IMG/VR virus record: IMGVR_UViG_3300030389_003924
Coordinates: 1 to 36,441 of that record
Strand: one strand, 5' to 3'
DNA: 36,441 nucleotides
Source: a virus
Part shown: positions 1-36,441 of the stretch, in pieces
Layout: every line of letters begins with the position of its first letter
How positions within the stretch are numbered: the first letter of the stretch is position 1
Program-made: the position numbers and the translations under genes
Notes under the pieces: generated by a model
The model's database searches: none
What the model saw: only the letters and a program-made list of their open reading frames with translations
Told to the model about the DNA's origin: nothing

Positions 1-38
1 CCGTCTTTAATATTGTCTACTTGAAGATCGCTAGGCAT
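1..38 (-). CDS. Tail fibre gene, N-terminal fragment cut by window start
   Basis: Only the first 13 codons are present (MPSDLQVDNIKDG), starting at 38 and running off the left edge. They are identical to the N-terminus of the fibre gene at 34926-35573, and bases 1-55 match 35536-35590 exactly. The open fibre frame at the right end (35822-36441) lacks its N-terminus. Comparison with the paralogue at 317-892, which has KDGTAGISIAD at the equivalent junction, suggests both pieces belong to one gene with about 8 nt missing. The N-terminal module is probably the virion-anchoring part of the fibre. Confidence 0.7.
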   Translation of the reverse strand, partial: MPSDLQVDNIKD

Positions 39-41
39 GAT

Positions 42-320
42 TTATTCTGGTTTAGTGGGCCATTCAACCCCTGTTAGATTTCCGTTTTCATCTAGGCTTG
101 GTGTGCTGTTAGCAGGGAGATCACGCAAGGCTTGTCTATATATTTGCCATTCACTTGACATTGTGACATCTGAGTTACCCATCCAATCAGAATTTTTCAA
201 AAGTCCGTTTCGGTGATCTCTAACAAACCGCATAGCAATTTGATCATTTGTAGGATCTGAAATTCCTTTAGTAATCAATTTTGACCTACACATGCGAATA
301 TCCAGTTCTGTTAATGTCAT
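42..320 (-). CDS. Tail assembly chaperone-like protein (fibre chaperone)
   Basis: 92 aa. The C-terminal half (NGLLKNSDWM...YRQALRDLPAN...VEWPTKPE) has the signature of the phage tail assembly chaperone family found next to fibre genes: an R/K-rich LL-x-SDW segment, then YRQ-LRDLP and a terminal WP-x-KPE. These proteins usually help fibres fold or trimerise. The start has a GAGGTCAAGG ribosome site, and the stop codon of the fibre gene at 317-892 overlaps it by 4 nt (ATGA), so the two are translationally coupled. AT-rich like its neighbours. A paralogous chaperone lies at 898-1221. Confidence 0.75.
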   Translation of the reverse strand: MTLTELDIRMCRSKLITKGISDPTNDQIAMRFVRDHRNGLLKNSDWMGNSDVTMSSEWQIYRQALRDLPANSTPSLDENGNLTGVEWPTKPE

Positions 321-892
321 GCCTTGACCTCAAATAAATAAAATTGAAAATCTGGTGAAGTAAAATTCTGCATTTCAACATGTGTCGTACTTCCTGAACC
401 TCTAGAAATTGCAATTGCATAATCTGGGAGAGTGGCACCTTGTGGATTAGAATCATAAGCCCAAAATGAAACTGGGCAATAAGTATCCTTATCACTACCA
501 ATTCCAAAATTTGATCTACTTATTTGCGTTCCAAGATTTGCTGATGTTCCTTGATAAATAGAAACTACTCCAAAGCTATTTGTATTTGCATTAATAGTCA
601 TAAAACATTGACAATAGATTAAAACATGATTCCCTGATGTTATTGTAATCTGTCCAGTAATATCGCATCTTCCAGTATCGGTATTTGTACTAACTACCCC
701 TGTATTTGTATTGGACAAAGTTGGATTGTAAACTGCTTGCACTATATGACCTGACGGGAAAACAACATTTTCCCCAACAATCCCTGCACTTAAAGTTCCG
801 CTTAAAGAAACATTACCAGTAGAATCGGCAATCGATATCCCTGCAGTTCCGTCTTTTGCTTTTACACTCGATACTTTTATTTGAGAACTCAT
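317..892 (-). CDS. Tail fibre / receptor-binding-type protein
   Basis: 191 aa. The N-terminus carries VKAKDGTAGISIADSTGNVSLSGTLSAG, a collagen-like or structural fibre start that is repeated almost exactly in the fibre at the right end of the window. The rest is Ser/Thr/Gly/Asn-rich beta-structure ending in FQFYLFEVKA, similar to the short hydrophobic C-termini of the other fibres here. No enzymatic motif is visible. It belongs to an AT-rich array in which each fibre is paired with a small chaperone-like protein. Function as a fibre or tip protein is inferred from composition and context. Confidence 0.7.
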   Translation of the reverse strand: MSSQIKVSSVKAKDGTAGISIADSTGNVSLSGTLSAGIVGENVVFPSGHIVQAVYNPTLSNTNTGVVSTNTDTGRCDITGQITITSGNHVLIYCQCFMTINANTNSFGVVSIYQGTSANLGTQISRSNFGIGSDKDTYCPVSFWAYDSNPQGATLPDYAIAISRGSGSTTHVEMQNFTSPDFQFYLFEVKA

Positions 893-897
893 GATGC

Positions 898-1221
898 TTA
901 TTCTGGTTTAGTGGGGAATATTATCTTGTTGGGATCACTATTTGATGCAGGAAGGTCACGCAAATCTTGTCTGTATTTTTTCATTTCGTCAGTAATGTTT
1001 CTGTCACTCAAAGCATAAACGTCTGTTTCTTCTAATAACTGATCTCTTTTAAAACGTACTTCATCAAATAACTGTTCATTTGTTTTCGGTGGATTACTAA
1101 ATGTTCCGTCTTCGTTCTGTATCATTCCACAACAAACATCATCTGGAATTTCTGTTAATGTTGTGTCTGTTTCATAGGTCTTAAAAACGACAACTTTATC
1201 TTCTATTTTTGCGTATGCCAT
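898..1221 (-). CDS. Tail assembly chaperone-like protein
   Basis: 107 aa. The N-terminus (MAYAKIEDKVVVFKTYETD) is a small beta-rich domain. The C-terminus (RFKRDQLLEETDVYALSDR...KKYRQDLRDLPAS...IIFPTKPE) is the typical tail assembly chaperone ending, with the same TKPE terminus as the gene at 42-320. It sits between fibre genes 317-892 and 1224-1814 with gaps of only 2-5 nt, so it is in the same transcript and presumably assists one of these fibres. AT-rich. The two chaperones share only their C-terminal halves, which suggests partner-specific N-termini. Confidence 0.75.
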   Translation of the reverse strand: MAYAKIEDKVVVFKTYETDTTLTEIPDDVCCGMIQNEDGTFSNPPKTNEQLFDEVRFKRDQLLEETDVYALSDRNITDEMKKYRQDLRDLPASNSDPNKIIFPTKPE

Positions 1222-1223
1222 TT

Positions 1224-1814
1224 TTATTTTAGTTTTATAATTTTGACAATAGTAAAAATACTAACCAAACCTGATTTTTCTACTTCTATTCCTAACCCAT
1301 TAGATGTTTGTGCAGAAGCAGTGTAATGGGCAATTCTGTAAACATTACTTGAAGTTGGTGTAACTATGTAACTACCGAAACTTCTAGTAGCAACCGCATC
1401 AGAGTCACTTGTATATTCCGATGTACCAGCATTCTTTGTAACATAGGCCCCTGCGGTTTGATCCCACAAAAGAACATGATGCCGATTAACTTTATACGCT
1501 GGAGCACTACATTCAATTAAATATGTACCTGCACCTATTGTAAATTGCTTGTTGACAGGATCTACTGTAACAATATTATCAAGATCACTTAATTTAGTAT
1601 TTAAATCTCTGTATTGAGTAGTATCAGCGGCAGAACCACCACTATTAGTATCAGTAGATTTTTCATCTGCAATAACTGCAACCGAAACAGGATTACCAGT
1701 ACCACCAGCAGGGAAAACAACTGATGAATCTAAAGTAACTGCACTAGATGACAATGTTGCTAGTGTTTTAGTATTTGAAGCATCTTTAATGCTATCTACA
1801 AATAATCCACTCAT
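1224..1814 (-). CDS. Tail fibre protein with conserved anchor module
   Basis: 196 aa. It begins with a module containing TKTLATLSSSAVTL that closely matches the first ~35 residues of the fibre at 34926-35573, then VFPAGG and a diverged body. The body resembles C1q/TNF-like phage fibre tips: a TIGAGTYLIECSAPAYKVNRHHVLLWD segment followed by short beta strands, ending FTIVKIIKLK. This shared N-terminus with a variable C-terminus is what is expected of fibres that dock on the same virion site. AT-rich. Confidence 0.7.
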   Translation of the reverse strand: MSGLFVDSIKDASNTKTLATLSSSAVTLDSSVVFPAGGTGNPVSVAVIADEKSTDTNSGGSAADTTQYRDLNTKLSDLDNIVTVDPVNKQFTIGAGTYLIECSAPAYKVNRHHVLLWDQTAGAYVTKNAGTSEYTSDSDAVATRSFGSYIVTPTSSNVYRIAHYTASAQTSNGLGIEVEKSGLVSIFTIVKIIKLK

Positions 1815-1834
1815 ACGATCACCAAAGTTCCTTC

Positions 1835-2431
1835 CTAAACAATAACAAGCGTTCCCTGGACCGTGATTGATCCATTCGTACCCACGGTCACGGGACCCGC
1901 CATGGTCGCCCCGTAGTTCGCTGGGATCGTCACCGCATGATCGATCTGGGCGTCATGCATTGCCACCCCGTCCTTAACTATAAACAGCTTGTCGTCCACG
2001 GTGTTGATATTCTGGTTCACATAATGCCCCCAGGAATCGGAGTTCCCGAGGATCGGTTTCCGGAGGGCCACGTTCGACGTCGCTATAAACTCCGCCGAGG
2101 TCGTTGTCACTGACCCGCCCATGCCTGAGTGATTTGAACAGTAATAGTACAAAGTTGCCGGGGTCGAGGATGTGACATCGATCTGGGTGTAAGCCCCCGA
2201 GGATCCAGGCGTCCCGACTAAGGTCACCCCGTCTGAAGACCCCAAGGCGGTTCCAGAATTGTGGGTCCCGTCTGAGGTTGTTGAAAAATTCAACGGGTGA
2301 GACGCATTAGACGAATCAGACTGGCTAAACCGGTACGTTATGTTATGACCCAGTTCCAGGGCCGGTGTGGTATAGCCATCGATCTCGTATTTCCCGCTAA
2401 CCACTTTTACTTCAAAAATATAAGTTGCCAT
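1835..2431 (-). CDS. Tail protein with cupredoxin-like domain
   Basis: 198 aa. Residues ~1-110 resemble a plastocyanin/cupredoxin fold: YIFEVKV, GHNITYRF, SHPLNF (His45) and LYYYCSNHSGMGGSV (Cys98, His101, Met104). The four residues are the type needed for a type I copper site, and the His-x2-Met spacing resembles that of CuA proteins. Residues ~110-198 are an unrelated domain (LGNSDSWGHYVNQNINTVDDKLFIVKDG...). Related domains are known in tail proteins of marine phages; whether they bind copper is not established. GC content is higher than in the fibre island. The start overlaps the stop of the collar gene (TGATG). Confidence 0.6.
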   Translation of the reverse strand: MATYIFEVKVVSGKYEIDGYTTPALELGHNITYRFSQSDSSNASHPLNFSTTSDGTHNSGTALGSSDGVTLVGTPGSSGAYTQIDVTSSTPATLYYYCSNHSGMGGSVTTTSAEFIATSNVALRKPILGNSDSWGHYVNQNINTVDDKLFIVKDGVAMHDAQIDHAVTIPANYGATMAGPVTVGTNGSITVQGTLVIV

Positions 2432-3402
2432 CAGCTAACCTGGGGGACTTTTGCAAGGATTATAAAATTGACCACAAAGTAAGGGCCGACGATGTTATGT
2501 GCTTGACCTCCGCCGGTATCAGCGTTTGTGACTGTAGTCGTCACCGTGTGTTTGTGTGTCAGGTCAGGCAGGGGGTGAGTGTGACCTGAGTCTGTGATAT
2601 TTGCGGACCCTGACGCAATGGAGACCGTATTAAGAGTCCCTTGACGGTATCCTGATCCTGACGGGCTCATGTTTGAATAATATGCACTTGAAGCGTTATA
2701 CCCTCCCGCTCTATTAAGCGTGATTGCGTAACCTGTCCCGTCCCAATATGGGTCGTTAAAGCCTAGACCCGTTTGGCTAGTTGACCAACTCGCACTCACT
2801 CGGTTTGTTATCTCACCCGAGTGAGTGTGTCCTGAGTCCGATAGACTTGCCGTGCCACTTAACACGCTTGACGAGGCGTTTGAGTTTACATTCGAGCCTG
2901 GTGTCCGGGGGTCTTCATCTGATACCGTCGAGGAGACGGTAGCACTATGTGAGTGTGACGGTAATTGGCTAGGTGTAAGGACATGGGTCTCACTGTCATC
3001 CGAAGCCCCTGCACTCCGGGACGTGCTAGTAAATGAAGACCGTCCGTTGGCGGTCTGGTTATTGACATACCCCAGTGGGAGGCGACCTCTCAGGTCCGGG
3101 AGTCGAAAGTTTCCGGATCCCGCATTTGAAGAGGGGTCCAGTTGAGCCTGGAGGGGTGACAGAACCGAATAGAGGTCCGGATAAGTCGTCTGAGAGACGG
3201 CACTCCCGTCGCAGATCAGCCAGATCCCGGTGTGGGTCGTGGTCGGGGCCGTCGTCTTAGGCCACATATGGATCAGACCGATAGGACTGACGTCGCCGAC
3301 AAAATCATCGACGACCTGGAGGGCGGAATTTGTTAATCCACCCCATGAGTTTCTTGAGCCCCCGACGGTCGGGAGGGTGATATTCAGTGCGTTGGTCGGC
3401 AT
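2431..3402 (-). CDS. Short tail fibre with collar domain
   Basis: 323 aa. Residues ~35-110 match the phage tail collar domain: PIGLIHMWPKTTAPTTTHTGIWLICDGSAVSQTTYPDLYSVL, then FRLPDLRGRLPLGY. The C-terminal part has repeated His-x-His motifs (SHSHS, SGHTHSG, SGHTHPL, THKHTV), which in T4 gp12-type short fibres bind metal in a trimeric tip. The protein ends with a hydrophobic strand (GPYFVVNFIILAKV), also typical of this family. It overlaps its upstream neighbour by 1 nt. A role in host-surface binding is inferred. Confidence 0.85.
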   Translation of the reverse strand: MPTNALNITLPTVGGSRNSWGGLTNSALQVVDDFVGDVSPIGLIHMWPKTTAPTTTHTGIWLICDGSAVSQTTYPDLYSVLSPLQAQLDPSSNAGSGNFRLPDLRGRLPLGYVNNQTANGRSSFTSTSRSAGASDDSETHVLTPSQLPSHSHSATVSSTVSDEDPRTPGSNVNSNASSSVLSGTASLSDSGHTHSGEITNRVSASWSTSQTGLGFNDPYWDGTGYAITLNRAGGYNASSAYYSNMSPSGSGYRQGTLNTVSIASGSANITDSGHTHPLPDLTHKHTVTTTVTNADTGGGQAHNIVGPYFVVNFIILAKVPQVS

Positions 3403-3752
3403 CAGTCTATGTTAATTTCTGTCCATGTTGTGGTCACATCATCAATCCCGTCCCAGGCTAACACCCCAAAACCGGACCCATCCGCCGTGGAAGATATATC
3501 CGCCCGGGCGAAGTTATAGACGAGGGTCGGCTGGCCCAGGGTTGTTGTGGTCGATTGATAGATTGCAATAAAATTCCCCGTAAAGGTTAAGACCGGGACC
3601 GCCGTCGTGGTGCCCGTCGCTGATATATTTGCCCTGCCAATAGGGACCCTTGTCCCTACCGCCGTGGTGGAGGATGTGGCCGTTATATCGACCTGGTCTG
3701 ACCCTCCAAGGCCCCACTGGCCCTCTCCCCAGTTACCTAAACCCCAAGACAT
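3402..3752 (-). CDS. Tail-associated protein, Trp/Gly N-terminus and beta repeats
   Basis: 116 aa. It starts MSWGLGNWGEGQWGLGG, followed by two or three imperfect beta repeats of the form (A/V)DI(S/T)ATSTTTAVGT. Such Trp-Gly starts with repeated strands occur in small structural proteins of marine phages between the adaptor and fibre genes, but I do not recognise a named family. It is tightly coupled to the genes on both sides (1-nt overlaps), so it is probably a tail component. Function unknown. Confidence 0.6.
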   Translation of the reverse strand: MSWGLGNWGEGQWGLGGSDQVDITATSSTTAVGTRVPIGRANISATGTTTAVPVLTFTGNFIAIYQSTTTTLGQPTLVYNFARADISSTADGSGFGVLAWDGIDDVTTTWTEINID

Positions 3753-4180
3753 CAGTCGAGGGAGACTTTCAAGTTACCGGCTGAAATTTTAAACACGTCA
3801 CCCGAGGATATCGTCTTGGTCGTCGTTGACCCTCCGGAGTCCGTCAGGTTCACGGCACACAACCAGTTCCCACTGGTCGATGCATCATATATGGCGACAT
3901 GGCTGACCGTCCCCCAAGTGGATCCCGCCTCCGGGAATGTTATATCTCCCGAGGTGACAACTTGCTTGGTCGTCCCCTGGGTTGTAGGGGAGGAAAAGGT
4001 CGCCGATTGCCTGGCGTATCCTGTCCCGGTCACCTCAGAGAGGGAACCAGTCGCATCACTCTCGGTCGGGGCGGATGTCAAAAGGCCTACATAAACCGTG
4101 GAGGGTGACGCAAAAGAGTCAGGGTTCGCCCGGAATACGAAGTCCAGGACCTTGCCCTCGAGGTAGTCAGAGAAACTCAT
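3752..4180 (-). CDS. Phage tail fibre-like protein
   Basis: 142 aa. It resembles a common small phage tail protein often annotated as tail fibre protein: VYVGLLTSAPTES, a GTGYARQSATFSSP segment, ITFPEAGSTWGTVSHVAIYDASTSGNWLCAVNLT, and a terminal ISSGDVFKISAGNLKVSLD. All of it is predicted beta strand and no catalytic motif is visible. It lies between the adaptor and the Trp-Gly protein in the tail-assembly order. Confidence 0.7.
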   Translation of the reverse strand: MSFSDYLEGKVLDFVFRANPDSFASPSTVYVGLLTSAPTESDATGSLSEVTGTGYARQSATFSSPTTQGTTKQVVTSGDITFPEAGSTWGTVSHVAIYDASTSGNWLCAVNLTDSGGSTTTKTISSGDVFKISAGNLKVSLD

Positions 4181-4181
4181 A

Positions 4182-4805
4182 TCAGCCTATTCTTGTGATT
4201 GAGGTTTGCGGTGTCCGTCCGGAAAATCGGGCATCGATGTCATGCTGGATGATTTGCTGGATGGCTTGTTCAAAATAGGTATTGAAAGTCGTCGTCACAT
4301 TCTGATCGCCCAGGTAAGGCCCCGCTTGTTTAAGGGATCCATACAGATAGGCGTCTGGGTGATACTCGATCAGCCAGTTTGTTGTGTTCACCGAGGTCAG
4401 GCTCGGGATTGTCCGGAAATATGCGATCTCGATTGTATGATCCGTATCCGGTGTCGGGTAAAATTCTATTTGCTGGCCCAGATGGGCATAAAATGCTGGT
4501 CTTCCAAAAGCGTTACTCGAAGCCCTCTTTTCGTCCATCACGTCCGGCGTGATCTGGGTTAACGCCGTCGGGGGATCCGTATTCAGTTGGATGTTTCTCA
4601 ACGCCACCATCGATGATGGGGGCTTGATGTACTGATTATTCAGAGTCGCCGTCGCCCTGGTGATCATCCTCCGGTCCCGTAACCTCCGGGAAAGCTCGGT
4701 CTCGACAATCCCAATCCAAGTTGGAACCACACTGGCAAGGTCCTCCCTGTTCAGGTAGTCCTGGACGTTATCGATCAAAGATTGATAGTCGGTGATCTTC
4801 GCCAA
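4182..4805 (-). CDS. Head-tail adaptor protein
   Basis: 207 aa. It begins ITDYQSLIDNVQDYLNREDLASVVPTWIGIVETELSRRLRDRRMITRATATL, the typical start of the podovirus/SU10-like tail adaptor family, followed by PPSSMVALRNIQL, a PAFYAHLGQQIEFYPTPDTDHTIEIAYFRTIPSLT core and a terminal helical part. Members form the ring below the portal. Position two genes after the capsid gene supports this. Confidence 0.75.
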   Translation of the reverse strand: MAKITDYQSLIDNVQDYLNREDLASVVPTWIGIVETELSRRLRDRRMITRATATLNNQYIKPPSSMVALRNIQLNTDPPTALTQITPDVMDEKRASSNAFGRPAFYAHLGQQIEFYPTPDTDHTIEIAYFRTIPSLTSVNTTNWLIEYHPDAYLYGSLKQAGPYLGDQNVTTTFNTYFEQAIQQIIQHDIDARFSGRTPQTSITRIG

Positions 4806-5150
4806 TTAGATTGTCCCCTCCCAGACTCGAAAAGGTTTATTCTCAAAGTCATTGAGTTTTTTCCGGAGGTATTTTTTCCATTCCGGGTGGCTCAATTTGT
4901 TATGACGAGCGTACCGTCGCCATTTGTGATACAAGACCTGGGGAACTTCAGCCACCTTCCTCCAGGAGTTTAGGTTTCCTCGTTTATCGAAGGATGGCAG
5001 TTGAGCCTCCTTCATGGATTTGACGGTCTCGATGACCGGTTGAACGTCCTGCTTCCGTCGGTAGATGATGGCCCGTCCGTTGTCGGACGGGTCCGTCACT
5101 ACTTCGGACAGGACTCCCCCGGTGTGGGAGAGTATTGTCCTTCTAGCCAT
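4806..5150 (-). CDS. Conserved structural-region protein, unknown function
   Basis: 114 aa, rich in Lys and Arg, with YHKWRRYARHNKLSHPEWKKYLRKKLNDFENKPFRVW near the C-terminus. It sits between the capsid gene (1-nt overlap at 5150) and the adaptor, where head-completion or tail-connector proteins are usually found. I do not recognise the family. It could be a head-completion protein or a DNA-binding virion protein. Confidence 0.6.
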   Translation of the reverse strand: MARRTILSHTGGVLSEVVTDPSDNGRAIIYRRKQDVQPVIETVKSMKEAQLPSFDKRGNLNSWRKVAEVPQVLYHKWRRYARHNKLSHPEWKKYLRKKLNDFENKPFRVWEGTI

Positions 5151-6115
5151 TATGCGTCAGTACAATCAGCGATGATGGCGTGAGTTGCCTCATTATCAAC
5201 CTGGACGCCCGCCTCGACATACACGGCCTCGGTCATTCCGTCTCCGACGGCCCCCATCGGTTTTCTCTCGAAGTTCCGGAGATAAGCAAGTCTTGCGTAC
5301 TCGGGGTTGATCAGGAAGACGTCTCGTTCCCGGTTGAAGTTATCCGGCACAACCTCGAGGTCTCCGAAATCGGAGGCGACGACGGTGACGGATGCACCAA
5401 CCTGGTTGGCGTCAACCATCCTTCTCATGTTGGTTGAGGACTCATCGAAGGCCCCAATCTTGGCCTTGTTGAAGGGTCCGCATAAGAGGATCGTCGGCAA
5501 CTGGCTGGAGTTCCCGAAAACTTGTTGCATGGCCGAGTTGATGTGGGCCTTGGTCAACGCCCTCTTCGTGCCGTCGGTGATGGTATCAGAACCATCTCCG
5601 GTGGCGACGGCCGGGGAACCGGCAGTCCCGAGGACCTTGTTTGAGGTCAGCCAGGATGAAAGACCGGCGGTCGTTCGGATCGTGGTGGCGTTTCCGGTGT
5701 TCTTTGCCGTCTTAGCGAAGAGAACCGTTTCCAAGTCAGTCTTGAGGGCTCGGACGATTAACTGCATTTGATGAGCCATGGCATCGGCATACCCTGCAGT
5801 TTCTGAGGCCATGGTAGTCCCCGTGATTGTGGCGTTCCTTGTGAGTATCACACACTGGTTTGATCGACGGGTCGTACCGGTCGATGCTTGCCTGGAAATC
5901 ACATCACCTTCAAGCACTCCGGTTCCGGATGCACTCGGAAGGGACTGGACCAACCAGTCAAAATTGGGCTGGGTGACGTCACGGGTTCCAATGGCTTGCA
6001 TTCCGGGCGTTGCTTCCGGAGAGATTTCATAGATCAAATCTGCGAGATCTTCTTTTATTTCATTCTTCGCCCCCGTGGTGGCGTATGTATCGTAAGCGTT
6101 GGCTATTTTAGTCAT
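5150..6115 (-). CDS. Major capsid protein (DUF5309/SU10-like)
   Basis: 321 aa. It contains the hallmarks of the DUF5309-type major capsid family: an N-terminal KEDLADLIYEISPEATPGMQAIGTRDV, the long helix AMAHQMQLIVRALKTDLETVLF, LLCGPFNKAKIGAF in the middle, and a C-terminal VPDNFNRERDVFLINPEYARLAYLR followed by beta strands. The length is right for an HK97-fold capsid subunit. It follows the scaffold-like gene and precedes adaptor genes, the normal head-gene order. Confidence 0.9.
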   Translation of the reverse strand: MTKIANAYDTYATTGAKNEIKEDLADLIYEISPEATPGMQAIGTRDVTQPNFDWLVQSLPSASGTGVLEGDVISRQASTGTTRRSNQCVILTRNATITGTTMASETAGYADAMAHQMQLIVRALKTDLETVLFAKTAKNTGNATTIRTTAGLSSWLTSNKVLGTAGSPAVATGDGSDTITDGTKRALTKAHINSAMQQVFGNSSQLPTILLCGPFNKAKIGAFDESSTNMRRMVDANQVGASVTVVASDFGDLEVVPDNFNRERDVFLINPEYARLAYLRNFERKPMGAVGDGMTEAVYVEAGVQVDNEATHAIIADCTDA

Positions 6116-7047
6116 TACGCACTCCTTTTGAGTATTTCAGAGATCGCCCTAGTGGCGTCATCTGGTTTTCCTGTTTTTGCTAATTGCATCTTTGCCCGTC
6201 GGTACTGGGAGATTCGTCTCTGGGGTTGTTGCTGACCCCCAGGTCGAAGTGTCGCCACCCCTTCAGGGCCTCGTTGCAGTTTTGATTTTCCTTTTTGCGT
6301 CATGGAGTCGAAGAGCAAACTCTTCCTCATCAAGGCGATGGCCCTGGCATCTCCGATGGAATCCATCTCCTCGGCTGAATAGCCCAGGCTGACCCCGTAC
6401 TCTCGAATGGCCTCTTTCTCTTTGGTTGCGACGGTTTCGTCACGCCATTCAGGTATCATATTTGTCAGTTTTTCGGATTGTTGTTGGAGGTACTCCTGAC
6501 GTCGAAGATTGGCGTCTCGCATCCGTTCCCCTTCGACTCTCTGGTATTCCAAATGGGCCTGGTTTCGTTGGGCCAGTAGGTCCCGGTAGTCGTCCTTCGC
6601 CTTCATATAGGCAAGGGGATCCGTCTCGAACAGTTCTTCAGACGGAGGCTGGGGTTCAGGCTGACTCAAGTATTGCTGGAGTCCTGCCTGGTACTGTTCA
6701 CGTTCTTCGGCGACTTTGGCCCGTTCGGCCTCCATTGCCTTTTTTTGTTCTGCGAGTGCTTGAGTCTTCTGGGTGAATGTTTTTTGCCTCATCCATCCGT
6801 CGGCCAGTTCCTCGCCGGTATAGTATTCCTCCTCTCCGGTGTCGGGGTTTAAGACCCGAAACCTGGGGGGCTCGACACTATCGGCCTCAATCTGGTCGTC
6901 TTCGTATTCGGCCTCGAGTTCATTCTCCTCGAGTTGAGTTTCTTCCTCAGTCACCAGCGTGTCCTCCTCCGAGGGAGTCGGGGCCAGGATCTGAGAGATT
7001 CTCGATGTCACGTCATCGGTCCCCGCCGGGGTTATCGATTCGTTCAT
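6115..7047 (-). CDS. Scaffolding protein-like
   Basis: 310 aa and highly charged. Residues 1-70 are acidic (many Glu/Asp). Then comes a short segment with FRVLNPDTGEEEYYTGEELADGWMRQKTFTQKTQAL, followed by a long coiled coil rich in Gln, Glu, Ala and Arg. The C-terminus is basic (PQRRISQYRRAKMQLAKTG...), as expected for a capsid-binding helix-turn-helix of scaffold proteins. Its place between the portal and the capsid gene supports a scaffold role. Confidence 0.8.
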   Translation of the reverse strand: MNESITPAGTDDVTSRISQILAPTPSEEDTLVTEEETQLEENELEAEYEDDQIEADSVEPPRFRVLNPDTGEEEYYTGEELADGWMRQKTFTQKTQALAEQKKAMEAERAKVAEEREQYQAGLQQYLSQPEPQPPSEELFETDPLAYMKAKDDYRDLLAQRNQAHLEYQRVEGERMRDANLRRQEYLQQQSEKLTNMIPEWRDETVATKEKEAIREYGVSLGYSAEEMDSIGDARAIALMRKSLLFDSMTQKGKSKLQRGPEGVATLRPGGQQQPQRRISQYRRAKMQLAKTGKPDDATRAISEILKRSA

Positions 7048-7307
7048 TTGGTTCTCCGTTTAAGTTTATCTAGTGCGTCCCGGGCGAGTTTTCCGTTTTG
7101 CATCATCATGTTGAGATGCTGACGGACTGCGTCCAGGGCGAACCAGGCTTGCCATAAAACCTCACGATCCAACTCCTCTCCGGGTCTGGAATCTCTCCAG
7201 GCGTCGAGGTAGGTCTTCTCGAGATGGTCAAAACTCTCTTGGATTAGCGGATCGTTGAGGAGTTCCTGGGCACGTTCGGCCCTCTGAATTTGCTCTTCGT
7301 TAGTCAC
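7044..7307 (-). CDS. Small conserved protein between portal and scaffold
   Basis: The preferred start is GTG at 7307, preceded by AGAGGT at a good distance, giving 87 aa beginning VTNEEQIQRAERAQELLNDPLIQESF. An upstream ATG at 7343 would add 12 residues but lies in an AT-rich control region without a ribosome site. The protein is helical, with LEKTYLDAWRDSRP and a C-terminal basic helix. Proteins of this type occur between portal and scaffold genes in marine podoviruses. Function unknown. Confidence 0.7.
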   Translation of the reverse strand: MTNEEQIQRAERAQELLNDPLIQESFDHLEKTYLDAWRDSRPGEELDREVLWQAWFALDAVRQHLNMMMQNGKLARDALDKLKRRTK

Positions 7308-7485
7308 ACTAAACCTCTGAAAATACTTGCTAAAAATTGACAATTTTTCCTAATCACTGAGAATCGATTTTTTATAGATCCCCTGGGGGATAGGACGTAT
7401 GATTTAAATCTTGACAAGTTAACTCTGTAAGTATTTAATTTTATTGACAAAAAAATACGTCAAAAATAGTCATTTTTCGACAATT
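7308..7485. promoter_or_regulatory. AT-rich control region between portal and head genes
   Basis: 178 nt without a gene. It contains TTGACAA at 7337-7343, 7411-7417 and 7444-7450, the same half-site found in the lysogeny switch, and a dyad ATCCCC-TG-GGGGAT at 7378-7391. A plus-strand TTGACA at 7411-7416 has a TTTAAT at 7434-7439 after 17 nt, but no plus-strand gene follows. The head genes start just downstream on the minus strand, so a late promoter here is likely, although I cannot point to one clear -10/-35 pair. Confidence 0.4.
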
Positions 7486-9573
7486 TTAGACAGGTGTCCT
7501 TGGCGTATTCATCGAGTCCTGGATCGTTTTTTCATCGATCTCGGTCTTGAATTTTTCTTCAAGTTCTCTCGCTTTCAGTTTGATCTCGGCCTCCATCTCG
7601 TCCCGTTTCCGGTCGTCTTCCATGAGCAGGGTCTGACGTTTCAGATCAAGCTCGGCCTGTTTCATAGCGATCTCCGCCTGGATCTGTTCGGTCTGGGCCT
7701 GTCGGAAAACCTCCTCCGGTGTCGGTTTTGGTTCCGGGGGTGGAGGTGGCTGGAAATTTTTCGGGTCATTGAAGAACTGGCTCGAGTCCTGATACCCTGC
7801 GATCTCGGCCGACTTGACCAGGGCGTTATAAAGTTTGGTCATATCGGTCAGAGGGTTGTTCGGTCCCATCTGCTGGATATAACCTTCCTGCTTGGCGATG
7901 ATCGCCGAGAGGTAGGCCATCCGCTCGGCGTCGTTAGACGAGCTAAGCGGGGCCGTGACTTTGACGTCCATGTCCGAGGTCCAGGACCGGGGGTCTATCG
8001 GGACCCACTGGTTTCTGAGACGGACCACACGGGCCTTCTCCTGGTGTTTCCTTAGTAGGTCGAAGATCCCTTTAAATACCCTCTTCAGGCCTCTCTCGCT
8101 GAACGTGCGGGTGATCATCTCGATCCGGGCCATGGATGCCCTGGACATGAGGTCGATGCCCGTGGCGGTCGTTGACTGGATGCTGGAGGCGTCTAGCCCC
8201 TGGCTGGCCTGGGTGATTCCTGTCCGCCTCTCTTCCTCGGTTCTGAGAAAGTCCCATATCGGGAGGACGGAATTTCCAACGAACGGTACTTGCATGGGGG
8301 TCACGGCCCCGGGCTGGCGTTGTCGGATAATACTCCCGACTTCCGAGTTGAGGACGTCGTCCATTTCCGGGATTGCGGATTCTGTCACTAACAAACGAGG
8401 ATGGATTGACATAGCAAGCGAATCCAACGTATTCCGGAGGATGACGGTTCTTATTCTTTGGAGGTCTTGGACTAGGTCTCCAATCCCGAGCCCCTCTATG
8501 GAGTGGGGTTCCGGATCCGGGACGAAGGTCGCAAAAGGGATGTGATCGCAGGGTTCATCGTGGACGACGTTGTATCCATTCCCTGCACAACAAATTCTTA
8601 ATAATTCGCTATGGCCGTCGCCATTTCGGTCGATTCTGGCATAGCCCTCGATATACTGGACCAGGCGTGAGCCGGGTTCGATGTTGTTGTTTCTTCTACC
8701 GGTCGAATTAGGAAAACGGGAAAGGTATTCGTCGTTGGTGGCGAACTTATCGTCGGTCCCGGAATAGCCTTCCATCAGTTCCCGGTCATAGCCCATGGCG
8801 ACCAGTTCATTCACGGTCTTGTAGGAACGGTGTCCGATGAAATCGGATTCCTCGACGGACTTGGCGTCTCGGGAATAGATGAATTCTTCCGGGGGGACGG
8901 CCTCTACTCGGATTTTTGCTTTAGAGGTAACCCGTCGGATCGATACGTCATGGAGGTTTGGCGGAGGCTGAACCGTACCGTCAGGTAGGGGTAGACCCTC
9001 CTCGGGGGCGTCGGGGTCCGCATAAGCACGGACACTAATCGCCTCGACGTCGTCCTCGCCGAGGAGGACTTGTACTTGTTGTTCACTGAGCCCGGTAAAG
9101 GCCTCGACCTTGATGTCCGGCGTGTCGTCATAGAAGAATTTGACGACCCCCATCCTCTTGATCAGGGCGTCCTTGAAGACGTCACTTAGGACCCGGTAAC
9201 CGTCGCATTCTTCCTTGAAGATAAAATTGACGATGTCGGTGGCCTGTTCGGCGAGTTCGATATCCTGGGGATCCGTGGGCTGGAATTCCAACAACTTCTC
9301 GGATCCAAGGAAAGTCCGCATGAGGGCGGGCATGACCTGGCCTACCGCCGTCTGAATAGTTCGGTCTCGTACTTGGGAACGGCCGTCGGCTTCGTCCCCA
9401 TAAAACCGGCCATGATAGCGATCTGCAAGATCGGATCTTACCGCCGATATTTCGTTGTCCTGGTAGTCTACCGCCTCAGTAATTAGAGACCCGACGTAAC
9501 TCTCAAATTCAACGTCGTCCATCCCCTCAAACGGGAGATCCTCTTCGAGATCCAGGGTCGTGTCTGTTTGCAT
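7486..9573 (-). CDS. Portal protein
   Basis: 695 aa, typical for a P22-type podovirus portal. The N-terminus (FESYVGSLITEAVDYQDNEISAVRSDLADRYHGRFYGDE...GRSQVRDRTIQTAVGQVMPALMRTFLGSEKLLEF) is the classic portal stem and wing start. The middle contains DALIKRMGVVKFFYD and IGDLVQDLQRIRTVILRNTLDSLAM. The C-terminus is a long charged coiled coil (EEVFRQAQTEQIQAEIAMKQAELDLKRQTL...). It forms the dodecameric ring through which DNA is packaged and ejected. Its partner TerL is separated from it by the plus-strand island at 9.7-11.1 kb. Confidence 0.9.
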   Translation of the reverse strand: MQTDTTLDLEEDLPFEGMDDVEFESYVGSLITEAVDYQDNEISAVRSDLADRYHGRFYGDEADGRSQVRDRTIQTAVGQVMPALMRTFLGSEKLLEFQPTDPQDIELAEQATDIVNFIFKEECDGYRVLSDVFKDALIKRMGVVKFFYDDTPDIKVEAFTGLSEQQVQVLLGEDDVEAISVRAYADPDAPEEGLPLPDGTVQPPPNLHDVSIRRVTSKAKIRVEAVPPEEFIYSRDAKSVEESDFIGHRSYKTVNELVAMGYDRELMEGYSGTDDKFATNDEYLSRFPNSTGRRNNNIEPGSRLVQYIEGYARIDRNGDGHSELLRICCAGNGYNVVHDEPCDHIPFATFVPDPEPHSIEGLGIGDLVQDLQRIRTVILRNTLDSLAMSIHPRLLVTESAIPEMDDVLNSEVGSIIRQRQPGAVTPMQVPFVGNSVLPIWDFLRTEEERRTGITQASQGLDASSIQSTTATGIDLMSRASMARIEMITRTFSERGLKRVFKGIFDLLRKHQEKARVVRLRNQWVPIDPRSWTSDMDVKVTAPLSSSNDAERMAYLSAIIAKQEGYIQQMGPNNPLTDMTKLYNALVKSAEIAGYQDSSQFFNDPKNFQPPPPPEPKPTPEEVFRQAQTEQIQAEIAMKQAELDLKRQTLLMEDDRKRDEMEAEIKLKARELEEKFKTEIDEKTIQDSMNTPRTPV

Positions 9574-9647
9574 ACCCTAAAATTTCGATGAAAATCAAAA
9601 AAAATTCACAAAAAAATGGACAATTAGCAATTTTTTGACATCAAGTG

Positions 9648-9676
9648 TTGACAATTTAGAACAAATGTTCTAATTT
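9648..9676 (+). promoter_or_regulatory. Strong plus-strand promoter with palindromic operator in the spacer
   Basis: TTGACA (9648-9653), 17 nt, TAATTT (9671-9676). The spacer and the first bases of the -10 contain a perfect dyad TAGAACA-AA-TGTTCTA (9657-9672). The core GAAC-N4-GTTC has the layout of the Gram-positive SOS box, but it could equally be the site of a phage regulator. The promoter drives the divergent small-gene island starting at 9720. A second TTGACA lies at 9635-9640. Confidence 0.65.
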
Positions 9677-9697
9677 ATTAACACTTCAGTAACACAC

Positions 9698-9712
9698 AAC
9701 CTTAATCGGAAA
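9698..9712 (+). promoter_or_regulatory. Leader motif AACCTTAATCGGAAA, copy 1
   Basis: One mismatch to the AACCTCAATCGGAAA consensus. It ends 7 nt before the ATG at 9720; an additional AAGG follows it. Confidence 0.6.
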
Positions 9713-9719
9713 GGTAACA

Positions 9720-9989
9720 ATGTTTAAACATCAATGCTTAAAATGCGAAGGGACTGGCCGGGTCGAGTGGGGTATGCACGTTCTCGCTGGCGTCTGTTTT
9801 AACTGTAAGGGTGAAGGCCATGTATTACTCAGAAATAAACGAGTTGAGAAGAAACCCAAGACTCGTTTCAAGTTGTTTATGACCCAGGAAGGTCAGCCCG
9901 TGCATTGCTCTTGGGCCGATACCAAAAAGTCAGCAGAGAAATGGCTATCTATGCCAGGAGAACGCTGGTTCGAGGAAGTCCCACGGTAA
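9720..9989 (+). CDS. Small zinc-ribbon protein, DnaJ-like CxxCxGxG motifs
   Basis: 89 aa. Two CxxCxGxG motifs, CLKCEGTG (Cys6, Cys9) and CFNCKGEG (Cys26, Cys29), form one zinc-binding unit of the DnaJ central-domain type. The C-terminal half (MTQEGQPVHCSWADTKKSAEKWLSMPGERWFEEVP) is separate and unrecognised. There is no J-domain, so it is not a DnaJ co-chaperone by itself. First gene of the plus-strand island, behind a strong promoter and the shared leader motif. It may act on RNA, protein folding or a host target; function unknown. Confidence 0.75.
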   Translation: MFKHQCLKCEGTGRVEWGMHVLAGVCFNCKGEGHVLLRNKRVEKKPKTRFKLFMTQEGQPVHCSWADTKKSAEKWLSMPGERWFEEVPR

Positions 9990-10057
9990 GCCGAAACACC
10001 CCTCCGGGGCGTCGTCCAGGACTAATCGCCTGGGCCTGATGATGGCAGATTCCATTC

Positions 10058-10072
10058 AACCTCAATCGGAAA
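10058..10072 (+). promoter_or_regulatory. Leader motif AACCTCAATCGGAAA, copy 2
   Basis: Exact consensus, ending 5 nt before the ATG at 10078. It decides this start over the in-frame ATG at 10039, which lies upstream of the motif. Confidence 0.65.
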
Positions 10073-10077
10073 TTGAT

Positions 10078-10242
10078 ATGAAAACAGAAACAGACAATAA
10101 CTGGGAATACTGGTTAATCCAACTGGGAGAACGCTATTTCCAGTGGGCCCTCTCTGAGGGGTACACCCATGAAGACGCCTGGAGGTATGCGTCTAAGAAA
10201 GTCAAACAGACCCGTGACAAGTATGAAAAGGAGGTCGCATGA
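10078..10242 (+). CDS. Small protein of unknown function
   Basis: 54 aa from ATG 10078, chosen because the shared leader motif lies just upstream; an in-frame ATG at 10039 would place the motif inside the gene. The protein is MKTETDNNWEYWLIQLGERY... with aromatic and acidic residues in the first half and basic ones in the second (KKVKQTRDKYEKEVA). It looks like a single helical domain with no recognised family. It overlaps the next gene by 4 nt. Confidence 0.65.
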   Translation: MKTETDNNWEYWLIQLGERYFQWALSEGYTHEDAWRYASKKVKQTRDKYEKEVA

Positions 10243-10481
10243 AAGACCCTCGAGAATACATCGTCCTCGCCGGTTCGCCGGTGACGGTCCACTACACGGA
10301 CGAACGTCCCCCCAACGAGACGACCCTCGACTTCCATTACAGATTTGAACGGAAACAGATCCAGCCCGTTCACCTGATAGGTGATGACATCGACTTCGCC
10401 ATAACCGTGCCATCTAAAACCGTGGATTACTATATATTCAGGAAGGAAGACATCCTTCTCATAGAGACGGAGGAAGTATGA
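10239..10481 (+). CDS. Small protein of unknown function
   Basis: 80 aa. The start is supported by AGGAGGT upstream and by a 4-nt ATGA overlap with the preceding gene. The composition suggests a mostly beta fold (EYIVLAGSPVTVHYTDERP..., VDYYIFRKEDILLIETEEV). No family recognised. It is coupled to the HTH regulator that follows (4-nt overlap). Confidence 0.65.
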   Translation: MKDPREYIVLAGSPVTVHYTDERPPNETTLDFHYRFERKQIQPVHLIGDDIDFAITVPSKTVDYYIFRKEDILLIETEEV

Positions 10482-10918
10482 CCCCGGAAGAACTGAAACT
10501 CACCCGGAAGGCCCTGGGCTATTCTCAGAGACGGTTTGCGGAGAGACTCGGGATCTGTTACCAGACGGTCGTGAACTGGGAAAAGGCCAAGACCAAGATC
10601 CCTAAGTTCGCCCCGATGGCCCTTTTGGCTATGGCCTTCGAGGACCGTTTCATCCTCCGCAATGCAATCCACCGGTTCCAGACCGAGGCCCACAACCTCC
10701 TGGTCCGGGCCCATGCGGAGTTCATCGACGGCGAGTATGAGATCGCTGGCCGTCTCATCGGCCAGGCCCTGATCGCCCACGCCCGGAACCCTCTGGACGA
10801 CGTCCAGGCGTCCCTCCGGGAACGTGTCGAGTTGGAAATGGATTTTGCTAAAAAGAACACTGGCTGGCTCGAAGGCCGAGCAGTCAGGACCTCAGATCAA
10901 CCTCAATCGGAAAATTAA
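10478..10918 (+). CDS. HTH (XRE-type) transcriptional regulator-like protein
   Basis: 146 aa. Residues ~1-50 (MTPEELKLTRKALGYSQRRFAERLGICYQTVVNWEKAKTKIP) form a clear XRE/Cro-CI helix-turn-helix, with recognition helix around YQTVVNWE. The C-terminal ~90 residues are helical and charged and lack the Ser-Lys protease domain of RecA-responsive repressors. A GGAGG site precedes the start. As the only regulator in this island, it is a candidate for control of the palindromic promoter at 9648-9676, though that is inference. Confidence 0.75.
   Translation: MTPEELKLTRKALGYSQRRFAERLGICYQTVVNWEKAKTKIPKFAPMALLAMAFEDRFILRNAIHRFQTEAHNLLVRAHAEFIDGEYEIAGRLIGQALIAHARNPLDDVQASLRERVELEMDFAKKNTGWLEGRAVRTSDQPQSEN
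10899..10913 (+). promoter_or_regulatory. Leader motif AACCTCAATCGGAAA, copy 3
   Basis: Exact consensus, ending 6 nt before the ATG at 10920 and lying within the 3' end of the HTH gene. Confidence 0.65.
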
Positions 10919-10919
10919 G

Positions 10920-11120
10920 ATGAAAATTTGGCAAGTGCAGTCTGACTGCAAAGCAGGATATGACGCTGGCAGAGGTGGTTTTTATGCTAGATCAAAAAAA
11001 GAAATCATGAAGGCAATCAAAGAAAATGAATGGGATATGGAAGGTTGCTATATCTCAGTCATTGATGTCGAACCCAACAAAGACGGAATTATCACGGCAC
11101 TGAATAATTCTCAGTGGTAA
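10920..11120 (+). CDS. Small protein of unknown function
   Basis: 66 aa from ATG 10920 (MKIWQVQSDCKAGYDAGRGGFYARSKKEIMKAIKENEW...). The start is fixed by the shared leader motif a few nt upstream. It reads as a small alpha/beta protein with a helical segment in the middle and beta strands after it. Base composition is more AT-rich than in the HTH gene. Last gene of the island; it ends 2 nt before the TerL stop codon on the other strand, so the two transcripts collide. Confidence 0.65.
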   Translation: MKIWQVQSDCKAGYDAGRGGFYARSKKEIMKAIKENEWDMEGCYISVIDVEPNKDGIITALNNSQW

Positions 11121-11122
11121 AT

Positions 11123-12535
11123 CTAAACAACTACCCCGCTTAAACCTCGAATCAACGGGCCCCGGTATCGGGCCCGTCCCCGTCCCCCTGCCAGAACGGC
11201 ATCACTCGCAAAAGTCAGACACAAAGCGTCGGCTATATCCGGCGAGGATATACCTCTCCTTTTCATCTCCTCCTTTGATTCAATCTTCCTTTTATTCGAC
11301 GAAGTATAAACATATCTCGGGCTGGTCAACTCGGTGACCAGTCTCTCATCAGACGGCAACCTCACGTCCCGGGCCCCAAGCCAGTCCCTCAACCGGAACC
11401 ACAACTCCGCCCTCAGATTCACAAAATCCGTCCCCATGGACGGAGACTCGCCCACATTGATCCCTCGGATCGGCACGTCCAGGTCCAACTCTAAAAGTCT
11501 ATCCAACGTCCCGGATCCGATCCCGATGGAATCGATCAGGACCTCGTCAATATCCTCGGATTCGTATTCCTCGAGGTACTCCTGGACCCGCCCAACCAGG
11601 CTCATGGTGTCGAGCCCCTGGAAGGTCCGGATATCATCCAGGACCACATTCCCTTTCCGGGCGACAATGGCCGAATAATCGCCTCCATACCTCGCCACAT
11701 CGACCCCGATGACGACGGGGGAGTCCCATCCCTCGACGTCCCTGGTGACGGCCGACTCGACCAATTCGAGGGGGATCACGCCGTCCTCATCCGCAAGAGG
11801 CCACTCTCCGAGGACCCTGACCCGAAACTGATTGGAATTTTCGGAATATCTCGACTTCATATCGTCGATGAAGTCCTCCGAGGTCCGGTCGGAGTCATAA
11901 CAGGAAATCTTAAGGGTCTTCCAGCGATTCGATAAACGGTTGTGGGTGTCATAGAAAAAGCCAGTGGATCGGACCGGGTTTCCGGCCAGGATCGTGATCG
12001 CCGTACCATGGGTCCCGCCGGACATGGACCCGGCCGAGGCCTCGAATATTTTTTCAGAAATACCGCTGGCCTCGTCATAGACGTTAAGCATATTATCGGA
12101 GTGCAATCCTGCGATACTTTCCACCGAGTCGTCTTTTGATACCCTGAACGTGATAAAACTCTCCTCCGGGGCCTCCTTGAGCCTGATCATCTCCGAGGTG
12201 ATGTCCACTAGGTCGTCCAGGGGTTCAGGGAGGGCCTTGAACCACTTCTTACACTCAGAGGCCAGGGCATCATTCAATTGGGGCTTTGTAGGGGCCGTTG
12301 CGAGGGTTTTTTGAGGAAACTTGAGTAGTGTGTGCCAGACCATGATGATCGCCAGGAGGCACGATTTTCCGACCCCGTGCCCAGACCGGAGGCTGATCCT
12401 GCGTTCGCCATCCCGGATCCACTCCAAAACTTGCTTTTGGTGATTTTGTAGTTTTATTTTCAGCATCTCTTCCGCAAACAGGACCGGGTCAGGCCTATAT
12501 CGGCGGACGAAGTCCCGCCAGACGTCGTTATTCAT
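11123..12535 (-). CDS. terL: Terminase large subunit
   Basis: 470 aa, normal length. ATPase part: Walker A SGHGVGKS (51-58), Walker B NMLNVYDEA (Asp154, Glu155) and a coupling segment with TILAGNP. Nuclease part: GVDVARYGGD (Asp279, Asp286), VLIDSIGIG (Asp335) and SPDIADAL (Asp433/Asp436). It pumps DNA into the prohead and cuts concatemers, docking on the portal. It follows the sigma-4-like gene on the minus strand and is separated from the portal gene by the opposing small-gene island. Confidence 0.95.
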   Translation of the reverse strand: MNNDVWRDFVRRYRPDPVLFAEEMLKIKLQNHQKQVLEWIRDGERRISLRSGHGVGKSCLLAIIMVWHTLLKFPQKTLATAPTKPQLNDALASECKKWFKALPEPLDDLVDITSEMIRLKEAPEESFITFRVSKDDSVESIAGLHSDNMLNVYDEASGISEKIFEASAGSMSGGTHGTAITILAGNPVRSTGFFYDTHNRLSNRWKTLKISCYDSDRTSEDFIDDMKSRYSENSNQFRVRVLGEWPLADEDGVIPLELVESAVTRDVEGWDSPVVIGVDVARYGGDYSAIVARKGNVVLDDIRTFQGLDTMSLVGRVQEYLEEYESEDIDEVLIDSIGIGSGTLDRLLELDLDVPIRGINVGESPSMGTDFVNLRAELWFRLRDWLGARDVRLPSDERLVTELTSPRYVYTSSNKRKIESKEEMKRRGISSPDIADALCLTFASDAVLAGGRGRARYRGPLIRGLSGVVV

Positions 12536-12601
12536 GGATTTTCTTTCTTTTTGGGGTTTTCTTGGAAAGGTCCCGGGGAATTGATGGAAGATTTTTTTCC
12601 T

Positions 12602-12841
12602 TCAAAGAGCCTCGATGATCTTACGGACCTGGTTCCGGTTGTAGTAAACGTCTGACATCGGGATCCCGAGCTTCTCCAGGGCCTGAGATTCAATAATCTT
12701 GACCCGATTATGAGAAACCCCGACCTCCAGGCCGACCGTCTCCAGGGTCTCTTTGGCGGTCGTCTGACTCTTTTTCGGCCGGTCTATCGCAAATCGAAGG
12801 CGGAGGATCTGTTTTTCACGGTCGGAAAGATTATTTTCCAA
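12602..12841 (-). CDS. Sigma-70 region 4-like DNA-binding protein
   Basis: 79 aa. The start appears to be TTG at 12841 with AAGGGG upstream, overlapping the end of the previous gene. Residues ~4-62 (LSDREKQILRLRFAIDRP...TLETVGLEVGVSHNRVKIIESQALEKLGI) match region 4 of sigma-70 factors, including the REKQILRLRF start and the helix-turn-helix with the R-V-K-I-I-E-S-Q-A-L-E-K-L ending. No region 2 is present, so it cannot be a complete sigma factor. It could be a late activator that touches RNA polymerase or the -35 region. Position just before TerL suggests late-gene control. Confidence 0.7.
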   Translation of the reverse strand: MENNLSDREKQILRLRFAIDRPKKSQTTAKETLETVGLEVGVSHNRVKIIESQALEKLGIPMSDVYYNRNQVRKIIEAL

Positions 12842-13196
12842 AGATCCCCTTTTTCTTCAAAGATCCCAAAGATTCCCCCTTTTCCAGGTTGGGGCCTTTG
12901 GTGTTCTTTGGTTTATTTTTCCACCAGGGAAAGGGTTTCTTCTTCATTCCGGCGATCCGCATGATCTCCTTTTCCGGTAACCGGCCCGGTTCCTCCGGAA
13001 AACCCTCAAAAGTAGTGTAAATATTCACTTCCTTCCCTCGGACGACCAGGACCCCGTAGTGTTCAGGCATACTGTCCCTGAACCACTCAGCCCAGGCCTC
13101 TGCTATCTCTTCAGAAGGGGCCTTGATGAGCCCGGAACCGGTCTTCCTGATCTCTTTCCCGAGGCCGTCTAAAAGTTTACTCGGAGGCTTTTTCAA
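12831..13196 (-). CDS. Hypothetical protein with basic tail
   Basis: 121 aa. Residues 1-80 form an alpha/beta domain (EIAEAWAEWFRDSMPEHYGVLVVRGKEVNIYTTFEGFP). The C-terminus is a Lys/Pro/Trp-rich tail (MKKKPFPWWKNKPKNTKGP...), suggesting nucleic acid binding. It overlaps both neighbours. No recognised family. Function unknown. Confidence 0.6.
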   Translation of the reverse strand: MKKPPSKLLDGLGKEIRKTGSGLIKAPSEEIAEAWAEWFRDSMPEHYGVLVVRGKEVNIYTTFEGFPEEPGRLPEKEIMRIAGMKKKPFPWWKNKPKNTKGPNLEKGESLGSLKKKGIFGK

Positions 13197-13854
13197 GAGC
13201 CCAGGCCCAGTTGTAGGATTCCGTCAAAAGAGCCTGTTTCGGGAGGCCCAGGTTCGTCGTCTTCAGCTTAAAATCGGTCAGATACACCTCCGGAAACATA
13301 TCCCTCGACTTCAACCTCGTCCTCGTCCTCTTCAGCCCCTGCCAGTATGCTATCGAGGCATCCATCGCCCTCGGAAGACACTCCCCCTCCGGGATCCGGA
13401 AATAAGGGTTCTGATCGTTATCAAAAAACATCCACCCAAACGCCATCCCCTCGATGTCCCCCTCGTTATAACCGACACTGACCAGGGCGTAGAGGGCGTC
13501 CTTCTTAAAAGAACTCTCCGGGACCAATAACCAGGACCCCAACCTCACCGCCTTGACGTCCAGGGGTATCTTCAACGTCCGGATCTCACCGTCCATAATC
13601 ACAACCTTGAAGTCCGACCCTCCATCCCCCTTCGGCATCACCGACAAGTTGACCGGCCCAACTTCGATCCCCTGGTCCTGGAGAACTTTCTGGAAAACCA
13701 TCTCCCCGAGGATCCCCGTCGTCCAATCCTCAATCTGATTCTCCTCTGTCCTGACACTCAAGGATCCAAATTCACTCCGCCTCTTTCCGGACCTCACAAT
13801 CCGCTCAGCCGATTCACGGGCCACCATCCGGATATCCTCAGAAATCTTAACCAT
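13177..13854 (-). CDS. PD-(D/E)XK-like nuclease-fold protein
   Basis: 225 aa. A possible PD-(D/E)XK core is visible: Glu51 in GILGEMVF, Asp81 in GGSDFKV, and Asp99-x-Lys101 in PLDVKAV, followed by a strand and helix (WLLVPES...DALYALVSV). The order E...D...DxK fits a restriction-endonuclease-like fold. It is one of two such genes between TerS and TerL. It may act in recombination, packaging or host DNA degradation. The fold assignment is motif-based. Confidence 0.55.
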   Translation of the reverse strand: MVKISEDIRMVARESAERIVRSGKRRSEFGSLSVRTEENQIEDWTTGILGEMVFQKVLQDQGIEVGPVNLSVMPKGDGGSDFKVVIMDGEIRTLKIPLDVKAVRLGSWLLVPESSFKKDALYALVSVGYNEGDIEGMAFGWMFFDNDQNPYFRIPEGECLPRAMDASIAYWQGLKRTRTRLKSRDMFPEVYLTDFKLKTTNLGLPKQALLTESYNWAWALEKASE

Positions 13855-14152
13855 GATGGACCTCCACCAAAGGGACTCCCCCCAGCTTCTCCGGGGCCTT
13901 CACCTCCACCTCCGGCGGGTCATGGATCAACCTCAAACACCGGTTCAATATCACCTCCCTATCGATATCCCCCCAGTTCCGCCTCTTCTCCAGGCCCTCC
14001 AGATATCTCTTGTACATATGACGGACCTCCAGCCGGGTCGGGATGTACACCCGCTCGGTTTTCTCCCACGCCCCGACGATCCTCTCCCGGATCATCTCTG
14101 TCTCCAAGAACCTCATCTCATCATGAGTCGTCCATATCTGACTTTTTCTCAT
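13847..14152 (-). CDS. Hypothetical charged protein
   Basis: 101 aa, rich in Arg and Glu (EMRFLETEMIRERIVGAWEKTERVYIPTRLEVRHMYKRYLEGLEKRRNWGDIDREVILNRCLRLIHDPP...). Mostly helical. It overlaps the genes before and after it (14121-14152 and 13847-13854), so it is part of one translationally coupled unit between the two nuclease-like genes. No family recognised. Confidence 0.6.
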   Translation of the reverse strand: MRKSQIWTTHDEMRFLETEMIRERIVGAWEKTERVYIPTRLEVRHMYKRYLEGLEKRRNWGDIDREVILNRCLRLIHDPPEVEVKAPEKLGGVPLVEVHHG

Positions 14153-14561
14153 CCAAAATCCATTTCGGGTTGATAAAATTTTTTGCCATCCACACGTTCT
14201 TCTCCTGGAAATTGCCAGGCTTTTCCGTCCGGATCACCATCGACGCCTTCATCGTCTTCAATGGGATTACCAAAACCTCATCAATATCCGGGATGTACAC
14301 CGTCATGTAATCGACCCGCCGGTAAGGCCTTTCCACAATCCCATTCCGCCTCCCAATGATCCGACGGTTCCGGATGTCCACATAACCCCGGGACGCCCTC
14401 CGATATTTGCACTGTATAAAAAAATTTTTCTTCCCACGGTGTATGGCGATGTCGTACTCCGACGACCTCGAGACCGGGACCGTCACCTCCCAGCCATGGG
14501 ATAAAAAAAGTTCGATGGCTCGGAACTCTCCGATGAGCCCGAGGGCCTCAGTATTGGGCAT
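14121..14561 (-). CDS. PD-(D/E)XK endonuclease-like protein
   Basis: 146 aa. The N-terminal half is a compact PD-(D/E)XK core: Glu12 (LIGEFRAIELFLSHGWEV), Asp37 (SEYDIAI) and Gln50-x-Lys52 (FFIQCKYR). This resembles the small single-domain PD-(D/E)XK endonuclease families related to archaeal Holliday junction resolvases. The second half continues with strands (VDIRNRRIIGR...VDYMTVYIPDIDEVLVIPL) and a basic tail. Together with RusA elsewhere, this phage has more than one candidate branched-DNA nuclease. Confidence 0.7.
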   Translation of the reverse strand: MPNTEALGLIGEFRAIELFLSHGWEVTVPVSRSSEYDIAIHRGKKNFFIQCKYRRASRGYVDIRNRRIIGRRNGIVERPYRRVDYMTVYIPDIDEVLVIPLKTMKASMVIRTEKPGNFQEKNVWMAKNFINPKWILDEKKSDMDDS

Positions 14562-14766
14562 CGTGTGTGTTGGGGCTAGCCACTACCGCCCCTCGATATG
14601 TGGACCCCGGGGGGGGGTATATGCAGGTTCTTGTATATGCAGGAATCTATATGTTCGACAATGTAAGTTATAGTTACATATGGCACTCCCGATCCCGTCA
14701 GACTGGCCCATGTGGCGGTTATAGACTCCGCCACATATAACCCTGGATCCTAGTGATATACTCAAA
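14562..14766. promoter_or_regulatory. Intergenic region with direct repeat and hairpin after TerS
   Basis: 205 nt without a supported gene. It holds a direct repeat GTATATGCAGG (two copies separated by TTCTT, around 14616-14643), a run of eight or nine G, and a perfect 9-bp hairpin ATGTGGCGG...CCGCCACAT (14710-14718 / 14728-14736, 9-nt loop). On the minus strand, TTGTCG-N18-TATACA is a weak promoter candidate for the nuclease genes. A packaging site (cos or pac) could also lie here beside the small terminase gene, but nothing proves it. Confidence 0.4.
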
Positions 14767-15297
14767 CTACCCCTCCCCCTTCCCAGATGTACCGTCAGAT
14801 GTACCGTCATAGGCCTCTGTTAAGGGCTTTGGCGTGACGTCGATTATGTCCCGTAATGCCTCTAGATGGCCCTTCTTGATATTCACATCGGCCGTAACCC
14901 GGCTGTCTATTTTCTCCGAATATATGCCCGGGTTGTCGGCTTTCGTCCTCCACTTGGCGAAGTCAAGGACGACACGGCCAGCATGGGCCTCAATCTCCCC
15001 GGTTCTTACGGCCTCAACGGTTTCCTGGGCATAATCGGCTAGGGATTCGGCCCTCGCCTCCCGGGCACGATCGTAGAGGTCACGCATCCCAGGCGTCTCA
15101 TCAATCCACCTCAATAGCGTCACATGCGGGATTCCCATAGCGTTCCCAACCTTTCTCAGCCCATTCCCTTCAGCGATCATGGACTCAAAAGTGTTCCAAA
15201 ACACGGGGCTTTTCTTTAAAGCCTCGGCCCTTTTCCGGGTCAATCTCCCGGTCTTGGTCAGGAACTGGGTCTTTTTGGCCTGTTTTGGTTCAGCCAA
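14767..15297 (-). CDS. terS: Terminase small subunit-like protein
   Basis: 176 aa if translation starts at TTG 15297, which follows AAAAGGAGGGGA and overlaps the stop of the previous gene; ATG codons at 15321 and 15363 are alternatives with weaker ribosome sites. The protein has a helix-turn-helix (GLRKVGNAMGIPHVTLLRWIDETPGMRDLYDRAREARAESLADYAQETVEAV) and a C-terminal AGRVVLDFAKWRTKADNPGIYSEK, the signature of the P22/Sf6-like small terminase family. It recognises the packaging site for TerL. In this genome TerS and TerL are separated by about 2.2 kb of other genes. Confidence 0.75.
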   Translation of the reverse strand: MAEPKQAKKTQFLTKTGRLTRKRAEALKKSPVFWNTFESMIAEGNGLRKVGNAMGIPHVTLLRWIDETPGMRDLYDRAREARAESLADYAQETVEAVRTGEIEAHAGRVVLDFAKWRTKADNPGIYSEKIDSRVTADVNIKKGHLEALRDIIDVTPKPLTEAYDGTSDGTSGKGEG

Positions 15298-15487
15298 TCC
15301 CCTCCTTTTGAGCCTCGACATAGGACTTGCACTCGTGGATCCGGTCTTGGACGAAGTCGGCAAGATCCTTGGCGACCTTATAGTTGAGGTCGGTCTGGGT
15401 CTCGATAGCTTGTTCGGTGGCCGTCCGTACCCTGGAGTCGATCTGTCTCAAAAGTTCGAGGACGGGAAGGTGAGCGTAATCAACCAT
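15290..15487 (-). CDS. Small helical protein of unknown function
   Basis: 65 aa (MVDYAHLPVLELLRQIDSRVRTATEQAIETQTDLNYKVAKDLADFVQDRIHECKSYVEAQKEGIG), all helix. It starts from an ATG preceded by the shared leader motif (15493-15505), which lies inside the end of the upstream gene. It overlaps the terminase small subunit start. No family recognised; the length and helix content would fit a packaging or regulatory adaptor. Confidence 0.6.
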   Translation of the reverse strand: MVDYAHLPVLELLRQIDSRVRTATEQAIETQTDLNYKVAKDLADFVQDRIHECKSYVEAQKEGIG

Positions 15488-15791
15488 AGCGATCTCCGAT
15501 TGAGGGGTTGAGTTGTCGGAGGCATTCTGAAGTCATTTTGAACGTCTCCTGGTACTGGGTTTGCGGGTCCATCATGTTGAACTCCTCCCAGGTGTATTTG
15601 AGTCTGAGCTTGTCCACATAACAGTCACACGTGTCGGCGTGTTTAGTCTTGGAGATATCGGGCCTATGTTCAGTCAGGGCATTGAAACAGAGATACCAGA
15701 CCTCCCTAATTTTTAACGTCTCATAGGTCCCTTTGAACTGGGCTATGGCTATAGAGGGAACAAATACCATAAATAGGATCAGATTCTTCAT
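15480..15791 (-). CDS. Exported protein with signal peptide and cysteines
   Basis: 103 aa. The first ~18 residues (MKNLILFMVFVPSIAIAQ) form a clear signal peptide with an A-I-A-Q type cleavage site. The mature part contains five cysteines, including DTCDCYVD. No lipobox is visible, so it should be periplasmic or secreted. A GGGGG ribosome site precedes the ATG. Its position among DNA-metabolism genes is odd; candidates are a superinfection-exclusion or lysogenic-conversion factor or a spanin-like protein, none of them proven. Confidence 0.65.
   Translation of the reverse strand: MKNLILFMVFVPSIAIAQFKGTYETLKIREVWYLCFNALTEHRPDISKTKHADTCDCYVDKLRLKYTWEEFNMMDPQTQYQETFKMTSECLRQLNPSIGDRYG
15493..15505 (-). 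promoter_or_regulatory. Leader motif CCTCAATCGGAGA, copy 4
   Basis: Minus-strand copy with one change (GGAGA for GGAAA), ending 5 nt before the ATG at 15487. It is coded within the C-terminus of the exported protein. Confidence 0.5.
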
Positions 15792-15813
15792 AAAAACCCC
15801 CTACAATGCATTT

Positions 15814-16224
15814 TTATTGGCTTATCCATAAATCCGTATGGGCTAGGTGTATTTCTTCTCTTGTTGGCGAATCTGAGCATCCCCTGACGAATGCTTCCAC
15901 CCCGCCTTTGCCGTCGATCCCATTCTTCCGGGCCATGATGATCCGGATGAGATTATCGTTCTCGAATGCCAATCCCTCGAGGGCGTCCGTGGTGACCTTG
16001 ATGCAGTTATCGAGATCACGGGTCGCCGTCCGCTTATCCTTTGGGAAGGTAACCACGAGACCCATCGAGACAGGCCCCTTGATCATCCGGAGTTTCTCCA
16101 CCAGGAAGATACTTTGGACGGTGGCCTTGTATTCCTTCGCCTTCTTCGAGACATAGACCCGATTGTTTCCGACCCTCCAGTAGGCGTTCGCTGACGGAGG
16201 CCACGGTAAGAACACTCTGATCAT
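15814..16224 (-). CDS. rusA: Holliday junction resolvase RusA
   Basis: 136 aa. It begins with LPWPPSANAYWRVGNNRVYVSKKAKEYKATVQ, the family start (PPS-N-x-YWR). The catalytic aspartates are visible: DLDN gives Asp70 and Asp72, and FENDN gives Asp90, at almost the same numbering as E. coli RusA (70, 72, 91). It cuts branched DNA made during recombination or replication so that it can be packaged. It follows the helicase-loader-like gene by 6 nt, in a replication and recombination block. Confidence 0.9.
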   Translation of the reverse strand: MIRVFLPWPPSANAYWRVGNNRVYVSKKAKEYKATVQSIFLVEKLRMIKGPVSMGLVVTFPKDKRTATRDLDNCIKVTTDALEGLAFENDNLIRIIMARKNGIDGKGGVEAFVRGCSDSPTREEIHLAHTDLWISQ

Positions 16225-16230
16225 GTCAGA

Positions 16231-16770
16231 CTATGATATCGATGCGACGATACGTTCTTCCTCCCTCGGATCGGGTGAATTTCGTACCGTTGAGATTAAT
16301 GACTTTAGGACGTTCTCCGGGTCCCCCTTGAACTTCATCGGGTTGAATAGTTCGTTCCGGTCGGCCTTTGTCCTCAGACGCCCCTTGTTCTCCTGACGGC
16401 GTCTTTTCCGTTCTAGCTCGGCGATCTTTGGATCGGATAAAATCTCGGATTTTAATGACTGAATCCGGGCCTTCTGTTCGTCGCTGATCTGAGACCGAGG
16501 AGGCGGACTCGGTAAAGCCTTCACTGGGTCCCAACGGTCCCGAGTGAATCGGACGCCTCCCCGGATGTCCGCAGGTTTGGGCCAGTAGTTCTTGGCCTGG
16601 ATGTGTTCGAGGAATGAGTTTCTGATCTGGTCCGGGGTCAGCCCCCTGAGTGCTATCCCCCAGGCCTGTACGTCCCGTTCCGTCACTTTCCCCATCTCCT
16701 TCACGTGGTTCTGATAACTCGTTTCGCAAAGCCTCAATCCATCGATTATGGCGTCGGTAGTCCTTTCCAT
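16231..16770 (-). CDS. Replicative helicase loader-like protein
   Basis: 179 aa. The N-terminal ~70 residues (RDVQAWGIALRGLTPDQIRNSFLEHIQAKNYWPKPADIRG) resemble the helicase loader/inhibitor family of phages, where a helical bundle ends in a WPKPADI motif. The C-terminal part is long, charged and probably disordered (ELERKRRRQENKGRLRTKADRNELF). It presumably recruits the host DnaB helicase to the phage origin. It follows a helical gene that follows the replication initiator-like gene. An alternative overlapping frame is discussed separately. Confidence 0.65.
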   Translation of the reverse strand: MERTTDAIIDGLRLCETSYQNHVKEMGKVTERDVQAWGIALRGLTPDQIRNSFLEHIQAKNYWPKPADIRGGVRFTRDRWDPVKALPSPPPRSQISDEQKARIQSLKSEILSDPKIAELERKRRRQENKGRLRTKADRNELFNPMKFKGDPENVLKSLISTVRNSPDPREEERIVASIS

Positions 16771-16811
16771 CCTGGATCCTTTCCGGTTTAAGGTTTTTAA
16801 GTTCTAGTTTT

Positions 16812-17132
16812 TCAAGAGGCGTGATGATCATGCTCTGACCTCCATCCTGTCCGTTTACTGAATTCAACCTTCGCCTGGTCTATCTCTTCCTGGGTGATCG
16901 TTATGCCCTGATCTTTTTTCTGGCATCCCAGGATCTGGGAAGAGATCACGTCACGGCGTGTTCTTGGAATGAGGGCCTCCGGCGGGGCCCCGAATCCGAA
17001 TGAGTCCAAGACGGCGGAGGCGTGTCGGTCGGATCCTTCAGCAATCCTTTCCAGGAATTTATCTGCAGACTGGGGACCAAACCCTCGGTCCTCGGAGTCT
17101 GTCCCGGTTAAGGGTAGGCCTTTATCCATCAT
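16812..17132 (-). CDS. Hypothetical protein in replication block
   Basis: 106 aa from ATG 17132, chosen because GGAGG lies 7 nt upstream and the stop of the previous gene overlaps it (AGATGATGG). The sequence begins MMDKGLPLTGTDSEDRGFGPQSADKFLERIAEGSDRHASAV and ends in a charged, His-rich tail. Mostly helical; no family recognised. Its place between the initiator-like and helicase-loader-like genes suggests a replication role. Confidence 0.6.
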   Translation of the reverse strand: MMDKGLPLTGTDSEDRGFGPQSADKFLERIAEGSDRHASAVLDSFGFGAPPEALIPRTRRDVISSQILGCQKKDQGITITQEEIDQAKVEFSKRTGWRSEHDHHAS

Positions 17133-17905
17133 CTTCCGCCCTCCAGGACCTTGAGGTTCTGACGGCGGTCCAGGACGGTGTCCAAGAATCCGGTCTCGTC
17201 TTTGGATCGGGCCCATGAGGCCCCGCTTTTCTTAGTCTGGAAATCTCGGTAGTGGACGCCTTGCCAACCGGATCCGATGGCGTGGTGAATGGCTTGGACG
17301 ACGTCCGTCCCTTTCCGGTACTCGGTCAGGGCGGAGGTCAGGAATGATTTAAGTCCGGTTTTGCCTTTGTAGGCTTTGGATGTCGGACCTTCAACTTGCT
17401 TGTACTCGAGCCAGTCATCGAGTGCCTCCGGAAACCCTTCCAGGTTTTGGAGGTCAATCGGGATCTGGACGGCCTCGAGTAGTTCCAGTGGATTCAATTT
17501 TTTCGAGGGCATATCTTCCTTTAAGGATTTCTTTTTATATATATAAGACAAAGGGTGTCGGTCACCGCCACCTTTGAGGTGTCGGTCGTCGCCACCTATT
17601 ATTTGGTTGAATTGGCCGGTCAATCTCGGGGATTTTTTGAGAAGGATGTAGCCGACACGTCGGCCCTCTTTGACCTTCTCCAGGAACCCTTTTTCTTCAA
17701 GGGTCCGGGATACCCGGGAAATCTTTTTAACGTCCGACCAGTGGAGTTGATGGGCGAGGATCTCCGCCTTGGCGAAGACTGGTTCCCCTTCGGCGTCTTG
17801 AGCCCTCTCGTATGCCTTTAAAAGGGTCAAGAGCCTCATGCCTAAGACATCCAGGTCTTGGTCTAGGAACCAGTAGTCGACGTCCATGTCGAGTTTGTAA
17901 TACAC
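17129..17905 (-). CDS. Replication initiator-like protein
   Basis: 258 aa from GTG 17905 with AAGGAAG upstream. Residues ~15-90 form a winged helix (DVLGMRLLTLLKAYERAQ...VKKISRVSRTLEEKGFLEKVKEGRRVGYILLKKSPR). The C-terminal part (WLEYKQVEGPTSKAYKGKTGLKSFLTSALTEYRKGTDVVQAIHHAIGSGWQGVHY) matches the DnaD/phage replication protein type that contacts helicase or its loader. Between the two is a low-complexity linker (GGDDRHLKGGGDRHPLSY) encoded by two 20-bp direct repeats, which may be the origin, as in lambda O. Confidence 0.7.
   Translation of the reverse strand: MYYKLDMDVDYWFLDQDLDVLGMRLLTLLKAYERAQDAEGEPVFAKAEILAHQLHWSDVKKISRVSRTLEEKGFLEKVKEGRRVGYILLKKSPRLTGQFNQIIGGDDRHLKGGGDRHPLSYIYKKKSLKEDMPSKKLNPLELLEAVQIPIDLQNLEGFPEALDDWLEYKQVEGPTSKAYKGKTGLKSFLTSALTEYRKGTDVVQAIHHAIGSGWQGVHYRDFQTKKSGASWARSKDETGFLDTVLDRRQNLKVLEGGR
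17554..17597. repeat. Two iteron-like direct repeats inside the initiator-like gene
   Basis: GGTGTCGGTCACCGCCACCT (17554-17573) and GGTGTCGGTCGTCGCCACCT (17578-17597), 18 of 20 identical, 24-bp period. They sit beside the AT-rich stretch TTTTTATATATATAAG around 17532-17547. Iterons next to an AT-rich unwinding region, inside an initiator gene, are the arrangement of lambda-type origins. Candidate origin of replication. Confidence 0.5.
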
Positions 17906-18091
17906 GTTCTTCCTTAAGTTATACCTGACTGACGGCCACCGTCGGCCGTCGGAAATTTATCGACTTTCTTTTTGGTTACCATCTCCAGGCCAGGTGAGAG
18001 CAAAGGGAAGGTAAAACCTGGGGAGGAAGGGCTAAGGTAAAAATCCCGTCCTGCCAACCCTGGCTGGGTTTGGACCGTCAGCCGGTCGTTT
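17906..18091. terminator. Intergenic stretch with hairpins, possible attenuator
   Basis: No supported gene. It has a perfect dyad GACGGCC-ACCGTC-GGCCGTC (17931-17950) and an imperfect one around 18053-18072 (CCAACCC/GGGTTTGG). Neither is followed by a long T-run on the minus strand, so termination would be weak; an attenuator or regulatory RNA structure is possible. Confidence 0.35.
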
Positions 18092-18238
18092 TTATTCTGC
18101 TTGAGGCCAATCACGTTTGATTCTGATCTCTTCGATTTCTTCCTGGTCCAGGAATCGTTTGACCCGCCAGACCATGTAAAGGACGCCGAAAATCACGACG
18201 ACCAGGTGGACGTAAACCAATAAATTTAGAAAACTCAT
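18092..18238 (-). CDS. Small single-pass membrane protein
   Basis: 48 aa, starting at ATG 18238 with GGAGGT at an ideal distance. The first ~24 residues are a transmembrane helix (MSFLNLLVYVHLVVVIFGVL...), followed by a basic stretch (WRVKRF) and a charged cytoplasmic tail (LDQEEIEEIRIKRDWPQAE). Positive charge right after the helix predicts the tail inside the cell. It lies between the annealing protein and the initiator-like gene. Function unknown; membrane effects of superinfection exclusion or host takeover are possible. Confidence 0.6.
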   Translation of the reverse strand: MSFLNLLVYVHLVVVIFGVLYMVWRVKRFLDQEEIEEIRIKRDWPQAE

Positions 18239-18258
18239 GCCGACCTCCAAGTAACAGT

Positions 18259-18990
18259 TCATGCAGTTTGTGCAGTCAGTTCCTCAGTCGCCTTCAGACC
18301 GTCTCTGAAGGACTTAATTTCTGTTTCCAGGATATAGATATCCTTCTTCTTAAAACAGCCCATGGCGTCCACCCAGTACTGGGCCAGCCACTTATTCACC
18401 TCCTCCGAGGTCTTCAGCTTTTTTACCTGGGCTAAACATTCTTGCCGGTTATCCCAGGGCCCCTTTGACTCTTCTTTCGTCTCCGTCGATTCTGAGCGTT
18501 TTTCCTTGGCATCCAGTTCCGGCGGATCCACATCACTGGGGTCCAGCGGGTTATCCTCTTTGGTATAGATATCGAGGCCCAGGCCACACATGGCGATGGC
18601 CTTAACCAGGCATCTCTGATTTGTTTTGTTAATATCAAACATATCCGCCCCGTTACCGTAGGGTTTCGGAAGGAGGGCCTTGTTCCGGGAGTCCATGACG
18701 AACAGATCCGCAAACCTGACGGGCGTCTCTTCATCCTTCAGGTCTACACCGATCTCGACCATGTATCCCTCCGGGCTGACCAGGTACGGGACCTGGGTGT
18801 TTTCCATCCAGATTGGGCCTTCTTTCCCGAATATAATCAGGGGCCAGTTCCGTTGGGTGTAGGTGGATTTAGGGTAGTGCTTAAGGAGTTCATTCCAGGC
18901 ATGGGTCCAGGGGAGGTAATCAAGCCGACCCTTCTTGGCGGTGAGGTGGCTGACGTCGATGGATCTTAAAAATTCAAAACTACTTGGCAT
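18259..18990 (-). CDS. Single-strand annealing protein, Sak/DUF1071-like
   Basis: 243 aa. Residues ~17-145 contain KKGRLDYLPWTHAWNELLKHYP, VEIGVDLKDEETPVRFADLFVMD and ADMFDINKTNQRCLVKAIAMCGLGLDIY, the DUF1071/Sak-type core that belongs to the Rad52-like annealing proteins. The C-terminal third is charged, including a KEKRSESTETKEESKG linker. It anneals ssDNA made by the exonuclease encoded upstream, forming a recombination pair. The start codon is preceded by the shared leader motif (18998-19011). Confidence 0.8.
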   Translation of the reverse strand: MPSSFEFLRSIDVSHLTAKKGRLDYLPWTHAWNELLKHYPKSTYTQRNWPLIIFGKEGPIWMENTQVPYLVSPEGYMVEIGVDLKDEETPVRFADLFVMDSRNKALLPKPYGNGADMFDINKTNQRCLVKAIAMCGLGLDIYTKEDNPLDPSDVDPPELDAKEKRSESTETKEESKGPWDNRQECLAQVKKLKTSEEVNKWLAQYWVDAMGCFKKKDIYILETEIKSFRDGLKATEELTAQTA

Positions 18991-18997
18991 AATTCAA

Positions 18998-19011
18998 TTC
19001 CGATTGAGGTT
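18998..19011 (-). promoter_or_regulatory. Leader motif AACCTCAATCGGAA, copy 5
   Basis: Minus-strand copy, ending 7 nt before the ATG at 18990. It overlaps the last codons of the exonuclease gene. Confidence 0.6.
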
Positions 19012-19825
19012 AATTCAAAGCGTAGTCCGGTAACTCGACGGACTCGATGATGTTGCTGAACCCGTAGACAGAGTCGGCGGGATCATAATCCTGGAGATCA
19101 ACTAAGGCATTAATATATTGCGTCCGTCCGATATCCAGTTGATGGGCTGGGATCGTGTAGATCCCGACCTGGTAAGGAGGCGTCTTGTTGACTAAGACAA
19201 AAACGTATTCAACGTCGTCGCCGTGATACTTCGCACAATCTATGTAAAACGACGCCCGGCGGTGATACCCGCTATCGGCACACGCCCGGATAAACCCTTG
19301 GCGGGTCGCATCCCTGGCGGTCTTCAGGTCCATCCAATACTTGCCGTTGACCCAGTCGGGCCGGGCCTTCAGTTTATGACCGTCCTTTTCCCAAAAATAG
19401 GAAACTTCTGGGGATCCGGACTTCATCATTAGCTGGACGAGGGGATGGGCTAGGACTGACTTCGCCATTGCCTGGGCGAGGTCTAGCTGTTCCTGGTCAA
19501 TCATGACCAAGTTCTTCTCGAAGGCCTTTTTATTCAGGCCCTCGATTATTTTTTTATTTTCCGGGTTTCTTTGATCCAGTTTCGGGATCAAGATATACTG
19601 TTTTCCAAACTGATCCGGCTCAAGGACCAAGGTGTGAGTCAAGGTCCCGAGTTTCATGTCGTTGGTCTGCTTCTTTGGATGTGCCTTTTCGTACCGGAGG
19701 GCATAGACGCCCCGCTTGTGGACGGTCTCGCAATCACCGGCGGAGGTCGCCGGATCCGCATGGTATTCCGCCGACGGCATATCCGGCCTGACCATCTTTG
19801 ATATTTGTGATTCCCTTGTGATCAT
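19010..19825 (-). CDS. RecE/exodeoxyribonuclease VIII-like exonuclease
   Basis: 271 aa from ATG 19825; an ATG at 19867 lies upstream of the leader motif and is not preferred. The PD-(D/E)XK core of the RecE-like family is visible: LGTLTHTLVLEP (His64), SPEVSYFW (Glu140), LKARPDWV (Asp157) and MDLKTARDA (Asp166, Lys168), then YHRRASFYID as the family Q/Y motif region. It resects DNA ends 5'-3' so that the annealing protein can act on the 3' overhang. Confidence 0.85.
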   Translation of the reverse strand: MITRESQISKMVRPDMPSAEYHADPATSAGDCETVHKRGVYALRYEKAHPKKQTNDMKLGTLTHTLVLEPDQFGKQYILIPKLDQRNPENKKIIEGLNKKAFEKNLVMIDQEQLDLAQAMAKSVLAHPLVQLMMKSGSPEVSYFWEKDGHKLKARPDWVNGKYWMDLKTARDATRQGFIRACADSGYHRRASFYIDCAKYHGDDVEYVFVLVNKTPPYQVGIYTIPAHQLDIGRTQYINALVDLQDYDPADSVYGFSNIIESVELPDYALN

Positions 19826-19837
19826 GTTATTTTTTTG

Positions 19838-19852
19838 TTTCCGATTGAGGTT
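19838..19852 (-). promoter_or_regulatory. Leader motif AACCTCAATCGGAAA, copy 6
   Basis: Exact consensus on the minus strand, 12 nt before the ATG at 19825, with an A-rich spacer. The longest spacer of the six copies. Confidence 0.65.
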
Positions 19853-19892
19853 GGGGGACGGGGTCACTGCTTGCAGTCCCGCCCCCGGTCTC

Positions 19893-20018
19893 TTAGGCTT
19901 GCTTCAGCATCCAGCCGAAACGCATTTTCCAGTTCCCTAGAAAAATAGCCTGAGACTTTTGGTTTCGATTACGTCGGGACTCCTCGACGATTTGATTAAT
20001 TTTAGAATGGGATATCAT
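19893..20018 (-). CDS. Possible small basic protein
   Basis: 41 aa from ATG 20018 with AAGGA upstream (MISHSKINQIVEESRRNRNQKSQAIFLGNWKMRFGWMLKQA). It overlaps the end of the DUF736-like gene. Basic and helical; no family. It fills the only gap in this tightly packed early block, which makes it plausible, but there is no homology evidence. Confidence 0.4.
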   Translation of the reverse strand: MISHSKINQIVEESRRNRNQKSQAIFLGNWKMRFGWMLKQA

Positions 20019-20244
20019 CTTTAATTGTATCCTTTTGAGGTTTTGAAGATTGGGAATCCATCTCCCGGGGCCTCATGATTTTGAAGTCAGGGTGTTTTTC
20101 ATCTTCCTTGTAGTTATTAACAAGGGCCGTGTAATACACGCCGTCCTCCATTGGCTCATCCAATTTAATGGTGAGTTTGATATCGCCAGCCTGGGTTTGG
20201 CCTTTCCAAATAGCACCAATGCTGGACTTTTTTTCTTCAGGCAT
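20002..20244 (-). CDS. DUF736-like small protein
   Basis: 80 aa from ATG 20244 (MPEEKKSSIGAIWKGQTQAGDIKLTIKLDE), preceded by AAGGAAA; this start gives an 8-nt overlap with the Cro-like gene. The IGAIWK-Q(T/S)-AG-x-x-L start, VYYTALVNNYKEDEKHPDFKIMRP and acidic tail resemble the DUF736 proteins of alphaproteobacterial plasmids and phages. Their role is unknown; the fold may bind ssDNA. Second gene of the early minus-strand operon. Confidence 0.65.
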   Translation of the reverse strand: MPEEKKSSIGAIWKGQTQAGDIKLTIKLDEPMEDGVYYTALVNNYKEDEKHPDFKIMRPREMDSQSSKPQKDTIKDDIPF

Positions 20245-20404
20245 TCGCTTTCCTTTCTGCGATGAGTTCATTCACCGCCTGATTGATTTTATCGTTCAGC
20301 TTTGGACTCAGGACCCTGCTGACGACGGTTGGATCAAGGCCAGCCTTCCTGGCGACCTCGACCTGAGAGATCCGATATTTTTTAATCATTTCAAGCATTT
20401 GCAT
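20237..20404 (-). CDS. Cro-like HTH protein
   Basis: 55 aa from ATG 20404 (ATG 20398 is also possible). Residues ~6-33 (MIKKYRISQVEVARKAGLDPTVVSRVLS) form a helix-turn-helix, with SQVEVARKAG as helix 2 and DPTVVSRVL as the recognition helix. It is the first gene of the minus-strand early operon, directly opposite the CI-like repressor, with the operator region between, as in the lambda-type switch. There is no clear ribosome site (the leader is AAGTTTAAA), so it may have a very short leader. Confidence 0.65.
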   Translation of the reverse strand: MQMLEMIKKYRISQVEVARKAGLDPTVVSRVLSPKLNDKINQAVNELIAERKANA

Positions 20405-20435
20405 TTTAAACTTGTCAAGTTATGATGACTGATCA

Positions 20436-20464
20436 ACGATAAGGTTGACAATTTTTATTGTCAA
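20436..20464 (-). promoter_or_regulatory. Early minus-strand promoter overlapping operator
   Basis: Read on the minus strand: TTGACA (20464-20459), 17 nt, TATCGT (20441-20436). Transcription would start near 20430, about 25 nt before the Cro-like ATG. The -35 lies inside the operator palindrome, so repressor binding would block it. Confidence 0.5.
20445..20464. promoter_or_regulatory. Palindromic operator TTGACAAT-N4-ATTGTCAA
   Basis: Perfect 8-bp arms around TTTT. Further half-sites TTGTCAA occur at 20412-20418 and 20485-20491, and ATGTCAA at 20475-20481, so about five half-sites span 80 bp between the Cro-like and repressor genes. Likely target of the phage CI- and Cro-like proteins. Confidence 0.65.
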
Positions 20465-20770
20465 TTTTAGTTATATGTCAATATTTGTCAACACCTTTTT
20501 CAAGAAAGGCGTCATATGAAGAATCAAACAACGGGGGCCGAGTGGTCCCGGCACTCTCAAATCGCCTGGTATGGGCAAACTTTCTGGGGGGGCATATGAA
20601 ATGGGTTAATTGTCGAGGCGGATTTGTTAAGTATCACCCGCCACCACAAAAAAACGGAATGCTGAATGCGGGAACCAGCATTAAAACCTCACCGCAAAAT
20701 ATTATGGAGATTTTGTATATGTCTGTAAGACGACAGGCGTGGACTGATTTTCATCCGCCACCAAAAAATA
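20465..20770 (+). other. Leader region upstream of the repressor
   Basis: About 300 nt. No firmly supported gene. A 27-codon frame at 20516-20599 has an AAAGG site and overlaps, by ATGA, a second open frame from 20596 that runs on into the repressor sequence in another frame. Two imperfect 27-nt direct repeats, CACCCGCCACCA... (20635-20661) and CATCCGCCACCA... (20752-20778), lie here, the second ending over the repressor ATG. TGTCAA half-sites at 20475-20491 belong to the operator cluster. A repressor promoter is expected but I cannot place it. Confidence 0.45.
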
Positions 20771-21163
20771 ATGGAACGAAAGAAGGAAGATCCCGACATC
20801 TCTGCAAGACTCCAAGAGGAATGCAGGGAGAGAGGTTGGACTCAAAAAATACTTGGCGAAAAGCTGGGGATATCCAGGACTTTTGCAAGCCAGGTGTGGA
20901 ATGGGTCTGTCCCTATCGGGCCCAAAAACCTCCGCAGACTAGCGGATTTAGGATTTGACCTGAACTGGCTAATCGCTGGTCAGTCGAGAATGAAGTCTGG
21001 GATAACTCAGGCGGAAATCGATAGGGTCATGGGGGAGTTTGATCAACTCCGATATTACACAAAGAACCTTGAAAGGCTAATAAAGGAAATAGGTAGAAAT
21101 GAAAACGACGAAGGAAGTAGAGGCCCTAAAGATTCTGGAATTAATCCGGGAGAAAATAGATGA
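20771..21163 (+). CDS. CI-like lysogeny repressor
   Basis: 130 aa. Residues ~10-70 (ISARLQEECRERGWTQKILGEKLGISRTFASQVWNGSVPIGPKNLRRLADLGFDLNWLIAG) form a phage CI-type helix-turn-helix ending in the DLNWL-x-G signature. The remainder is helical (AEIDRVMGEFDQLRYYTKNLERLIKEIG). It lacks the Ser/Lys peptidase domain, so RecA-driven self-cleavage is not expected. No ribosome site precedes the ATG and an in-frame stop lies upstream, so the start appears fixed and the message may be leaderless or poorly translated. The stop overlaps the integrase start by 4 nt. Confidence 0.8.
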   Translation: MERKKEDPDISARLQEECRERGWTQKILGEKLGISRTFASQVWNGSVPIGPKNLRRLADLGFDLNWLIAGQSRMKSGITQAEIDRVMGEFDQLRYYTKNLERLIKEIGRNENDEGSRGPKDSGINPGENR

Positions 21164-22269
21164 ACTCGAGGAAGCCCTTGTCGGTCAGGGACGGCCACTG
21201 GGTGTATCGAGATTATACAACCAAGCCGGCGAGGCTAGTCCGCCTTTGTCGGACAGAAGAGGCCAAATGGAAGATGACCTCGAATGGGAGGCGGAAAAGG
21301 ACGGAACAGGAAAGATCGTTTTTTCTTTTAAAACTAAAGGAAGAAAAGATTCAAGAAGCTCAGGCTCGGTCAAAGGCAAGAGTCGAAAGTCTGTTCAAGG
21401 ACTGGCTTGATTTAGCCAGGTCCACTCGGTCGCCCAGGACGGCCGAATCCTATGAATCGACGGCACGATATTATTTGGACGCCGTCGGGGATCATCCTGG
21501 GGATTCATATGATGGGCGGAAACAAAAGATTTTTGTAGACGCCCTAAGATTCCGGGGACTGGCGGATCATTCGATCCAGGCCCATCTGAGACAACTCAAA
21601 GCCTGTTTCCGTCACGGGGAACGGGTCGGGTTGATTGATAGGGCCCCCCTGGTCGAGCCTCTGAGGGTCGCTGATCGTGAGATCACCGCATTTTCTCAGG
21701 ACGACCTGGACCGGATCGGACGCCACCTGGAAAACCGGCTGAAGACGGGGCCACCGTTTCGGCGGAGGTTCTATCTTAACCATATCCGGGCCCACGTCAT
21801 GCTGACCTGGACCGGGATGAGGGCCGGAGAACTATGTCACCTATTATTGAGGGATATTCATTTGGAAGACCGACTAATAACGATAGTCCCGGACGGCTCG
21901 GATTGGGCCCCGAAATCCCGCCGGGTGGATCGAGTCCCTATGTCAGTGGTCCTCCAGAGGTTTCTGATAACTGATATCAACGAACGTCCGGACCGGGACG
22001 TGTATTATCTTGACGCTGGTACTGGTTCCCCGGCGTATCCCAAGAGAGACCAACTCACCCAGGCGTGGAAACGAATCCTCGGGCGAATAGGGATTGAGGG
22101 TGTCAAGCCGATACACGGATATCGTGCTAGTCTGGCAACCAGGCTGATTCGGGCGGGTGTGGGTATCGTGGAGGTACAGAAAATACTTCGACATCAACAG
22201 ATCCAGACGACTCGACAATATGTCGATTCAATCCACTTGGATTTACATAAGGCGGTTGATGTTTTGTAA
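21160..22269 (+). CDS. int: Tyrosine integrase
   Basis: 369 aa. The N-terminal ~75 residues are a basic arm-binding-type region (RRKRTEQERSFFLLKLKEEKIQEAQARSKARVE), followed by the SAM-like core-binding domain (LFKDWLDLARSTRSPRTAESYESTARYYLDAV). Catalytic residues are visible: Arg221 in TGMRAGEL, Lys252, His319-x-x-Arg322 in IHGYRAS, His345 in LRHQQIQTTRQYVD and the nucleophile Tyr354. It is co-expressed with the repressor and lies directly before attP, which it recombines with the host tRNA-Lys gene. Confidence 0.95.
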   Translation: MNSRKPLSVRDGHWVYRDYTTKPARLVRLCRTEEAKWKMTSNGRRKRTEQERSFFLLKLKEEKIQEAQARSKARVESLFKDWLDLARSTRSPRTAESYESTARYYLDAVGDHPGDSYDGRKQKIFVDALRFRGLADHSIQAHLRQLKACFRHGERVGLIDRAPLVEPLRVADREITAFSQDDLDRIGRHLENRLKTGPPFRRRFYLNHIRAHVMLTWTGMRAGELCHLLLRDIHLEDRLITIVPDGSDWAPKSRRVDRVPMSVVLQRFLITDINERPDRDVYYLDAGTGSPAYPKRDQLTQAWKRILGRIGIEGVKPIHGYRASLATRLIRAGVGIVEVQKILRHQQIQTTRQYVDSIHLDLHKAVDVL

Positions 22270-22270
22270 A

Positions 22271-22291
22271 TCAATTATGCACGGACGAGGA
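22271..22291 (+). repeat. Integrase arm-type direct repeat, left copy
   Basis: 21 bp, TCAATTATGCACGGACGAGG plus A, immediately after the integrase stop. It matches 22476-22496 at 20 of 21 positions, with the tRNA core about midway between them. The arrangement is what arm-binding sites of a lambda-type intasome look like. Confidence 0.65.
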
Positions 22292-22321
22292 ATCAATTCA
22301 GGCGTACTCAACAAAACATCT

Positions 22322-22340
22322 GATTTTCTTGAAGAAAATC
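22322..22340. repeat. Perfect palindrome next to the attP core
   Basis: GATTTTCTT-G-AAGAAAATC, 9-bp arms around one base, directly abutting the tRNA-derived sequence at 22341. It may be a core-type integrase site, an accessory-protein site or the end of the host tRNA identity block. Confidence 0.5.
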
Positions 22341-22400
22341 TGGTAGAGCATCTGACTTTTAATCAGGTGGTCCTGGGTTCGAGTCCCAGCCGACCCACCA
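22341..22400 (+). other. attP core: 3' part of a tRNA-Lys(UUU) gene
   Basis: 60 nt from the D-arm to CCA. The D-arm end GGTAGAGCA, anticodon stem-loop TCTGA-CTTTTAA-TCAGG (anticodon UUU), a 5-nt variable loop, T-stem CTGGG/CCCAG with a TTCGAGT loop, acceptor CCGACCC, discriminator A and CCA are all visible. The 5' acceptor strand and the first half of the D-arm are missing, so this is not a working tRNA. On integration it would restore the host tRNA gene. Confidence 0.9.
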
Positions 22401-22444
22401 GAACCCTTGTATTTCCAAGGGTTCAGACGTTTCCGGGGGAAACG
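22401..22444 (+). terminator. Two stem-loops after the attP core
   Basis: GAACCCTTG-TATTTC-CAAGGGTTC (22401-22424, 9-bp perfect stem) and CGTTTCC-GGG-GGAAACG (22428-22444, 7-bp perfect stem). The first could be the host tRNA terminator carried within the identity segment or a terminator for the integrase transcript. No T-run follows, so intrinsic termination would be weak. Confidence 0.4.
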
Positions 22445-22475
22445 CCAATCCCCCGAAAATCCCTTAAATAACCGC

Positions 22476-22496
22476 TCAACTATGCACGGACGAGGA
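22476..22496 (+). repeat. Integrase arm-type direct repeat, right copy
   Basis: TCAACTATGCACGGACGAGG plus A, one mismatch to the left copy at 22271-22291; spacing from copy to copy is 205 bp. Confidence 0.65.
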
Positions 22497-22528
22497 TGAA
22501 AAAAATACAAAAAATAGGCGGAGGTACG

Positions 22529-22735
22529 ATGTACAATTACCTCTCTGACGATGATTATGGCTGGTTTTATCGGAAGGGGACCAACCACGATATTGCTATC
22601 AGTCCTGCGACTCGTAAGCTGATAGAGCAAGGCCTCCAGGTAACAGTACGGGAAGTCCCTGATACGCAATCTTCCTCACTTCCTCCGGAAGATTCTGAAA
22701 CCCACGGTCAGCAATCAACTGACGAAGTTTCATAA
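22529..22735 (+). CDS. Possible small protein downstream of attP
   Basis: 68 aa from ATG 22529 with a good GGCGGAGGT site 3 nt upstream; the protein starts MYNYLSDDDYGWFYRKGTNHDIAI. Its 3' half overlaps, in antisense, the end of the 744-aa gene. It is in the position where an excisionase or small control protein would be expected, but it has no obvious wHTH. It may be a real but convergent-overlapping gene. Confidence 0.4.
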   Translation: MYNYLSDDDYGWFYRKGTNHDIAISPATRKLIEQGLQVTVREVPDTQSSSLPPEDSETHGQQSTDEVS

Positions 22736-24833
22736 TATCTTCCCGGATTGGGAGGTCGTATTTTTTAGCAAACTCTCGATCAATTTTATTTTGTTCGAGT
22801 AATGCACTTCTGAGCTTACCCTGGTCAAGCCTCTGGCCTATGTTCAATAGGCCTGGCTTTTCCAGTTCGCTGACTAGGTTTTTTGTCGCCGTCCCGGCCC
22901 CTTCTTCGGAAAACATTGTGGGTCTGTATCCACTTTCAAATCTGCCTGGGACGTAATTAAAATTACCTTCTTCCCCTTTCAGGACTTTTTTGACGATCTT
23001 CTGGACTTCAGTTCCGTCCAGGTCTCCATCAAATTTTCCAAATTGAATCGCATCTCCTACGTTGACGACGTCAAGTCCTTCATTGGTTAAGTTTTGATTG
23101 ATCCTGGAAAGGGTCGCCTCGTCAGCCTCAATCCTTCCACCGGTCTTTTCAAATCCCTTCATGGAAGAAGTCGCCGGGGTGAATTTGTGGTAACCTCCGG
23201 CCTCCTGGGCGTTCAGGATAGAACGAACCGTGGCGGTAAAATCTAGGGCCTCCTTCGAGGTCGGATCCATTTGAGGACCGCCAAGGAGAGGTTCACCTTT
23301 TTTGTTAACTCCGCCAAGTTTGGAAGGAACCAGGCCAGTCAATGGTCTTGCTGTGAACCCTGGATTTCTTTCCAAGACGCCAGCCGAGTTCATGTATTCT
23401 CCCTGGATCGGAATCACGTCGTCCTGGTACATCTGGAACCCCTCGTAAAAGGGATCACGGTTTCCAATCGCCCCCTGCACTCTATCGGAATATTCCTTCC
23501 TGACACTTTCCGGAAGTTTATTTAGCCCGGCTAGGTGGCCGACACTTTCCCCAGTGATGTATTCATAAGTTTCGTTAGCCTTGAGTCTAGGCATTGCCTG
23601 GTCGAAACCGGCTGACGCTTTTGCCACCAGTTCATCCACATCAGGCATTTTGGGGATGGAAGGTCTTGAACCTTTTCCGCCATCCTTCTTCGAGGTCGCT
23701 GGCCTTGGGTCGTTGTCCCATTCCTTCTGTTTTTGTGTCGCCCTATTTACCCTTTCCCTAGCCTCGTCAACCAACTGACGGAGTCTGACCGCCCCCCAGG
23801 TTGACGCTTGCATCCTTCGGGGTGTCATAGGGAGAGGGGTGTTCAATGCTTTTGTGGCCCTATCGGACGCTAAAAGGTTCTCTCCGGTAAGGAAACCATG
23901 TTCCTGAGGTGTGAACCCTCGGTCGAATTGTGTTCCGCCTTGGCCGGAATAACCAAAAACACGGCCATGCCAGATGTCGTTTGCGGTCTTATATAAAAGA
24001 TCATCTGATATCGTTGGGTCCTTTGCATCAGCATAAGGTCCGGTTTTCTCTCCGAGCTTTAGGTCGTCAGGTCTAAAATAAACCTGGCCGGTCATGGGAT
24101 CGGTATCGTAAATCTCATCCATTTTGTCAGCCTGGGACTGAGTCCTCGGTCTGATCTTTTCACCAGAAATTACTCGAGCGTTATGCTGACGGATAAAGTT
24201 TTCCATCTCCATGGGTGGGGTCGCCTGGGGACTATAGCTGGCTGAACCCCTGGAAAACAATTTCTGCATGATTGGACTGTTAGGGGCGATCTTTTTGGCT
24301 ATTTCACGGGCCCGGTCGTACCAATCATAATTAAATATTCCCTCTTTAACTTGCTTGTCCACTTCCTTCCTCATGGAAGAAAGACCCTGGGGGGATGTTA
24401 CCGATCTAAAGTTCCCAGTCTCATCAAACGGGGCCCCAACATATTTTCCAGATTTGTCACGTTTTAAATGATCACCACGTTTTGCGGTTTTCATTGCCTC
24501 GTCGTAATTATCGATTCCTTCAAATGCTTTGGCGACGGATTTTAACTTTTTCGTTGTCCCTAAAAGAGCCCCTCCTGGGTCAATGGTTGCCCCCTCACCT
24601 ATGTCCATGATGAGGTTCATGTACTCGGCATTCTTGAGCGGGTCCATGCCCTGGGCGAGGAGTTGTTTCTGGAGTTCGTCCGCCCGTTTGGATTTTTCAT
24701 GGATCGGGTTCCCAGGATTCAACATACCCAGTCCAGACTTGGTGTACATATCTCCCAGGAAGGAGAAAAATTCACCGAATCCTTTTTGTTGCTCGGCCCC
24801 TAAATCTCGGCCTCCGTACATTCCTTGAGCCAT
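22599..24833 (-). CDS. Large virion-associated protein, unknown function
   Basis: 744 aa. It begins MAQGMYGGRDLGAEQQKGFGEFFSFLGDMYTKSGLGMLNPGNPIH and ends with a hydrophobic tail (AYQGLPVLLPGGLALSAYESQD). The middle is rich in Gly, Lys, Asp and Pro, with FDRGFTPQEHGFLTGENLLASDRATKAL and ALDFTATVRSILNAQEAGGYHKFTPAT. I do not recognise a family; similar long proteins end the structural operons of marine podoviruses and may be internal or ejected virion proteins. It is the last gene of the late operon and runs towards attP. Confidence 0.6.
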   Translation of the reverse strand: MAQGMYGGRDLGAEQQKGFGEFFSFLGDMYTKSGLGMLNPGNPIHEKSKRADELQKQLLAQGMDPLKNAEYMNLIMDIGEGATIDPGGALLGTTKKLKSVAKAFEGIDNYDEAMKTAKRGDHLKRDKSGKYVGAPFDETGNFRSVTSPQGLSSMRKEVDKQVKEGIFNYDWYDRAREIAKKIAPNSPIMQKLFSRGSASYSPQATPPMEMENFIRQHNARVISGEKIRPRTQSQADKMDEIYDTDPMTGQVYFRPDDLKLGEKTGPYADAKDPTISDDLLYKTANDIWHGRVFGYSGQGGTQFDRGFTPQEHGFLTGENLLASDRATKALNTPLPMTPRRMQASTWGAVRLRQLVDEARERVNRATQKQKEWDNDPRPATSKKDGGKGSRPSIPKMPDVDELVAKASAGFDQAMPRLKANETYEYITGESVGHLAGLNKLPESVRKEYSDRVQGAIGNRDPFYEGFQMYQDDVIPIQGEYMNSAGVLERNPGFTARPLTGLVPSKLGGVNKKGEPLLGGPQMDPTSKEALDFTATVRSILNAQEAGGYHKFTPATSSMKGFEKTGGRIEADEATLSRINQNLTNEGLDVVNVGDAIQFGKFDGDLDGTEVQKIVKKVLKGEEGNFNYVPGRFESGYRPTMFSEEGAGTATKNLVSELEKPGLLNIGQRLDQGKLRSALLEQNKIDREFAKKYDLPIREDIMKLRQLIADRGFQNLPEEVRKIAYQGLPVLLPGGLALSAYESQD

Positions 24834-25105
24834 TATCTTTTTTTCTTTCTAGCAAATGTTTTGACCCGGGTCGGCTTACCGCCTACGCCCTGGGGTTTCG
24901 CTCGTTTTCTTTTAACGGCGGATCGTTTTTGAGAGTCGGTCATCCTGGAGGCCGTCGCACTGGGCACACATTTCGGATACCCCTTGCTTGATTTTTTAGC
25001 TTTCTTGCGACCGCAAGGCGGGTGGCCCCCTCCTTTTTTCTTCTTGGAGATATCAACCCATTTCTCCCCAAACCAACGGGTCAGGCCCCCCGACGCTTTG
25101 CTCAC
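24833..25105 (-). CDS. Small Lys/Arg-rich protein of marine-phage type
   Basis: 90 aa from GTG 25105, overlapping the stop of the tiny gene at 25102-25155 (GTGA). It contains LTRWFGEKWVDISKKKKGGGHPPCGRKKAKKSSKGYPKCVPSATASRMTDSQKRSAVKRKRAKPQGVGGKPTRVKTFARKK. The WF-EKWVDI and CGR...YPKCVP cysteines with MT-SQ-RSAV-RKR and GVGGKP are a pattern widely seen in marine phage genomes. It is strongly basic and may bind packaged DNA; function unproven. Confidence 0.75.
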   Translation of the reverse strand: MSKASGGLTRWFGEKWVDISKKKKGGGHPPCGRKKAKKSSKGYPKCVPSATASRMTDSQKRSAVKRKRAKPQGVGGKPTRVKTFARKKKR

Positions 25106-25155
25106 TTCTTTTTCTTTTTTACTTTTTTCTTAGGCTTGTACATATATCCAGGCAT
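25102..25155 (-). CDS. Seventeen-residue lysine-rich mini-protein
   Basis: MPGYMYKPKKKVKKKKK, start at 25155 with AAAGGAG at the right distance. Ten of 17 residues are Lys. Its stop overlaps the next GTG start, so even if the peptide is inert it couples translation. Similar short M-P-x-Y-x-M...polylysine peptides occur in marine phage structural operons. Confidence 0.55.
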   Translation of the reverse strand: MPGYMYKPKKKVKKKKK

Positions 25156-25167
25156 AGGTCTCCTTTC

Positions 25168-25344
25168 TTATTTAGATTTTCTCGCCACTTTCTTGGCCCT
25201 CTCACTGAGGTCCTTGAAATGGACGACTTGTTTAGAACCCGACGTGTGACGGGTCCCGGTGTGGATCTGGCCGTTAGGCATCTTGTGGACGCCACCACGA
25301 AATTTTTTACCATTCTTGAAATAGTGCAGAGTATTCGCCCCCAT
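25168..25344 (-). CDS. Small basic protein of marine-phage type
   Basis: 58 aa: MGANTLHYFKNGKKFRGGVHKMPNGQIHTGTRHTSGSKQVVHF and a basic tail (DLSERAKKVARKSK). It starts at ATG 25344, overlapping the stop of the upstream gene (TAATG). The THTGxxHTxxSKxVxHFxxLS pattern is common in small proteins of marine phages. Function unknown. Confidence 0.7.
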   Translation of the reverse strand: MGANTLHYFKNGKKFRGGVHKMPNGQIHTGTRHTSGSKQVVHFKDLSERAKKVARKSK

Positions 25345-25508
25345 TATTTCCTTTTCTTTGATACAGTTTTATATTTTCCGCCACGTTGCTGATACGTTTT
25401 TGTCAACCACCCTGACCCATACGCCGAGGGCCAAACCTTGAATTTTCTTTTTGCCTCTGCTTTGACACGGGCATAAAGGGCCTTGTTCGTTGGTACGTTT
25501 TTAGACAT
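25344..25508 (-). CDS. Small conserved basic protein of marine-phage type
   Basis: 54 aa from ATG 25508 (MSKNVPTNKALYARVKAEAKRKFKVWPSAYGSGWLTKTYQQRGGKY). Upstream in-frame codons would overlap the previous gene by 60 nt and are not preferred. The motif K-V/N-PTNKALY-RVK-EAKRKF-VWPSAY-S-GWL-K-YK-RGG-Y recurs in marine phages, often in clusters of tiny basic proteins as here. It may bind DNA or RNA; function unknown. Confidence 0.8.
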   Translation of the reverse strand: MSKNVPTNKALYARVKAEAKRKFKVWPSAYGSGWLTKTYQQRGGKYKTVSKKRK

Positions 25509-25509
25509 A

Positions 25510-25746
25510 TCACCACTTTTTGCAGGACCAGTATCTGGCCGAGAGTTTTGAGAGTTTCCCCTTGTCACACCCGTGACGGGCCCGGAAACTTTTCCTGGCC
25601 CCGGGGTTCGATTTTCGGATCTTCATCGTGGCGTCCCCGAATCGGATCGTTTTTTTCTTCCCGCCTTCCGAGGCGTAGACCACGAATTTTTTCTTCCCGT
25701 ATCCGGGTTCACCTTTCCGGATCCTCCTGGGTGAGTTTACTTTCAT
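25510..25746 (-). CDS. Small conserved basic protein of marine-phage type
   Basis: 78 aa. It ends KKFVVYASEGGKKKTIRFGDATMKIRKSNPGARKSFRARHGCDKGKLSKLSARYWSCKKW. The RKSFRARH-x-C...ARYWSC-x-x-W ending is conserved in a widespread small family of phages infecting marine bacteria. Two cysteines and a terminal Trp suggest a zinc- or disulfide-stabilised fold. It overlaps the large upstream gene by 1 nt. Confidence 0.8.
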   Translation of the reverse strand: MKVNSPRRIRKGEPGYGKKKFVVYASEGGKKKTIRFGDATMKIRKSNPGARKSFRARHGCDKGKLSKLSARYWSCKKW

Positions 25747-28058
25747 CAGTCCAATAGGCTCATGGGGTAGATGCCGGTCAGGCCTCCAGGGATCCCGCCC
25801 TGGGTCAAGAGGCCCTGCCTCATCAGCATCTGGTTCACTTTCCTGATCTCGTCCACCTCGGACAAGGTCTTCATCATCTCATCGGTGTCGGTAGTGGAAA
25901 GGCGTCTCCCCAGGGTGTCGCTTTCCTTACCGAGGCGGTTGGCGATAAGGGAGTCGGCCCCCATGTTGATCAGCCGGTTCCTGACCGTTGAGTCCACATT
26001 TGTGAGGGCATCCATTGCAAGGCTTGGGAGGCTTGTTTTCCGGTTGTCGTCGTAAACTCTCTCGGCGGTTTGAGACCCGGAAAATAATTTATTCAAGGTC
26101 GCCGTCATATCCTGTTCGGCCTTCATCTTAAATATGAAATCATCGACCCGGTCACCGTCTGGGAAAAGGGACTCGAGGATCCTTTTGACCTTCGCCGACT
26201 GTAGAGGCCCAGTTCGGACGGCCTCAACCCCTTCCTGGGTCGGGACTACGCCCTCGACTTTCTTCATGATCCCGTTGACCATGCCGAGCTTGAAGGCCTC
26301 CTTCTCGGAGTCGCCCATCTTGTTCATGCGGAACAGGATATCGTCGGCGGTCTCTGACCCAGTCATCGCCTTGACCCCAGCATCGAAGGCGTCATCGTAA
26401 GCCTTGTCACCGGCCCAGAACTGACGGGCTAAAGAGAAGGCCGACTGGCCGTCTGGGCTGGCGTCAGCCAACTGGTTATCCACTTGCTCAAGGAAATCAT
26501 TCCGGTTCCTGACCAGGCGGAGGGTCTCCTCGTCATCGATGGTCATGGTCCTGGTCCCAATATCCTTAGACCCCTTCAAGGCCCTCTGGAGATAGTCGGC
26601 TTGCTGGACCGATATTCTGTCCAACTCGAACAAGTTTTCCGGGAGAAAGAACCCGTCATCGAGGGCGTTCTTCTGAGCCTTCTTGAATGCTTGTTGAAAG
26701 GACGGCCTCTGAAATAATTCTCTCATCAAAGGCGTCACCTCGACCATGTTCGGCGAGGTCATTTCATTCCCGAAATTATCGACCGTCTTATATTTGTAGT
26801 AGGCCTTATCGTACAGAGGACCGGCCGTATTTGATCTTTTCTTTTTCCGGGTGTCTTTGAGTGTCAGGACCCCGGTCTTTTCACCCAGAAGGTCTGTCAC
26901 GGCGTCAGTGACACGCTGGGACTGACTAGGCCCCTGAAACTCCGGGACACGATCAGGGTAAAGCGGGTTGTTTGTCGGCCCAGTAATTCGGTCTGTAAAG
27001 AACCGGTTCATCTTGGCTTGCATCTCCGGGCCCGTCCTCGCAGACCTTGACGCCAGCCTCCTGGTCGCCGGGCCTGTCATCAGTTTGTCTGATAAGGTCA
27101 GAGGTAAATTTCTTAAGTCCCTTTGAAGGATCGCCTGGCGGATCGCATCAGTCCCCTCCGGCACATCAGACTGGAGTGATTTATCCAGGTCGGAGAGTGC
27201 AGATTTTTCCGGCCCTGACATCCCGGCTATGGACCCGGTCGGCGGTGGAGGCCCGTCTCCTCCAGATGGAGGCCTCCGTCCTATAAATTCATCTAGTTTT
27301 TTTTGACTAAAGTCCCCTAGTTTTCTTAAACCCCCAGCCCCGGCGTCAAAAACTGGTGAACCGGCCATGCTGGCCCCGGTCATGATCAAGGCCTCTTTAT
27401 CCAGGAAAGTTTTATCGTCGGGTTTTTGGTCACCTTGTTGTTCAAGCTCATCGGCGACAATGACGGCCCCTGGGTAGGTTGTGACCCCGGACGCAACCGA
27501 GGACCGGCCGACGTTACGGATGGGCTGGCCTGATTTCAGGGTCATGATGCCCGGCAAGAGCCCGGACTTCTGGAGAAGTTTAAGCTCGGCACTCCCCGAT
27601 ATTACACCCCCAACCATATTGGAAAGGATCGAGGCGATTGGGGCGTTCTCCCTCGCCACTTCCATTTTTTGATTAAAAGCCTGAAGTGCGTCCTCATAAG
27701 TGAGGCCCGGGGTAAACAAGGACTGGAACAGGGCGTTGACTTTCGGCCACTGTTCATAGGTCAGCCCGGAGAATATCTCGTTCATTGTCGAGAGGGCGTA
27801 CCGTGGGAGTTTTTTTAGGTCCTCTGCAAATTCCTCATTACCGTACTTTTCAATCTGCTTGACGGCGGACTTCACCTTTTTCTTCTGGCCTGAAAGGACC
27901 GCCTTCATCTTCTTCATGTTCCCTTCAAACCCCTTCTTTTTTAGGTGTCTGAGGATTATCTGATCCTTGTTGGAGAAGGTCTCGTTCCTTTTGTTCTCGG
28001 CCTTGGTCAGTTTGTCCAGGGCCTCGGCGTACATTTGGATGACGGTGGCGTTGTCCAT
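25746..28058 (-). CDS. Large internal-virion-type protein
   Basis: 770 aa. N-terminal Lys-rich coiled-coil helix (VIQMYAEALDKLTKAENKRNETFSNKDQIILRHLKKKGF), a hydrophobic segment (NAPIASILSNMVGGVISGSAELKLL), an ELEQQ-rich linker and a long helical body with MTGPATRRLASRSARTGPEMQAKMNRFFTDRITGPTNNPL. This composition fits podovirus ejection or internal core proteins, which pass through the cell envelope with the DNA, but I do not recognise a family. It sits within the late operon between other ejection-type genes. Confidence 0.6.
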   Translation of the reverse strand: MDNATVIQMYAEALDKLTKAENKRNETFSNKDQIILRHLKKKGFEGNMKKMKAVLSGQKKKVKSAVKQIEKYGNEEFAEDLKKLPRYALSTMNEIFSGLTYEQWPKVNALFQSLFTPGLTYEDALQAFNQKMEVARENAPIASILSNMVGGVISGSAELKLLQKSGLLPGIMTLKSGQPIRNVGRSSVASGVTTYPGAVIVADELEQQGDQKPDDKTFLDKEALIMTGASMAGSPVFDAGAGGLRKLGDFSQKKLDEFIGRRPPSGGDGPPPPTGSIAGMSGPEKSALSDLDKSLQSDVPEGTDAIRQAILQRDLRNLPLTLSDKLMTGPATRRLASRSARTGPEMQAKMNRFFTDRITGPTNNPLYPDRVPEFQGPSQSQRVTDAVTDLLGEKTGVLTLKDTRKKKRSNTAGPLYDKAYYKYKTVDNFGNEMTSPNMVEVTPLMRELFQRPSFQQAFKKAQKNALDDGFFLPENLFELDRISVQQADYLQRALKGSKDIGTRTMTIDDEETLRLVRNRNDFLEQVDNQLADASPDGQSAFSLARQFWAGDKAYDDAFDAGVKAMTGSETADDILFRMNKMGDSEKEAFKLGMVNGIMKKVEGVVPTQEGVEAVRTGPLQSAKVKRILESLFPDGDRVDDFIFKMKAEQDMTATLNKLFSGSQTAERVYDDNRKTSLPSLAMDALTNVDSTVRNRLINMGADSLIANRLGKESDTLGRRLSTTDTDEMMKTLSEVDEIRKVNQMLMRQGLLTQGGIPGGLTGIYPMSLLD

Positions 28059-28066
28059 TATCGTTT

Positions 28067-29983
28067 TTATTCTAAAATTGAATCACCTTCTGCATTAGAT
28101 AGAACCGTTTTTTTCTTGGGTTTATCCGAGGACCGGGCCTCAATCGCCTCATCGACTAACCTGAAAACCAGTCCTTTAATTTTTCCATCGGTGTCGGTTA
28201 CGTTTAACTCTTCATCCCCACCAAGTGGATCCTCGAGTTTGTCAATGGTATCCATAACCCGGTTAAAGGTCTTACTGGTGTCCATCTTGTCATGGATGAT
28301 GCCCAGGGCCGGGACGACCTCATTGTCGTAATTGAGGTCAAACCTCTCAGGCTTTGCGTCTCGCTTGATGCCTTCAACAACCTCATTGTAGGTCGTTAAC
28401 TCTGCATCCATCTTGCGTCTAGCAAACTCCAAGATGTTACGACGTTGGTCTTTAGTGAAGGCTTTACCGTCCTTCAGCCTGGTGAAGTAAGAAATAAATT
28501 TGTCAGGCAAGGCCCCGGTGTTCCGGATGATCATCTGTTCGCCTTCCCTCACCACTGAGGTCGGGTCCAGCATCTTGGCGATGTAAAAGATCAAGGCCAG
28601 GTCATCAAAAGGCTTGCCAGCCCCGACCGCCTTGGAAATCGACTCGTAGTTCGAGACCATCGCCTGGAGTCGGTCTGAAGGCTTTTTGTGGCGGTCGATC
28701 AAGAACTTTAGTTTGTCCTTGGTCTCCAGCCCTTTGTCTAGATTGCGGGGGGTCTTGCCGAGGTCAGTGATCAGCTTACCGGTGGACTTGCTATAATAGC
28801 CTTGCTGGATAGTCTTCCCGTCTGAACTTACAATCTCACGGTAATCCAGGTCCTCAGAATCGGCCCCTGGGGCAAAGATGATCTGGGCCTTCCCGGTCTC
28901 TGGGTTGACCTCGATAACATCATTATCGCCCATCTGGGCATGAAGGGCGGAGAATCTAGTCCTGGAAGACGCCTTGTCCAGGTATTCAAATTTTTGGACT
29001 TCGGGCTTTGTCTCCGGGGCTTGCAGTGGGAAACCGCCTTTGAAAAACGTCCTTTGGCCGGTCGGGCTTAACTCCACCTCGTCGGCATCGGCTGGGGCAT
29101 TTGTGGGGAATCCCTCTTGGTTTTTTCTGATATACTTGAAGCCAACTTTTTCCTTCTCGTCTTTGACCTTCTCTTTTTTGACGGTGTTATATTTTCCACC
29201 GCCCATGTGGACCATTAATTCTTCAGTATTTGGTATCTCAATGGTCTGGCCTAGTTCAGGGAATGGCCCCGTCACTTGAGGCTCTTGCTGGGGGGTCTTA
29301 TCCCTGAGTTGTTCGACTGACCGGAACTCTACTTTCCCGGGCTCGGTGACAATGTTGTAACCCAGGATATTTTCAGGGTTACGGGGGTCAGTCACCGGGG
29401 TCGCCGTATCTCGGAAACCCACAAAATCGGTGGAGAACGGGCTGGATGCCGGAAGAGGTTCTGCTTTTGGCGGTACAAAAGATTGAAGGGGTTGGAAGTT
29501 ACGGTCTAAAAACTGACGGGTTCCGTCTTTTTCCACTTTAATTTTGTGAAGGCCAGGGGTCACGGCCAACTCCTCCATCGTCGGGTCTAGGTACTGAACC
29601 TGGTCCTCGCTTTCTGGCCTTTTCTGGGCCTTGACCATCGCATTGTTCAGGGTGTTTACAACCTGGGAAGGGTTGACAGATGCCACCAACTCGGCACTCC
29701 TCAAAAGGGCCTCATCAACCCCCATAGCTCGGGCCTGGGAGATCAGTTCCGGGATCCGTTCCTGTAGTTCCCCTTTCAACGCCCGTTCCTCTCGGAGGGC
29801 GTTCATCTTATCCTCCAGAGTCAGGGCCTGGTTATAGGCCTGGAGGCCTTGCTGGATCCCTACGCCTAACGCCTCAGTCCCCCCTCCGGGGTATCGGGTC
29901 GGCTTGTTCGATGAGAGGATCCCGGCCCCTAAACCGAGAAGGCCCTGATAGAAGGCTCTTTGCCTGGGTGTCATTTCTGCCAT
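28067..29983 (-). CDS. Ejection/internal-virion-type protein
   Basis: 638 aa. Starts MAEMTPRQRAFYQGLLGLGAGILSSNKPTRYPGGGTEALGVGIQQGLQAYNQALTLEDKMNAL, a Gly-rich amphipathic segment followed by a coiled coil, as in podovirus ejection proteins. The rest is Lys/Glu/Pro/Val-rich with repeated EVEL/PxTG segments and a long helical C-terminal domain. Gene order next to the tail-hub-like and DNA-transfer-like genes supports this role. Function assigned by context and composition. Confidence 0.6.
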   Translation of the reverse strand: MAEMTPRQRAFYQGLLGLGAGILSSNKPTRYPGGGTEALGVGIQQGLQAYNQALTLEDKMNALREERALKGELQERIPELISQARAMGVDEALLRSAELVASVNPSQVVNTLNNAMVKAQKRPESEDQVQYLDPTMEELAVTPGLHKIKVEKDGTRQFLDRNFQPLQSFVPPKAEPLPASSPFSTDFVGFRDTATPVTDPRNPENILGYNIVTEPGKVEFRSVEQLRDKTPQQEPQVTGPFPELGQTIEIPNTEELMVHMGGGKYNTVKKEKVKDEKEKVGFKYIRKNQEGFPTNAPADADEVELSPTGQRTFFKGGFPLQAPETKPEVQKFEYLDKASSRTRFSALHAQMGDNDVIEVNPETGKAQIIFAPGADSEDLDYREIVSSDGKTIQQGYYSKSTGKLITDLGKTPRNLDKGLETKDKLKFLIDRHKKPSDRLQAMVSNYESISKAVGAGKPFDDLALIFYIAKMLDPTSVVREGEQMIIRNTGALPDKFISYFTRLKDGKAFTKDQRRNILEFARRKMDAELTTYNEVVEGIKRDAKPERFDLNYDNEVVPALGIIHDKMDTSKTFNRVMDTIDKLEDPLGGDEELNVTDTDGKIKGLVFRLVDEAIEARSSDKPKKKTVLSNAEGDSILE

Positions 29984-29993
29984 GGTGTCCTTG

Positions 29994-30971
29994 TTAAGGC
30001 CCTGCGGGGGTTGAATTAAAAAATCCGCCGGATCCGAGTCCGCCGACTACGCCAGCGGTTAATCCTAATACATCAGCTAGGTCATCCTTGAAAAGGTCCG
30101 ACTCCGTCGTCCCCGTCGTTGTCTTACCGTAAGGACCGCCGAGAAGGCCCTGAACGGACGCCAACCTCATCATCGGGTCGCCCTGTTCTCTCATGAACTC
30201 CTGGAAGGCGAAGTCCAGGTCTTGCTGGCTTTGGGCCTGTTGTTGACCTCCGATCCCCATCAGGTCCCGGGTGTCGCCTCTCCGGGCGTTCCGGTATCGG
30301 TCCATGATGTTGGCGACGTTCCCGGCCCCTGCCAGATTCCGGTCCGTCGTCGAGAGGTCAAGACCGGCCTGTTTAAATCCGTACTGGTCCCCCCGGGCTA
30401 TATCCCTTTCCATCATGGCCTGGGCTTGGTTGTACCCCTGGTTCAGGAGGTTCGCCTGGAGTTGCCCTATATTCTTCGCCCCTTCAGCCCGTGCCACGCC
30501 TCTTTCTAGGAACTCGCCTTCGTTACGTCCCGCTGGTGATAACTTAGTGGCGTTGGCGGTGATCTGGGAAAGGTTCCGGGTTAGCTCATCCTGGGCCCTC
30601 TGGACGGCGGGGTTGATCACGTTTTGAGTGTACGGGTTCATGTACGCCGAGGGGTCCCCCATGTTCAGAAACGACTGGTATTGAAGTTGAGGCGATCCCA
30701 TATTGGCGACTCTCTGGGAGGCGTCTATGGCCCCCTGGTAGTTTCCAGCCCCCATCCCTTGCTGGTCCCTGACCGCCTGGAAAGCGTCCATTTGGTCCTG
30801 GTTGAACCCTGAAAACCGGTCACCTCCGTAACCCTGGAAACTCCTGTCGAGGATGTTCTGGTTTGCGTAATCGAATAGCCCGTCCCGGAAACCCCTCATT
30901 CCCTCATCGATGGTCGAGGTCTGGGTCTGGGTTGCGGTCTGAGGAATTTTTCTTTCAAATAGTCCAAACAT
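29994..30971 (-). CDS. DNA-transfer/internal-virion-like protein
   Basis: 325 aa, very rich in Gln, Ala, Gly, Asn and Met. Repeated helices (GYNQAQAMMERDIARGDQYGFKQAGLDL, NQDQMDAFQAVRDQQGMGAGNYQGAIDASQRVA) and a Gly/Ser/Thr C-terminal tail resemble P22-type DNA transfer proteins that are ejected from the virion. Probably an internal protein used in DNA ejection. Located between a small structural gene and the other ejection-type proteins. Confidence 0.6.
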   Translation of the reverse strand: MFGLFERKIPQTATQTQTSTIDEGMRGFRDGLFDYANQNILDRSFQGYGGDRFSGFNQDQMDAFQAVRDQQGMGAGNYQGAIDASQRVANMGSPQLQYQSFLNMGDPSAYMNPYTQNVINPAVQRAQDELTRNLSQITANATKLSPAGRNEGEFLERGVARAEGAKNIGQLQANLLNQGYNQAQAMMERDIARGDQYGFKQAGLDLSTTDRNLAGAGNVANIMDRYRNARRGDTRDLMGIGGQQQAQSQQDLDFAFQEFMREQGDPMMRLASVQGLLGGPYGKTTTGTTESDLFKDDLADVLGLTAGVVGGLGSGGFFNSTPAGP

Positions 30972-30978
30972 GGTTCCT

Positions 30979-31239
30979 TTAGGCGTCTGGGTTTCCGGAG
31001 GACACGGGGATCCCGTCGATGGTAGTCACCTCGGTCGTCGATAAAGTACCGGTATCACTCACGTTTAATTTAAAATATTTGGGCGTCGTCCCTGACGACT
31101 TTAAAATAATAGTCCCTGGTTCAAGGACGTTGTCTCGATCCACTCTCAGGTTTGCTCTTTCCCCCTCATTCACGGCGGAGGCTAACTCAAAAAAATACTC
31201 CTGGTCATAAAACGACGGGGGGTTCGGTAATGTACTCAA
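30979..31239 (-). CDS. Small structural-operon protein, unknown
   Basis: 86 aa. The first half (MSTLPNPPSFYDQEYFFELASAVNEGERANLRVDRDNVLEPG) is followed by a small beta domain (GTIILKSSGTTPKYFKLNVSDTGTLSTTEVTTI). Overlaps the tail-hub-like gene by 4 nt. No family recognised; probably a virion accessory protein. Confidence 0.55.
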   Translation of the reverse strand: MSTLPNPPSFYDQEYFFELASAVNEGERANLRVDRDNVLEPGTIILKSSGTTPKYFKLNVSDTGTLSTTEVTTIDGIPVSSGNPDA

Positions 31240-33107
31240 CGGGTCCCCCCTGGTGTCGCACTTAACCGAGTTTCTCCGAGACGCCAGTCGGTGTCAAAGG
31301 GCCCTTCTACCTTTAGCTGGATCTGACGTCCGTTGAACCTGGTGTCAACGTACCCGTCACTGTCTAAAGAAAATGGTCCGTTGACTTTCGGTGTCGAGTC
31401 CGGGTTATCCGCCGAGTTGAATTTAAGGCGGACCCCGTTGGTCCCGGCGTCGGCGTCGGTGATGATCTGACGGACCTTCATCCGGTTCTGTCCGTTCCCG
31501 ATCTCGATAGCCCCAGTCTCGGCGAACACGGGGTGGAGTTCATCGGCGATCCCGGAATAATCTGACGTATTGACTGATCTGACCAGAGACCTGGAGGTCG
31601 TCCCCACGGCGTCGTTTGTTGTCGGCACGGTCACCCCTACAGACCGGGAGAGGTTGACGTCTGGGTCGAGCCCGAGTTCATGCTTGTAGAGGTATCCATC
31701 TGTACCGGAGGCGACCGGGAAGTCCATTGAGCCTGACGGTTCCCAGGCGGACCTCTCCAGGTCCCCTGTCACCCAGTGGTTCTCACGGTACGAGTAAATC
31801 AAATACCTGGTCGGGACTGAGTCCCCAGACCGGGGGTAGAACCAGATGATCTCTCCAAAATCAGGATTGTCCCCGCCGTAGATCAGGCCCTCGATGTCGA
31901 GGTTGATATCACTGAACACATAGTCGGCGACGTCACACTGTAGTTCCTTCACATAACCGCCCTCATAGGACCACATCCGGCCCCTCGAAATCCAGGCGAC
32001 GAAGTCGCCACTCCCGGCGATTGCGTTGGCCCCTGACGGGCCGATACCCTCGGCGATCCGCACGGCGGAGTACACAAAGGGAGGGCCTACATAGTCGAGC
32101 CGGAATACCTCCTGGTTTGTAAATATCAGGACGCCATAGCGTGTTTTTCTCGCCCCTATGATCTCACCCCGAGTCTGAAGCTCGATGGCCCTGGCGGTGT
32201 TTGTCGTGGTCGGAGACCAGTCGGCCGAGGAAAACCCTCCGTCCTGGGTCGCAAACCTTATTTTTCGGACGTTCCCCCCTGGGCATAAGACCAGGACATG
32301 GCGTTCCGGGGTGACGAGGACCCCTTTCAATGATGTTAATTCTGAACCGGAATCAGTGATCTGGACCGCCACGGTGTTTGTTCCGTTCGACTCCACCCAC
32401 CGGTACAGTTTCCCGTCACCGGAGTGGACGCCGATCAAGTCGTCACCCTTGTTATCCAAGGACCAGATCGGGGCGAATACGTCATCAGGGTCTGGGAATC
32501 TTGGCGTCCCGTAAGTCTCCTCGCCGTAGTCCAGGGCCCCATAACCGAGGCCTGAAATCGTAAAGTCCGGCTTGCCGAAAGTGAGGGTGACGTTGGTCGC
32601 CGTCGCCGTGGCGTTCTTATCGAGGGTAATGGTCGTTGACCCCGTCTTGGAAATTACCTCGGCCCCCGCAGGGATCCCAGGCCCTGAGACTGACATCCCC
32701 GGGGCAATGTTGGTGTTGTCGTCCATTGTCACGTTGGCGGACCCGGACGTCGTATCGCAAGTATTATCAGTGATCAGGAACCCAGACGGGGTGACGTCGT
32801 AGATTGCCGGGAGGGTCCCCCCGGAGTCCTCGACCCCCTGGAACACTCTCAAGCTATTGACTGAGCCAATAGCCATGTACCGGATTCCGACCTCGGTCCT
32901 CCAAGAGTGGAGGCCCCTGATCGGGTCCGGGGTTGAGTTATCGGGTCTTAGTATCCTGGTATCGGAAAGGCGGGTCCATCCCCCTATCGGCCGGATACGG
33001 CCCTCCGAGAACCGGACCAGGTTCCCGTTACGCCACCGGTTTTTTGTCTGGTAGGCGGTCCCGTTCCGGTAAAACCCTGGCGGTATCTTCAGGGGGATCA
33101 GGGCCAT
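31236..33107 (-). CDS. Tail-hub / tail-stabilisation-like protein
   Basis: 623 aa. It starts MALIPLKIPPGFYRNGTAYQTKNRWRNGNLVRFSEGRIRPIGGW and continues as a beta-propeller-like series (PDPIRGLHSWRTEVGIRYMAIGSVNSLRV, PIWSLDNKGDDLIGVHSGDGKLYRWV, VLVTPERHVLVLCPGGNVRKIRFATQDG), as in P22 gp10/packaged-DNA-stabilisation-type proteins. An inserted Thr/Ser-rich domain (~residues 113-178: NTCDTTSGSANVTMDDNTNIAPGMSVSGPGIP...) looks like a bacterial Ig-like adhesion domain. The assignment to the tail hub rests on these features and on its place beside the endolysin. Confidence 0.7.
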   Translation of the reverse strand: MALIPLKIPPGFYRNGTAYQTKNRWRNGNLVRFSEGRIRPIGGWTRLSDTRILRPDNSTPDPIRGLHSWRTEVGIRYMAIGSVNSLRVFQGVEDSGGTLPAIYDVTPSGFLITDNTCDTTSGSANVTMDDNTNIAPGMSVSGPGIPAGAEVISKTGSTTITLDKNATATATNVTLTFGKPDFTISGLGYGALDYGEETYGTPRFPDPDDVFAPIWSLDNKGDDLIGVHSGDGKLYRWVESNGTNTVAVQITDSGSELTSLKGVLVTPERHVLVLCPGGNVRKIRFATQDGGFSSADWSPTTTNTARAIELQTRGEIIGARKTRYGVLIFTNQEVFRLDYVGPPFVYSAVRIAEGIGPSGANAIAGSGDFVAWISRGRMWSYEGGYVKELQCDVADYVFSDINLDIEGLIYGGDNPDFGEIIWFYPRSGDSVPTRYLIYSYRENHWVTGDLERSAWEPSGSMDFPVASGTDGYLYKHELGLDPDVNLSRSVGVTVPTTNDAVGTTSRSLVRSVNTSDYSGIADELHPVFAETGAIEIGNGQNRMKVRQIITDADAGTNGVRLKFNSADNPDSTPKVNGPFSLDSDGYVDTRFNGRQIQLKVEGPFDTDWRLGETRLSATPGGTR

Positions 33108-33589
33108 TATTTTAATCCAGGGATGTAGACAGTTTTCCCGTCTTGTTTCACGGCCCGGAGGATCTGTTTCCGGTTATCCCGCTTGCATCGTTTATTGGAA
33201 ATATGGATCCAGCCAGCGAACAAATCTTTTCCTTCCGGGTCTTCAAATTCGAGGATTAATTGATCCCAGGAAAGCGTGGTGGACACGATCCACTCGGCGA
33301 CCGCCCGGTTACCCGGGCTCTTGAAACACTCGAAGTCAACGGCCTCGCCGAAACAATGCTGGCTCGTAGATGAACTCTTCAGGGCCTCTGATAGATCAGG
33401 ATGTCGGAAACCGCTCGAAATAGAGACCGGGCCGAATTTTGTCCTTATCGGTTCTATAACCGTCTGGCATAAAGCGACCAGGTTTGCGATCGCCTCCGGC
33501 ACGTCTGAGGCCTTGTTCTCGATCCCCATCCTCAACGCCGTCTGGCTTTTCTCGGCCTCCCTGAGTGTCACATGGTCTGATAGGAACAT
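33107..33589 (-). CDS. Endolysin, peptidase M15-like
   Basis: 160 aa. Metal-binding residues of the D-Ala-D-Ala carboxypeptidase (M15) type are visible: SISSGFRHPDL, SQHCFGEAVDF (His78, Asp85) and AGWIHIS (His129). It should cleave peptide cross-links in the cell wall at lysis. There is no signal peptide, so it needs a holin; candidate holin genes lie just upstream. It overlaps the tail-hub-like gene by 1 nt. Confidence 0.85.
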   Translation of the reverse strand: MFLSDHVTLREAEKSQTALRMGIENKASDVPEAIANLVALCQTVIEPIRTKFGPVSISSGFRHPDLSEALKSSSTSQHCFGEAVDFECFKSPGNRAVAEWIVSTTLSWDQLILEFEDPEGKDLFAGWIHISNKRCKRDNRKQILRAVKQDGKTVYIPGLK

Positions 33590-33793
33590 TCATCCTTTCA
33601 GGAAAGATTTTAGATCGGTAAAGGCGTTGGAGGGGTCGTCATTGATCATGGAGTTGACGGATTCTTCAATCTCGGATCCGAGGCCCTTGACCATGTTCTC
33701 GACGTGGTCGGCCCCGAGGGACTGTTCGTCAGAGTCGCAAAGGTCCTTAATACCTTTGATCAGTTGGATGACCTGGATGGCTTGCATTATCAT
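33590..33793 (-). CDS. Small helical lysis-region protein
   Basis: 67 aa (MIMQAIQVIQLIKGIKDLCDSDEQSLGADHVENMVKGLGSEIEESVNSMINDDPSNAFTDLKSFLKG). The first part is an amphipathic helix, the rest acidic helix. It lies between the holin-like gene and the endolysin, with overlaps. A role in lysis or in virion assembly is possible. Confidence 0.55.
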   Translation of the reverse strand: MIMQAIQVIQLIKGIKDLCDSDEQSLGADHVENMVKGLGSEIEESVNSMINDDPSNAFTDLKSFLKG

Positions 33794-34131
33794 ATCGATT
33801 CCTGGGGTTTGGGTTCGGGTTCTGGTTCAGTTTTCGGGGCCTTGTCCTCCGACATGATGTCCGAGTCCCCGTTAAAGTAGAAAGTGGCGATTCCTGAGAT
33901 CACACTGATAAAACTGCCGATGAGTATGTTGAGGAGGTCCCTCGAAGACTGGGCCATCTCCGATTCGGCGACCAACATCATGTGGACGATGTATAGGAAA
34001 ATTCCAAACGCCATGAAGGAGATCACCAGGCGTCCGTAAAAACGGGCCACCGTGATCCTTTCATTGACCGTTAGGCTCTTAGGGGGCTTTGGGTTCCCCT
34101 TGATTGTCTTCTTCTCGATTATCTCTTCCAC
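33790..34131 (-). CDS. Holin-like membrane protein (two helices)
   Basis: 113 aa from GTG 34131, with GGAGG upstream and a 1-nt overlap with the previous gene (TAGTG). Two transmembrane helices: RLVISFMAFGIFLYIVHMMLV and LLNILIGSFISVISGIATFYF. The N-terminus is basic and the tail acidic/Pro-rich (DSDIMSEDKAPKTEPEPEPKPQ). This matches class II holins. It is located one gene before the endolysin block. Confidence 0.7.
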   Translation of the reverse strand: MEEIIEKKTIKGNPKPPKSLTVNERITVARFYGRLVISFMAFGIFLYIVHMMLVAESEMAQSSRDLLNILIGSFISVISGIATFYFNGDSDIMSEDKAPKTEPEPEPKPQESI

Positions 34132-34268
34132 TACTGTCCTCCTCGGATCTCTTCCAGTGTCGGTTCGTCGTCCTCTTCAATCTCGTCGGGGTCGTCCTGG
34201 TCCCCGTATATCCTCGACTCTGTCCAGTCGGGTTTCAGCCAATCCAAAAATCTTTGGATCACTTCCAT
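34131..34268 (-). CDS. Small acidic protein between holin-type genes
   Basis: 45 aa from ATG 34268 with AAAGGA upstream: MEVIQRFLDWLKPDWTESRIYG then a very acidic stretch (DQDDPDEIEEDDEPTLEEI). It fills the gap between two membrane-protein genes and overlaps the next start. No family; it may be an antiholin or simply a coupling frame. Confidence 0.5.
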   Translation of the reverse strand: MEVIQRFLDWLKPDWTESRIYGDQDDPDEIEEDDEPTLEEIRGGQ

Positions 34269-34271
34269 TTG

Positions 34272-34625
34272 TCACCGTCCTTTCGATAAGATTAATTCCC
34301 GGATAACCTGGGAGTTCTGGTCCACTGACTGTTTCAGTTGTTCAACTGCAATCTTAATACTGAGCAGGGCGTCAGAACTTTTCTCGACCATCTCGATGAT
34401 CTTGGCGTCCTTCTCCTCCTCCCGGACGGCGTAGGCCTCCCGTTCCTTCCTCGCCCAGTCAAATTGATATTTACAGAACCATAAGAGGATCCCCGCCAGA
34501 CAGACCGGGACCCCGAAACTATTGAGCAGATCGACAATCGTATTCACATCCATGAGGGGTTCTGGGGATGGGGTTGTCGGGTAGTAATAATGCTGATCAG
34601 CCGGGTTGGGGAAGTGGTGATCCAT
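34272..34625 (-). CDS. BhlA-like holin, single transmembrane helix plus coil
   Basis: 117 aa. Residues ~25-50 contain the membrane helix (DLLNSFGVPVCLAGILLWFCKYQF), then a basic step and a long coiled coil (RKEREAYAVREEEKDAKIIEMVEKSSDALLSIKIAVEQLKQSVDQNSQVIRELI). This is the layout of the BhlA/UviB-type holin family. Translation could start at Met25 (34553), removing the unusual His/Pro/Tyr N-terminus. The given start is coupled to the upstream stop (TGATG). Confidence 0.65.
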   Translation of the reverse strand: MDHHFPNPADQHYYYPTTPSPEPLMDVNTIVDLLNSFGVPVCLAGILLWFCKYQFDWARKEREAYAVREEEKDAKIIEMVEKSSDALLSIKIAVEQLKQSVDQNSQVIRELILSKGR

Positions 34626-34933
34626 CAGCTAGGCTTCGGATTGTCGGCTTTTACTTTAGCTCGTTTTGCAGTTATTTCTTTTGGTTTAGGATGATCACTC
34701 TTTACTTGCTGTAATTTGTCAGACATTTCTTTAGAAAATAACCCTTGCTTAAATAGGTCGTCTAGCTGATCTCCGATCTCAGGGTAAGCCACTTTACGAT
34801 CATCTCTGTATTTTACTTTTAAGTATTCTTCTTGTTTCTTCTTAGCTTCTGCTTCTTCTGCATCTCTTGCAGTTTCTTCTTCAGGAGTAAGTTGAACTAC
34901 CCCAATACCTGTAATATGTTTATATCTAGGCAT
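34625..34933 (-). CDS. Tail assembly chaperone-like protein
   Basis: 102 aa, Lys/Glu-rich. It contains LTPEEETARDAEEAEAKKKQEEYLKVKYRDDRKVAYPEIGDQLDDLFKQGLFSKEMSDKLQQVKSDHPKP, the same pattern (MTPEEIEA..., YPSIQELVVALYD..., YPKPE) as the chaperone at 35577-35825. The YP(E/S)IGDQLDDL motif is typical of small proteins encoded after fibre genes in marine myo- and podoviruses. AT-rich; probably the partner of the fibre at 34926-35573. Confidence 0.7.
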   Translation of the reverse strand: MPRYKHITGIGVVQLTPEEETARDAEEAEAKKKQEEYLKVKYRDDRKVAYPEIGDQLDDLFKQGLFSKEMSDKLQQVKSDHPKPKEITAKRAKVKADNPKPS

Positions 34934-35573
34934 CTTTTACTCCATATAATAAAATTTTTCCTTTGCCTAAATTTCCTTGATTAAAAAATACTTTAAAATG
35001 ACTATCATCACGGGCATTATACTTAGCTGTTGTCGCAATGCTAAATGCTTGAAGGTAATTATCATGTTTATACACATAACCAGTCCCGTATCCTGAAGTA
35101 GATACAGTTGCATCTGTAGGACCTAATATTAATAAGTCTAAACAGCAACCTTCTGAATCGCCACTACCAACACCATCATAATGAACAAAACTTGCATTTA
35201 CGACATGACCTGTACCACCAGTAAAAGAACTCCCATTATAGTGACCATAATGGCCAGTAAATCTATAATCACCACCAGAACTAGAAAAAGTAGTAGAGTC
35301 AGTGCCTAATTCTACTTTAAGTTCAGAATTATCTAAACTACATCTTAAATAGTTTATTCGCAGACGATAGATGTTATAAGATCCAGTAAACTCAAAAACT
35401 TTAAAAGTAACAGTATTATTAGCACTATAAGTATCTAAAAGAATCTCATTTCCACCAATAGATGCAGGAACAGTTACATCTGAATGCAAAGTAACTGCGC
35501 TAGAACTAAGTGTTGCTAAAGTCTTAGTCGCTGATCCGTCTTTAATATTGTCTACTTGAAGATCGCTAGGCAT
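34926..35573 (-). CDS. Tail fibre protein with conserved anchor module
   Basis: 215 aa. It starts MPSDLQVDNIKDG then SATKTLATLSSSAVTL, the anchor module shared with the fibre at 1224-1814; the first 13 residues are identical to the fragment at 1-38. The body is Ser/Thr/Tyr/Gly-rich beta (SYNIYRLRINYLRCSLDNSELKVELG...YRFTGHYGHYNGSSFTGG) ending in ILLYGVKDA. Probable receptor-binding fibre. AT-rich. Overlaps the chaperone gene that follows it by 8 nt. Confidence 0.7.
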   Translation of the reverse strand: MPSDLQVDNIKDGSATKTLATLSSSAVTLHSDVTVPASIGGNEILLDTYSANNTVTFKVFEFTGSYNIYRLRINYLRCSLDNSELKVELGTDSTTFSSSGGDYRFTGHYGHYNGSSFTGGTGHVVNASFVHYDGVGSGDSEGCCLDLLILGPTDATVSTSGYGTGYVYKHDNYLQAFSIATTAKYNARDDSHFKVFFNQGNLGKGKILLYGVKDA

Positions 35574-35576
35574 GAT

Positions 35577-35825
35577 TTATTCTGGTTTAGGATATTTCTT
35601 TTTTATCTCTGCTCTTTTTTTATCAATTTCTGCTTTGTCATCTGCATCATAAAGAGCAACAACTAATTCTTGAATTGAAGGGTATTCTTGTTGTCGGTCA
35701 AACTTGTAGCGATTTTTTTCTTTTTCTACTTTAGTAACTTTTTCATAATGATCCTCTTCTGCTTTACTTGCTTCTATTTCTTCAGGAGTCATGTCTATGA
35801 TGACACCATTTACTGACTTTTTCAT
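35577..35825 (-). CDS. Tail assembly chaperone-like protein
   Basis: 82 aa (MKKSVNGVIIDMTPEEIEASKAEEDHYEKVTKVEKEKNRYKFDRQQEYPSIQELVVALYDADDKAEIDKKRAEIKKKYPKPE). Shares the MTPEEIEA/YPSIQELVVALYD/YPKPE pattern with the chaperone at 34625-34933, and a charged coil. Follows the fibre gene at the right end, overlapping it by 4 nt. AT-rich. Confidence 0.7.
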   Translation of the reverse strand: MKKSVNGVIIDMTPEEIEASKAEEDHYEKVTKVEKEKNRYKFDRQQEYPSIQELVVALYDADDKAEIDKKRAEIKKKYPKPE

Positions 35826-36441
35826 TTAAACCCCCAGAGAGAAATATCGTGTACAGCTAAATATCCACTACTCATTTTAAATCTTAAAAAATTAATTGCA
35901 CTACCACCACCTTTAGGGATCAAAATTCCATTATCCCACCAATACGAAGCAGTATTATGTTTCCCAATGATATTGGCATAAGCAAAGGCTAAATGTGTGT
36001 CTGTAGATCTTAAACCAAAAAAATCAATATGACCACCAAAGCCATTATTTGGATCATCACCTAAATCAGTACCCATTTGGATATATGGTTCATTAGTTTG
36101 TTCATGACCATGTCCAGTAGCACTAGTCATTTGATGGTACATTCTTCTTGAATCGATTCCTGTTAAATAATTTGATCCATTATCTATAGAAACTAGGATT
36201 AAAGGTTCTGTAGCGTCTGTCTCAGGAATAACAAGATTAAAGCATATTCTGTAACTTTTATAAGAATCTGTAATCAAAGCGTTATCAAAATCAACCCATT
36301 GTGTATTACTACTAGATGTTGAAGAAGTTAATTGCACAGCAATTGGTGATCCTGCTTGTACCGTTACTGAAGAACCCAAAGTTCCTGCACTTAAAGTTCC
36401 ACTTAAAGAAACATTACCAGTAGAATCGGCAATCGATATCC
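35822..36441 (-). CDS. Tail fibre protein, N-terminus beyond the window
   Basis: About 205 residues, frame open to the right edge. The 5' portion encodes GISIADSTGNVSLSGTLSAG, repeated almost exactly in the fibre at 317-892 (bases 783-840 and 36384-36441 differ at one position). An internal ATG at 36379 (MGSSVTVQAG) is probably not the true start. The rest is beta-rich, with SYKSYRICFNLVIPETDATEPLILVSIDNG, LRSTDTHLAFAYANIIGKHNTASYWWDNG and a terminal ISLWGFK. Probably continues into bases 38-1 across the circle junction. Confidence 0.7.
   Translation of the reverse strand, partial: ISIADSTGNVSLSGTLSAGTLGSSVTVQAGSPIAVQLTSSTSSSNTQWVDFDNALITDSYKSYRICFNLVIPETDATEPLILVSIDNGSNYLTGIDSRRMYHQMTSATGHGHEQTNEPYIQMGTDLGDDPNNGFGGHIDFFGLRSTDTHLAFAYANIIGKHNTASYWWDNGILIPKGGGSAINFLRFKMSSGYLAVHDISLWGFK

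Follow-up and report, generated by a model that had tools for sequence, protein, structure and literature searches.

What a cassette of five small genes does between the terminase and portal genes of a phage, reading against both of them, is the question raised by this locus. The window, meaning the whole 36,441-nt stretch analyzed here (IMG/VR record IMGVR_UViG_3300030389_003924, positions 1-36,441), codes on its minus strand for an SU10-type portal (7486-9573) and the terminase large subunit (TerL; 11123-12535), and the five plus-strand ORFs lie between these, along with a promoter, a palindromic sequence, and a leader that occurs three times. The explanation that we judge best, and on balance probable, is that the island is an exchangeable accessory operon that is self-repressed by the HTH protein encoded by its fourth gene, and whose transcript is cut by a hammerhead ribozyme into separate mRNAs.

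The sequence-only reading had taken TerL and the portal to be usual neighbors and the island to run opposite to them. The ORF strands agree with this, as does a survey of TerL-portal spacing: the portal is present in 75 of 80 TerL loci, and among the 73 loci with TerL of <60% identity the gap measures <300 bases in 66, 300-600 bases in four, and at least 600 bases in three, with the long ORFs of these last gaps running in the same direction as TerL. L007 and L008 have an identical gap, the ORFs of which were read from L007; L008 also carries a group I intron, which is unrelated to the island. At phage morons and accessory hotspots, additional genes that bring a promoter with them interrupt a gene pair that relatives keep side by side. 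The island shows such an insertion and a promoter of its own, the latter as judged from sequence and conservation; it differs from morons in being multi-gene and internally mosaic, and no intrinsic terminator was found on its own strand (positions 9400-12900 were scanned for plus-strand terminator-like sites). Genome comparison supports its interpretation as an accessory (moron-like) insertion in the packaging module, and what stands of the previously suggested moron or anti-host cassette is an accessory island that encodes its own HTH regulator, has a promoter of its own, and varies among near relatives.

Cargo genes, the leader, and the lifestyle of the phage

Gene 1 (9720-9989, plus strand like the rest of the island; 89 aa; PHROG 4095, E 8.5e-7) codes for a zinc-ribbon-like protein, a label for which the two CxxC pairs speak, whereas the Pfam matches to DnaJ/anti-TRAP zinc ribbons are sub-threshold only. 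Gene 2 (10078-10242; 54 aa) has a homolog in L115, and gene 3 (10239-10481; 80 aa; mean pLDDT of the predicted structure 50.7) has one in every relative whose contig covers the region (L083, L084, L012, L082, L085, and L115). Gene 5 (10920-11120; 66 aa), which follows the regulator gene 4, has no significant match among the proteins of other islands and may be an abbreviated version of the N-terminal part of L083:4548-5102. The cargo proteins scanned have no match to PADLOC defence families, gene 4 giving only weak HTH-domain matches, or to known anti-defence families. An anti-host role for the cargo is put forward as a possible one.

The leader, AACCTCAATCGGAAA (also written AACCTCAATCGGA), is a start-associated sequence. 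All three island copies reported earlier were recovered, at 9698-9712 (one mismatch), 10058-10072 (exact, fused to the tail of the hammerhead), and 10899-10913 (exact, within the 3'-terminal part of gene 4). At up to one mismatch there are five copies in the window, against a chance expectation of ~0.003 (arithmetic, with equal base frequencies), the remaining two being minus-strand copies outside the island, before genes for a Sak-type annealing protein (18997-19011; one mismatch) and an exonuclease VIII-like protein (19838-19852; exact and preceded by a GC hairpin). The leaders stand a few bases 5' of start codons, have GGA/GGAG as a Shine-Dalgarno-like core, and in many cases overlap a ribozyme tail or the 3' end of the preceding gene. 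When the leader pattern alone was compared with viral contigs, those among the matches listed were mostly chance ones.

The integrase gene (21160-22269), the 3' part of a tRNA-Lys (22342-22400), and a CI-like gene (20771-21163) indicate that the phage is probably temperate; a host search in genome contigs gave 0 matches for both the hammerhead-leader pattern and a 58-base tRNA-Lys stretch. These lysogeny markers, and the strand that the island shares with the lysogeny module opposite the late genes, would also suit a lysogenic conversion island that the prophage expresses, at a level set by gene 4, to the benefit of the host, for example by superinfection exclusion. Such an island would have the same promoter, repressor, and ribozyme mechanics as the self-repressed operon favored here and would differ in timing and cargo role only. 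We regard it as possible though doubtful: the leader is common to two lytic or early genes, those for the exonuclease and the annealing protein, with none seen in the window ahead of the CI-like gene or the integrase gene, and no PADLOC family was found among the cargo proteins scanned.

The leader might alternatively be a transcription element, i.e., a promoter or a site for a phage sigma-like protein, given that a protein with a sigma70 region 4 is encoded nearby (12602-12841) and that copies of the leader stand at the starts of genes of either strand. This is unlikely in our estimate, as the Shine-Dalgarno-like core, the spacing from the start codon, and the overlap with ribozyme tails or gene ends are better suited to translation.

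The hammerhead ribozyme and apparent gene exchange around it

Between genes 1 and 2 lies an element (9989-10063, including a 3' tail) that is the most distinctive part of the island and had been missed by the sequence-only reading. Its sequence identifies it as a type II hammerhead ribozyme: Rfam RF02276 matches at 9989-10054 with 46.7 bits (cut-off 37), our own hammerhead model scores it at 92.4 bits, and the catalytic core (CUGAUGA, GAAA, and GUC) is that of type II hammerheads, with self-cleavage predicted after C10013 (C10013/G10014). Rfam-type matches also occur in L004/L084, L083, L012, L085, and L115 (as L202); our model recovers all the listed hammerheads and a cut-off copy in L082, and has no match in 76 further viral loci that total 667 kb. 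Across seven copies, 98.3% of the pair cells are standard and 10 of the 17 pairs change on both sides, which none of 500 shuffles equaled; the covariation agrees with closed stems I and III and an open stem II, though stem II itself never varies. Loop I can pair with the tail as a pseudoknot over 4-5 bp in all ten copies (counting L084, a repeat of L083), and the AATC (loop I)/GATT (tail) pairing of the window versus GATC/GATC in relatives constitutes a compensated change. Thermodynamic folding of the stretch is not better than that of shuffles (z -0.55). In the window copy, stem III contains an A.C mismatch, present also in L085, and, as in most copies, an extra U follows the CUGAYGA box, before stem II; an extra base after the CUGANGA box occurs naturally in active viroid-type hammerheads.

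In all near relatives retaining the promoter-proximal part, one or two hammerheads are present, linked to AACCTCAATCGGA and the start codon that follows. Among five distant relatives of gene 4 only L215 has a hammerhead, ~2.1 kb upstream. The combined hammerhead and leader form blocks of 96-100 bp that are 93-96% identical between the window and L085, L012 and L085, and L012 and the window, and these shared blocks stand between unrelated first genes. As a block of ~100 bp is thus common to islands with unrelated flanking genes, the genes seem to have been exchanged around it. Going further, we tentatively suggest, as a less than even prospect, that the hammerhead-leader is the standardized linker of a phage gene-exchange platform, in which anti-host genes are swapped between constant units and their mRNAs are insulated from that of the autorepressor. 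If so, each insert would gain its own mRNA, protected at the 3' end and equipped with a fixed start signal, phage hammerheads would gain a defined role, and hammerhead-leader units could be used for finding new anti-defence genes.

The sharp boundaries of these homology blocks between unrelated genes would also be expected if the hammerhead were recombination homology or a passenger linker spread by gene shuffling, its cleavage being without consequence. We hold this to be quite improbable: stems I and III are strongly divergent in some copies and still paired, and the pseudoknot change is compensated, which argues for selection on RNA structure, since a recombination seed needs sequence identity only.

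The promoter dyad and the HTH protein of gene 4

The AT-rich region (27% GC) from the portal start to gene 1 (9574-9719) holds the putative promoter and the 5' leader region, with the same layout in L012, L085, L083, and L115. A -35-like TTGACA (9648-9653) is followed after 17 bases by a -10-like TAATTT (9671-9676); the former is kept in L083, L085, L115, and L203 and is TTGCAA in L012, while the -10 of relatives is TAATTT or TAATAT. The hexamers and spacer of the near-consensus promoter proposed earlier are therefore present, but the -10, though fitting TAnnnT, matches TATAAT at only three of six positions, and a consensus promoter scan lists no promoter at the island. The ~230-base 5' RNA of L083, L115, and L203 has a folding z of -0.79, and the L083 copy has no Rfam match.

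An operator-like dyad, TAGAACA-AA-TGTTCTA (9657-9672), occupies the spacer and overlaps the first two bases of the -10; the palindrome previously reported inside the promoter, GAACAAATGTTC, is indeed its inner part (9659-9670). The GAACN4GTTC form is found twice in the window against 0.79 expected, with 18 of 100 shuffles having as many; as this is within chance, the significance of the dyad comes from its position and conservation. The frame ACA-NN-TGT is kept in all seven promoter regions, whereas the GAAC arms, seen in the window, L083, L084, L085, and L203, are altered in two, with TGACAgaTGTCA in L012 and CTACaaaTGTCG in L115 at the dyad position. As regards possible control of the island by the CI-like repressor of the phage, a different dyad, TTGACAAT-TTTT-ATTGTCAA, occurs at 20445 in the region before the CI-like gene; the full form was not seen by eye in the island promoter, where TTGACAAT alone occurs once.

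That the island is a damage-inducible lysogenic moron, switched on by SOS induction through host LexA acting on GAACAAATGTTC, as the sequence-only reading had entertained, is very improbable and was rejected. In its favor, the promoter contains GAACN4GTTC, which resembles the LexA box of Gram-positive bacteria. Against it, the form is no more frequent in the window than chance allows, the island encodes an HTH candidate of its own, and relatives sharing island genes (L012 with homologs of genes 3 and 4, and L115 with homologs of genes 2 and 3) have replaced the palindrome while the promoter frame persists, a variation with a phage gene that is not expected of a host regulator's box. Absence of the palindrome from relatives with these genes is the outcome that the sequence-only reading had itself named as refuting. 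A phage-encoded repressor fits the changing dyad better.

The candidate for this role is the product of gene 4 (10478-10918; 146 aa), a proposed autorepressor with a Cro/CI-type HTH, and the expectation of an HTH regulator in the island is confirmed by a Pfam HTH_3 match above cut-off. The gene is present in all five contigs that cover it entirely (the window, L083, L084, L082, and L012), and the L085 contig holds its first 23 residues. Its best PDB sequence match is the 434 repressor, in a gap-free alignment over residues 6-53. Residues 27-29, which together with residue 33 are the positions by which the 434 repressor reads DNA, are CYQ in the window, AYQ in L082-L084, and HYN in L012. Both the specificity bases of the dyad and the recognition helix are changed in L012 (gene 4 of L115 lies beyond its contig), and across the three different gene 4 proteins whose promoter is known (the window; L083, equal to L084; and L012) the operator appears to change along with the HTH protein. 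Structure comparison of the HTH gave SO3848, Aca2 (a protein with an RNA-binding role), Aca10, and Aca1 as best rows, with Z 7-8.4 over ~55 residues in most of the Aca rows; the fold being common, these rows show no function for gene 4, and no Aca family occurs among its PDB sequence or NCBIfam matches. The gene 4 model (mean pLDDT 67.8, the HTH part being better) has no Foldseek match at E<=0.001 in PDB or BFVD. Weak matches to RmrA, MqsA-type proteins, and RstR were judged to reflect HTH domain similarity and set aside.

Proposed organization and known systems

We propose that a temperate phage carries here an exchangeable accessory-gene operon inserted against its late genes and driven by a sigma70-type promoter, and that the gene 4 protein would bind the dyad between the -35 and -10 and repress its own operon, in the wiring of acr-aca systems. 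The type II hammerhead would cut the transcript after gene 1, leaving the stem III hairpin as the new 3' end of the upstream mRNA, whereas the downstream mRNA (genes 2-5) would begin with the stem I hairpin, followed by the leader as start signal. With ribozyme and leader as a standard linker, the first gene could be replaced without disturbing the regulator unit, and the cargo would most likely act early, directed at the host or its defences. The locus adds three testable points, namely the ribozyme-leader fusion, the sharp gene-exchange borders, and an HTH protein of the array's own with an operator that appears to change in step with it; it makes the hypothesis of processing and insulation directly testable, and points to small proteins worth screening for anti-defence activity.

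In the acr-aca operons (PMC9410906, PMC8434428), as in the island, small unrelated genes precede a downstream HTH gene, with an inverted repeat within the core promoter (9657-9672 in the island), though for the island we infer the single transcript. The island differs in that there is no known acr in its cargo, a further gene follows gene 4, the closest PDB sequence of gene 4 is the 434 repressor and not an Aca, and the acr-aca descriptions consulted mention neither a ribozyme nor a leader. The SAS/ESAS of Cluster K mycobacteriophages (PMC3203893) resembles the leader in placing a Shine-Dalgarno core just before many start codons; it serves many non-structural genes that are unrelated to one another, and an inverted repeat stands upstream in about half of the cases. 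The leader, AACCTCAATCGGA, does not conform to the 13-base SAS consensus GGGATAGGAGCCC, and, while those authors doubt RNA hairpins for the ESAS, a hammerhead or a GC hairpin often lies upstream of the leader in the island phage. The promoter-guided anti-defence gene clusters of archaeal viruses (PMC11065993) have an archaeal promoter as their common element, where the island combines a translation-start leader with a ribozyme in a single array.

Phage hammerheads beside small genes are already known: a 2017 review (PMC6155905) noted that hammerheads flank small non-conserved ORFs and called their role in bacteria and phages open, and Perreault et al., 2011 (PMC3088659) reported type II hammerheads (RF02276) flanking genes in prophages, with ardA as an example, proposed that long phage transcripts are cut into gene-length mRNAs, and provide a precedent for self-cleavage of other phage hammerheads. 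Those share with the island the core, the permutation, the loop I-tail pseudoknot, and the occurrence of several hammerheads around one gene, or a short gene block, the identity of which changes. The phage hammerhead literature covered, which includes few subscription papers, yielded no description of this leader or linker. Unlike the hammerheads of PMC3088659, the island ribozyme is joined to an invariant start-associated leader in an exchangeable ~100 bp linker, carries in most copies an extra U after the CUGAYGA box, and lies within an operon-like array that has a promoter dyad and an HTH protein of its own.

An opposite-strand island between the portal and terminase genes

Five small ORFs (9720-11120, + strand) lie between the oppositely oriented portal (7486-9573, - strand) and TerL (11123-12535, - strand) genes of the 36441-base IMG/VR virus record, the TerL stop codon being reached two bases past the end of gene 5 (10920-11120). 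TerL and portal are indeed usually adjacent: among 73 distant relatives, viz., those with a TerL of less than 60% identity and a portal on the same locus, the gap is below 300 bases in 66, 300-600 bases in four, and larger in three. Long ORFs in the three loci with the largest gaps (L006 and L007 being listed) are co-directional with TerL. Given the small gap in most distant relatives and the orientation of the ORFs in the large ones, this phage and its close kin alone have the island as an insertion. The promoter hexamers (-35, 9648-9653; -10, 9671-9676), the dyad between them (9657-9672), and the three copies of the leader, a short sequence just before start codons (9698, 10058, 10899), are all as the sequence-only reading had described, but the -10 is weak against the E. 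coli consensus. A possible late-transcription factor is encoded immediately upstream of TerL (12602-12841, - strand), a protein of 79 aa that contains a sigma70 region 4 domain.

The island is found whole or in part in eight contigs (the window, L083, L084, L012, L082, L003, L085, and L115), between which the cargo genes vary. Gene 3 (10239-10481) is found in all seven contigs covering its place; the HTH gene, gene 4 (10478-10918), is complete in five, and in L085 the contig stops after residue 23 of its product. Certain products (L083:4548-5102, L012:824-1417, L082:1587-2141, L003:4681-5259) combine variable N-terminal parts with a near-constant C-terminal tail bearing a CxxC pair (SPCIQYDNFPAEKTGKCLHCQKTVGYVGGMPRVNPPASIRD), which suggests domain exchange within genes. 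A conserved stretch of ~230 bases between the promoter and the first gene (L083:1630-1870, L115:4340-4575, L203:10-190 on the - strand) is absent from the window, L012, and L085; as its L203 version has both a paired change (AUCCG/CGGAU to AUCCC/GGGAU) and a frame-breaking indel, it is likelier to be a structured RNA than a gene.

A hammerhead ribozyme joined to the leader

A ribozyme of the type II hammerhead class, which the sequence-only reading had missed, separates genes 1 (9720-9989) and 2 (10078-10242); it occupies 9989-10054 on the + strand and scores 46.7 bits in Rfam, where the cut-off is 37. It begins on the final base of the stop codon of gene 1, and its tail extends into the second leader copy. 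In an alignment of seven copies, standard pairs fill 98.3% of the pair cells, and 10 of the 17 helix pairs are altered on both sides, which is equalled by none of 500 shuffles; shifting the pairing partners along the alignment abolishes this covariation. In each of the ten copies (L084, a duplicate of L083, included), a pairing of four or five bases is possible between loop I and the tail, as AATC/GATT in the window and GATC/GATC in the relatives. As a control, our own covariance model of the island hammerheads matched none of 76 other viral loci at E 0.1. We are strongly confident that the hammerhead is present and under selection. Three features of the window copy count against activity: stem III contains an A.C mismatch, CUGAUGA is followed by an extra U, and the predicted folding has no thermodynamic excess over shuffles.

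Near relatives likewise carry hammerheads (two each in L004/L084, in L083, and in L115, the last scanned as L202, and also L012 and L085), and at least one precedes gene 3 in all seven contigs covering that part, L082 being counted by a copy that its contig end truncates. Among five distant gene 4 relatives (L211-L215), one has a hammerhead-like match (L215:3817-3885; 41.2 bits with our own model, below Rfam's cut-off), situated intergenically in a GC-rich contig of an unrelated phage, on the same strand as the gene 4-like HTH gene and 2.1 kb upstream of it. The L215 array also holds repeated TAGGCA...TGCCTA-like sites (by eye, TAGGCAATGTGxCTA), and is a hint that the pairing of hammerhead and HTH array occurs more generally. 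A search of 15 whole records matched the L115 and L215 contigs, plus one weak 16-bit match, with none in the three named phages MW202496, MW202879, and MF074189. The TerL relative L016 has a weak hammerhead-model match (4331-4411, - strand; 16.1 bits), and the distant TerL relative L008 a group I intron (9452-9675; 72.9 bits).

The leader precedes 36 of 52 listed island ORFs (one doubtful L115 ORF being omitted), an upper figure because ORF picking favoured leaders. Upstream of these lie a hammerhead (10) or a GC hairpin whose loop has four bases (10), while the remaining 16 are promoter-proximal (6), in the gene 4 3' end (6), or elsewhere (4); these counts include both near-duplicates L083 and L084 and leave out L003 989, which is inside a gene. 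In nucleotide comparisons of window/L085, L012/L085, and L012/window, the hammerhead and leader form a block of 96-100 bases with 93-96% identity, and the genes preceding it fail to align; the window/L115 match has this same starting base and continues into genes 2 and 3. The 5' edge of the block falls at most four bases from the first base of the hammerhead in the pairs listed, except in L083/L115 and L084/L115, where one block begins inside the ribozyme, and L082, whose copy is cut. These edges point to exchange borders that coincide with the ribozyme.

The promoter dyad and the gene 4 product

In all seven promoter regions compared, the dyad conserves ACA-NN-TGT and its position between the -35 and -10; GAAC arms are shared by the window, L083, L084, L085, and L203, with the dyad being TGACAgaTGTCA in L012 and CTACaaaTGTCG in L115. 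Gene 4 aligns without gaps to the 434 repressor (E 0.0011, residues 6-53), and at 434 positions 27-29, which contact the operator in 434, reads CYQ in the window, AYQ in L082, L083, and L084, and HYN in L012. Since L012 differs in both elements, operator and helix appear to change together in the one available comparison, the L115 gene 4 being off its contig. We consider it probable that the gene 4 product binds the dyad. The sequence-only reading had instead raised the possibility of a LexA site in the palindrome, which would make the island DNA-damage inducible; this is highly improbable, as the dyad is altered in both L012 and L115 and a host LexA box is not expected to change along with a phage gene 4 helix. 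In structure comparison of the gene 4 HTH domain, SO3848, Aca2, Aca10, and Aca1 are among the first rows (Z 7.0-8.4, mostly over ~55 residues), which, the fold being common, is not proof.

Elsewhere in the window, a dyad TTGACAAT-TTTT-ATTGTCAA (20445-20464) and further TTGACA/TGTCAA copies precede a CI-like gene (20771-21163) and are probable immunity operators; TTGACAAT also occurs in the -35 region of the island, the dyads otherwise differing. Right after the integrase gene (21160-22269), the 3' 59 bases of a tRNA-Lys (22342-22400, + strand; anticodon TTT by eye, with CCA) are likely the attP core, and ATGCACGGACGAGGA, repeated on both its sides, may represent integrase arm sites.

Proposed mechanism and known systems

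We propose that a strong early-type promoter would fire and later be shut off by the gene 4 product; the occurrence of the leader also before the exonuclease VIII-like and Sak-type annealing genes argues for early expression. Hammerhead cleavage would fall after C10013, at a distance of 24 bases from the stop codon of gene 1, and would yield a gene 1 mRNA ending in stem III as a 3' hairpin and a gene 2-5 mRNA with stem I as a 5' hairpin, 64 bases ahead of the start of gene 2, with the leader supplying the start signal. A role of the ribozyme as an mRNA insulator is the reading we somewhat favour. The cargo may target the host or its defences, a tentative proposal by analogy with acr-aca operons, where similarly the core promoter contains an inverted repeat and an HTH gene lies downstream (PMC9410906, PMC8434428).

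Perreault et al. (PMC3088659) describe prophage genes or short blocks that have hammerheads on their flanks, an ardA case among them, and propose that these serve in transcript processing, and a 2017 review (PMC6155905) leaves the hammerhead role open; the nearest analogue of the leader is the SAS elements (PMC3203893). The literature searched, with most subscription literature outside it, gave no account in which a hammerhead is joined to a leader of this kind or tied to an HTH-controlled operon; within that scope, phage hammerheads around genes are already known, and their fusion to the leader and link to an HTH-controlled operon are new here.

Follow-up and report, generated by a model that had tools for sequence, protein, structure and literature searches.

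A conserved 15-nt leader at the starts of early and accessory genes in a podovirus-like phage family and its link with a predicted hammerhead ribozyme

Introduction

Six genes of a phage genome, transcribed from both strands, carry copies of one 15-nt sequence a few bases before their start codons, which raises the question of what this sequence does, and whether it acts as RNA or as DNA. The window, that is, the whole stretch of DNA analysed, is the entire virus record IMGVR_UViG_3300030389_003924 (36,441 bases). Genes for the portal, scaffold, major head protein, large and small terminase subunits (TerL and TerS), tail fibre and endolysin, together with an integrase gene placed beside a tRNA-Lys 3' fragment, mark the phage as temperate and podovirus-like.

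Results

Layout of the genome

The minus strand carries most of the genes, and its early block holds those of an exonuclease and a Sak protein. Between TerL and portal, five small genes form a plus-strand island (9720–11120), which lies antisense inside the late block. A candidate promoter of the island was spotted by eye and was not called in a consensus promoter scan (Table 1). The perfect palindrome in its spacer, TTAGAACAAATGTTCTAA (GAACN4GTTC, LexA-like), is common to the window and the related contig L051, and contig L035 has a different operator-like repeat; these elements suggest control of the island by the SOS response or by the phage's own repressor. Beside the integrase, the tRNA-Lys fragment (22342–22391) is enclosed by two direct copies of the 21-nt sequence TCAAYTATGCACGGACGAGGA, one at 22271 and the other at 22476, and this region (22271–22496) is probably attP with arm-type sites. 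The divergent HTH genes at 20400–20770, with repeated operator-like sequences TTGACAAT/ATTGTCAA, likely represent the immunity region. Searches for the host returned nothing, either via the portal in GTDB genomes or via the exact tRNA-Lys attachment core.

Table 1. Leader copies, ribozyme, genes and candidate promoter in the window
Feature	Position	Strand	Remarks
Candidate island promoter	9648–9676	+	TTGACA-N17-TAATTT; palindrome GAACAAATGTTC in spacer; weak -10
Leader copy 1	9698–9712	+	AACCTTAATCGGAAA, one mismatch; 7 nt before ATG 9720
Island gene 1	9720–9989	+	Small CxxC zinc-ribbon-like protein, 89 aa; leader gene
Type II hammerhead ribozyme (predicted)	9989–10054	+	Rfam RF02276, 46.7 bits (gathering 37)
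Leader copy 2	10058–10072	+	Exact; 5 nt before ATG 10078; 3 nt downstream of the ribozyme match
Island gene 2	10078–10242	+	Orphan, 54 aa; leader gene
Island gene 3	10239–10481	+	Orphan; strong ordinary SD (GGAGGT); no leader
Island gene 4	10478–10918	+	XRE/HTH_3 regulator; ordinary SD (GGAGGA); no leader
Leader copy 3	10899–10913	+	Exact; 6 nt before ATG 10920; in 3' end of XRE gene, reads QPQSEN*
Island gene 5	10920–11120	+	Orphan, 66 aa; leader gene
TerS-proximal gene	15290–15487	-	Orphan, 65 aa; leader gene; kept in relatives
Leader copy 4	15493–15507	-	Variant CCCCTCAATCGGAGA; 5 nt before ATG 15487; in 3' end of ORF 15480–15791
Sak-like single-strand annealing protein	18259–18990	-	Leader gene
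Leader copy 5	18997–19011	-	AACCTCAATCGGAAT, one mismatch; 6 nt before Sak start 18990
Exonuclease VIII-like (PDDEXK, DUF3799)	19010–19825	-	Leader gene
Leader copy 6	19838–19852	-	Exact; 12 nt before exonuclease start 19825

Leader copies in the window

Ten sites in the window match the motif with at most three mismatches, compared with 1.96 expected, and this number was reached in none of 100 shuffles. The five copies with at most one mismatch and the variant at 15493 (three mismatches in the full 15 nt, one if the 13-nt core is taken) all precede an ATG and all lie in gene direction, which bears out the six copies, 5–12 nt before an ATG, listed in a preliminary description of this DNA; the scan against shuffled sequence proposed there did not turn up an excess of randomly placed copies. 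That description had also assigned the motif to DNA-metabolism genes and the island and not to late genes, in agreement with the copies seen before the exonuclease, Sak, one gene near TerS and the island genes. Its statement that three copies lie within the 3' end of the upstream gene holds for those at 10899 and 15493 and not for that at 18997, which only reaches the exonuclease stop codon.

No conserved leader was seen before the late genes; the near-match at 4192, placed 11 nt before a tail gene, is not kept in the relatives and was rejected. Three other weak matches were discarded as well, that at 5327 having no nearby ATG, that at 6471 being located within the scaffold gene and that at 20028 resembling the motif only at three mismatches.

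Position and conservation in the relatives

An exact scan of IMG/VR with the motif gave 77 loci, most of them single chance matches, and a dozen of them carry copies of the family, in most cases several. Relatives identified by protein search share 78–95% identity in the portal and 67–93% in the exonuclease, and four of the TerL relatives exceed 90%. An ATG is placed 4–12 nt downstream in all 38 distinct copies with up to two mismatches (window and IMG/VR relatives), the probability for a random 15-mer being 0.116. The spacing is 4–7 nt in 32 copies and 12 nt in the other six, all of which belong to the exonuclease. Outside the family, by contrast, only 8 of 50 exact matches in IMG/VR are followed by such an ATG, which is the chance level, and the signal is therefore specific to these phages. 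Absence of the motif from the starts of close relatives, which the preliminary description had held to speak against its proposal, was not observed. In more distant TerL relatives (40–52%), a de novo search revealed no leader and a model search gave no convincing ribozyme.

Pairs of copies within the same phage are identical at 90% of positions over the 15 nt, a figure biased upward because the sites were picked by motif similarity, against 25% upstream and 31% downstream, values that are free of this bias. In the same comparison AATCGG is invariant and the next A is kept at 98%. The relatives are mostly represented by contig fragments, and not all copies are independent, some being orthologous, a limitation addressed by this within-phage comparison and by the 24 unrelated protein families found behind the leader. 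At the end of ORF 15480–15791 (window and three relatives) the overlapping leader is invariant in 15 of 15 columns, compared with 77% of columns in the coding sequence upstream and 50% of those downstream.

A hammerhead ribozyme in front of the leader

A closer feature, overlooked in the preliminary description, is a predicted type II hammerhead ribozyme directly upstream of the leader at 10058. It begins on the final base of the TAA that ends ORF 9720–9989, and cleavage is predicted between 10013 and 10014. The predicted fold has the catalytic core, three stems, with I and III closed, and the loop I–tail pseudoknot of the type II class, the last formed by 10024–10027 and 10048–10051. This pseudoknot reads AAUC/GAUU in the window and GAUC/GAUC in the other aligned hammerheads, a compensatory change. 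In an alignment of seven hammerheads (six from the leader phage family and one from contig L202), 98.6% of the cells are paired and 11 of 21 pairs have changed on both sides, values reached in none of 500 shuffles. The relatives carry one or two hammerheads each at the same place.

The ATG at 10039, within the ribozyme core (CUGAUGA), would extend the ORF of island gene 2 in frame, and the leader copy at 10058 lies in an ORF only if this ATG is the start. The leader points instead to 10078, and thereby corrects a gene start that automatic annotation could put inside the ribozyme.

Hammerheads of this type are also placed at or within one base of a stop codon in contigs L194 and L202, Pelagibaca phage P1 and Rhodovulum phage RS1, where most of them are followed by an ordinary Shine-Dalgarno sequence (SD) instead of the leader. 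The L194 (12206–12272 and 13180–13242) and L202 (2291–2353) elements belong to the same subtype, in contigs that have no leader; behind the second L194 element there is a terminator-like hairpin and not a gene start. In P1 and RS1 (L206 2997–3069 and L207 2997–3075) the hammerhead abuts the stop codon of an HU-beta gene, with GCGAAAC immediately after the TGA; an ordinary SD and the start of the next gene come right after the hammerhead. In Streptomyces phages Salutena and Omar (L205 and L208), sequences resembling type II hammerheads lie between small orphan genes close to the end of the genome, at positions that carry no annotated feature. A further contig, L120, whose terminase is distantly related, contains two group I introns (9452–9675 and 10280–10504) about 830 bases apart.

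Gene exchange at the leader

Behind 43 leaders, 24 unrelated protein families were found, and in front of them 16 kinds of sequence, among them the ribozyme, a GC hairpin, the end of a coding region or a promoter; in the relatives, the exonuclease leader comes after a GC-rich stretch that resembles a hairpin. Six different protein families occur with the ribozyme as their upstream sequence, and two or three each with the promoter region, the end of the XRE gene and a GGGCC hairpin. Conversely, one protein family was found behind two different hairpins. With the same upstream sequence joined to different ORFs and the reverse, the point where similarity between phages ends is often the leader or the ATG that follows. 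By this comparison of sequences the leader marks cassette joints, and the earlier suggestion that genes are shuffled with their own leader is borne out by relatives that exchange genes behind the same leader. The cargo is nearly all orphan: for 23 cargo proteins compared with Pfam, PADLOC and PHROGs, the matches concerned mainly a zinc-ribbon-like protein and the XRE regulator, all others being few and marginal.

These joints could mean that the leader is mainly a short homology at which the phage exonuclease and Sak anneal and swap cassettes, translation being incidental. Exchange does break at the leader or the following ATG, and the exonuclease and annealing genes are leader genes themselves. 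However, 15 nt is short for annealing, the distance to the ATG is tight and the orientation always that of the gene, and the exonuclease, Sak and TerS-proximal leaders are kept although no gene exchange was seen there among the relatives. A primary role as recombination joint is thus considered unlikely.

Relation to the ribosome-binding site

As the preliminary description had proposed, the conserved stretch extends far beyond the needs of an SD; only its GGA can pair with the anti-SD. Pairing energies of the leader genes are weak to moderate (-3.5 to -6.6 kcal/mol); weak pairing is by itself nothing special, being found in many of the phage's late genes too. The 12-nt spacer of the exonuclease leaders does not suit GGA as an SD. 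With E. coli rrsH as a stand-in for 16S rRNA, 25 of 100 shuffled motifs paired as well as the motif, and its accessibility or single-strandedness revealed nothing special.

It is very improbable that the leader is a plain ribosome-binding site spread by copying and conserved by descent rather than function. In most copies the 3' part does place GGA at SD distance, but conservation reaches 10 nt beyond the anti-SD pairing, leaders within one phage remain 90% identical despite unrelated flanks, and the two island neighbours without leader have strong SDs of their own. With GGA alone pairing and the SD energies weak to moderate, the first ten bases call for more than an ordinary SD.

RNA or DNA element

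Copies on both strands near gene starts could also represent an operator or promoter just upstream of the genes, and in cluster K mycobacteriophages genes with start-associated sequences (SAS) often have a promoter-bearing extended element (ESAS) just upstream (PMC11373665). Here, however, no fixed promoter elements were seen upstream, the context being ribozyme, hairpin, coding sequence or promoter depending on the copy, and some copies are located within apparent operons. What stays constant is the distance to the ATG and not that to a promoter, and one class of leader copies follows an RNA, predicted to cleave itself, that must be co-transcribed with it. Because of this fixed distance, the freely varying upstream sequence and the position of that class behind an RNA expected to self-cleave, a role as DNA is unlikely. 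The least probable reading is that of an antisense or small RNA target, since no separate conserved anti-leader of at least 9 nt was found in the phage or its relatives, although the island, antisense within the late block, would place leader complements on the late strand if transcribed through, and late minus-strand read-through would carry an anti-leader able to pair with the exonuclease and Sak leaders.

Discussion

The 15-nt sequence is probably an RNA-level translation-initiation element for the early and accessory genes of this phage family. Placed in ribosome-binding position in the mRNA, it would set or regulate translational initiation for early recombination genes and small accessory genes. 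Its 3' half contains a minimal SD (GGA, 7–9 nt from the ATG in most copies), and the conserved AACCUCAAUC before it would be read most likely by a phage or host RNA-binding factor and less likely by the ribosome itself. SD, 16S match and accessibility do not explain the motif, which leaves recognition by another factor or a direct effect on initiation. Since such a signal would be self-contained, it could be the standard joint of exchangeable cassettes, in which the stop codon is followed by a ribozyme, a hairpin or nothing, and then by leader and ATG. Where a type II hammerhead is present, its cleavage would cut the island transcript, and the downstream cistron would then begin with the stem-I hairpin and the leader.

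The nearest parallels are the SAS of cluster K mycobacteriophages, short asymmetric motifs within about 3–9 nt of starts, only of non-structural genes (PMC3203893, PMC11373665). The leader is likewise short, asymmetric, more conserved than a ribosome site and limited to non-structural genes of unrelated families (24 here), and all 38 leaders are at 4–12 nt, 32 of them at 4–7. The SAS of cluster K, however, reads GGGATAGGAGCCC, with an AGGAG that pairs with 16S rRNA, occurs in 11–19 copies per genome and is preceded in about half of the cases by a 17-bp inverted repeat, the ESAS (PMC3203893, PMC11373665). The leader reads AACCTCAATCGGAAA, offers only GGA and pairs with 16S rRNA no better than shuffles. 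Six copies are present in the window and up to seven in a 5.5-kb fragment of a relative; hammerheads, plain hairpins or nothing stand upstream, with no shared 17-bp repeat seen; and the phage is an unrelated podovirus-like one. Cluster EF Microbacterium phages have an SAS-like 13-bp motif, GGGAAAGGACCCC, in ten copies with a weak ESAS upstream (PMC7302621), which shares the ribosome-site position with the leader and is unrelated in sequence. Judged by sequence, 16S pairing, copy number and upstream repeat, the leader is a parallel case to the SAS of clusters K and EF and not a member. The role of the SAS in both groups is still termed ill-defined (PMC3203893, PMC7302621, PMC11373665).

The ribozyme part is of a known kind. 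According to Perreault et al. 2011 (PMC3088659), clustered hammerheads flank single genes of changing identity in prophages and have, as here, the type II form with a loop I–tail pseudoknot. In the present family each hammerhead starts on the upstream stop codon and has a family-wide start leader within a few nt. No description of such a fixed link between hammerhead and shared leader was found in the papers searched, including the sections consulted of PMC3088659. For a phage factor acting on the translation-initiation regions of many early genes, as proposed here, T4 offers a parallel in RegA and RegB, which control early mRNAs, the targets of RegA being without long conserved sequence and RegB needing GGAG/U (PMC3014915); no homologue of either was seen among the ORFs scanned, and no gene emerged as a candidate regulator.

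A more tentative extension, which we regard as rather doubtful, is that stop codon, hammerhead, universal leader and ORF are interchangeable units of a phage RNA cassette platform, in which cleavage would give monocistronic mRNAs. All leader genes would then be switched on or off jointly by a dedicated trans-acting factor.

In actinobacteriophages, the role of start-associated sequences has been a puzzle since 2011. A phage family unrelated to these, in which a sharper start motif is tied to ribozymes and visible gene exchange, makes the function of such sequences testable by simple reporters. The leader may also serve as bait, as the small early genes it points to are variable and for the most part orphan, the sort among which anti-defence genes may hide.
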